Source: an uncultured Clostridia bacterium (lineage in GTDB: Bacteria; Bacillota; Clostridia; TANB77; CAG-508). Taken from it: DNA of 35,455 nucleotides. Position 1 is the stretch's first letter, and each line of letters begins with the position of its first letter. The stretch spans positions 1-35,455 of the forward strand of contig CANQLH010000021.1 of assembly GCA_947624655.1 (NCBI GenBank). Direction: 5' to 3'. This document shows, piece after piece, positions 1 to 35,455 of this stretch. Made by a program: the position numbers and the translations under genes. The notes below the pieces were generated by a model, which saw only the letters and a program-made list of their open reading frames with translations, searched no databases and was not told the DNA's origin.

Positions 1-506
1 CACCTAATCAAGCTGAACTTCAATTCCCTTAATTTTTTCCACCATTTTTTGTCCACTTTATTGACTATGGTCCATTTCTGCTCTTTTAATGGTTTCTTAG
101 GTTCGTTTTTATTCGTATCTCCTACAACCTGTTCAAGTGCGTTAGATATTGCTACAGTATCAGTACCTTTAAAAAATAAGTTAAAATCATTTGTCTGCTT
201 ATTTTTAACGACAGAAAAGTCTATTCCAAAGCGTTTTAATTTAGCTGTCATTTGCTTAATATCAATATTAGATACAGGAATACTGTCTAACGCGACATTC
301 TGCTTAGAAAGTTCTTTAAGAGATTGTTTTCCTTCTTTTAAATTATTCTTTTCTGTGTTAATATTGCCAGTTTTTGAATTATCTGTCCTTGTAAGGAGAA
401 AATTATTGAGTCCTCTAATAGCCGCAAGAATAACATCAGCAGTAATCAGAGCTGCTTTAGAAGTTATTTGTAAAACAGTTTGTGCTGTTTCTTCTCCTGT
501 ACCCAT
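1..506 (-). CDS. PcfB-like (DUF3801) conjugation protein, 3' end cut by window edge
   Basis: Reads leftward from an ATG at 506 behind an AAGGAGT ribosome site that overlaps the ssb stop codon. It begins MGTGEETAQTVLQ and shows a hydrophobic N-terminal helix (about residues 15-35), a polar linker, then the alpha/beta part containing MTAKLKRFGIDFSVVKNK, typical of the PcfB/DUF3801 family. PcfB proteins act with the VirD4-type coupling protein and normally sit directly upstream of it, and virD4 lies at the other end of this window in the matching orientation. The frame is open to base 1, so the true end is unseen. Close to the edge another frame reads VEKIKGIEVQLD and then stops, which looks more like a natural C-terminus. 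A frameshift or sequencing error in the A-runs near positions 15-45 is possible. Family assignment rests on pattern recognition. Confidence 0.75.
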   Translation of the reverse strand, partial: MGTGEETAQTVLQITSKAALITADVILAAIRGLNNFLLTRTDNSKTGNINTEKNNLKEGKQSLKELSKQNVALDSIPVSNIDIKQMTAKLKRFGIDFSVVKNKQTNDFNLFFKGTDTVAISNALEQVVGDTNKNEPKKPLKEQKWTIVNKVDKKWWKKLRELKFSLIR

Positions 507-511
507 AATAA

Positions 512-874
512 TCACTCCTTACTTTCAAAAGCTCTTTGATAATCCTCTAAAGACTTTGGCTTTGGTTCTTCGTAATACCATTTTTTAATGTTAAGAGCCA
601 CATCATACTTGGTATTTCCCACTTTGTCTGTATATTTAGAGGACTCCATACGACCATTAACGCAGATTTTATTGCCTTTTTTTAAGTTGGTATATATTAG
701 TTCGGCACTAACGCCGAAACTAATACAGGATATAAAGTCAGCTGGTCTTGCTCCGTCGTCTGTTTTATAATCTCTTGGTACTGCAATACGAAATTTGCAA
801 TATTGTTTTTCATCTTTTCCTGTAAAAATAATATCAGTACATATATACCCGATAAAAGAAACTTCATTCAGCAT
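512..874 (-). CDS. ssb: Single-stranded DNA-binding protein
   Basis: A 120-residue OB-fold SSB. It starts MLNEVSFIGYICTD, has the central FRIAVPRDY strand and the later KKGNKICVNGRMES segment typical of SSBs, and lacks the long acidic C-terminal tail of housekeeping SSB. I chose the ATG at 874 over an in-frame GTG three codons earlier, because that GTG lies inside the AAGAAGGTG ribosome site. It coats the single strand that arrives or leaves during conjugation and protects it during complementary-strand synthesis. It lies between accessory gene 893-1324 and the PcfB-like gene, probably in the same transcript. Its first 7 codons and ribosome site are duplicated at about 1537-1570. Confidence 0.9.
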   Translation of the reverse strand: MLNEVSFIGYICTDIIFTGKDEKQYCKFRIAVPRDYKTDDGARPADFISCISFGVSAELIYTNLKKGNKICVNGRMESSKYTDKVGNTKYDVALNIKKWYYEEPKPKSLEDYQRAFESKE

Positions 875-892
875 ATTTATCACCTTCTTTTA

Positions 893-1324
893 TTATCGGT
901 CATCACGGCCGCTTCTGTTTTTTTGTTGTTCCTGAGTTTGAGCCTTTTCTGCTGCCTTTTCTGCATTTTGTCTTTCGGCTTTTTGTTGACAATCTGAAAT
1001 CTTTTCAGATAAAGAAGATTTTGAAGGTTGCTGCTGTATTTCGTTTTGTCTGTAAAATTCATCAAGGTCAACATCAGAATAAATTGTTGCATTTTGAATA
1101 GGTTCAGCAATATCATCAATAATATCATGAAAATATCCCTTAATTCTTAATGACGAATTTGAAAACTCAATGATACAATGACCATTTTCATCAACACTAT
1201 CCATATCAACAGAAATTAAATTTTTAAGCCTTGCTTGTTCTTCTTTTTTTGATAATTCAGACCATTTTCTGCCGATAAGACTTTCGGCAGTTTCTCTTTT
1301 CATCAATTCATTTTCATTGGGCAT
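893..1324 (-). CDS. Unknown accessory protein with shared C-terminal tail
   Basis: A 143-residue soluble protein with no family I recognise. A strong AAAGGAGGTC ribosome site precedes the ATG at 1324. The N-terminal two thirds contain NLISVDMDSVDENGHCIIEF, a short beta-rich stretch, and an acidic segment. The last ~45 residues are low-complexity, Gln/Lys/Ala-rich and begin LSEKISDCQQKAERQNAEKA. This tail is almost identical, at DNA level too, to the end of the protein at 1572-2387, and related to the ends of the proteins at 13515-16337 and 16737-17348. The gene sits just upstream of ssb. The function is unknown; the tail suggests it belongs to a set of element-encoded accessory proteins. Confidence 0.75.
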   Translation of the reverse strand: MPNENELMKRETAESLIGRKWSELSKKEEQARLKNLISVDMDSVDENGHCIIEFSNSSLRIKGYFHDIIDDIAEPIQNATIYSDVDLDEFYRQNEIQQQPSKSSLSEKISDCQQKAERQNAEKAAEKAQTQEQQKNRSGRDDR

Positions 1325-1338
1325 TATTAAGACCTCCT

Positions 1339-1500
1339 TTAACAGTTATTTCTACAATGAAAATAATTTTGTTTTTTATAAACCGTTGTTTTGTAGTGGT
1401 TACCTAACTTATGCGGAGGTTTTGGAAACGACTTATACTTAAACTTGAATAAACAATAATCATTAGGCAACATGAAAAGTCTCATTGATTGAAATATCAT
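1339..1500 (-). CDS. Small basic ORF (53 aa), doubtful
   Basis: ATG at 1500 follows an AGAGG sequence by about 8 nt. The product is 53 residues, basic and aromatic-rich (KSFPKPPHKLGNHYK, then FHCRNNC at the end). No family is recognised. It lies on DNA directly downstream of a copied sortase-gene tail (1482-1535). The ORF may therefore be real or may be the by-product of a duplication. Position between two tail-bearing genes in the same orientation mildly favours translation. Confidence 0.35.
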   Translation of the reverse strand: MIFQSMRLFMLPNDYCLFKFKYKSFPKPPHKLGNHYKTTVYKKQNYFHCRNNC

Positions 1501-1690
1501 TTGTTTAACCTCTTTTCTTTTTACTAAAACATGAAAAAGAAACTTCATTCAGCATATTTATCACCTTCTTTTCATCGGTCATCACGGCCGCTTCTGTTTT
1601 TTTGTTGTTCCTGAGTTTGAGCCTTTTCTGCTGCCTTTTCTGCATTTTGTCTTTCAGCTTTTTGTTTACAATCTGAAATCTTGTCAGATA
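1482..1690. repeat. Duplicated mosaic segment (sortase end + ssb start + shared tail)
   Basis: Two older pieces are joined here. Positions 1482-1535 nearly match 2454-2507, the 3' end of the class C sortase gene and what follows it. Positions about 1537-1690 nearly match 856-1021, which covers the ssb start, its ribosome site and the shared protein tail. At the junction an in-frame 16-codon mini-ORF reads MLNEVSF (from SSB) fused to SCFSKKKRG (from the sortase C-terminus). This looks like the scar of a tandem duplication whose middle part has been replaced. Confidence 0.8.
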
Positions 1691-2387
1691 AAGAAAGTTT
1701 TGAAGGTTGTCCCGCGTTACTGATATAATCGTAAGGTAAAGGTTGTCCCGCGTTACTGATATAATCGTAAGGGCCTGGCTGTTCAATATTGTCAGGGCCT
1801 GGCCGTTCAATATTGTCAGGGTCTGGCTGTTCAATATTGTCAGGGCCTGGCCGTTCAATATTGTCAGGGTCTGGCTGTTCAATATTGTCAGGGCCTGGCC
1901 GTTCAATATTGTCAGGGCCTGGCCGTTCAATATTGTCAGGATTAGACAAACTACTATAATCATATGCGGTAACAGAGCTTTTATCATGCGCTTCAATGGA
2001 ACTATTTCCATATGCTTTAACAATGCTAATATCATACGCTTCTACATGGCTATAGTCATACGCTTCTACAAGGTTGCTATCGTGTGTTTTAACAGAGCTG
2101 TAATCATATGTTACTACATGGCTACCTTCATACGCTTCTACATGGCTATGGTCATACGCATCTACATGGCTATAGTCATACGCATCTACATGGCTATAGT
2201 TCCTTGCAATAATGGAACTATAATTTTGCGCTATAGCATAGCTGTTACCACAAATTTTAACTGTACCTTGATATTTCCCAGTAATAATAGCAGGATTCTC
2301 TTTTGTACCAAAATTAATTAATATTTCTTCATTTGTATCACGCGGAATTTTATCAAGCTCCGCCTGCGATTTTACTGTGATTGACAT
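1572..2387 (-). CDS. Octapeptide-repeat (beta-helix-like) protein with shared C-terminal tail
   Basis: A 271-residue protein with a good TAAGGAGG ribosome site before the ATG at 2387. Domains in order: residues 1-50 form a small N-terminal cap (SITVKSQAELDKIP). Residues about 52-140 hold roughly ten 8-residue repeats of the type SHVEAYDY, likely to form a narrow beta-helix. Next come seven PDNIERPG/PDNIEQPD octapeptides, then two 11-residue YDYISNAGQP repeats. The final ~45 residues are the shared tail starting LSDKISDCKQKAERQN. Proteins with comparable SSVxAW/AY repeats occur on other clostridial mobile elements, but I know of no assigned function. The 24-bp periodicity at DNA level predicts frequent copy-number changes. 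No signal peptide is seen, so it is probably cytoplasmic. Confidence 0.8.
   Translation of the reverse strand: MSITVKSQAELDKIPRDTNEEILINFGTKENPAIITGKYQGTVKICGNSYAIAQNYSSIIARNYSHVDAYDYSHVDAYDHSHVEAYEGSHVVTYDYSSVKTHDSNLVEAYDYSHVEAYDISIVKAYGNSSIEAHDKSSVTAYDYSSLSNPDNIERPGPDNIERPGPDNIEQPDPDNIERPGPDNIEQPDPDNIERPGPDNIEQPGPYDYISNAGQPLPYDYISNAGQPSKLSLSDKISDCKQKAERQNAEKAAEKAQTQEQQKNRSGRDDR
1771..1938. repeat. Seven 24-bp tandem repeats
   Basis: Seven head-to-tail 24-bp units encode the Pro-rich octapeptides of the gene at 1572-2387. Two sequence variants alternate (GGGCCTGGC and GGGTCTGGC), which points to stepwise duplication of pairs. A 33-bp unit is also repeated twice just below, at about 1705-1770. 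The array keeps the reading frame at any copy number. Confidence 0.9.
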
Positions 2388-2474
2388 TTTTGTTTCCTCC
2401 TTATAATAAAAATAACCGCAACAATATAAACTTAAATTTTCATCAATTCATTTATTGATTGAAATATCATTTAT

Positions 2475-3308
2475 TCAACCTCTTTTCTTTTTACTAAAAC
2501 ATGAGTAACTTTTTACTAAAATATAACCAATTATATTAATAAAAATACCAAATACACAACCTGCAATACATATTGTTTTATATGAATTTGTTGTCTGTAT
2601 AGGTGTTACTTCATCATTAGAACTACTGTTTTCAATATGCTCAGCTGTTACAATCAGTCTGTGAGAATTAACAGCATATGGATAGCAAGTAACTAAGCTC
2701 AGTAAATCTCTGTTTTCATCAACTTGTAAAAAAGAAATATCATCAGGGTCAACTATATTGATGTCACAAACTTTATATGTTAATTGCTCATCAAGTATAT
2801 TGATGTAAATTAAATCTCCATTTGTAAGGTCAGGTAAATCATCAAAAAATACTTTACCGGGATATGCTGTATGAGCTGATATAACAGTATGATTACCTTT
2901 TCCCCCTATTGGAAAAGCTGTATTCGGAAGGTGCGCTGCACCTTCCGATAATACATTTTCGTCTGTACCGTGATATATTGGTAAATTAACATCAATTTTA
3001 GGGATATTAATATAACCAATAATTCCGTCAAAATTGAGAATATCATTATATCCATCAATAAAAGCATCAGTTGAATACGAAATATTACTTACTCTGTTAG
3101 CGAGTTTTTTATTATAGTTTTCTGCATTTGAAAAGTATTTTTGTTTTTCTTTCACAGATAGAGTTTTTACGCTTTCAGAATAATCCTCAACAGTACTGTT
3201 GTTATTTAACGAATTAATAACATTACTTATTGTAGGATATAGCATAAATCCTAATGCAATCATCATAAATATAGACCCTAATATCAAATATAATTTTTTA
3301 CCTTTCAT
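2475..3308 (-). CDS. Class C (pilus-polymerising) sortase
   Basis: A 277-residue membrane transpeptidase. There is an N-terminal membrane helix (residues about 7-27), a catalytic barrel with His146 in SAHTAYP, Cys208 in SLVTCYPY and Arg217 in NSHRLIV, and a C-terminal membrane helix (about 245-268) ending in a basic tail. Two membrane anchors plus the TLxTC-type motif fit class C sortases, which link pilin subunits through lysines. It directly follows the pilin gene (3332-4810) and the large adhesin (4815-9101), and should polymerise them at the cell surface. The last 17 codons are copied at 1482-1535. The ribosome site is weak, suggesting coupling to the upstream pilin gene. Confidence 0.92.
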   Translation of the reverse strand: MKGKKLYLILGSIFMMIALGFMLYPTISNVINSLNNNSTVEDYSESVKTLSVKEKQKYFSNAENYNKKLANRVSNISYSTDAFIDGYNDILNFDGIIGYINIPKIDVNLPIYHGTDENVLSEGAAHLPNTAFPIGGKGNHTVISAHTAYPGKVFFDDLPDLTNGDLIYINILDEQLTYKVCDINIVDPDDISFLQVDENRDLLSLVTCYPYAVNSHRLIVTAEHIENSSSNDEVTPIQTTNSYKTICIAGCVFGIFINIIGYILVKSYSCFSKKKRG

Positions 3309-3331
3309 TACATCATACTCAAAAGAAAAAA

Positions 3332-4810
3332 TTAATTTTTAATCTTTTTACGTGAAATGAAGAAGAATACACCTGCTACAAACGTAACTGCACCGATAAT
3401 ATAAAATATAACAGTACCATATCCGCCAGTCTGAGGAACAATAAGCGCAGTATCTTTTACATCAACACTTGCATAGCCATCTTTAGGACAATTTGTTACA
3501 TATGTATCGTTTACAAAAGTATCGCCATACTCAGCGTCAATCGTAATTTCTATTACCTTTCCGTAAAGGTTAAAGCCACTCGGAGCTTCTAATTCAACGA
3601 TATAATATGTACCTGACTGAAATCTCATTTCTTCGCCCTTTGAGTTGTAATAAAGGACTTTACCATCGCCGTCTGATGTACCTGTTGCCAGTTCATTTTT
3701 CTGAGCTTCTGCATTTTCCTTCGTTGCATAAATTGCAAATTTTGCTCCCTCAAGCGTTTTGCCGTTTTGGTCAAATTTGTTTGTTTTTACAGCGTATGTA
3801 TAAACATATACTGTGTTTGCTTCAACTTCGTCTGTAACGCCGTTTTTATTGCTGTAAACGAGTTTTTGCTCTGTATTTGGATTACCTGCTGTACCTACTA
3901 TCGCATATTTATTGAGAATTGCACTGTATGTTACAGATGTATAGTAAACATCAGCAGCGTAAAATTCATCAGTCTGCAAATATGCGTGTGTAAGTGCAAC
4001 ATTAAACTCTGTATTTTGACTTTCACCCTCACTTGTTACGGTTACCGAGTATTCGCTGTTGTCAAGGTCTGTAATTTTTGTGCCGTCTTGTCTTAAAAGA
4101 GCGACATTAAAACTGTCTTTGTTAAGAGTAAGACCTGCGCTCATATCATCATATACTGCGTAAGATCCTAGTTTCATTGAATTAGAGCCTGCCGTGGTTG
4201 AGCGAATTTCAAAATCGATAGTATCTCCGAGAGATACGTCTGTGTAGTTTTCGTTATCTTTTGTACTGTTAGTAATTGATTTATGTGTATCTGGTACATC
4301 ATCAACAACCTTTTCAGCGAGATTTACCTCATCAATGCTATAAACCCAGTTGCTGCCATCATAATAAGGGAGAGCAACAACTGAATTTGTTACTGACTTA
4401 ACTCCTGCCGGATAGTTTACGGCTCTTACATAATAGATACCTTGTGCAAGATTGCTTACTGTCTTTGTTGTTGATGTTGCTGATGTTGTAAATGTATCAA
4501 CTGTCGGTGCAGATGTCGGCATTGTTTCGATTGCATCAAGAGCCGCAAGTATATCTGCTGTTTTACCGCTCAAAATCTTATCTGAAACTGACGGAATGAG
4601 TGAATTATATTTTGTTTCATAAGGCGACGTATTTGTGCTGTCAAGTGTCGCCACTTTATAAACATTAAATGTATATCCCGGCTTTGTGCAGTTAAAATTA
4701 AGTGACACAGTTCTTGTTGTATCAAGTAATTCAGCAGCAGAAACCGCATAAGTTGATGATAGAATAACAAATAAAGCTATTAATACAGATAAAAACTTTT
4801 TCATTTTCAT
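3332..4810 (-). CDS. Sortase-linked pilin backbone subunit
   Basis: A 492-residue exported protein with signal peptide (residues 1-25, ending VSA/AE). An N-terminal pilin-type domain with KTVSNLAQGIYYVRAV is followed by a fimbrial D2-type isopeptide domain around 190-330 (GDTIDFEIRS). A SpaA/Cna-B-like domain at about 345-445 carries the E-box-like YYIVELEAPSGF. The sorting signal is IVPQTGG near 460, followed by a membrane helix and a KKIKN tail. VPQTG departs from canonical LPXTG. It starts 5 nt after the adhesin stop, with GAAAGGAAAG as ribosome site, and is followed by the class C sortase. This is the classic adhesin-pilin-sortase order. Confidence 0.9.
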   Translation of the reverse strand: MKMKKFLSVLIALFVILSSTYAVSAAELLDTTRTVSLNFNCTKPGYTFNVYKVATLDSTNTSPYETKYNSLIPSVSDKILSGKTADILAALDAIETMPTSAPTVDTFTTSATSTTKTVSNLAQGIYYVRAVNYPAGVKSVTNSVVALPYYDGSNWVYSIDEVNLAEKVVDDVPDTHKSITNSTKDNENYTDVSLGDTIDFEIRSTTAGSNSMKLGSYAVYDDMSAGLTLNKDSFNVALLRQDGTKITDLDNSEYSVTVTSEGESQNTEFNVALTHAYLQTDEFYAADVYYTSVTYSAILNKYAIVGTAGNPNTEQKLVYSNKNGVTDEVEANTVYVYTYAVKTNKFDQNGKTLEGAKFAIYATKENAEAQKNELATGTSDGDGKVLYYNSKGEEMRFQSGTYYIVELEAPSGFNLYGKVIEITIDAEYGDTFVNDTYVTNCPKDGYASVDVKDTALIVPQTGGYGTVIFYIIGAVTFVAGVFFFISRKKIKN

Positions 4811-4814
4811 AAAT

Positions 4815-7800
4815 TTATCTTTCCTTTCTTTTTTTAATGTAAATTACTATTGTTGCTATAGCAGCAATTAAAAATGTTAATCCAATAAAATAAATATTTG
4901 AATTACCTTTACCACCAGTAGATAATAAAACCGCTTTATCATCTTTTACAATTAACTCACAATTTAGTGTTTCATTATTATTTTCAGAAATTGTAAATTC
5001 TATTTTCTTCCCATACGGCATTGTACCTATCGGAGCTTTGGTTTCTTCGAAGTAGTAATTTCCAAGAGGTAAACTGCTTATAATCAATCTGCCGTTGCTG
5101 TCAGTTACAAGCGTTGTTACACTTCCTGATGTTGAATAGGTATAACTTCCGTTACCGGACTGTGCTAACGGTACTCTTACACCGCTTGATGTGTATAACG
5201 CCCATTCAGATCCTGCAAGAGAATTTCCGTTGTTATCTTTCTTATAGAGTGTGACTGAGCCTGTTATTGGCGTGTTCTTTACGTTCAAGGTGACATCTTT
5301 TGTGCTTTCTGAAATTGTAAAATTACGGTGTATAGTGGATAACTTAAATCCTGCCGGAGCTTTGGTTTCTTCGAAGTAGTAACTTCCAAGCGGCAAATTG
5401 TTTACGGTCAATCTGCCGTTGCCGTCAGTTACAAGCGTTGTTACGCTGCCTGATATGGTATATGTGTAACTTCCGTTACCTGTCTGTGCAAGTTGTACTC
5501 GTGTACCGCTTGATGTGTATAATGTCCATTCAGACCCTGCAAGTGCCTTACCGTTATTATCTTGCTTGTAAAGTGTGACTGAACCTGTGATTGGAGTGTT
5601 TTTTACGCTGACGGTGACATCTTGTGTGCTTTCTGTAATCGTAAAGTTTCGGTGCGTAGTGGATAACTTAAATCCTGCTGGAGCTTTAGTTTCCAAGAAG
5701 TAGTAACTTCCAAGAGGTAAATTGTTTACGGTCAATCTGCCGTTGCCGTCAGTTACAAGCTTTGTTACGCTGCCTGATATGGTATATGTGTAACTTCCGT
5801 TACCTGTCTGTGCAAGTTTTACTTGTGTACCGCTTGATGTGTATAACGCCCATTCAGATCCTGCAAGGGATTTACCACTGTTATCCTGTTTATACAGAGT
5901 AACTGAACCTGTTATAGGCGTATTTTTTACGTTCACAGTAACAGTCTTATTACTTTCCGTTATAGTAAAATTGCGGTGTACTGTTGATAAAACAAATCCA
6001 CTCGGTGCCTTTGTCTCCAAAAAGTAGTAACTTCCAAGCGGCAAATTGTTTACGGTCAATCTGCCGTTGCCGTCAGTTACAAGCTTTGTTACGCTGCCTG
6101 ATGTAGTATATGTATAACTTCCGTTACCTGTCTGTGCAAGTTTTACTTGTGTACCGCTTGATGTGTATAACGCCCATTCAGATCCTGCAAGGGATTTACC
6201 ACTGTTATCCTGTTTATACAGAGTAACTGAACCTGTTATAGGCGTATTTTTTACGTTCACAGTAACAGTCTTATTACTTTCCGTTATAGTAAAATTGCGG
6301 TGTACTGTTGATAAAACATATCCGCTGGGTGCTTTTGTCTCCAAAAAGTAGTAACTTCCCAGAGGTAAATTGCTAACAGATAATTTACCGCTGTTATCAG
6401 TCGTAAGCGTTGTTACACTGCCTGATGTTGAATAGGTATAACTTCCGTTACCGGACTGTGCAAGAGGTACTCGTGAGCCATTTGATGTGTATAATGCCCA
6501 CTCCGAACCTGCAAGTGAATTACCGTTATCATCTTTCTTATAGAGTGTGACTGAGCCTGTCATTGGCGTGTTCTTTACGTTGACGGTGACATCTTGTGTG
6601 CTTTCTGAAATTGTAAAATTGCGGTGTACAGTCGATAAAACATATCCGCTGGGTGCTTTTGTCTCCAAAAAGTAGTAACTTCCAAGCGGCAAATTGTTTA
6701 CGGTCAATCTGCCGTTGCTGTCAGTTACAAGCGTTGTTACACTTCCAGATGTTGAATAAGTGTAACTTCCGTTACCTGTCTGTGCAAGTTTTACTTGTGT
6801 ATTGCCTGATGTGTATAGCGCCCACTCTGACCCTGCAAGGGATTTACCACTGTTATCCTGTTTATACAGAGTAACTGAACCAGTTATTTTCGTATCAGTG
6901 CATTTAACCTTAACAACATTATTTTCGTTAGACGTTGGTGTTAATTCAACAGTATAGACAGTATCAGAAAGCAAATAACCGGAAGGTGCGGTTATTTCTT
7001 TGACATAATATGTACCTGTGCCGTATTTATCGGCAGACTGAGCATATCCGTTGCTATTTGTTGTAAGCGTTTCCAATAAATTCAGTGCTGTTTTGTCGGA
7101 ATATATGCCATATACTGCATTAGCCAATTTAGCAGCAGTGTCCTTATCGGATTTTTCAATCGCAATATATGAGCTTGTAGTATTAGTAAACGCTATTTGT
7201 ATAGCATCATAGCCTGATTCCTGAGCCGCCTTGTATGTATCTGCTGATACTTCTAATTCGACCTCAGCAGGGACATCATACTGTGCAGGTATCTTATACG
7301 TTCCGTTTGACTGCTTTTTACCTAATTCTTTGACAATATAACTGCCTTCAGGAACATTGGTTTTTATTGTTCCGTCTGTTCCTGTAGGACCGATAACGGT
7401 AACTTTACTGTCTGCGGTGTTGCGTAATTCAAAATAATACCCCTGCGGTGAAGCACCATCTTCACAGCTTTTTGAAATTTCAAGTTTAATGTCATAAACA
7501 TTATTAACATAACCATTGACAAAATCAGCAGAACCGCTTTCTGTTATGCGAAGTGTACCGGAGGGATACTGTGAACCATAAACTTGGTCGTATTCTTGCC
7601 GCCAACCGTCAGGGAAATAATAATCATTTTTAAAATCTTTTCCCGAAGCGCCATCTTTGAGTTTACCTAATTCATAAGCCTCATATTCTCCATAAGGTAC
7701 GTCTTTTGAGCAACTACTGTCAATGTTTTTAATAATATATTCTGATAAACTTTGCGTGAATCCTAATTCATTTGTCGGTCCGAGGATTATATATTTAGCT

Positions 7801-9101
7801 CCGTATGCCTTCTGAAAATCCGTAGGAGTCTCAACATAAAAATACCAACCTTTTAGGTTTTCCGGAGTTGATAAAGAACCCTCACCGTTATCAACATCAG
7901 GGTCATCAGCTTCGCTTTCAGTCCAACATGATTTTTGAATATTACCGTCTCGCGTTATACCGTGTTTTGTAACGTTTACTTGGATTTTAAGGAATGCTTT
8001 CGGTGGGTCAATTTGACCGCCGCTTATACAATCCTGATAGGTGCTTGAACCATATCCTATTAATGCGCCTGTACTGCATTTTGTGGGTATATTTTTCTTT
8101 TCTCTTGATATTGACGTTACAGCAGCTGTCTTATTATTAACGCTACCGGCTACAATGGAAAAAGTGACTTTGTTACCGCTCTGAGTAACTTTAACTTTTG
8201 CGTTGCCAACGTCATAAGTGCCTGCAAGCGAATCAAAGTATGACGATAAAACACCGTTATCATCATTTTTAGTTACTGAGCTGTAAGTCCATTTGTTATT
8301 AGCCTCGTAATAATTTGCATTAAGTGTTATTGTTGGAGCATTAGGACTGTTACTATTCATAAATGACGGCAATTTTTGAAACTTAGCCATTTCTGAAACT
8401 ATGTTATTGTAACAAGCACGAATATTGGGATTTGCTCCGCCGGAACAATACAACGACAGATAACCGCTTTTGCCTTTATTTAGTGCATAAGGTGCAGATG
8501 TGCTTCGCTCACCTTTAACTATCTCCCAAACAATAAGCTGTGTTGCTAAGTATGCCTGATAGTCATTAATAGTACCCGACTCAATTTTGCTTTTGTTACC
8601 GTCAAGACCGTGACACATTACGACCCTGAGAGCTTCTCTTTTCAATGCAGGTAAGTTATCCCATACAGCACTTGTATCAGACATATTGGAATCTGTGTGC
8701 AAAGCAACACCGGGTTCAATGCAATAGGCATGCTTTCCATCGAATTTTATCATCATTGCAGCTTCGCCTACCGCTTGCCCTATCATTGCTTTTTTCACTT
8801 TTATGGTATTGCCGTTTGTATCAGTACAATACTCAAATGTAGGGTGATGTCCGTTTGCCAATAATGCAATATTTCGGTTATTGCAATACTTTAAATATTC
8901 ATCTCTTGTAAAATAACCGGAATAACTGTATAATTCCCCTACATCTTCATTTGTAAGGACATCACCGTCAGAATTGATATTATCTGCACTTTTATTTATT
9001 GTGGCTGCTGATACGGTTATACCTGTTGCCGGCAAAATAGAAAACACTGAAATAGCAGCTAATAAAACAGCCGTGATTTTACTTAAAATTTTCTTTTGCA
9101 A
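4815..9101 (-). CDS. Giant pilus tip/adhesin protein with thioester domain and six SpaA-type repeats
   Basis: A 1,428-residue surface protein starting at a TTG (9101) nine bases after AAAGGAG. Signal peptide is residues 1-33. The N-terminal domain has Cys127 in HAYCIEPG and Gln188 in ATQLIVWEIV, the Cys/Gln pair of Gram-positive thioester adhesins that bind host or cell surfaces covalently. Further Cna-B-like domains follow (about 540-740). Residues about 741-1388 are six 108-residue repeats, each beginning GSVTLYK and holding LAGSEWALYTS and the E-box YYFLETKAPSG. The last repeat diverges at its end. The sorting signal is LLSTGG, then a membrane helix and KKRKER. It is first in the pilus operon. 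On a conjugative element, attachment to mating partners or gut surfaces is the likely role (inference). Confidence 0.9.
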   Translation of the reverse strand: MQKKILSKITAVLLAAISVFSILPATGITVSAATINKSADNINSDGDVLTNEDVGELYSYSGYFTRDEYLKYCNNRNIALLANGHHPTFEYCTDTNGNTIKVKKAMIGQAVGEAAMMIKFDGKHAYCIEPGVALHTDSNMSDTSAVWDNLPALKREALRVVMCHGLDGNKSKIESGTINDYQAYLATQLIVWEIVKGERSTSAPYALNKGKSGYLSLYCSGGANPNIRACYNNIVSEMAKFQKLPSFMNSNSPNAPTITLNANYYEANNKWTYSSVTKNDDNGVLSSYFDSLAGTYDVGNAKVKVTQSGNKVTFSIVAGSVNNKTAAVTSISREKKNIPTKCSTGALIGYGSSTYQDCISGGQIDPPKAFLKIQVNVTKHGITRDGNIQKSCWTESEADDPDVDNGEGSLSTPENLKGWYFYVETPTDFQKAYGAKYIILGPTNELGFTQSLSEYIIKNIDSSCSKDVPYGEYEAYELGKLKDGASGKDFKNDYYFPDGWRQEYDQVYGSQYPSGTLRITESGSADFVNGYVNNVYDIKLEISKSCEDGASPQGYYFELRNTADSKVTVIGPTGTDGTIKTNVPEGSYIVKELGKKQSNGTYKIPAQYDVPAEVELEVSADTYKAAQESGYDAIQIAFTNTTSSYIAIEKSDKDTAAKLANAVYGIYSDKTALNLLETLTTNSNGYAQSADKYGTGTYYVKEITAPSGYLLSDTVYTVELTPTSNENNVVKVKCTDTKITGSVTLYKQDNSGKSLAGSEWALYTSGNTQVKLAQTGNGSYTYSTSGSVTTLVTDSNGRLTVNNLPLGSYYFLETKAPSGYVLSTVHRNFTISESTQDVTVNVKNTPMTGSVTLYKKDDNGNSLAGSEWALYTSNGSRVPLAQSGNGSYTYSTSGSVTTLTTDNSGKLSVSNLPLGSYYFLETKAPSGYVLSTVHRNFTITESNKTVTVNVKNTPITGSVTLYKQDNSGKSLAGSEWALYTSSGTQVKLAQTGNGSYTYTTSGSVTKLVTDGNGRLTVNNLPLGSYYFLETKAPSGFVLSTVHRNFTITESNKTVTVNVKNTPITGSVTLYKQDNSGKSLAGSEWALYTSSGTQVKLAQTGNGSYTYTISGSVTKLVTDGNGRLTVNNLPLGSYYFLETKAPAGFKLSTTHRNFTITESTQDVTVSVKNTPITGSVTLYKQDNNGKALAGSEWTLYTSSGTRVQLAQTGNGSYTYTISGSVTTLVTDGNGRLTVNNLPLGSYYFEETKAPAGFKLSTIHRNFTISESTKDVTLNVKNTPITGSVTLYKKDNNGNSLAGSEWALYTSSGVRVPLAQSGNGSYTYSTSGSVTTLVTDSNGRLIISSLPLGNYYFEETKAPIGTMPYGKKIEFTISENNNETLNCELIVKDDKAVLLSTGGKGNSNIYFIGLTFLIAAIATIVIYIKKRKER
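4938..6881. repeat. Six tandem 324-bp repeats in the adhesin gene
   Basis: Counting down from 6881, each 324-bp unit encodes one 108-residue SpaA-like module. Neighbouring units in the middle (about 5586-6233) are nearly identical over long stretches, while the outer ones have drifted. The unit adjoining the sorting signal keeps the first ~80 residues and then diverges. In-frame gain or loss of units by recombination is expected. Confidence 0.92.
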
Positions 9102-9187
9102 AAAGATTGTCTCCTTTCTTACAAATTTTTATTAAAATACAGTTATATTACGGTCTATCTCTTATACGCATAGTTATCCCCTTTCTT

Positions 9188-9250
9188 GTAACTCGCTATT
9201 TGTTGGCCGCAACTTTCCGATGAAAAGTTTCAGCTGAAAAAACGAGTTAC
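9188..9250. repeat. GTAACTC/GAGTTAC hairpin element, copy 1
   Basis: A 63-bp imperfect hairpin bounded by GTAACTCG and CGAGTTAC, 87 bp upstream of the adhesin start codon in a 350-bp gap. It belongs to the dispersed family also seen at 16588, 16654, 17677, 22850, 32609 and 32692. The core differs from the other copies but contains GGCCGCAACTTT facing AAAGTTTCAGCTG. It would lie in the leader of the pilus mRNA if transcription starts farther right. Confidence 0.75.
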
Positions 9251-9278
9251 ATTTAGAATTAAAAATTATTTATGATAT

Positions 9279-9315
9279 AAAAAAAGACAGAGCCTTGACC
9301 CTGTCTTTGTTTTTA
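9279..9315 (-). terminator. Rho-independent terminator after gene 9447-9767
   Basis: Stem AAAGACAG/CTGTCTTT with a short GC-bearing loop region, followed on the minus strand by a run of seven T residues. It closes the 11043-9447 operon and separates it from the pilus operon starting at 9101. Apart from the neighbouring hairpin and this terminator, the 9102-9446 gap shows nothing else clear. Confidence 0.8.
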
Positions 9316-9446
9316 TTTACTATAAAAAAGAAATTTCCCTATTGCTATAGAATTCCTATTACTGTAAACAGTAAACTTTTTAAATATTCTTTTTTAATAA
9401 CTTTCTTTTTAATGAAAATCATAGTCTTTTTATCCTCCAGTTCTTA

Positions 9447-9767
9447 TTAAATTTCATACAAAGGAAATTCATCAATGCTAACCCACATTTCGTCTGTTAG
9501 TTCACCTTTTTTTAACGCTTCACGAATAATCTTTGGAACACATCTTTCGCGATGTAAATAAATTTTAACATCTTCAAATTCTTTATAGTATTCAAGGGTT
9601 CTTATATCAATAACAGGAATAACTCTTTTTTTATCAATATCCGCAACGGTGTACCAATATGTAAGTGGATATTCCTTTATAATTGTATAAATTCTAATGT
9701 TTTTATATTTATAAAACATTGTTCCTCTAGTACAGTCTAACCCTAATTCTTTTGTGTAATCTACCAT
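9447..9767 (-). CDS. Unknown small soluble protein
   Basis: A 106-residue product if started at the ATG at 9767, which has GAGAAAGGAAAAC seven bases upstream. A longer in-frame start at 9794 lacks a comparable site and would overlap the previous gene. Sequence features: VDYTKELGLDCTRGTMFYKY at the start, then alternating beta-like strands (YWYTVADIDKKRVIPVI) and an acidic C-terminus. No signal peptide or membrane segment is present. I do not recognise a family. It is the last gene before the terminator at 9279-9315. Confidence 0.6.
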   Translation of the reverse strand: MVDYTKELGLDCTRGTMFYKYKNIRIYTIIKEYPLTYWYTVADIDKKRVIPVIDIRTLEYYKEFEDVKIYLHRERCVPKIIREALKKGELTDEMWVSIDEFPLYEI

Positions 9768-9787
9768 TTGTTTTCCTTTCTCTGCGT

Positions 9788-10222
9788 TTACCAAAAAGTA
9801 TAAGTGTATTTAGTTTCTACAAAACAGTTTAAAAGATTAAAATATTGATTTTTTTCAACCGTTAACGTTGTAGGTTTTACTTTATAATCGCTAACAACTG
9901 TAGTATTTCTATCAGGTGTGATTTCATGAACTAAAATAGTTCCGTACGTATCTTTTGCAGAGAATAGGATTTTGATATTAATTTCGTCATTTAATTGTTT
10001 ATATTCCTTATAACTTGTTACTGAGTATGTTTTAGAATTAATATCGTTTATTTTTATACTTAAAGAACTTGTAAAACTATAATTAGCGATTGTAAAAAAA
10101 ATTATAGCAATCAAAAGAGTCCCTATAGCTGAAATAAGATGAGTATATTGAGGAATATATCTAAATGAAATTAAAAAAAGTATAAAACACACAATTGAAA
10201 ATATTAAAAATAGCCAAGCCAT
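9788..10222 (-). CDS. Unknown membrane protein
   Basis: A 144-residue protein with two N-terminal membrane helices (residues about 3-20 and 30-50) and an extracytoplasmic C-terminal domain of ~90 residues (KINDINSKTYSVTSYKEYKQ, then a beta-rich stretch ending KYTYTFW). An AGGACGGTGA sequence precedes the ATG. It lies between the second sortase (10252-11043) and the 106-residue unknown, with short gaps, so all three are probably cotranscribed. No family is recognised. A role at the envelope with the sortase is only inferred from position. Confidence 0.6.
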   Translation of the reverse strand: MAWLFLIFSIVCFILFLISFRYIPQYTHLISAIGTLLIAIIFFTIANYSFTSSLSIKINDINSKTYSVTSYKEYKQLNDEINIKILFSAKDTYGTILVHEITPDRNTTVVSDYKVKPTTLTVEKNQYFNLLNCFVETKYTYTFW

Positions 10223-10251
10223 TTTTTCACCGTCCTAATATAAAATAAAAA

Positions 10252-11043
10252 TTATATTCTCGCACAGATAACATAATATCTGTTAAATCCTCCTGCACCG
10301 TCTGAAATACAGGTAAGCATAGTGAGTAAATCTTTACCCGAATTGATAAACACCGCCTCAGACTGAGTTGCTTTGCAAACCTTAGTATCAATAACTTTGT
10401 AAGTCATTGTGTACCAATAGTTTGTAAGCTCTACCGTATCGCCCTTATTTAACTTTCTGATATTATCAAAGAAAATCCTGCCAATGTAACCTGTATGACC
10501 TGCAAGCACACAATTTGTACTTTCACCGCCTAAAGGCAGTGAGGTATAAGTAAGATGTGCAGCTCCATAACTCATATTACTGTCATTTGCTCCTAAATAG
10601 ATAGGCAGTTTCATTCCGATTGTCGGTGCGGAAACATATCCATATATTCCAGTGTAAATACCATAATCAGCAAGATTAAGCACCGGATTAACATATGATG
10701 TTTCATCAACGAGCAGTGAGTTTTGATTATCCTTTAAATTATTATTGTAAGCATTGCTGTCTTGATATAATCGTTCGAGATCTGGAGCAAAAAGCAACGG
10801 TATGTAGCTTGTACGATTTCCTGAGCTGTCAATCGGGTAACCCTCATCATCAATCTCGCCTTTTTTTATTGCTTCCTCAAATGTTTCATCTTCAACAGCG
10901 TTTTCAATTTGTTTATCGAATTTTTCTATTTCAGCGTTGGCAATCTGAGTTCCGATAAAATTAGAAATTAGCGGAAACAATATCAGACTGAGTCCTGTAA
11001 CAATAAGAATTATCGAAATTGTTGTAATCAGTTTTTTTCGCAA
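10252..11043 (-). CDS. Second sortase
   Basis: A 263-residue membrane-anchored sortase. The TTG at 11043 is chosen because AGGTGG lies six bases before it. The longer ATG at 11061 would put the ribosome site inside a terminator stem. Layout: an N-terminal membrane helix (residues about 6-26), a long acidic linker, then the catalytic domain with PIYLGAN, His in LAGHTGYIG, Cys about 245 in LTMLTCISD and Arg about 255 in GFNRYYV. It has no C-terminal membrane helix, unlike the sortase at 2475-3308. It may anchor the pilus base or the lipoprotein-cluster products. The subclass is not certain from sequence alone. Confidence 0.88.
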   Translation of the reverse strand: MRKKLITTISIILIVTGLSLILFPLISNFIGTQIANAEIEKFDKQIENAVEDETFEEAIKKGEIDDEGYPIDSSGNRTSYIPLLFAPDLERLYQDSNAYNNNLKDNQNSLLVDETSYVNPVLNLADYGIYTGIYGYVSAPTIGMKLPIYLGANDSNMSYGAAHLTYTSLPLGGESTNCVLAGHTGYIGRIFFDNIRKLNKGDTVELTNYWYTMTYKVIDTKVCKATQSEAVFINSGKDLLTMLTCISDGAGGFNRYYVICARI

Positions 11044-11061
11044 ATAAAACCACCTGCACAT

Positions 11062-11095
11062 AAAAAAGACAGAGTATTAAACTCTGTCTTTTACT
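11062..11095 (-). terminator. Rho-independent terminator after lipoprotein gene
   Basis: Stem AAAAGACAGAGT/ACTCTGTCTTTT with a 4-base loop, flanked by A- and T-runs on both sides, so it could act in both directions. It lies between the lipoprotein gene (ending 11147) and the second sortase (starting 11043). Its stem sequence resembles that of the terminator at 9279-9315. Confidence 0.82.
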
Positions 11096-11146
11096 TTTTT
11101 ACTTCTAAATTGTAAATAATATTTTTGTTATTTTACTATCAAGATA

Positions 11147-12271
11147 TTAATTGTAACAGAAATATATTTCGTATTCTCCGTCACTTAATCTTTCATAATA
11201 ATAATTGAATCTAAAGTGTTCATATTTATTATTATATGGACCACCAATCAAATTAGCTTCAACTTCTGCATCAAGATATTCAATGTTTTCGCATATGGCT
11301 TGATTTACAGACATAACCCAACTTTTCGTATGAAGATTTGTAGGTGTATGAAACCAACCTGAGTTATTAATATTGTTTGAAGGTGTATAAATCATTCCCT
11401 TTGCTTTAAAATGAGCAATAACTGCATTAACAATTTTTTGCATATTCTTATCCGTACACAATTCTGAGTGAGAAATAGGAGTATCATCAGTTACAGGTGC
11501 TTTTGTAGGCTTCGGATTTACATTAACTGTACATTTTGCCGTTTTGCCGTTGTTGGACTTTACTGTAATTGTACAGCTTCCGGCGCTCTTGCCATATACG
11601 GTTACGGTTGAACCCGAACAGCTTATAGCAGCATTGCCGTTGTTTGAGCTTGCTGTATAATTTCTATTTGTAGCATTACCAGGATTAATTGTGACGTTAA
11701 ATGAATTACTGCTGCCGACAGTAACATTCATTGAACTTTTGCTCAAACTTACACTTGTAACAGCAACAGTTGTTGATTTTGGCTTCGGATTTACTGAACC
11801 GGAAGAACCGTTATTCTTTGTGCCGTAAGAATTATTGTTTTGAGACGAATTGTTCTTATTTGAATTATTTACAGAAGTATTTGACTTCTTTGAAGATGAT
11901 GTACTGTTGTTAGTTTTACTGCTTGATGAGTTGTTTCCTATTGCACTGTTTTTATTCTTTTTATTGTCAGACTTCGAAATTTCAGATTTTGAGCTTTCAG
12001 ACTTTGAGTTTTCAGACTTTGAGTTTTCAGATGTAGTGCTTTCGGATTTTTCTTTCTCTGTGTTGTTGCTGTTCATATTGGCAGCACTTGAATCTCCCTG
12101 ATTATAGGTACTGTCCTGCTCATCAGTTAAAAGCTCATCTTTTGTTGATATATCAGAAACTGATATTGTTTCATTAGTCATTGTATTATTTTGGCTGTTT
12201 CCGCAACCAGAAAATACATACGCTGATATAATTAATGTAACTGCAATAGCAGTGATTTTTGTTTTCTTCAT
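11147..12271 (-). CDS. Ig-like (Big_2) surface lipoprotein
   Basis: A 374-residue lipoprotein. The start at 12271 has AAAGGAGGATC eight bases upstream and gives MKKTKITAIAVTL with lipobox VFSGCGN (Cys about 23). An upstream ATG at 12319 falls in the promoter and is rejected. Residues about 25-165 are low-complexity Ser/Asn/Lys-rich, with repeated SKSEN-type pentapeptides, probably a wall-spanning stalk. Residues about 170-255 match a bacterial Ig-like Big_2 domain (VTSVSLSKSSMNVTVG). The last ~115 residues form an unrecognised globular domain with HTPTNLHTKSW and FNYYYERLSDGEYEIYF. It is displayed on the cell surface, and a role in adhesion or mating contact is inferred from context. Confidence 0.8.
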   Translation of the reverse strand: MKKTKITAIAVTLIISAYVFSGCGNSQNNTMTNETISVSDISTKDELLTDEQDSTYNQGDSSAANMNSNNTEKEKSESTTSENSKSENSKSESSKSEISKSDNKKNKNSAIGNNSSSSKTNNSTSSSKKSNTSVNNSNKNNSSQNNNSYGTKNNGSSGSVNPKPKSTTVAVTSVSLSKSSMNVTVGSSNSFNVTINPGNATNRNYTASSNNGNAAISCSGSTVTVYGKSAGSCTITVKSNNGKTAKCTVNVNPKPTKAPVTDDTPISHSELCTDKNMQKIVNAVIAHFKAKGMIYTPSNNINNSGWFHTPTNLHTKSWVMSVNQAICENIEYLDAEVEANLIGGPYNNKYEHFRFNYYYERLSDGEYEIYFCYN

Positions 12272-12290
12272 AAAGATCCTCCTTTGTGAC

Positions 12291-12319
12291 ATTTTAACAC
12301 TTATTGAGTGTTTTTTCAA
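12291..12319 (-). promoter_or_regulatory. Promoter with palindromic operator for the lipoprotein gene
   Basis: On the minus strand, TTGAAA (12314-12319) and TAAAAT (12291-12296) are separated by exactly 17 bp. The spacer is filled by a near-perfect palindrome AACACT-tattg-AGTGTT (12296-12312). A dimeric repressor bound there would block RNA polymerase. The start codon is about 20 bp downstream. Confidence 0.65.
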
Positions 12320-12666
12320 GTAGATACTACTCTCAAACTAATAATATGTGTTTCCAACAGGTCACGTTCCCTTGCCCTCACGGACAGTATTTCAATATAG
12401 TTAAAAATCATCACACAATAAAACAAAAATTTCATTATGAGAGGTTTGCAGAATGCAAAACTCTTTTAACTACAAGTATCTTCGCCTGCCACATATTGAT
12501 TAAATTTTCAAGGTGCAAAATTTACAATAAAAAATGTTTTTTTATTGTTCTTAAATAGTCCATTAATACTAAAAAAATATAAAACTTTACATCTTATAAA
12601 AATAAAGATATAAATTAAATAAATATAATGGTCGTTTTTTTTAGCCAATAAAAAGCACTTGCAGTT
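12320..12666. other. Intergenic stretch, no gene supported
   Basis: The divergent gap between the lipoprotein and the recombinase. A short hairpin AGAGGTTTGCA-gaa-TGCAAAACTCT lies at about 12439-12464. The part around 12360-12395 is less AT-rich than its surroundings. Reading frames here lack ribosome sites and recognisable products. I see no further signal. Confidence 0.5.
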
Positions 12667-12695
12667 TTGATTTTTACTTTTTCGTACTGTATAAT
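12667..12695 (+). promoter_or_regulatory. Promoter of the recombinase operon
   Basis: TTGATT (12667-12672), 17-bp spacer, TATAAT (12690-12695), then AAGGA and the ATG at 12728. It drives the rightward transcript of recombinase, polyvalent protein and small gene 16352-16591. Confidence 0.7.
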
Positions 12696-12727
12696 AAAAC
12701 AAATATAATTTTAAGGAAGATAAGAAA

Positions 12728-13522
12728 ATGATATATGGATACGCAAGAGTAAGCACTAAACAACAAAATCTCGAACTACAGCTTAACAATTTAAAAAAAT
12801 ATGGCTGTGATAAAATCTTTGCAGAAAAGGTAACTGGTGACTATCGCAAAAGAAAAGACAGAGAGCAACTTGATGAATTGCTCTCTGTCATAAAAACAGG
12901 TGATACACTTGTTGTTTGGAAACTTGACCGTCTATCAAGAACTTTGCTTCAAACTGTATCTATTCTTGAATTTCTTTTAAAAAATGATATTTCGTTTGTA
13001 TCTATAAATGATAATTTTGATACAAAGACTTCATATGGTAAAGCGTTATTATATATGGCAGCAGTGTTTGCACAACTTGAAGTAGATTTAATATCTGAAC
13101 GAACATTAGAGGGACTTGAAGCTGCACGACAAAACGGTCATTATGGTGGACGCCCTTCTATTTCAAAAGTTACTCAATCTAAGATGTATCAAATGTATTA
13201 TAGCGGTGATTATACAATAAGTGAAATTTGTAGTGCTTGCAACATAACACAAACGACCCTATATAATTATCTAAAACGCTTCAATGAAAACCCAGATGAA
13301 CGCCCCGAAATAATTGCTTTTGATAAACCACCGAAAAAAGAAAAAATATACCCGTCACGCACCGTAGGCAGACCCACATTAAGTGAAACACTTATATCAA
13401 AAGTACAAAGTATGTATTCTGACCCTCAATATAGCGTAAATGATATAATTAAAAAAACGGGTCTTTCACGTTCAACAATATATAAATATGGCAAACAAAA
13501 AAGGAGTGATAAAAATGCCTAA
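12728..13522 (+). CDS. Serine recombinase (resolvase/invertase type) with two helix-turn-helix domains
   Basis: A 264-residue protein whose catalytic domain (residues 1-140) opens MIYGYARVSTKQQNLELQL, with nucleophile Ser9. It also carries KLDRLSRTLLQ and the AQLEVDLISERT helix of the resolvase/invertase family. The normal 45-residue C-terminal HTH occurs twice: GGRPSISKV...ITQTTLYNYLK (about 140-185) and VGRPTLSET...LSRSTIYKYGK (about 213-258), so the protein is about 75 residues longer than a Hin/Tn3-type enzyme. Likely roles are resolution of plasmid dimers or inversion of a segment; it is too small for a large serine integrase. Its stop codon overlaps the start of the next gene. Confidence 0.92.
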   Translation: MIYGYARVSTKQQNLELQLNNLKKYGCDKIFAEKVTGDYRKRKDREQLDELLSVIKTGDTLVVWKLDRLSRTLLQTVSILEFLLKNDISFVSINDNFDTKTSYGKALLYMAAVFAQLEVDLISERTLEGLEAARQNGHYGGRPSISKVTQSKMYQMYYSGDYTISEICSACNITQTTLYNYLKRFNENPDERPEIIAFDKPPKKEKIYPSRTVGRPTLSETLISKVQSMYSDPQYSVNDIIKKTGLSRSTIYKYGKQKRSDKNA

Positions 13523-16337
13523 TAATGATAACAATGAAGTATCAAAAATGCTTGTAGATGGTGTGAAATCTGTCTTTACTTCAAATCGATACATAGCATA
13601 TCTTGCATTTTTAAGTAAATTTCATAATTATTCTTGGAGAAATACAGTATTAATATTCTCACAAAGACCAGAAGCTACACTCGTTGCAGGGTTTAATGAC
13701 TGGAAAAATAAACATAAAAGATATGTAAAAAGAGGAGAAAAAGCGATAAAAATTATCGCCCCTTATTTTAAGAAAATCCAAACAGAAGTAGATGTTATTG
13801 ATAACAATGGTAAAGCTGTTATTGTTGATGGAAAACATCTTACAGAAAAAAAAGAAATTGAAAAAATGCTTTTCAAATCCGTTTCTGTTTTTGATGTATC
13901 GCAAACTGACGGTGAACCTCTACCACAATTAACTTATGAACTGCAAGATACAGTAAAAAATTATCAAGAACTTTTTACCGCAATATCATCATTTGCTGAA
14001 TATCCTATTGAATTTGAAGATATGCGCGGAGGTGAAAAAGGTTATTTTGATTTTATCGAACAGCGTATTGCTATTAATAACGGTATGTCAGAATCCCAGA
14101 CGATAAAAACAGCAATACACGAACTTACACATTCAAGGCTTCATAATCCGAACATAAATAGTGATGAGCAACATAAAATATCTAGAGCAAATGAAGAAGT
14201 TCAAGCTGAAAGTGTTGCTTTTGTAGTAGCAAATCATTTTGGCATTGATACTTCTGACTATTCATTTGACTATATAGCAAGTTGGAGTACTGGAAAAGAG
14301 CTTGAGGAATTACACGAAAATCTTGAAATTATACAAAAGGAAGCAAATATAATTATACAAGGCATTGAAGAACAGTATCAGCAGCTACTCAAAGATAGGA
14401 ATGTAGAAATTAACAACGCCGATAAAGGCATTGACCGAGATATGGACGGTATTGATGATAGCCGTGACAGCTCCTACACAGCTAAAATTCCTGTTCCTGA
14501 TTTATTATCAAAACAACAAATGGATACTCTTGAGCAAACCTTCTATTATTATTATCAAGGCGAAAAAATGCTTCCTATTAGTTTGTCACAAGCTGAGCTG
14601 TTCCAAGAATATGTAGATATTCCTTTATATCGCCTATATCCCAACGGTTCAAAGGCAATTGTCGAAAAAAACGAAAAGCTTTATGATGAAGCACTTTACG
14701 ATTCTGGAAATCCAAAATATGCTAATGGTGATTTCTTTGGTGTAGAAGCTACGGCTTGGGAAACAGTTTACAATCAATTTATTGAACCTCAAATATTCAT
14801 AGAATGGTCTGAGAGCAACAAAGTTCCAGAGAAACAGCTTCTTCCCCTTGTTGAAGCAAACACCTTGTTTGATTCTGCTGATTTAGCCACCGTAGAAAAA
14901 TATGCTGGACGTGGTTATTATGACAAAACAAAATATGCGTTATTCTATACCGAGGAAAACACTGCTAAGATTATGGTTGATAGACAGGATTTCGGGGACG
15001 GAGATGGATCTTTAATAAATCATATAAAACTCATTAATCCCGGTTTAGGTAACTATTTAGATTGCCATAATGATATTACTAAATTATATGGTACTCCTCA
15101 TATAAATACGGATAACCTTAACTCTATTCGTGATGAGCTGAATACTCAGCCTATTTCGTCTGAAACGCTTATAAATATCCATAGTAAGTTGATTAATGAA
15201 GTCAAAGCAACAAAACAGCAATATCATAAAACTGAGCAACTTCAAAAGCCAAATAAAGAGAAGAAATACAGTAAAGAGGAAAATGAACGTATCGTTGCAG
15301 ATATTAAAAACAGTATTCTAATTGAGGATTATGCTCAAAAAATAGGTTTTACTGTACTGAAAGCAGGTAGTTATTATACCCTCAAAGAACACGACAGTGT
15401 GAGAATTGACCCACGAAAAAACAGATTTGTACAAAACTCCACTGGGGTTAAAGGTAGTATTATTGATTTTGTTATGCACTTTGAAAACCTTGATAAAGCT
15501 ACTGCCATTGATAAATTGGCAAAATACATAGGTTCAGACATAAGACACTCCCCTACTCCTATTCCACATCAGCAAAGACCTAAAACTGAGAATAAATCTG
15601 TACCACTTGTTTTGCCGGAAAAAGCAAAAACTATGCGTAATATTTTTGCCTATCTCATTAATACAAGAAAAATTGACTCTGAAATTGTGAGTCAATGGGT
15701 AAAAAACGGTAACTTATATCAAGATATTCATAATAATTGTGTTTTTGTTACTTTCAATAAAGACGGCGTTCCAGAGTTTGCTTCACAGCGCGGAACAAAT
15801 ACATCACATAAATTCAGAGCTGATATTGCGGGTAGTAATTATAACACTTGCCATTTCATCAATAATAATGCTAATACTCTTGTTATTGGTGAAGCGGTAA
15901 TAGATGTTATGAGCGTTCAGACAATTCTTAAAGCTAATGGCAGAGATATAAATAAATACAATTATCTATCCTTGAACGGTACAACAAAAACCCACGCGGT
16001 CATTAACGCTTTGCAGAACAGTAATACTGATACAGTCGTACTTGCTACAGATAATGACAATGCCGGTAAAGAAGCGAGAAATACTCTTAGAGCATTAATT
16101 TCTGATTTCAATACAAATATCAAGGTTATTGATTACGTTCCTCAGAACGAAAAAGATTGGAATGCAGAGCTTGTTGCAAATGTTCAACGTGAAACCGCCG
16201 CCTTATCTGAATCAAAACAAAAATTATCTGACAAGATTTCAGATTGTCAGAACAAGGCAGATATTCAAAATAAGAGCCTTGAACACAACAAACAACAGGC
16301 TATTTCTCAAAAGAGAAATACACTTGATATTTCATAA
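13515..16337 (+). CDS. Polyvalent ArdC-like / metallopeptidase / Toprim primase protein with shared tail
   Basis: A 940-residue protein; AAAAGGAGTGA precedes the ATG at 13515, which overlaps the recombinase stop by 8 nt. Domains: an ArdC-type N-terminal DNA-binding/antirestriction domain (about 10-95, SWRNTVLIFSQRPEATLVAG); a zinc metallopeptidase-like domain with HELTH at 202-206 and the later EVQAES; polyvalent-protein modules (about 320-500); a CHC2-less primase-associated domain (about 590-680, KGSIIDFVMHFENLDKA); and a DUF3991/Toprim domain (about 700-890) with VIGEAVIDVMS and LATDNDNAGKEA acidic residues. The final ~35 residues are the shared tail LSDKISDCQNKADIQN. Such proteins protect and prime incoming DNA in the recipient. 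Related ArdC and TraC proteins are known to be transferred between cells. Confidence 0.88.
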   Translation: MPNNDNNEVSKMLVDGVKSVFTSNRYIAYLAFLSKFHNYSWRNTVLIFSQRPEATLVAGFNDWKNKHKRYVKRGEKAIKIIAPYFKKIQTEVDVIDNNGKAVIVDGKHLTEKKEIEKMLFKSVSVFDVSQTDGEPLPQLTYELQDTVKNYQELFTAISSFAEYPIEFEDMRGGEKGYFDFIEQRIAINNGMSESQTIKTAIHELTHSRLHNPNINSDEQHKISRANEEVQAESVAFVVANHFGIDTSDYSFDYIASWSTGKELEELHENLEIIQKEANIIIQGIEEQYQQLLKDRNVEINNADKGIDRDMDGIDDSRDSSYTAKIPVPDLLSKQQMDTLEQTFYYYYQGEKMLPISLSQAELFQEYVDIPLYRLYPNGSKAIVEKNEKLYDEALYDSGNPKYANGDFFGVEATAWETVYNQFIEPQIFIEWSESNKVPEKQLLPLVEANTLFDSADLATVEKYAGRGYYDKTKYALFYTEENTAKIMVDRQDFGDGDGSLINHIKLINPGLGNYLDCHNDITKLYGTPHINTDNLNSIRDELNTQPISSETLINIHSKLINEVKATKQQYHKTEQLQKPNKEKKYSKEENERIVADIKNSILIEDYAQKIGFTVLKAGSYYTLKEHDSVRIDPRKNRFVQNSTGVKGSIIDFVMHFENLDKATAIDKLAKYIGSDIRHSPTPIPHQQRPKTENKSVPLVLPEKAKTMRNIFAYLINTRKIDSEIVSQWVKNGNLYQDIHNNCVFVTFNKDGVPEFASQRGTNTSHKFRADIAGSNYNTCHFINNNANTLVIGEAVIDVMSVQTILKANGRDINKYNYLSLNGTTKTHAVINALQNSNTDTVVLATDNDNAGKEARNTLRALISDFNTNIKVIDYVPQNEKDWNAELVANVQRETAALSESKQKLSDKISDCQNKADIQNKSLEHNKQQAISQKRNTLDIS

Positions 16338-16351
16338 AGGAGGAAGAAGAA

Positions 16352-16591
16352 ATGACAGTAACACTTACAGTAGAAGAACTCACCGCACTTGCAAGCGCAA
16401 AACAACCAAATAGAACGTCTGCTATCGTTTTTTTAGAACAAGGATTACCCTTTTACGGAGAGGACGAAAAAGAGCTTGTGGACTTTACCAATGTCCTTAT
16501 TGACAAACTCAAAGCCATGACTGATACTCAGTATTCTGGTTTAAATTTCGATACTGCTATTGACATTATAGAATCGGAACAAGAACTGTAA
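16352..16591 (+). CDS. Unknown small acidic protein
   Basis: A 79-residue acidic product after a perfect AAAGGAGGAAG ribosome site, 14 nt behind the polyvalent protein gene and so in the same transcript. It begins MTVTLTVEELTALASAKQ and contains FLEQGLPFYGEDEKELVDF; predicted mostly helical. No family is recognised. The stop codon TAA lies inside the first bases (GTAACTC) of a hairpin element. Confidence 0.7.
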   Translation: MTVTLTVEELTALASAKQPNRTSAIVFLEQGLPFYGEDEKELVDFTNVLIDKLKAMTDTQYSGLNFDTAIDIIESEQEL

Positions 16592-16645
16592 CTCAAAATC
16601 AAAATTGGCCATTGAAATATCGCCACTATTGAAATTTTGAATTAC
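16588..16645. repeat. GTAACTC/GAGTTAC hairpin element, copy 2 (type A)
   Basis: A 58-bp imperfect hairpin. Its reverse complement matches the copy at 32609-32666 at about 54 of 58 positions. It starts at the stop codon of the preceding gene. Confidence 0.85.
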
Positions 16646-16653
16646 AAAAATAA

Positions 16654-16705
16654 GCAACTCAAAACCGAGTTTATGTCCGGGAGAACGTCCATTTTTTTGA
16701 GTTAC
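16654..16705. repeat. GTAACTC/GAGTTAC hairpin element, copy 3
   Basis: A 52-bp copy bounded by GCAACTCAAAA and TTTTTTGAGTTAC with an unrelated core, 8 bp after copy 2. The inner part pairs poorly, so this may be a decayed or different subtype. Confidence 0.65.
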
Positions 16706-16706
16706 A

Positions 16707-16738
16707 AAAAGGCAGCACAATTAAGTGCTGCCTTTTTT
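16707..16738. terminator. Bidirectional terminator between convergent genes
   Basis: Stem AAAAAGGCAGCAC/GTGCTGCCTTTTTT with loop AATTAA. A-run on one side and T-run on the other suit termination in both directions, for the recombinase transcript and for toxN. Confidence 0.9.
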
Positions 16739-17348
16739 AGAGCTCCTGCCCTTTATCTCGTTTAGGTTGTTTATTCTTGGCTGTTTCCTGATTTACCTTG
16801 TCAGCCATTTGTTGAGCCGATTTTATTTTATCTGATAATACCTGATTACGACTTTGCGCTTGAGCTTTATCCTTAGTATATTCTACACACTTCTGTTCAA
16901 GTAATGCAAAATTACAAAACATCTTTTTTTCAAATTTATTTGGCGAAGTAATTCTCTTATTATAAATATGATTAGCTCTACTCTGTATATTATCCCAATC
17001 TTTACTACATTCTATATACTGCGAAATCAATATATTTCTATTTCTATCACTATTTATATCAAAACTTATTAAAGCAGAACTTGGAACAGGTATCATATTA
17101 TTTAATCCGATTATTCCAAATCTACCACCTTTAATTTTGTAAATATGTAAGTTTGTTTTCAATGTTCTGTGACTTGGTCTTGGGTGTTCTAATGGTGCAA
17201 AGTAATTTTGTCCATTTACATTTAATACTACTCCAACATAAGGACGATTTTGGTTCATCACATCAGTATAATTTTCATTGTATTGTACTCTACTATCAAA
17301 TTTATACAAATATTTTATGTAATCAATATCCACTTTATAAATCTTCAT
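16737..17348 (-). CDS. toxN: ToxN/AbiQ-type endoribonuclease toxin of a type III toxin-antitoxin system, with extra C-terminal tail
   Basis: A 203-residue RNase. The first ~165 residues follow the ToxN/AbiQ pattern: MKIYKVDIDYIKYLYKFDSRV, PYVGVVLNVNGQNYFAPLEH with the Pro/Ser-His segment RPSHRT, FGIIGLNNMIPVPSSAL, and the later MFCNFALLEQKC. ToxN cuts its own antitoxin transcript into repeats and is held inactive by them; on phage attack, free toxin degrades RNA and aborts infection. ToxN-type proteins are usually about 170 residues. The extra ~35 at the end (VLSDKIKSAQQMADKVNQET) is the tail shared with other proteins here. GAGGT precedes the ATG. Upstream lie a terminator and the repeat RNA, exactly the type III layout. 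Confidence 0.93.
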   Translation of the reverse strand: MKIYKVDIDYIKYLYKFDSRVQYNENYTDVMNQNRPYVGVVLNVNGQNYFAPLEHPRPSHRTLKTNLHIYKIKGGRFGIIGLNNMIPVPSSALISFDINSDRNRNILISQYIECSKDWDNIQSRANHIYNKRITSPNKFEKKMFCNFALLEQKCVEYTKDKAQAQSRNQVLSDKIKSAQQMADKVNQETAKNKQPKRDKGQEL

Positions 17349-17373
17349 ATTGTTTTTACCTCTTAAAAAGTAG

Positions 17374-17400
17374 AAAGGGCAGATTTTAAATCTGCCCTTT
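17374..17400 (-). terminator. Attenuating terminator between ToxI RNA and toxN
   Basis: Stem AAAGGGCAGATT/AATCTGCCCTTT followed on the minus strand by TTTCTACTTTTT. Type III systems place a leaky terminator here so that antitoxin RNA exceeds toxin mRNA. Confidence 0.85.
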
Positions 17401-17619
17401 TCAAAAGACTAATTTATTCTTACTTTAAACCTATGAAAAGGTCAGGCAAAGAATTTCCTCTTTAGCAGACTGAGCTGCACTCTTACTTTAAACCTATGAA
17501 AAGGTCAGGCAAAGAATTTCCTCTTTAGCAGACTGAGCTACACTCTTACTTTAAACCTATAAAAAGGTCAGGCAAAGATTCTCCTCTTTAATTAGTCCAG
17601 AGATAATTATTATCTCGTC
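17401..17619 (-). ncRNA. toxI: ToxI-like antitoxin repeat RNA
   Basis: Transcribed leftward from the promoter at 17626-17654. It contains three tandem copies of a 63-nt unit (starting at 17421, 17484 and 17547; the third is partial, to about 17590). Each carries CTTTAAACCTAT and GGTCAGGCAAAGA, with few changes between copies. In known type III systems the toxin processes such repeats into units that fold as pseudoknots and inhibit it. The position upstream of a terminator and toxN supports this. The 63-nt spacing is longer than I expect for ToxI. A short palindrome GAGATAAT/ATTATCTC lies near the 5' end. Confidence 0.85.
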
Positions 17620-17625
17620 ATTATT

Positions 17626-17654
17626 ATTATACTCAATTATAATAATTATGTCAA
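17626..17654 (-). promoter_or_regulatory. Promoter of the toxIN operon
   Basis: Consensus TTGACA (complement of 17649-17654) and TATAAT (complement of 17626-17631), spaced 17 bp, with transcription expected to begin near 17619 just before the repeats. Confidence 0.85.
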
Positions 17655-17676
17655 GTAAAATAGTAAATGTATAAAT

Positions 17677-17749
17677 GTAACTCAATTTTTTAGCTTTAGC
17701 TCGTCATCAAGAAGATGATCCGAGCTGTGGCCGAAAAAATTTGAGTTAC
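17677..17749. repeat. GTAACTC/GAGTTAC hairpin element, copy 4 (type B)
   Basis: A 73-bp hairpin with arms of about 35 bp. Its reverse complement matches the copy at 32692-32764 at about 67 of 73 positions. It sits 11 bp after the stop codon of the gene at 17761-18069. Confidence 0.88.
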
Positions 17750-17760
17750 GTTAACTTTAA

Positions 17761-18069
17761 TTATGGTATTGTTTTTAATAGATTTTCTATACCATCTGCA
17801 AGTTCTGAAACTCTATGTAAAACTCTCCTTTTATCATCAATACGCTTATTTATATTTGTTATTTCTCTGTCACACTGAGCTTGTCTTAATTTATATATTT
17901 CTTGCTGTTCCTTTATAGCTGCCTTTATTCTATTTTCTTCCCTGAAACAATATAAAACCATATTTTCAAATTTTTCATTGAAACCGTTTCCCTCATATTT
18001 ATTGACAATATCATATACAGTTTGAGTCATTCTAATTGAACGACTTATAGTTTTCTTTTCTTTAACCAT
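17761..18069 (-). CDS. Small ribbon-helix-helix-like / coiled-coil protein
   Basis: A 102-residue basic protein; AAAGGAGATTTAAA precedes the ATG. Residues 8-50 (ISRSIRMTQTVYDIVNKYEG, then FNEKFENMVLYCF) look like a ribbon-helix-helix DNA-binding domain; residues 50-100 form a Lys/Arg/Glu-rich coiled coil. It could be an accessory mobilisation protein or a transcriptional regulator. It is expressed from its own strong promoter at 18132-18160, which shares its layout with promoters upstream of the partition genes. Function not assigned. Confidence 0.65.
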   Translation of the reverse strand: MVKEKKTISRSIRMTQTVYDIVNKYEGNGFNEKFENMVLYCFREENRIKAAIKEQQEIYKLRQAQCDREITNINKRIDDKRRVLHRVSELADGIENLLKTIP

Positions 18070-18095
18070 TTTAAATCTCCTTTAATTAAATATTT

Positions 18096-18160
18096 AGTAG
18101 TAAAATAAAACTACTTTTTTATTACAATACTATTATACCACTATACTTCTAAAATGTCAA
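18096..18160 (-). promoter_or_regulatory. Promoter P1 with AGTAGT/ACTACT operator and ATACTTCT motif
   Basis: TTGACA (complement of 18155-18160) and TATAAT (complement of 18132-18137), 17 bp apart, with ATACTTCT (18143-18150) in the spacer. Downstream, an inverted repeat AGTAGT-8-ACTACT (18096-18115) lies in the leader. About 70 bp are nearly identical to 22304-22368. Confidence 0.82.
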
Positions 18161-18173
18161 TACTAATTAACTA

Positions 18174-19826
18174 CTATATATTTATTTCATCTTTATTTTT
18201 ATGTATTTTCAATCTTTCTTGAATTTGTCTTGCTTCATCACTCATATTAATAAATTCATCAACCGTATTTTGAGCATTGTTAAGTTTTTCAATGCGTTCA
18301 AATATAGCATTTGCACGTTCTTCAATATCTTTAATTTTCTTTATATTACTCTTAATTTGTAATATAAGTTCGTCTTTACTTGTATTTTCAGGGTCAATAC
18401 CAATTTTATTTAACTGTTCTAAAGCATAATTAAAACTTGCTAAATCAAGTTTATGTTTATTTTCATATTTTTTTCTTGTAAGTTTAGCAAATTTTAACCT
18501 ATCAAGTTCTTGTTTGACTGGCAGATATTTCTGATATGCAACAATTAATTTACCAATATTTTTTATATCTGCTACTGTATCATCAAGTTTCATAAGTGTA
18601 TGCTTTATTTCATACGACTTATCTTTAAGTTCGGTTATACGTTTATTATAATCGCTATAGTAAATAACTCCTTCTGACCTACTATAAGCAATAGCTTGAG
18701 CAGCTTTATGCAAAATTTCTTTTCTTTCATTTCTTCTGTTATTAAGATATTCAGATAACGGCACTTCTCCGTATTCATTCTGTTGTACAGGAGAAATGCT
18801 ATTGTAAGCTGATAATAACTTTTCTGATGATATTGTTCCGGCAGTTGTTAAGTCATTATTTAAAATTGAATATTCATTTGCAGTCAAATGTGCAACAACA
18901 TCTTTATTATCATTAAGTAATGCTGTTTCAGCATTAAAATATACTAAATAATCTTGATTTGGAACATTCAAAATAAATCCATCAGTAAGAGTTTTAAATA
19001 TAAACTTTTTATCAATAGTTATAGTTGTATTCTTTTCAACACTCTTTGCCTTTTCAGATTTAATGCGCTCTATAATTTTTTCTTTTGTGTAGTTCTCGCC
19101 AATGCGTTTTCCTCTTACATAACGCTCCTGTTCCGGCGCTCTAAACGCAATATGCTTACCCTCTTTAACATCAAATCCTGATTTTTTCATCTGCTGAACA
19201 AATTCAGTATAAGACTTTACTTGAGGTATCAATTCATCAATCTTATTTTTTATAGTATCTTTCCACGTAATACCGCCATTCTTAGTAATTTGCCATTCTT
19301 TATAAGATTTACCCACACCTATATTTTGAACAACTGACAATCCATTTTCTTTGCAAATTTTATCGCTTATTTCTCTCATTTTTGCAACAGTTTTATATGG
19401 TTCACTTCTAAATTTTTTGTAATCTTTAAAAGATGTAGAATTAAAAATTATATGATTATGGATATGTCCTTTGTCAATGTGAGTTGCAATTACATATTCG
19501 TGATTTCCTTGTAAAAATTCATCTGCAAATTTTTTTCCAAGCTCATGTATTTGTTCTGGAGTTACTTTTTCATTATCTGATATTGCAAAACTCTGTACCA
19601 TATGATAAGCAACATTATCTGCTCCACCTGTCTTTGTATAATCCCCTTTTATTTCTTTTGCTAAATTCGACGTTAAATTAAATTCAATAGCTGCTGTTTC
19701 TGTTGCACAACCAAAAGACGATACCAATTGTGTACCGTCTGGCATAGTAGTTTTTTCAGGATTTATAATATAATCTATAGCTTTTTCTAAAGTTGATTTG
19801 ATAGCGTGGATTTTAGCAATAGCCAT
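18174..19826 (-). CDS. Relaxase (MobA/VirD2-type)
   Basis: A 550-residue relaxase that nicks oriT and pilots the strand into the recipient. The N-terminal domain has the family start AIAKIHAIKSTLEKAIDYI, and the metal-binding histidine motif HIDKGHIHNH at residues 116-125, followed by KFRSEPYKTVAKMR. The catalytic Tyr is probably Tyr19 in AIDYIINP (inference). The C-terminal half (about 380-545) is long helical coiled coil, possibly for coupling to VirD4. It overlaps mobC by 40 nt, indicating translational coupling. The Mob subclass is not certain; it is the type common on clostridial mobile elements. Confidence 0.92.
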   Translation of the reverse strand: MAIAKIHAIKSTLEKAIDYIINPEKTTMPDGTQLVSSFGCATETAAIEFNLTSNLAKEIKGDYTKTGGADNVAYHMVQSFAISDNEKVTPEQIHELGKKFADEFLQGNHEYVIATHIDKGHIHNHIIFNSTSFKDYKKFRSEPYKTVAKMREISDKICKENGLSVVQNIGVGKSYKEWQITKNGGITWKDTIKNKIDELIPQVKSYTEFVQQMKKSGFDVKEGKHIAFRAPEQERYVRGKRIGENYTKEKIIERIKSEKAKSVEKNTTITIDKKFIFKTLTDGFILNVPNQDYLVYFNAETALLNDNKDVVAHLTANEYSILNNDLTTAGTISSEKLLSAYNSISPVQQNEYGEVPLSEYLNNRRNERKEILHKAAQAIAYSRSEGVIYYSDYNKRITELKDKSYEIKHTLMKLDDTVADIKNIGKLIVAYQKYLPVKQELDRLKFAKLTRKKYENKHKLDLASFNYALEQLNKIGIDPENTSKDELILQIKSNIKKIKDIEERANAIFERIEKLNNAQNTVDEFINMSDEARQIQERLKIHKNKDEINI

Positions 19827-20116
19827 ATGTCACCTATTTTTTCATTAATTTCTTGTAAATCCTCTTTATATATATTTCCAGTCTGATTTGTTCGTCTTGC
19901 AATCTGATTAATATTATTACCAATTCGATTGATTGCAATAGTAACATCTTTAATTGCTGATACATCTGTATTAATGACATAACCGTCTATTATCATTTTA
20001 CGATAAAAGGCACCTTTATTTTTTATACCAGTTTGTTCCTGCTTTTTATCTATGAGTTCCTTTTCTTCTGCACTCACATCAAATTTTATTTGAAATGGAC
20101 GGTTTCTGTTAGCCAT
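19787..20116 (-). CDS. mobC: MobC-like relaxosome protein
   Basis: A 109-residue accessory protein with GAAAGGAGTC before its ATG. The N-terminal part (RPFQIKFDVSAEEKELIDKK) resembles a ribbon-helix-helix, and the C-terminal half carries the MobC signature RIGNNINQIARRTNQTG. MobC proteins bind oriT and help the relaxase open it. The gene overlaps the relaxase start by 40 nt and lies right beside the likely oriT. Confidence 0.9.
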   Translation of the reverse strand: MANRNRPFQIKFDVSAEEKELIDKKQEQTGIKNKGAFYRKMIIDGYVINTDVSAIKDVTIAINRIGNNINQIARRTNQTGNIYKEDLQEINEKIGDIWLLLKSTLSNQL

Positions 20117-20145
20117 ATTAGACTCCTTTCGGTATCAGCAATAAA

Positions 20146-20300
20146 GTAAAAATTGTTTAACGTAAAACAATTTTTAAGGGGTTTGGGGGCGTAGCCACCA
20201 ACAAGCAAGGAATAATAATCTGCCTGTGACAGATTACTATTCTGTTCGCAAGTGTGTACACACTTGCAATGCTTGCTAAACTTCTTTCCTACCGTACTTT
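20146..20300. other. Candidate origin of transfer (oriT)
   Basis: Non-coding DNA immediately upstream of mobC. It contains several inverted repeats: AAAAATTGTTT/AAAACAATTTTT (20148-20175), a GGGTTTGGGGGCGTAGCC tract (about 20179-20196), AATAATCTG/CAGATTACT (about 20214-20238), and a perfect 20-bp palindrome centred on TGTGTACACA (20248-20267). This arrangement is common next to mobC-relaxase pairs on gut clostridial elements. The nick site cannot be placed from sequence alone. Confidence 0.6.
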
Positions 20301-20344
20301 CATTTTAGCACAGCTAAAATGTTTTTTCAATACCGTAAAATAAA

Positions 20345-20398
20345 AAAAATAAATCTGCTACAGCGAACCTTTGCGAGTTGCCGTAGCAGATTTATTAA
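20345..20398 (-). terminator. Terminator of the partition operon
   Basis: Long stem AATAAATCTGCTAC/GTAGCAGATTTATT around a ~20-nt loop, with eight T residues following on the minus strand. The last bases overlap the stop codon of the 20395-20700 gene. Confidence 0.85.
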
Positions 20399-20700
20399 TC
20401 CTCTATCTTATTTAATATGCTATATGCCTGAACTAACACTTTTTTTATTTCTAACATCTCAGAATATTTGTATTCTCGGGTACTATCGTTAGAAGCCCAA
20501 AAAAGTCCATCATTAATTTTTGTTATTTCTTTTTTCAAACTTGATAGAATCTCATTTCTATAACCGTCTGGCAACTCTATAAAATTTGAACGGGCTAAAA
20601 AATAATCACATAGTTCAGGTGCCAACAATTCAGAGGTGTTCTCACATAATACGCAATGTATACAATCTACACAAGTAAGATATTTCTTATAACTGAACAT
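20395..20700 (-). CDS. Small Cys-rich protein
   Basis: A 101-residue product with AGGAGATACGG before the ATG. The first 32 residues hold five cysteines (CVDCIHCVLCEN, then PELCDYF), suggesting a small metal-binding finger. The rest is helical and charged (LSSLKKEITKINDGLFW). No family is recognised. It is last in the parA operon, before a terminator. Confidence 0.65.
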   Translation of the reverse strand: MFSYKKYLTCVDCIHCVLCENTSELLAPELCDYFLARSNFIELPDGYRNEILSSLKKEITKINDGLFWASNDSTREYKYSEMLEIKKVLVQAYSILNKIED

Positions 20701-20765
20701 TACCGTATCTCCTATTAGTCTAAAGTACCTTTAACATCACTGTCTGTATAATGTTTTTTCCAAAA

Positions 20766-21050
20766 CTAAATCTTATCCTTAATATTATAAATACTAAAAT
20801 GATGTAATATAGCTGTAAGAGTTTCCTTGTTTTTGCAAACGTGGTCTTGCATATAATAAATCCCTTTCTTTTTCAATGCTTTCTGTAATTGCTTTTTAGA
20901 AACCTTAATAATTTTATACTTATCCGTGCAAGTATAGCCATCTGCATATAAGTTGTTTCCGTATGCATAATATTTTATATTACCGTTCCCCTCATCACCT
21001 AAATAAATACCGTTATCTATAAAACGTTGTCTTATACGTGTACGTAACAT
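20766..21050 (-). CDS. Unknown small basic protein
   Basis: 94 residues from the ATG at 21050, which has AAAAGGAGGAG upstream; an in-frame start at 21086 would overlap the RHH gene. Residues 1-55 have alternating strands with many Tyr and Gly (DEGNGNIKYYAYGNNLYADG). They are followed by a Lys-rich helix (VSKKQLQKALKKKGIYYM). No family recognised. Encoded in the partition operon, 4 bp after the RHH gene's stop. Confidence 0.6.
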   Translation of the reverse strand: MLRTRIRQRFIDNGIYLGDEGNGNIKYYAYGNNLYADGYTCTDKYKIIKVSKKQLQKALKKKGIYYMQDHVCKNKETLTAILHHFSIYNIKDKI

Positions 21051-21054
21051 AGAT

Positions 21055-21309
21055 TTACTCCTCCTTTTTATTAAGATAATCTGCAAGATACTGATTTAGT
21101 GCTTCCTGCACAACTTCATTTTTTGTCATATCGTCAACAGCAGCTTTAAGTGCTATCGCTTTTATCTGTTCTGGAGTAAGATAATAAGCTCTCTTTATCC
21201 CACCAATAGTTGAATGATTATTTTTACTTGCATTGTTTGTTTCGGAATCTATAGCTCCAGAGTAATTTCCTAAAAGTTTGTCAACCTTATTTTCAAAATT
21301 TTTTGCCAT
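21055..21309 (-). CDS. Ribbon-helix-helix protein, likely ParB-like partner of ParA
   Basis: An 84-residue protein with a polar, flexible N-terminus (residues 1-35) and a C-terminal RHH domain (RAYYLTPEQIKAIALKAAVD, then MTKNEVVQEALNQYLADYL). Small RHH proteins encoded just after ParA typically bind the plasmid centromere, stimulate the ParA ATPase and repress their own operon. It follows parA by 12 nt. The ATACTTCT repeats at 22626-22697 are possible binding sites (inference). Confidence 0.8.
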   Translation of the reverse strand: MAKNFENKVDKLLGNYSGAIDSETNNASKNNHSTIGGIKRAYYLTPEQIKAIALKAAVDDMTKNEVVQEALNQYLADYLNKKEE

Positions 21310-21321
21310 AATTAAATCTCC

Positions 21322-22074
21322 TTATTTTAAATATTCATCAACAAAAGTTTTGTAGTCTTGGCTTACTGTTGAGTTGCCATTATAGTCATCAATAACAACT
21401 TGTTCGTACTGAGCCTCCTCAACAGCTATTGCTGTTCTAATGTATGTTTCGTAAACTTTAGTATTAAGCCGACTCGCCATTTGTTCAGCCATATCTCTTA
21501 TTGCTTTAGATATTTTAGTCTGAGGATTATAACGAGTAATTAATATACCGCCAATACAAAGATTTGGATTAAAATACTTTTTTACTCCCTGCATTGTGTT
21601 TGCAAGTTGTATAAATGCTTTAGTCGAAAAAACTCCTGCATTACTTGGTATAATTATTTCATTAGTTGCCGTAAAAGCATTAACTGTTAAAATTCCTAAA
21701 GCCGGAGGAGTATCAATTATAATATAATCATAATTTTTGAGAACATCTATTTTTTCTTTTAATCTATATTCTTTGCCGGTTTTATTCATTTCTTGTTCTG
21801 CTCCGGCAAGAAGTAAATCCGATGGTGCGAGATATAAGTTTTCGCTAATTTTATTTGTTACGGCTTCAATGTTTGCATTTCCACAAAGGACATCATACAT
21901 TGTCTTGGTTTCGTCATCAGCTTCACAATTAAAATAATAAGATAAATCACCTTGAGGGTCAAGGTCAATTAATAAAACCTTAAAACCTCGTTTTGCTAAC
22001 TCATATCCAAAACTCGCTGTTGTAGTAGTTTTTGCAACACCGCCTTTTTGGTTAGCAATTGTTATCACTTTCAT
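21322..22074 (-). CDS. parA: ParA partition ATPase
   Basis: A 250-residue P-loop ATPase of the ParA/MinD family. Walker A is KGGVAKTTTT at residues 10-19, the A' segment is LLIDLDPQGDLSYYF, and Walker B is DYIIIDTPPALG. It lacks an N-terminal HTH, so it is the short (type Ib-like) plasmid form, usually paired with a small RHH protein as here. It positions plasmid copies on the nucleoid before division. AAGGAAGG precedes the ATG. Confidence 0.95.
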   Translation of the reverse strand: MKVITIANQKGGVAKTTTTASFGYELAKRGFKVLLIDLDPQGDLSYYFNCEADDETKTMYDVLCGNANIEAVTNKISENLYLAPSDLLLAGAEQEMNKTGKEYRLKEKIDVLKNYDYIIIDTPPALGILTVNAFTATNEIIIPSNAGVFSTKAFIQLANTMQGVKKYFNPNLCIGGILITRYNPQTKISKAIRDMAEQMASRLNTKVYETYIRTAIAVEEAQYEQVVIDDYNGNSTVSQDYKTFVDEYLK

Positions 22075-22114
22075 GTTTATAACCTTCCTTTTTCGTTGTT
22101 GTAAAATGTTAACA

Positions 22115-22143
22115 CATATAATGCTTTTTTAGAAGTATTACAA
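22115..22143 (-). promoter_or_regulatory. Likely parA promoter
   Basis: TTGTAA (complement of 22138-22143) and TATATG (complement of 22115-22120), 17 bp apart. An AGAAGTAT motif (22131-22138) lies in the spacer, in the opposite orientation to that in P1-P3. Weaker than P1-P3, so the call is tentative. Confidence 0.5.
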
Positions 22144-22173
22144 ATTACTTTTCAAATATTTTCAATTTTTATT

Positions 22174-22272
22174 TCACGCTCCTTTACATAACACCACGAT
22201 TGAGGAGGTCGCTGTATATGAATCAACAACTTTCCCACCACAAAACGGGCAGGGTTTTAGCTTCTCTGTCAT
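22174..22272 (-). CDS. Tiny Lar-like zinc-ribbon protein
   Basis: A 32-residue ORF with a good GGAGG ribosome site seven to ten bases before the ATG at 22272. It begins MTEKLKPCPFCGGKVV and ends VVLCKGA. The CPFCGG knuckle is the hallmark of Lar restriction-alleviation-like and related phage zinc ribbons, but the second knuckle is reduced to one Cys. It may be a truncated remnant or a functional mini-protein. It is driven by promoter P2. Confidence 0.6.
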   Translation of the reverse strand: MTEKLKPCPFCGGKVVDSYTATSSIVVLCKGA

Positions 22273-22303
22273 TTTAGGTTTCCTCCATACGTTTTTAAAG
22301 TTT

Positions 22304-22368
22304 AGTAGTAAAATAAAACTACTTCTTTATTACAATACTAATATACTACCATACTTCTAAAATGTCAA
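22304..22368 (-). promoter_or_regulatory. Promoter P2 with AGTAGT/ACTACT operator and ATACTTCT motif
   Basis: TTGACA (complement of 22363-22368), 17-bp spacer holding ATACTTCT (22351-22358), and TATATT (complement of 22340-22345). The AGTAGT-8-ACTACT inverted repeat is at 22304-22323. Nearly the same sequence as P1. It overlaps the 3' end of the 38-codon gene. Confidence 0.8.
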
Positions 22369-22462
22369 TACTTATTTTGTATTTTTTTTTCAATTTTTTA
22401 ACGGTAGACAACTTATTTTCCATCTGCTTAAACTCGTCCATACTCAAAAGCACTTGTGCCAT
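22346..22462 (-). CDS. 38-residue basic mini-protein
   Basis: ATG at 22462 follows AAAGGAGGTTACT. The product begins MAQVLLSMDEFKQMENKL, continues with a Lys-rich segment (KKLKKKY) and ends DILEVW. No family is recognised. Strong ribosome site plus its own consensus promoter (P3) make it likely to be expressed. It may be a small regulator or DNA-binding peptide. Confidence 0.55.
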   Translation of the reverse strand: MAQVLLSMDEFKQMENKLSTVKKLKKKYKISIDILEVW

Positions 22463-22517
22463 AGTAACCTCCTTTAAAATTAAAAGTAATATTATAACAC
22501 TTCTTTACTATATTGCA

Positions 22518-22546
22518 ATTATACTACCATACTTCTAAAATGTCAA
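22518..22546 (-). promoter_or_regulatory. Promoter P3 with ATACTTCT motif
   Basis: TTGACA (complement of 22541-22546) and TATAAT (complement of 22518-22523), 17 bp apart, with ATACTTCT at 22529-22536 in the same register as P1 and P2. It lacks the AGTAGT operator. Confidence 0.8.
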
Positions 22547-22625
22547 TACTATATTTTTTATTAAAAAAATACAGCTATACAGACAAAAATCAGTTTTCTT
22601 TTTCCCTCTTAAAAAAATCAAAAAT

Positions 22626-22724
<99 letters not shown>

Positions 22725-22849
22725 TAAAAAACTACTACTTATTTATTACTTTACAAAAAATTATATTACGGTAAAAAATAAATAAATTTTTTTGTATGGA
22801 TAGGCGATGAGAACCGAACATCACATACATCTTAAAAAAGACTTAAAAT

Positions 22850-22912
22850 GTGACTCAAGATTTCATATGCAGCTCAGCTGATGAACTCACCGAATTATTT
22901 TTTCTGAGTTAC
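22850..22912. repeat. GTAACTC/GAGTTAC hairpin element, copy 5
   Basis: 63 bp bounded by GTGACTCA and TGAGTTAC, with an inner CAGCTCAGCTG palindrome. It lies in non-coding DNA beside the structured island. Confidence 0.7.
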
Positions 22913-22974
22913 ATTACAAAATTAAATATTTTTCTAAAAATGTCTTGACTTTTATAAATAGGGGAGTTAAAATT

Positions 22975-23645
22975 TTTATTTTTAGGCAACGGCTCGGCTC
23001 GGCTGGGCAGAGCTATCCTATCGAAAGAAATAGAATACTCTGCCCACACTAAAAATACCTTTTTTTATTTTTGAGGTATCCGTATTCCGTATTCCGTGTG
23101 TTTACCCTGAGCCTGACCGCTAAATAATAGCTGTCAGCACGCTTTACCAAGCACAAAGCACCATCTTCAACTTGTCTAAGGTTTCCCTATGTATGCGTGT
23201 TTCCTGAGCAGTTACAACCGTTCCGCTCCGTGCAATTCCTCCGCAGGATAGTTTTAACCAATGTACTGCCGTGTATCGCCAGATAAGGCAGGTTAGGCTT
23301 ATTGAGGTCATTCTTCTGCTTACAACCCCTGACGTTATCGCTTATAGGGTAATTTGGCATATAAGCGAGCCGTATCACTTCTATGATTGAGCGTGATAAA
23401 ACTACCATTTTTTATACAGGTATCGTCATTCCTGATAGCTGATAGAAAAGTATAGTTGGTACTGTTCTACCGCCTTCCCACTTGACTGATGGGCGAGTAC
23501 AGCTTGTCCTAAGTAAAGCTGTTTACTGTTTGTACATTCAGTTATTTCAGAGTTGAACTTATACCGTTTATTTGTAAAAAAGGTTGCACTTTATTAAGCC
23601 GTACCCCAATTTTCTTTTTTTTAAAAGAAAATAAGATATAGCTTA
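22975..23645. ncRNA. Structured, relatively GC-rich non-coding island (candidate large RNA or replication origin)
   Basis: About 670 bp without a convincing ORF, visibly richer in G+C than its flanks and full of inverted repeats. The most marked are a GGGCAGAG...CTCTGCCC hairpin (about 23006-23046), CGCTTATA/TATAAGCG (about 23338-23367), TATCAC/GTGATA (about 23372-23397) and ACAGCTT/AAGCTGT (about 23497-23522). A 73-codon frame on the minus strand lacks a ribosome site. The stability of composition suggests selection on RNA or DNA structure. Strand is not known. The DNA could also be the plasmid origin, since no Rep gene is seen. Confidence 0.4.
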
Positions 23646-23807
23646 CTGCTCTGAAAAGTCAGAATTATACAATTGTATTTCTAAAAATGAATACACTTTA
23701 TAAAGCCATTACATATTTTATTTTTTAAAAATAAAATAAAACAATAGCTGTCCTGTGCATATAAAATTGATATATGTAAAATGGGGAATACCCACTTTGC
23801 AACAAAC

Positions 23808-23848
23808 AAAAAAGGCTATTAGGAAGTAGTTTCCTAATAGCCTTTAAC
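23808..23848 (-). terminator. Strong terminator reading leftward
   Basis: Stem AAAGGCTATTAGGAA/TTTCCTAATAGCCTTT with a 4-base loop; on the minus strand it is followed by TTTTTTGTTT. It would stop any leftward transcript entering the structured island. Confidence 0.8.
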
Positions 23849-23914
23849 CTTATAATTATATATTTCTAACTGTCCGTATTGTCCTTAAATTTTTAAATTT
23901 ATTAAAAAAACCTA

Positions 23915-23943
23915 TTGACAAAGATATTAAATTACTATATAAT
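23915..23943 (+). promoter_or_regulatory. Consensus promoter of the small RNA
   Basis: TTGACA (23915-23920), 17-bp spacer, TATAAT (23938-23943). There is no start codon or ribosome site suited to it before the terminator at 24035-24060. Confidence 0.85.
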
Positions 23944-23949
23944 TTAACT

Positions 23950-24060
23950 GTAATTAAATACAGCTTATGGTTGTAGGTGCCACTACTTCCGTAAGTACCA
24001 CTTAGGACGGCAATCCGAAGTGGACTTGATAATTAACACCGCGCTTGCGGTGTTTTTTTA
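23950..24060 (+). ncRNA. Small structured RNA (about 110 nt), unidentified
   Basis: Bounded by a consensus promoter and a strong intrinsic terminator, with no ORF. The predicted fold has a small GTAG/CTAC hairpin, a long hairpin CCACTT-a-GGA-cggcaa-TCC-g-AAGTGG (about 23997-24022) and the terminator stem ACACCGC/GCGGTGT. It does not match a family I know. On a plasmid beside a possible origin, an antisense copy-number regulator is a reasonable guess. Confidence 0.72.
24035..24060 (+). terminator. Intrinsic terminator of the small RNA
   Basis: AACACCGC/GCGGTGTT hairpin followed by seven T residues on the plus strand. The following ~285 bp (24061-24345) are very AT-rich and show no supported feature. 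Confidence 0.9.
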
Positions 24061-24345
24061 TTTACATTTAGTATATTATCATAACAATTTTAATTTGTCA
24101 ATAAGTAGAAAAGAATTTTTCAACATAGTTTCAACATTGTATCTTTTTGTAATTTTTAATGTTATAGATATTTTTTATAATAATAAAATTAAAAAAAGTA
24201 TTGATTTTTATTTTATTGTGATATATAATAAAATTACCTTAAAAAAAACGACCGTTTATTTTAAATAATTAAAGACAGTATAAAAAATGTATTATAATTG
24301 TTTTTTAATATTAAAAAAACTATTAAAAAAACTAAAACCATTTTT

Positions 24346-24699
24346 TTACGACATTTTTATACTTTTTATGTATCTGTAAATACTTAAAGGCATATACCAT
24401 AATCCTCTAATTAAAAACCATATAAGTATAAATGAACCGATTAAACCCCCAATTACACAATCTATAATAATTATGCCAACTGATACACCTAAATCTCCAT
24501 ATGCTGTTGGAATAAGCCAAAGAAACATTTTTCGTATTCCAAGCGGTAATCCGAACGCAAATACAACAATTATATAATTAACAATATCAGAGTTGTTTTG
24601 CAATTTTAAGCTCCAAAGAGTAAATATAGCTCCGGCGCAATAGGCGAGAGGTATTATACATTTAGTAAATAGTTCTTTCGTTATCGTTCCTTTAGTCAA
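24346..24699 (-). CDS. Small membrane protein (DUF6050-like)
   Basis: 117 residues from a TTG start at 24699 with AAGGAGCGATT upstream. Three or four membrane helices are apparent (about 12-30, 37-55, 68-100), with the conserved-looking FGLPLGIRKMFLWLIP and IWFLIRGLWYMPLSIYRYI. This resembles small DUF6050 membrane proteins found in clostridial conjugative elements. It follows topB by 12 nt and ends the transfer operon. Confidence 0.65.
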   Translation of the reverse strand: MTKGTITKELFTKCIIPLAYCAGAIFTLWSLKLQNNSDIVNYIIVVFAFGLPLGIRKMFLWLIPTAYGDLGVSVGIIIIDCVIGGLIGSFILIWFLIRGLWYMPLSIYRYIKSIKMS

Positions 24700-24711
24700 T
24701 TAAATCGCTCC

Positions 24712-26799
24712 TTAAAATAACAATTTAAAGTTGACGTATTTACCTGTATCAACCATAGCAACTATAGCATCATACTTTTTATCTTTTTTTTCGCTGTATA
24801 ATCCTTTAACTTTGACCTTACCGTCTGACAGCAACTTTTTTGCTTGTGCAGCCGTTAAGGTTTTTTTCTTGTCGCTCCAAAAACGGTCGTTCTTCCACAT
24901 AGTAAAACCACAACCATTTTTTCCGCTTTCGCAAGAAAAAGATTTAGGGTATTCAATGACGTTCTTTCCGCAGCGAGGGCATACACCAACAATATTATTA
25001 TCCTGCCCAAATATACTTTTGTCAATATTATCTTTATGACCGATACAGTCGTTACAAGTATTAGCTATATATTCAAAGAGTTCCTGCAAGAAATCTTCAT
25101 CAGTCAATCTACCCTGAGTGATTAAGTCAAGTTGTTGCTCCCAATTAGCTGTCATTTCAACTGACTTGATTTTTTCGGGTAACACCTGAATAAGAGCAAA
25201 GGCTTTTGGAGTAGGTAATAAAATCTTTTTTTTTCGTTCAACATATCCTGTTTTAATTATTTTTTCAATTATACCTGCTCTTGTAGCTGGTGTTCCAATT
25301 CCCTCATGTTCCTTGAGTATAGTTTTAAGTGTATCATCATCAATCTGCCTTCCGGCATTCTCCATAGCTGACAACAGGCTGTCATCATCATATGGCTTTG
25401 GTGCAGTTGTTTTCTTTTCGGATATTGCAACTGTAACATTATTATATACTTTTGAAAGTTCTACAGTAGATGGGATAGAAGTATTGCTTTCTTCATCACT
25501 ATGTAAAAGATTATTAAGTATTGTTTTATATCCCGAGTCAACAACTTTTTTTCCTTTTGTATAAAATTCTTTTCCGTTGACCTCAAGTGTTACTGATGTT
25601 TCATTATAGGTACACGGAACATATGTAGCTGAAAGAAGTCTGTATATAACAAGATTTAAGCAATTTTGCTCTGTTTTTGACAGATTACTTGTATCTTTAT
25701 TAAGCAGTGTAGCTGTAGGGATAATTGCGTGATGGTCAGATACCTTACTGTTATTAATAACCCTTTCTAAATTTATCTTATCCTTATTAATATAGCTTTT
25801 TGTGTTATTATCAACGAGTTGACTCTGCAACAAGTTTATTATAAGTTCATTTGTACTGTCCAGCATATCATCTGTTAGAAATTTGCAATCAGTACGAGGA
25901 TATGTAAGCAGTTTTTTTTCGTACAAGGATTGTATGGTATCAAGCACTTGTTGTGCTGTATAACCGTAAACCTTATTTGCTACACGTTGCAGAGTTGTAA
26001 GGTCAAATAGAGTAGGGGGGTTATCCCTATGTTGATTTTCTTCAAACTTCGTAACCTTGCCTACTTCACCGTTACACATCTGAACTATGGCTTCTGCCGT
26101 TTCTTTTTTTTCGTACTTGTCTGACTTAGCTACAAAATCTCCGCAATCAGCTTCGATAATGTAATAGGGTATAGGTTTAAAATTATCAATTTCAAGCTGT
26201 CTTTTTACTATAAGATTAACCACAGGAGTTTGTACTCTGCCTATTGTTAATTTGTTATCATAGAGAACGGTAAATAGTCTGCTGAAATTCATGCCTACAT
26301 ACCAGTCAGCACGCAATCTTGTAAAAGCAGATTTATAAAGATTATCATAATATGTACCTGCTTTTAGTGAATTAAAACCGTCCTTTATAGCCTGTGTTTC
26401 CATTGAAGAAATCCAAAGTCTTTCAAACGGTTTATTACAGTCTGCAACCTTATAAACAAGTCTGAATATCAACTCACCTTCACGTCCTGCGTCTGTCGCG
26501 CAGACAAGGCTTGTTACTTCATCACTATTCATAAGTTCTTTTACAATATCAAACTGACTCTTTGTTGCTGAGGATATTCTTAGCTTATACTGCATTGGCA
26601 GTATTGGCAGTGTATCTAAAGACCATTTTTTAAGTGTAGAGTCATAATCCTCCGGTGCTGCACTTTCGACTAAGTGACCTAAACACCAAGTCACTATGTA
26701 GCCGTTACCTTTACAATAACCGTCGTTTCTGTCATTTGCTCCGATAACTCCTGCAATCGACATAGCAACTGACGGTTTTTCTGCAATTACAAGTTTCAT
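24712..26799 (-). CDS. topB: DNA topoisomerase III (conjugative-element type)
   Basis: A 695-residue type IA topoisomerase. The Toprim domain opens KLVIAEKPSVAMSIAGVIG and holds the CATDAGREGELIFR acidic motif. The active-site Tyr is in LLTYPRTDCKFL (about residue 300), and IGRVQTPVVNLIV lies nearby. A C-terminal zinc ribbon (VCPRCGKNV...CESGKNGCGF, about 605-635) and a short DNA-binding tail follow. TopB homologues sit at the end of many clostridial transfer operons and help resolve or process transferred DNA. AAGGAG precedes the ATG. Confidence 0.95.
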   Translation of the reverse strand: MKLVIAEKPSVAMSIAGVIGANDRNDGYCKGNGYIVTWCLGHLVESAAPEDYDSTLKKWSLDTLPILPMQYKLRISSATKSQFDIVKELMNSDEVTSLVCATDAGREGELIFRLVYKVADCNKPFERLWISSMETQAIKDGFNSLKAGTYYDNLYKSAFTRLRADWYVGMNFSRLFTVLYDNKLTIGRVQTPVVNLIVKRQLEIDNFKPIPYYIIEADCGDFVAKSDKYEKKETAEAIVQMCNGEVGKVTKFEENQHRDNPPTLFDLTTLQRVANKVYGYTAQQVLDTIQSLYEKKLLTYPRTDCKFLTDDMLDSTNELIINLLQSQLVDNNTKSYINKDKINLERVINNSKVSDHHAIIPTATLLNKDTSNLSKTEQNCLNLVIYRLLSATYVPCTYNETSVTLEVNGKEFYTKGKKVVDSGYKTILNNLLHSDEESNTSIPSTVELSKVYNNVTVAISEKKTTAPKPYDDDSLLSAMENAGRQIDDDTLKTILKEHEGIGTPATRAGIIEKIIKTGYVERKKKILLPTPKAFALIQVLPEKIKSVEMTANWEQQLDLITQGRLTDEDFLQELFEYIANTCNDCIGHKDNIDKSIFGQDNNIVGVCPRCGKNVIEYPKSFSCESGKNGCGFTMWKNDRFWSDKKKTLTAAQAKKLLSDGKVKVKGLYSEKKDKKYDAIVAMVDTGKYVNFKLLF

Positions 26800-26840
26800 T
26801 TCTTTAACTCCTTAAAATAATTTAGAATTAAATAAACATT

Positions 26841-26863
26841 AGAAGTAATACACTATTACTTCT
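26841..26863. promoter_or_regulatory. Inverted repeat between topB and upstream gene
   Basis: Near-perfect palindrome AGAAGTAATA-cac-TATTACTTCT at the stop codon of the 82-residue gene and 42 bp before topB. It resembles the ATACTTCT motif of the par-region promoters but has an inserted base. It could be an operator or an RNA-processing hairpin. Confidence 0.5.
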
Positions 26864-27104
26864 TGCGTTTTAAAATAAAGTGAATAATAAGTAGTACAAC
26901 TAAAAGTGATACAGTAATTATGTTGTTTTGAATAGGCACGATAAAAATAAAAAGAATTAATAATAATGCTGCTATAAATGCAACAGTAAACTTTTTATTG
27001 ATAAACAATTTATCTAACTGTGTGCCGATTTTTCTACCAACTTTATAAGTCCATTGATTTGTAATATCCTTATTCTTTTTTTTTCTAAGTTTAAGTTTCA
27101 GCAT
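26856..27104 (-). CDS. Small membrane protein in transfer operon
   Basis: 82 residues: a very basic N-terminus (LKLKLRKKKNK), a short amphipathic region, and two membrane helices (about 40-58 and 60-78) ending in LKRKK. It overlaps the DUF4315-like gene by 14 nt, implying translational coupling. No family is recognised. A minor membrane component of the transfer machine is plausible. Confidence 0.65.
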   Translation of the reverse strand: MLKLKLRKKKNKDITNQWTYKVGRKIGTQLDKLFINKKFTVAFIAALLLILFIFIVPIQNNIITVSLLVVLLIIHFILKRKK

Positions 27105-27321
27105 AATCCTCTACCGCTCCTGTTTCGCCTTTACTTAGCTTTTTCAAAAGCTCGGGTAAATCAGAAGGTTTTATATTGTACTCTTTCAGGGTAGCCAAAA
27201 TTGCAGATATTTCAAACTGCTCAATCTTAGCTGTGTATTTCTTTATTTCATCTTCGGCTTTTTCCTTTTTCTCATATGCTTTATTAAGTTTTTCTTTTAA
27301 GTTTTCTATAGTTTCCGGCAT
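27091..27321 (-). CDS. DUF4315-like coiled-coil protein
   Basis: 76 residues. Residues 5-40 form a charged coiled coil (NLKEKLNKAYEKKEKAEDEI), followed by EISAILATLKEYNIKPSDLP, the pattern of the DUF4315 family. These small proteins lie between the VirB4 region and topB on clostridial conjugative elements, role unknown. AGAAAGGAG precedes the ATG. Confidence 0.8.
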   Translation of the reverse strand: MPETIENLKEKLNKAYEKKEKAEDEIKKYTAKIEQFEISAILATLKEYNIKPSDLPELLKKLSKGETGAVEDYAET

Positions 27322-27334
27322 ATTTAACTCCTTT

Positions 27335-29704
27335 CTAAGCTGCGTGCTGATAATATTCCATTATCAACATAGGATTAATTGTGCTTCCATTGGATAAACA
27401 ACTCATTCTGAATTTGTCGCTATTATTTGCAATAAGTTGTCCGGCTGTTACAGTGTTGCCAACGCTTACTGTCGGTATCAAAGTATTGTAAGTATCTGAT
27501 ATAATCTGAAATTCAAAATCATTTTCACTATCTTTGATAGTTATTTTTGAGTAAAAATCATATTCATCATCTTCACTATTCAGGACAATATCAGTTATCA
27601 TACCATTTATAGGCGAATAAATTTTATCTGCATTTTCGTTTGCACTATTCTTATAATTCATTTGTATATATCCGTGTGTCTGTAAACTATATCTCAGGAT
27701 ATTGTGTACGCCCTCAACAGTGCCGACAAGGCTGTAACCGTATTGCTCTTTAATCCACTCGTGCCAATTCTTATCTTTTAGTACATTGTACATTTTGAAA
27801 TATGCAGTATCTCCATACGATTTTACAGCATTATAAACGGACATTTTTTCTTGAGGAATTAAATTATTATCTACCATATACTTAGCAGCATTGTGATAAC
27901 GTATCGTGTATGTTATTTTTTCGCCGTAGTATGTTGTAACATTACCACTTCCGTGGTCAACAGAATATGAGTATGGCTCTCTCACATAAGTAAATGTGTA
28001 TAAACCATTTACTATATTATCAATCTCATTTTTTAGTGATTGATTAAGAGTGTAGCTTTGATGGGTTATACTTAAATACGCCATTATTGGAGCAACATCA
28101 GCTATCGGATAATCTATAGTAGTTGTTATGCTTCCGTCATCATTTTCGATTTCGTACTTATAATCATACTTTAAAAAACCCGTCCAAGTATCGTGTAGAT
28201 TAAATAAATTAAGACATCTTGTTGCTATTGACTCATTTATATAGTCATAAACAGCCGAATAATCATTTAAAGATAGAGTGTTGCTATCTCCAACACCACC
28301 ATAAGAAAAATATTGACCTGCTCCAACAATAGTAGAGCTAAATGCTATAATTATTACAAGGAGTAAGACCACAACGGCAATTATAATAGTTACAGGATTG
28401 CTGATTACAAAGGATATAAATCTCGAAACTGCGGCAGCAGCTTTTTCTGCTGTTTCTGCTGCCGCATGTGCGACCGTCTGTGCTGTCTTAGATACGATTT
28501 TTGCAGCCTTTTTTGATTTTGATATTGCCTGCTTCGAATATTTCGCCGCATTTTCTAACCCAATCCTTGCGTGATTTACTGTATATCTTGTAGCCTTTGA
28601 TGTTGCCTGTACTGCTTGTTTTGTAGTTCTAAATGACATTTTAGCAGCATTAACTGAACCTCTTGTAACATCAACTGCCTTAACCATTGACTGCGCTCCA
28701 ACATCATCACTTAGATTTAAGGTTTTTACCAAAGGATTAAGTCCTTTACTTACAGCTCCTAATCCTTTTTTACCGAACTGTTGCCCTTTATATACAGCAT
28801 TTTTCAGTCTATCAGCGTGACTCACAAAAGTTACACTATCAGAAGTTTTAGCCGCAGTACGAAAATAACGACTTTTACCGCTTTTTGCAGATAACTTATC
28901 AAGTTTATTTACAACATGGTCTGCACTCTTTTTTATAGCATTAATTGAGCTTTCACCCGTATCAGTCTGCTGAAAGGATTCGGCATTTGCAAGAAAACTT
29001 GTTCCTGTAACTGCCGTGCCTATTGAAGATCTAACTTTCTTAAAAGTGCTGCCCGAACCTGATTTGACTTTAGTAAGAAGTTGATTTCGGTGTAGGGGAG
29101 AAACTGCTTGTGAAGATTTTAGATAATCCCCAACGCGCTGAGAGCTACTTGAAGCAGAAGAATGTAGAGGATCTTCGACATTCTGTGAAGCTGCCGTTTC
29201 ATGATAACGCACTTCCTGAGAAGTTATGTTATCATTATAACTAACTCCTTTTATGCCTGTTTCCAATTTACTATCTGATACTGATTTATTTTTATTATCA
29301 GCTGTTATTTTCGTTCCTCTGTAGCCATTCTGTATATTTTTTTTGTATCTAACATCATTAGAAAAATTTCCATTGGCTACAGAACGTTCATTTTTTTGAG
29401 TTTTACCGGAATCCGGAGTACCAAGAACAACTCCGTTTGGATTTTTAAGTATTTTGATTTTGCGGTCAAATGATAATACATTGTGTGACTCGTCGTTGAG
29501 TCCATAATATATACCGATATTATCATCATAATATTTCTGTTCCTCAAAATATCTGTTTTGAGGTTTCCTTTTTCTTATATTCTGCTGTTGCAACTCTACA
29601 GATTGTTGTGTATATGTGGACTTGTCTTTATTGACAAGTCCACTTTCAATGTCTGTTTTGTGTTCGTGTGCACCCGAAGAAGAATTAATTACTCCTTCAC
29701 TCAT
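27335..29704 (-). CDS. Large transfer membrane protein with degenerate M23-peptidase-like domain
   Basis: 789 residues. Residues 1-330 are polar, Ser-rich and disordered; 340-425 form a Lys/Ala-rich helix (KAAKIVSKTAQTVAHAAAET); a single strong membrane helix lies at about 437-462 (IIIAVVVLLLVIIIAFSS). The rest is extracytoplasmic, and its last ~110 residues resemble an M23 (LytM) fold (YSPINGMITDI, TVSVGNTVTAGQLIA) but lack the metal-binding histidines. Following virB4, it probably spans the wall as a channel component or inactive muralytic scaffold. Residues 64-102 are a copy of the VirB4 Walker A region, with GTPGSGKS changed to GTPDSGKT. Confidence 0.8.
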   Translation of the reverse strand: MSEGVINSSSGAHEHKTDIESGLVNKDKSTYTQQSVELQQQNIRKRKPQNRYFEEQKYYDDNIGIYYGLNDESHNVLSFDRKIKILKNPNGVVLGTPDSGKTQKNERSVANGNFSNDVRYKKNIQNGYRGTKITADNKNKSVSDSKLETGIKGVSYNDNITSQEVRYHETAASQNVEDPLHSSASSSSQRVGDYLKSSQAVSPLHRNQLLTKVKSGSGSTFKKVRSSIGTAVTGTSFLANAESFQQTDTGESSINAIKKSADHVVNKLDKLSAKSGKSRYFRTAAKTSDSVTFVSHADRLKNAVYKGQQFGKKGLGAVSKGLNPLVKTLNLSDDVGAQSMVKAVDVTRGSVNAAKMSFRTTKQAVQATSKATRYTVNHARIGLENAAKYSKQAISKSKKAAKIVSKTAQTVAHAAAETAEKAAAAVSRFISFVISNPVTIIIAVVVLLLVIIIAFSSTIVGAGQYFSYGGVGDSNTLSLNDYSAVYDYINESIATRCLNLFNLHDTWTGFLKYDYKYEIENDDGSITTTIDYPIADVAPIMAYLSITHQSYTLNQSLKNEIDNIVNGLYTFTYVREPYSYSVDHGSGNVTTYYGEKITYTIRYHNAAKYMVDNNLIPQEKMSVYNAVKSYGDTAYFKMYNVLKDKNWHEWIKEQYGYSLVGTVEGVHNILRYSLQTHGYIQMNYKNSANENADKIYSPINGMITDIVLNSEDDEYDFYSKITIKDSENDFEFQIISDTYNTLIPTVSVGNTVTAGQLIANNSDKFRMSCLSNGSTINPMLIMEYYQHAA
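29402..29516. repeat. Copy of the VirB4 Walker A segment
   Basis: These 115 bp match 30721-30829 inside virB4 (109 bp) with only a handful of substitutions and one 6-bp insertion. The reading frame is kept. The near identity indicates a recent duplication or gene conversion. Confidence 0.95.
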
Positions 29705-29715
29705 TAAATCACCTG

Positions 29716-32238
29716 CTAACTTACTTTTACTTCTTCCGGTTTGGTTGTAAGAACCTTATAGATACTTGTATCAGCTGGGAATTTATCTATAAAGGGTACG
29801 GTATTTTTACCTGCAACAATCAATCCTTGACCCTCAGACGAATTAGTAATATACTTTAACTGACGGTCTGACAAGCCGAAAATATGGGCAAGTTCTTGAC
29901 GGTCGGAAGTAGCATTATTAAGCATAATTGCAAATTCTGTATTACTCAGAATACGTCTTGCTGTATCTGACAGCAGAAGATCTTCGACGTTCTGAGTAAT
30001 CCCTGTAGGAATAGCGCCCCATTTTCTTGCACGTTTCCATAGCTCAAAGAAGAATTGCGCTGAATATTCATCATTAAAAAATAAGTAAAACTCGTCAAAA
30101 TACAACCAAGTTCTAATACCTTTTTCCCTGTTCTCTGTAATCTTATTCCAAATAAAATCAAGACAGATAAGCATGCCGAGAGTTTTCATCTGTTTTCCTA
30201 AATCTCTTACATCAAAGCATATTATACGGTTGTTGAGATTAACTGAGCTTTGGTGTGAAAATAGATTAAGATTTCCTGTAACATAGCGTTCAATTGCTAC
30301 GGCAATATCTTTTGCTTCCGTTTCAGGCTGCTGCTTAAGTACATTCCAAAAATCCGGGAATGTAGGCATTTTCTTATTTTTATTATTTGGATTTCCGTTA
30401 AAATAGGGAAGATAGGTTAGATTAACACAACGGTCAATAATTGATAACGCAGTCTGACTTAATCCCTGTTTACCACCTGCAATAAGTTGTATCATTGAGA
30501 TAATAAAATCAGATTTAAGCTGTATAGGATTATCTTTGTCAGCGTAGTTATCATTAATGTCAAATGGATTAATGTAGTTATCGTGTGAAAAGTCAATAAA
30601 TACATTCTGACCACCCAATAAACTTGTAACCGGACTATATTCACGTTCAGGGTCGAGAATAATAATACTATCATTAGTAGATAAAAATACGTCAATAATC
30701 TCACGTTTACAGGTAAATGATTTACCGGAACCCGGAGTACCAAGAACAACTCCGTTTGGATTTTTAAGTGTTTTGCGGTCAAATGATAATACATTGTGTG
30801 ACTCGTAGTTGAGTCCATAATATATACCGCTCGGCTGGAACAACTCCTGTGTTGTGAATGGAATAAACATTCCGGCAGAAGCAGAAGTCAAGCGACGAGT
30901 TATATATTTTTCAAGTTGGTTATTGCCAAGCAGCAACGAACTGTTTAATCCCTCTTTTTGGAGGAGATTAGCCCTGACAATATCACAACCGTGTTGTCTG
31001 CCAATACCTTGAACGCGCTCTACATTATCCTTGAGTTTTTCTGCTGACTCAGCAATAACCGTAATGACAATTGTTGATTTAAACATTTTCATTCCGGCAT
31101 TGTTTATAGCCTCTCTGAGTTCTTCCGCTTCGTCAATTGCATACTGCACTTCGCGCGGTATCATTGGTATATCGTTGTATTTTGCTGCTTTACGGTTAAT
31201 CTCAAGCACTCTCGTTTCCATTTTGGATAATTGTGAGTCCACTAAATCAAGTGCCGACGCTTTATCAACCGAATTAAGATGTAAATTAATAGACATCTGA
31301 CAATTAAGGTCCGATAAGTCTTTGATAAACTTGTCTGATATTGTCGTAGGAAACTCTTTTATAAAAAGAACACAACCAAACATATCATTAAATTCAAAAT
31401 GATTTCGTGTAAACTCAAGGCGTTCCGGTGCTATATAATCTTTAGTTGTTAATCCGCTATAGAGCAAATTTGAATACTTAAAATTAAAATTGTCAAATGG
31501 ATGGAAAAAGTCATATAAGGCTAAACAACGAGATACACCGGATAACTCCTCAGACCTACAACCTATATTTTTTAGGTTGTGCTGTGTATCAGCTATTAAA
31601 CGTTGAAAATCCCTTTGAGCGTGTTCATAGCTGTCTGCTTTAATTGTAACGACAATATATTTGTCTGAAACAATATTATGGGTGCTTTTAACCGACTGCT
31701 GTAAAAGTATCTGATTTCTCTCACGTCTGAGATGGTTAAAATTGTCATTTTCATCTTTCAAAAGCATTGATTTTTTAAATGCGTCCTCATTGATAAAACG
31801 ATTTATAATACTTATCTGAATCTTTACATCAGGACTGTAATATTCAAGCACCTCACAATACTTCTGGAAAATGTCTAATTGGTCATCTTTGTTTGCGCTT
31901 TGATAATTAATGTCATCAAAACCTATAACAACGCTGTATTCTCCGTTTCCTAAATCAGCTATACCATTTTCATAAAGATAATCATAGCCGATTGCCCCCT
32001 GTACTGACTTAGCTGCCTTTTTTATTTTTACCGTATCAGAATTGGTGTTGCCGTTGTTAGGCGATTTCTTTTTACTGTAAAATAGGCTATTTTTTATCAG
32101 CTGCAAGTTGCTTTCGGATTTCTTTTCTTTTTTCTTTAAGCTGTTTTTTTGTTCCGACTGTGTATCTAAACTGTGTTTCGATACATTCATTTCCGGGTTT
32201 AGCTTTTCTGTTATTCCGCTTTCTTTTTCCATTTTCAT
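29716..32238 (-). CDS. virB4: VirB4-type conjugation ATPase
   Basis: An 840-residue cytoplasmic ATPase that powers the type IV secretion channel. The N-terminal VirB4 domain includes FDDINYQSANKDDQLDIF (about 107-125) and FGCVLFIKEFPT. The P-loop GTPGSGKS is at residues 500-507, within LKNPNGVVLG. Walker B is WLYFDEFYLFF (about 690-700), and GITQNVEDLLLSD follows. The C-terminus reads DTSIYKVLTTKPEEVK. The gene begins inside prgI and overlaps it by about 150 nt in another frame. The extra Lys/Ser-rich N-terminus (residues 1-75) lies in that overlap; a later start is possible. Confidence 0.95.
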   Translation of the reverse strand: MKMEKESGITEKLNPEMNVSKHSLDTQSEQKNSLKKKEKKSESNLQLIKNSLFYSKKKSPNNGNTNSDTVKIKKAAKSVQGAIGYDYLYENGIADLGNGEYSVVIGFDDINYQSANKDDQLDIFQKYCEVLEYYSPDVKIQISIINRFINEDAFKKSMLLKDENDNFNHLRRERNQILLQQSVKSTHNIVSDKYIVVTIKADSYEHAQRDFQRLIADTQHNLKNIGCRSEELSGVSRCLALYDFFHPFDNFNFKYSNLLYSGLTTKDYIAPERLEFTRNHFEFNDMFGCVLFIKEFPTTISDKFIKDLSDLNCQMSINLHLNSVDKASALDLVDSQLSKMETRVLEINRKAAKYNDIPMIPREVQYAIDEAEELREAINNAGMKMFKSTIVITVIAESAEKLKDNVERVQGIGRQHGCDIVRANLLQKEGLNSSLLLGNNQLEKYITRRLTSASAGMFIPFTTQELFQPSGIYYGLNYESHNVLSFDRKTLKNPNGVVLGTPGSGKSFTCKREIIDVFLSTNDSIIILDPEREYSPVTSLLGGQNVFIDFSHDNYINPFDINDNYADKDNPIQLKSDFIISMIQLIAGGKQGLSQTALSIIDRCVNLTYLPYFNGNPNNKNKKMPTFPDFWNVLKQQPETEAKDIAVAIERYVTGNLNLFSHQSSVNLNNRIICFDVRDLGKQMKTLGMLICLDFIWNKITENREKGIRTWLYFDEFYLFFNDEYSAQFFFELWKRARKWGAIPTGITQNVEDLLLSDTARRILSNTEFAIMLNNATSDRQELAHIFGLSDRQLKYITNSSEGQGLIVAGKNTVPFIDKFPADTSIYKVLTTKPEEVKVS

Positions 32239-32563
32239 TCACTTCCTTTTCCATATAATCGACATCAACAATATTGATATATTTAAGTTTTACGTTTTTA
32301 AAATAGAAATTGAAATATAATCGGATAAGTTCTGTAAATGTTCGTCCTTTGTATTTAAAAAATCCAACAGCCATTATTGGAGCTGCTGCAATTATACAGA
32401 TATATCCGGTTATTTCAACTCCCAATGAACCATAGAGAAGAAAAAACAGAGGTATAACAACAGCAAATGCTATTAATACACAAATAATCTGTTTACCTGT
32501 CATACCTAAAAATATTTTTCCTTCAAATTCAGTAATCTCTTTATGTATTTTTGCTTCGAGCAT
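32087..32563 (-). CDS. PrgI-family conjugation membrane protein
   Basis: 158 residues from the ATG at 32563 (MLEAKIHKEITEFEGKIFLG). It has two membrane helices (about 25-45 and 48-68), then the conserved FKYKGRTFTELIRLYFNFYF that PrgI proteins use near the channel. The family member is usually about 100-130 residues. Here a very basic tail extends it (NGKRKRNNRKAKPGNE and QLKEKRKEIRKQL), and this is the part that overlaps virB4. Longer in-frame starts up to 32674 would translate a hairpin repeat and are rejected. Confidence 0.85.
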   Translation of the reverse strand: MLEAKIHKEITEFEGKIFLGMTGKQIICVLIAFAVVIPLFFLLYGSLGVEITGYICIIAAAPIMAVGFFKYKGRTFTELIRLYFNFYFKNVKLKYINIVDVDYMEKEVNENGKRKRNNRKAKPGNECIETQFRYTVGTKKQLKEKRKEIRKQLAADKK

Positions 32564-32608
32564 TGTCCTCACATCGTCCGTAGTTATCAATGTAACTGTT
32601 CGTTCCTT

Positions 32609-32666
32609 GTAACTCAAAATTTCAATAGTGGCGATATTGCATTGGCCAATTTTGATTTTGAGTTGC
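32609..32666. repeat. GTAACTC/GAGTTAC hairpin element, copy 6 (type A)
   Basis: 58 bp, the inverted near-duplicate of 16588-16645. It lies between the VirB6-like gene and prgI, 46 bp upstream of the chosen prgI start. Confidence 0.88.
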
Positions 32667-32691
32667 ATAATCATAGTTTTCCTTACTTCTT

Positions 32692-32764
32692 GTAACTCAA
32701 AATTTTTCGGCCACAGCTCGGATCATCTTACTGATGACGAGCTGCGGCTAAAAAATTGAGTTAC
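32692..32764. repeat. GTAACTC/GAGTTAC hairpin element, copy 7 (type B)
   Basis: 73 bp with ~35-bp arms, the inverted near-duplicate of 17677-17749. It begins one base after the VirB6-like stop codon on the minus strand and forms the strongest hairpin of the family. Confidence 0.9.
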
Positions 32765-32765
32765 A

Positions 32766-33599
32766 TTACATGGCGTGACAAATTGACTTCGCCCATTTTT
32801 GCGTTTGTAACGAACCAACCAAAAACAAAATCGAATTAAATAGTATGCTTCCTAACATTGACCATATCATAACCCAACCATTTACAGGAATAGCACCTAT
32901 ACTGTTCATTTCGTTGACGAATATTACATTGAATATTTTTGTGACCAACATTAATAACCCACCTTGTAAACATACAGCAAATAGAGATTTGATAAAGTTA
33001 GGAGCTGCGTTGAAGTGTTTGCTTAAACAGGTAGATAATGGAATAGGACTTACAGCTGTCATAGCATATAATTCTAAATATCTTGCAGCATATATAACCT
33101 TTACCACAGTAACGGCAATAGCAGATATAAAAACAAAAATCATTGCTACGATAAAAAATCCTAATTGTCCGAAAATATCCCACCAATCGGGAAACGCATT
33201 CTGTAAATTCTGTCTAAGCAGTGCCGTATCAATATTTGAAACGGAAACTACACCAATTCTATTTAATATATCGTCACCAAGATTAACCAAAAAGGTGCAA
33301 ATTTCTGTACTATTGTCAACCACGAGCTTACATAGGCACAGTTTAACAAGTACGTTAATAACAAGACCTGCTCCCATAAATCCGGTTACGTTTCCTACAC
33401 GCTCAGAAAGCTGTGCCATTTCTAACAATGCAAATAAAGCTAATAATGCGTAACCGATTGGCTTTATGACAGTTGCAACTCCATTTACCGTTGTTACAAC
33501 TGTATCTGTGCTACTTCCGGCAAATGATGAAAAACTTGTACCTATATTTGACATTGAATCAAACAAAAATTGAAATAATGCAATAATTTGATCTTCCAT
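32766..33599 (-). CDS. VirB6/TrbL-like channel membrane protein
   Basis: A 277-residue polytopic protein with about six membrane helices (for example GYALLALFALLEMAQL, FFIVAMIFVFISAIAVTVV, and one near the C-terminus). It also has the conserved cytoplasmic-side KVIYAARYLELYAMTAVSPI, typical of VirB6/TrbL-family inner channel components. It lies between the Maff2 gene and prgI, as in related elements. A hydrophobic N-terminus without cleavage site indicates direct membrane insertion. Confidence 0.88.
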   Translation of the reverse strand: MEDQIIALFQFLFDSMSNIGTSFSSFAGSSTDTVVTTVNGVATVIKPIGYALLALFALLEMAQLSERVGNVTGFMGAGLVINVLVKLCLCKLVVDNSTEICTFLVNLGDDILNRIGVVSVSNIDTALLRQNLQNAFPDWWDIFGQLGFFIVAMIFVFISAIAVTVVKVIYAARYLELYAMTAVSPIPLSTCLSKHFNAAPNFIKSLFAVCLQGGLLMLVTKIFNVIFVNEMNSIGAIPVNGWVMIWSMLGSILFNSILFLVGSLQTQKWAKSICHAM

Positions 33600-33614
33600 T
33601 TATGTATCACCAAA

Positions 33615-33815
33615 TTAAAAAGTAATCGTACTAAAATAAACACCGGCGGCAGTAATCAGCGCGCCGCCGACTACCTGCCAAATGCCTGACTGTATTTGCG
33701 GAGCTTCCTTGTTTTTAAGACCAAGAGCAAGGATAACTACACCAATTCCAAGCCAAATAGCACCACCTGCGAGTACTGCCTTTTGAATTAATCCCATTAC
33801 TGTTGAAAAATCCAT
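33615..33815 (-). CDS. Maff2-family small membrane protein (VirB2-like)
   Basis: 66 residues with two hydrophobic helices separated by a short polar loop (WLGIGVVILALGLKNKEAPQ then WQVVGGALITAAGVYF). The Gly-rich helices and size match Maff2 proteins, regarded as pilin-like VirB2 counterparts. AAAGGAG is placed about 10 bases before the ATG. It sits between virD4 and the VirB6-like gene. Confidence 0.88.
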   Translation of the reverse strand: MDFSTVMGLIQKAVLAGGAIWLGIGVVILALGLKNKEAPQIQSGIWQVVGGALITAAGVYFSTITF

Positions 33816-33871
33816 AATGTTTTACACTCCTTTAAATATAATTATAAGAATTATTGTTATATTACTTCTAA

Positions 33872-33894
33872 AAGCAATAAAGTTTATTGCTTCT
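33872..33894 (-). promoter_or_regulatory. Intercistronic hairpin between virD4 and Maff2 gene
   Basis: AAGCAATAAA/TTTATTGCTT with almost no loop, followed on the minus strand by TTTAG. It could be a weak terminator or a processing site that raises the level of the downstream pilin-like mRNA. Confidence 0.5.
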
Positions 33895-33899
33895 GTTTT

Positions 33900-35303
33900 T
33901 TATATATCCTCATCAAGTTCAATAGAAATAATTTGATTAGTATTATCAAAAAATTTCTCTATTTCAAGCTCGTTTCTACGCTCAAAATTAAAAATTCTTG
34001 CTCCACCGTCTGCTAAATATTTATAGCGTGGGTGCTTTTCAAGAGGATATTTTTTACTTATAAATGGGTCAAGACCGGACAACATAACAACACACTTATC
34101 GCCCGGAATTTTCTCCATTTCGGAAGGGTCAAGCAAATCACGACCCAGTGTACTATCTTGCATACCATAAGAACCGTGACTTCCCTTAGTTTCATTTGTT
34201 TGCCTTTGGTCAATTGTCATTTTACCAACTGACTTACTTACGTATTCATTGGTTGACTGCTCTTTACCGCCTAAATAAACGAATGTATCACAGTTACCAA
34301 CAATTGTTTTCCAGTTTTGCTTGTCCATTGCTTCAATTTGCGTAAGTGTTTGAAATATAAGCAATACTGATATTCCATAGGAACGCATTGTAGAAATGTA
34401 TCTTTGCAAATTTGGTATTTGTCCGATATTAGCTATTTCGTCACCAATTATTTGTATTGGTATCGGACATCTTCTGTCTTTTTGTTGTTTTGCAAAATCA
34501 TAAAGACGTTCAAGCATTAACTGGTATAAAATACATACAATAAAATTAAAAGTAGTATATGTTTCCGGGACTATCAGAAATAATGCCGTTTTCTCTTTTG
34601 CAAGAAGCCCTAAATCTAATTCATCATCAGACATAAGTGTTCTTACATCATCAATAGCAAACGGAGCAAGTCTTACACCAAGCGAAACAAGTATGCTCTT
34701 TGCTGTTTTACCGCTTGCAAGTTTAAATGTTTTGTACATATAACAAGCAAGACAATTAGGTTGCTTTTCTTCAAGCTCCTGAAACATAATGTCAAGAGGT
34801 GATACAAAATCTTCATCATCTTCGCGTGCGGCAGCAACACTCATAAGGTCAAGGACAGAATTAATATTCTTATCTTCATTTCTGCACTCAGAAACAATAT
34901 AAGCAAATAAAGCTGTTAGCAATGCACGTTCTGCTTTTACCCAGAAATCATCTCCTGAATTTACTTGTGCTTCGTGAGAGGACGTATTAGCAATAAGATT
35001 ATCAACAATTATCAAAATATCTTTTTCTGTTTTTATGTACGCAAACAGATTAAATTTATCTGAATGTGCCATATCTTCCAAATTGAGAACCTTGATATTA
35101 TATCCACCTTGAACAGCAAGCATTTCACCACATTCGGCAAATAATTCGCCTTTAGGGTCAGTAATTACATATGATGTATTTAATTGACACAAATTTGGTT
35201 TTGCAATAAAACGACTCTTACCTTTACCAGAACCGCCAATGATAACAACATTTTTGTTTCTATTATGTAAAGGATTTGGCATTTTAGGCTCTAAACTTAA
35301 CAT
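33900..35303 (-). CDS. virD4: VirD4/TraG-type coupling protein, 5' end damaged or cut
   Basis: 467 residues from the first ATG. P-loop IIGGSGKGKSRF with AKPNL follows, then TDPKGELFAECGEML, and Walker B IQIIGDEIANIGQIPN. Later come LLIFQTLTQIEAM and MLSGLDPFISKKYPLEKHP. It carries the relaxosome to the channel. The same frame continues upstream of this ATG for about 28 codons with family-like sequence (WSTRKDIKPF, NPDNNIIFSATE), so the ATG is not the true start. Beyond that, family-like pieces appear in other frames (LDKTLHG, then LSQEFASITQKS), implying frameshifts at about 35370-35400. The N-terminal membrane helices are missing from the window. Confidence 0.9.
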   Translation of the reverse strand: MLSLEPKMPNPLHNRNKNVVIIGGSGKGKSRFIAKPNLCQLNTSYVITDPKGELFAECGEMLAVQGGYNIKVLNLEDMAHSDKFNLFAYIKTEKDILIIVDNLIANTSSHEAQVNSGDDFWVKAERALLTALFAYIVSECRNEDKNINSVLDLMSVAAAREDDEDFVSPLDIMFQELEEKQPNCLACYMYKTFKLASGKTAKSILVSLGVRLAPFAIDDVRTLMSDDELDLGLLAKEKTALFLIVPETYTTFNFIVCILYQLMLERLYDFAKQQKDRRCPIPIQIIGDEIANIGQIPNLQRYISTMRSYGISVLLIFQTLTQIEAMDKQNWKTIVGNCDTFVYLGGKEQSTNEYVSKSVGKMTIDQRQTNETKGSHGSYGMQDSTLGRDLLDPSEMEKIPGDKCVVMLSGLDPFISKKYPLEKHPRYKYLADGGARIFNFERRNELEIEKFFDNTNQIISIELDEDI

Positions 35304-35455
35304 TTCCGTAGCCGAGAATATTATGTTATTATCAGGATTACTGTGGTCTATAAACGGTTTTATATCTTTCCGTGTACTCCATGAAGCGTTTTGTCAAGTG
35401 CTTTTTTGAGTTATTGACGCAAATTCTTGTGAAAGTGCGAAAGTGCAAAGTGCAA

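Follow-up and report, generated by a model that had tools for sequence, protein, structure and literature searches.

A C-terminal tail common to ToxN and unrelated proteins of clostridial conjugative elements, a probable docking or delivery tag

Four proteins of one element with a common tail

Why would a type III toxin, an anti-restriction protein and two further proteins of unlike build end in the same short tail? The question arose in a 35,455-nucleotide (nt) stretch of DNA (the window) from an uncultured Clostridia bacterium (contig CANQLH010000021.1), in which a sequence-only reading had pointed to such a tail on four proteins with unrelated upstream domains. Both parts of that claim were borne out: P1, P2, P3 and P4 carry the same tail, each in frame and at the extreme C-terminus, and Pfam assigned ToxN to P4 and ArdC-N, LPD25, DUF3991 and Toprim to P3, with no family over cut-off in P1 or P2. 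P1 (893..1324, minus strand; 143 aa), encoded directly upstream of ssb, ends in SSLSEKISDCQQKAERQN... (896..1030, minus strand); its upstream domain has no Pfam or NCBIfam family over cut-off and no PHROG match at E ≤ 0.01, and residues 18–92 match LmuA weakly in PADLOC (5.1e-5). P2 (1572..2387, minus strand; tail LSLSDKISDCKQKAERQN... at 1575..1709, minus strand) matches PHROG 15773 (E = 9.7e-15), a group of unknown function, and its model (pLDDT 66) comprises a beta-strand region of 8-residue repeats (33–142), a second repeat block and a tail helix (233–266). P3 is a polyvalent protein on the plus strand whose metallopeptidase families fall just under cut-off, and its tail, KQKLSDKISDCQNKADIQN..., lies at 16203..16334 (plus strand); the start previously given, 13515, is an internal ATG of an open reading frame (ORF) that spans 13488..16337. 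P4 (16737..17348, minus strand) matches ToxN over residues 1–157 (PF13958, 5.7e-43) and ends in NQVLSDKIKSAQQMADKVNQ...KGQEL (16740..16859, minus strand). The tail is a predicted helix followed by a looser Lys/Gln-rich end, with the pattern S-[ILM]-x-[DEKN]-[KRQ]-[LIF]... A-[DE]-x-x-N.

A BLASTP comparison of the 60 C-terminal residues of 122 window ORFs matched P3 to P1 (1.3e-8), P3 to P2 (2.7e-8), P2 to P1 (5.3e-8), P4 to P1 (1.4e-5) and P3 to P4 (1.1e-4), the P4–P2 pair not being among the matches at 1e-3. In the shuffling analysis of the P1, P3 and P4 pairs, none of 1,000 shuffles scored as high as P1–P3 or P3–P4, and three did for P1–P4. A four-tail profile recovered just P1–P4 and no fifth copy at E ≤ 0.01 in the whole draft genome (1.87 Mb, 69 contigs, 92.5% complete).

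The tail is an addition to ToxN, as the sequence-only reading had supposed in stating that ToxN normally ends before it. P4 has the full ToxN fold (model pLDDT 92.8; Foldseek match to 4ato, 1.1e-11), with the tail extending its last helix (147–192). Four solved ToxN/AbiQ sequences (PDB 4ato, 2xd0, 7d8o and 4glk) align only up to P4 residue 159–169; the tail lies beyond the solved fold. Read by eye, 50 other ToxN ORFs of the order (one a stop-cut fragment) and 12 others of a phylum sample all lack such a tail; both sets include the second ToxN of this genome, which lies on a contig without matches to eight proteins of the element. As in other ToxIN/AbiQ type III toxin–antitoxin loci, toxN is preceded by a tandem-repeat RNA and a terminator: a ToxI-like array (17418..17590, minus strand; 63-nt unit × 2.7, 96% matches) with no Rfam family at gathering score, a sigma-70-type promoter (17654–17626, minus strand; 12/12) and a hairpin terminator between repeats and toxN (17400–17374, minus strand). 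Unlike those systems, the window ToxN has about 40 extra residues that carry the tail of the element.

A transfer gene set, and tails on related elements

The surrounding element, which we take to be Tn1549-type and which we set against the annotated part of pMG2200, holds, as judged by homology, the relaxase, PcfB, VirD4 and VirB4 set of such elements. These are a relaxase (18174..19826; PF03432, 4.7e-34), a MobC/NikA-like relaxosome protein (19787..20116), a VirD4-type coupling protein (33900..35303; PF02534, 1.7e-59), a VirB4-type ATPase with a TraG P-loop (29716..32238; PF19044, 2e-15), a single-stranded DNA-binding protein (SSB) downstream of P1 (512..883; PF00436, 1.1e-17) and a DUF3801 protein, PcfB (1..515; PF12687, 3.2e-18), whose frame leaves the contig edge so that its C-terminus lies outside the contig; all are on the minus strand, and P2, P1, ssb and pcfB are consecutive genes. 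The Tn1549-type run VirD4–VirB6–PrgI–VirB4–peptidase–DUF4315–topoisomerase III is present together with PcfB, relaxase and MobC, with VirB6, Maff2 and the peptidase assigned from order and length alone and DUF4315 under its cut-off. As in pMG2200, VirD4, a Maff2-like protein, VirB6, PrgI, VirB4, peptidase, DUF4315 and topoisomerase III follow in the same order on one strand, accompanied by PcfB, relaxase, MobC, a polyvalent protein and at least two tailed proteins. The two differ in the position and strand of relaxase/MobC and of the polyvalent protein, in the length of VirD4 (467 aa in the window, a draft contig with pcfB and virD4 at opposite ends, versus 602 aa) and in tail subtype (LSDKIS in the window, PSIR in pMG2200), and the window element also has ParA, sortases, a SpaA adhesin and ToxIN. 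Tailed proteins of pMG2200 are a YodL giant (6.1e-8) and a 314-aa protein (0.005); its PcfB has the motif by eye, yet E = 0.79.

Comparable tails proved common on related elements. In a set of 9,697 C-termini from 80 relaxase loci, many of them near-identical, plus the window, a PSIR-type profile matched 92 at E < 1e-3, with at least one in 63 of the 80 loci; reversed C-termini gave none below 1e-3 (best 3.5). Across all related loci, 142 of 14,180 C-termini (117 unique) were tailed at E < 0.01 with either profile, and their upstream parts fell into 10 clusters. The largest comprises ArdA/ArdC/YodL polyvalent proteins (65), followed by a 35-member cluster without a Pfam family that includes the 314-aa protein of pMG2200, an SSB-like family (5, judged by eye), DUF3801/PcfB clusters (4 and 1) and a relaxase cluster (3), the rest being RadC, ToxN and two singles without an assigned family; no recognised channel component is among the 10. 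P3, an ArdC anti-restriction protein on an element with a type IV secretion system (T4SS), bears its tail at the extreme C-terminus as members of the PSIR family do. Since ArdC-type proteins that contain a metallopeptidase-like domain rank among the most frequent bearers, the tail might be a turnover or processing tag, either a degron or a site of cleavage, for instance by that domain; we consider this very improbable, as relaxase and PcfB are tailed too, no conserved cleavage-like motif is visible by eye, tail ends vary, and the protease activity of R388 ArdC is dispensable (PMC7213743).

A genome-wide scan covered 14 genomes that had been picked because of their relaxases. Among them are six single-contig genomes with matches; there, 10 of 13 matches at E ≤ 0.01 and all nine at E ≤ 1e-3 lay within 50 kb of a relaxase; five of these nine are of seed tail types, and four are new to the seed (three PcfB and one large frame). 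The finding named beforehand that would undo the idea, a generic coiled coil that shows no enrichment on conjugative elements, is not what these counts describe as far as we could check: 92 of 9,697 C-termini matched, reversed ones did not, and nine of nine matches at E ≤ 1e-3 were near a relaxase.

ToxN recurs among the bearers. On an unrelated Clostridia element (L191), a ToxN (PF13958, 2.5e-34) and the adjoining ArdC/LPD25/YodL protein both end in SMKDRFAAAQAEADRRAAG, an independent replicate of the window arrangement. In a third genome (G323), a CptN (NF047359, 4.4e-56) with the tail SIKDQITAAQVKADQHN has a tail-less ArdC 4 kb away and a VirB4 homologue at a distance of about 21 kb, with no relaxase or VirD4 match in its 100-kb stretch. 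Homologues of the P3 ArdC protein in five of six elements (L194, L191, L141, L142 and L128), five of the six having been chosen for their tails, bear the subtype of their own element; that of L280 is tail-less.

Tail subtypes and DNA copying

By profile comparison, the window tails show no significant similarity to PSIR, the most frequent subtype. A profile from related integrative and conjugative element (ICE) tails did not detect them at E ≤ 10, and in the 80-locus scan none fell below 0.3; profile–profile comparison with 73 PSIR tails gave nothing (80 of 200 column permutations scored as high), and that with a smaller PSIR set gave P = 0.017. An SMxDRF-type profile built on five L191 and L194 tails, run against 13,191 other C-termini, ranked P2 (E = 0.006), P1 (0.33) and P4 (0.38) first after realignment and missed P3; before realignment P2 came first at 0.15. 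The best shuffled and reversed controls reached 0.69 and 0.9, so that P1, itself a duplicate of P2, and P4 are barely better. Linking the window subtype to the rest through L191, L194, CptN and a relaxase (G389) gave single-pair shuffle counts of 0 to 447 of 2,000, and counts against the pMG2200 PcfB tail were 26, 296 and 674; pair by pair, the apparent cross-subtype link is weak.

Such scores, the biased composition and a helix amphipathicity that is unusual against shuffles in just two of 11 tails (P4 and SIQDKIS of L194) could suggest a chance likeness of low-complexity Lys/Gln/Glu-rich ends. No reversed or shuffled C-terminus fell below E = 0.01 with any profile (best 0.057, a reversed C-terminus with the window's own profile), and window pair scores were reached by 0 to 3 of 1,000 shuffles; as a general account chance is hardly credible. 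It is unlikely for the four window tails and the PSIR family, and could still apply to isolated remote cases, for example the CptN of G323 or Myb-like proteins of G345.

On average, tails resemble those of the same element more than those of homologues elsewhere: mean similarity was 0.484 within elements (58 pairs, 39 elements), 0.382 between homologues across elements (1,507 pairs) and 0.31 in the background. Own-element tails were closer than the mean homologue in 65 of 77 proteins, and closer than the closest homologue in just 23 of 77. Part of this likeness is due to recent DNA copying. A 141-nt repeat (890..1030) is 95% identical to 1569–1709, and further repeats of 38 nt (100%) and 51 nt (96%) there bear the ssb start and the end of a sortase gene; the P1 and P2 tails are a single recent DNA duplication. 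The start of the P2 and P3 tails is identical over 24 nt, so that this tail looks copied as DNA too. P4 shares nine residues of the 20-residue core with each other tail, with changed codons at seven (P3), four (P2) and four (P1) of them; its tail is diverged and older than the P1/P2 duplicate.

These copies, along with the 53 of 57 nt identical between the L191 ToxN and ArdC tails, would also fit hitchhiking, in which tail-coding DNA duplicates into neighbouring genes and replaces their stop codons without any selected function. We regard this as improbable, since P4 and P3 keep nine of 20 core residues despite seven changed codons (four of nine against P1 and P2), 85 of 256 identical tail residues over seven elements have different codons, and ArdC homologues are tailed in the five of six elements noted above, mostly picked for tails.

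What the tail may do

The tail probably serves the DNA-transfer machine as a docking or delivery tag; its tie to conjugation is well supported, and docking and delivery we infer. The sequence-only reading had proposed a conjugative translocation signal or docking tag, and the concentration of tails on conjugative elements, on PcfB, a few relaxases, ArdA, ArdC and SSB-like proteins, fits this because the bearers are the expected partners and passengers of a coupling complex. PcfB is a partner of the coupling protein, and naming it as a candidate docking partner was apt; PcfB proteins themselves carry a comparable tail. Of 28 distinct relaxase ends only one is tailed at E < 0.01 and the window relaxase lacks the motif, so most relaxases would dock otherwise.

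On balance we lean towards an element-specific C-terminal tag that would dock its bearers, ToxN included, on the VirD4/PcfB coupling complex for delivery. A docked bearer would travel to the recipient with the relaxase-bound strand, and once there the ArdC–Toprim protein, P1 and P2 would assist the incoming DNA. ToxN, whose ToxI RNA locus the element keeps intact, would enter as a free endoribonuclease and might halt the recipient or competing elements until ToxI is made from the incoming DNA; it counts against this reading that donor ToxN should be bound in a ToxI complex. The P1/P2 duplication and the P2/P3 identity suggest that the tag spreads as its DNA is copied onto further genes of the same element.

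The same tails could instead serve a donor-side scaffold that gathers bearers at the relaxosome or on PcfB/SSB, organising DNA processing or holding ToxN near the transfer site, while the relaxase alone crosses. That PcfB is itself tailed in four loci (E < 0.01), that P2, P1, ssb and pcfB are consecutive and that 27 of 28 relaxase ends are tail-less would suit such a scaffold; we nevertheless judge it unlikely, as most tailed proteins are anti-restriction or single-stranded-DNA-handling proteins whose job lies in the recipient, and pED208 SSB, PsiB and ParA are passengers in another system (PMC8406263). The delivery reading had also presumed that ArdC and TraC-type primases of other plasmids are delivered. 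This holds for pSa ArdC and RP4 TraC1, described as transferred in PMC5512222, but not for R388 ArdC, which is needed through expression in the recipient and does not require export (PMC7213743), counting against delivery.

Compact C-terminal sequences common to unlike substrates of one system are familiar from proteobacterial T4SSs. VirD2, VirE2 and VirF have positively charged C-terminal tails, and killing T4SSs use the XVIPCD; the window tails differ in their mixed charge pattern (Lys/Gln/Glu), and we claim no sequence likeness. For effectors of killing T4SSs a C-terminal consensus is used (PMC8262851). A closer parallel is VbhT of Bartonella schoenbuchensis, a conjugative-element FicT toxin of a FicTA module whose C-terminal BID domain also occurs on a conjugation protein, with independent fusions described on other plasmids (PMC5675462). 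There, BID is a folded domain, the plasmid's own relaxase has it too, and transfer was demonstrated (PMC5675462), whereas the window has a predicted short helix, with no Pfam family such as BID over cut-off on the tails, on a type III (RNA-antitoxin) toxin of a clostridial element with a tail-less relaxase. Polyvalent proteins, too, combine ArdC-N, ArdA, YodL, LPD25, primase and RadC in elements with T4SS-like delivery, and their delivery with DNA, with ArdC-N as delivery header, has been proposed (PMC5512222); 'C-terminal tail', 'extreme C', 'DUF4316' and 'low-complexity' do not occur in the main text of that paper. We found no account, in the literature searched, of a common tail marking protein passengers of clostridial conjugative elements.

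More tentatively, and with less confidence than in delivery itself, Tn1549-type elements may use an 'address label' matched to their own coupling complex and passed from gene to gene by DNA copying, with type III toxins (ToxN, CptN) repeatedly made into interbacterial effectors that arrive ahead of their RNA antitoxin. Elements of this type are known carriers of vanB. If anti-restriction proteins, PcfB, some relaxases and RNA-cutting toxins share a tag, the passengers of this common class of elements could be listed from sequence, and a role could be predicted for unknown tailed families like the 35-member cluster that includes the pMG2200 314-aa protein. Such a tag would also allow a direct test of toxin–antitoxin toxin delivery to recipients, which for a FicT toxin was shown in Bartonella (PMC5675462).

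A C-terminal tail on four proteins of a conjugative element

The contig belongs to a 1.87-Mb draft genome of 69 contigs and contains a conjugative element with a relaxase and MobC (18174-20116), ParA, topoisomerase III, VirB4, PrgI, a VirD4-type coupling protein and a DUF4315-like protein that scored under the cut-off. From VirD4 to topoisomerase III the gene order is that annotated on pMG2200, whereas relaxase/MobC and the polyvalent protein sit elsewhere; we take Tn1549 to be the type name for elements organised like pMG2200. At the left contig edge, the genes of P2 (1572-2387, minus strand), P1 (893-1324, minus strand), SSB and PcfB are consecutive, and the PcfB frame (1-515) is open, with its own C-terminus beyond the contig. 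On the right, the gene for VirD4 is short (467 aa versus 602 aa in pMG2200), and the contig end (35303-35455) carries AAAGTGC repeats. A closed circle was considered because pcfB and the VirD4 gene lie at opposite edges; no continuation between the frames at the two contig ends was visible, and circular permutation or an assembly fault is possible. An Rfam search of the window returned no family. The element also carries a cell-surface adhesion module (2475-11061), made up of two sortases and an adhesin of the SpaA type that has a thioester domain and seven SpaA stretches.

P1, P2, the ArdC-LPD25-Toprim protein P3 (13488-16337, plus strand) and the ToxN protein P4 (16737-17348, minus strand) end in one tail, with L-S-x-K-I in common, followed by A and N at constant spacing. 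The sequence-only reading had proposed such a common tail, and the pair scores bear it out, being reached by 0 of 1000 shuffles for P1-P3, 0 of 1000 for P3-P4 and 3 of 1000 for P1-P4; the pair P4-P2 was absent from the BLASTP list at 1e-3. A profile of the four found no fifth copy in the draft genome at E ≤ 0.01. The tails of P1 and P2 lie in a 141-nt repeat (95%), next to which pieces of the ssb and sortase genes are also repeated, and are a recent duplication; between the two genes, a remnant copy of the ssb start and the sortase gene end (1484-1572) is a tandem duplication scar. P2 and P3 have 24 identical nucleotides in common, and P4 has 9 of 20 core residues in common with each other tail, encoded by other codons in 7 of the 9 against P3 and in 4 against P1 or P2. 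Together, these repeats and codon changes indicate that the tail was copied as DNA within the element, that at least one copy is old, and that residues stayed the same under changing codons.

Upstream of the tail, P1 gave a weak PADLOC match to LmuA (5.1e-5, residues 18-92). P2 contains two blocks of 24-nt repeats (1740-2217) of the DNIERPGP and YSHVEAYD types and matches the phage family phrog_15773, whose function is unassigned there; its AlphaFold model, of low confidence (pLDDT 66) and used for helix and strand layout only, predicts repeated beta structure and a helical tail.

In P4 the ToxN domain (PF13958) spans residues 1-157, with the tail beyond it, and the sequences of solved ToxN and AbiQ align up to residue 159-169. 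By eye, the tail was present on 0 of 50 other ToxN ORFs of the order (one a fragment), these being the ones with retrieved loci out of a list of over 150 matches spread across 86 of 238 genomes, and on 0 of 12 further proteins of the phylum sample, in agreement with the expectation that ToxN usually ends before this point. The antitoxin locus is complete, with promoter, 63-nt × 2.7 repeats and terminator. In the AlphaFold model of P4 the last helix (residues 147-192) is predicted to run on into the tail, whose end is looser. Elsewhere, ToxN proteins of about 370-390 aa carry a C-terminal domain (L068-L073); in the L069 protein, Pfam recognises ToxN alone. In one bacterial family, two ToxN proteins (L291, L293) lack the helix motif and end in SDGRDR and GREDDR, reminiscent of SGRDDR at the end of P1/P2 and of RGRDR in a PcfB (L170).

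Tails on related elements

Searches with the window tail found no match outside the element in plasmids and phages (tblastn), nor in viral contigs, where ToxN as query gave none either. In the kin sample, the 192 other genomes gave only four weak matches (E 0.001-0.008, model positions 15-40 only), one of which, in L008, is a glycosyltransferase by eye, and in the related regions L088-L136 the window profile gave nothing below E 1. The wider tail family emerged when related elements were gathered by relaxase searches and their C-termini compared with one another within each element, which revealed unlike proteins with common tails of the K-P-S-I-x-x-x-L type. A profile of this PSIR type, seeded from related-element tails with the window sequences left out, recovered on iteration the C-termini of polyvalent giants and of relaxase, ArdA, ArdC and SSB-like proteins, with no reversed or shuffled sequence scoring below E 0.3. 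Applied to 80 named relaxase loci, many near-identical, plus the window, it matched 92 of 9697 C-termini (E < 1e-3); 63 of the 80 loci had at least one match, and the best reversed C-terminus of this set reached E 3.5.

Tail matches were present in 12 of 14 genomes chosen for such relaxases, and in the six single-contig genomes with matches, 10 of 13 lay within 50 kb of a relaxase, as did 9 of 9 at E ≤ 1e-3, five of these nine being tail types of the seed; by our own arithmetic each genome has about 3 to 10% of its length in such zones. When all related loci were taken together, the tail was present on 142 of 14,180 C-termini (E < 0.01; 117 unique after merging ORFs with identical last 150 residues), in 10 upstream clusters. 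Pfam assigned the tailed representatives to ArdA, ArdC-N, M78, YodL, DUF3846, DUF4316, LPD domains, relaxase, DUF3801 (PcfB), RadC and ToxN, and found no family for a 35-member cluster that includes a 314-aa protein of pMG2200. In pMG2200, the YodL giant ends EKPSIRAQL...KGLEVE (6.1e-8), the 314-aa protein RPSIRKQL...KNELEV (0.005) and PcfB RPSIRKVL...ERGLEL, with the motif present at a profile score of E 0.79 only; PcfB of L177, L178, L286 and L288 scored 2e-7 to 2e-4. In a Vescimonas element, a second mobile unit has a MobA/MobL-type relaxase (L288:28034-29614) whose end, KKQPIKEVLQDKTDEKK...QQDMEL, is tail-like by eye. A relaxase 80% identical to that of the window (L189) comes from a MAG labelled Bacteroidota (JAUNWC010000025.1), perhaps misbinned; its neighbours are ParA- and topoisomerase-like by eye, and the contig stops inside the relaxase.

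Tails of unrelated proteins within an element had a similarity of 0.484 (58 pairs, 39 elements), a mean lowered by a mis-anchored core in an L128 protein (4699-5601) and raised by the P1/P2 duplicate pair, against 0.382 for tails of homologues across elements (1507 pairs) and a background of 0.31, the loci compared not being mutually independent. For 65 of 77 comparable proteins the same-element tail was closer than the mean homologue's, and for only 23 of 77 closer than the closest homologue's. In the sharpest case, the tail of the L191 ToxN scored 0.89 to the neighbouring ArdC and 0.14 to its homologue in the set.

Relation between the tail subtypes

A third subtype occurs in two loci among those closest to the window's relaxase. 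In L191 (Clostridia MAG SM1-B15.1; relaxase identity 52%), ToxN and the adjoining ArdC/LPD25/YodL protein both end SMKDRFAAAQAEADRRAAG; in L194, RadC, SSB-like-family and ArdC/YodL proteins end SMEDRFKNAxAEAEKRN or SIQDKISQAVKEAEKRN. On a first pass, a profile of these five tails placed P2 at the top of the other C-termini (E 0.15) and P4 at 4, with P1 and P3 not among the matches listed. Once realigned, it placed P2 (0.006), P1 (0.33) and P4 (0.38) at ranks one to three among 13,191 other C-termini (best shuffled 0.69, best reversed 0.9), P1 being a copy of P2 and P3 being missed. P2 scored above all 2000 shuffles against a SIQDKIS tail; scores of other window pairs with L191, L194, CptN and the G389 relaxase were reached by 6 to 447 of 2000.

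A joint profile, A5, matched 8 of 391 genomes at E ≤ 0.05, of which G520, G639 and G657 gave weak matches only, and G188 and G389 gave relaxases whose tail type was already in A5. A CptN toxin (L280:9892-10539, genome G323; E 0.013) has an extension of about 60 residues whose end, SIKDQITAAQVKADQHN, is like the window tail; an ArdC without the tail lies 4 kb away and a VirB4 homologue about 21 kb away, with no relaxase or VirD4 match in about 100 kb. In G345, two adjoining similar proteins (L279:6168-8306), the first with Pfam Myb domains and a tail-like end, have a VirB4 about 8 kb away that shares 45% identity with the one in the window. They scored 3.6e-5 with A5 but were rejected as firm members, their scores being reached by 465, 23 and 2 of 2000 shuffles against P2, P3 and P4.

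Direct comparison of the window tails with 73 PSIR tails found no relationship, which ruled out a claim of homology with the whole PSIR family; with a smaller PSIR set, P was 0.017 in the expected register. We therefore claim for the window and other subtypes an equivalence of position and context, with partial support from sequence, and leave common descent of all unproven. An amphipathic-helix statistic was dropped as evidence for the tail.

Tail bearers and the role of the tail

The tail is carried by proteins that handle the incoming DNA or protect it, and also by some relaxases, by RNA-cutting toxins and by PcfB, the partner of the coupling protein; no channel components were recognised among these bearers. 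The tail motif is absent from the window's own relaxase, and of the distinct relaxase ends in the set examined 1 of 28 is tailed, with L139 and L140 adding another two, so that in most elements docking of the relaxase must take another route. The chief rival explanation is a scaffold role of the tail on the donor side. Precedents for delivery exist: VbhT, a toxin of a toxin–antitoxin pair, carries the BID signal of the relaxase and is described as delivered through conjugation (PMC5675462), and SSB, PsiB and Par proteins are described as delivered by the F-type plasmid pED208 (PMC8406263). The tail would most likely be a docking or translocation tag.
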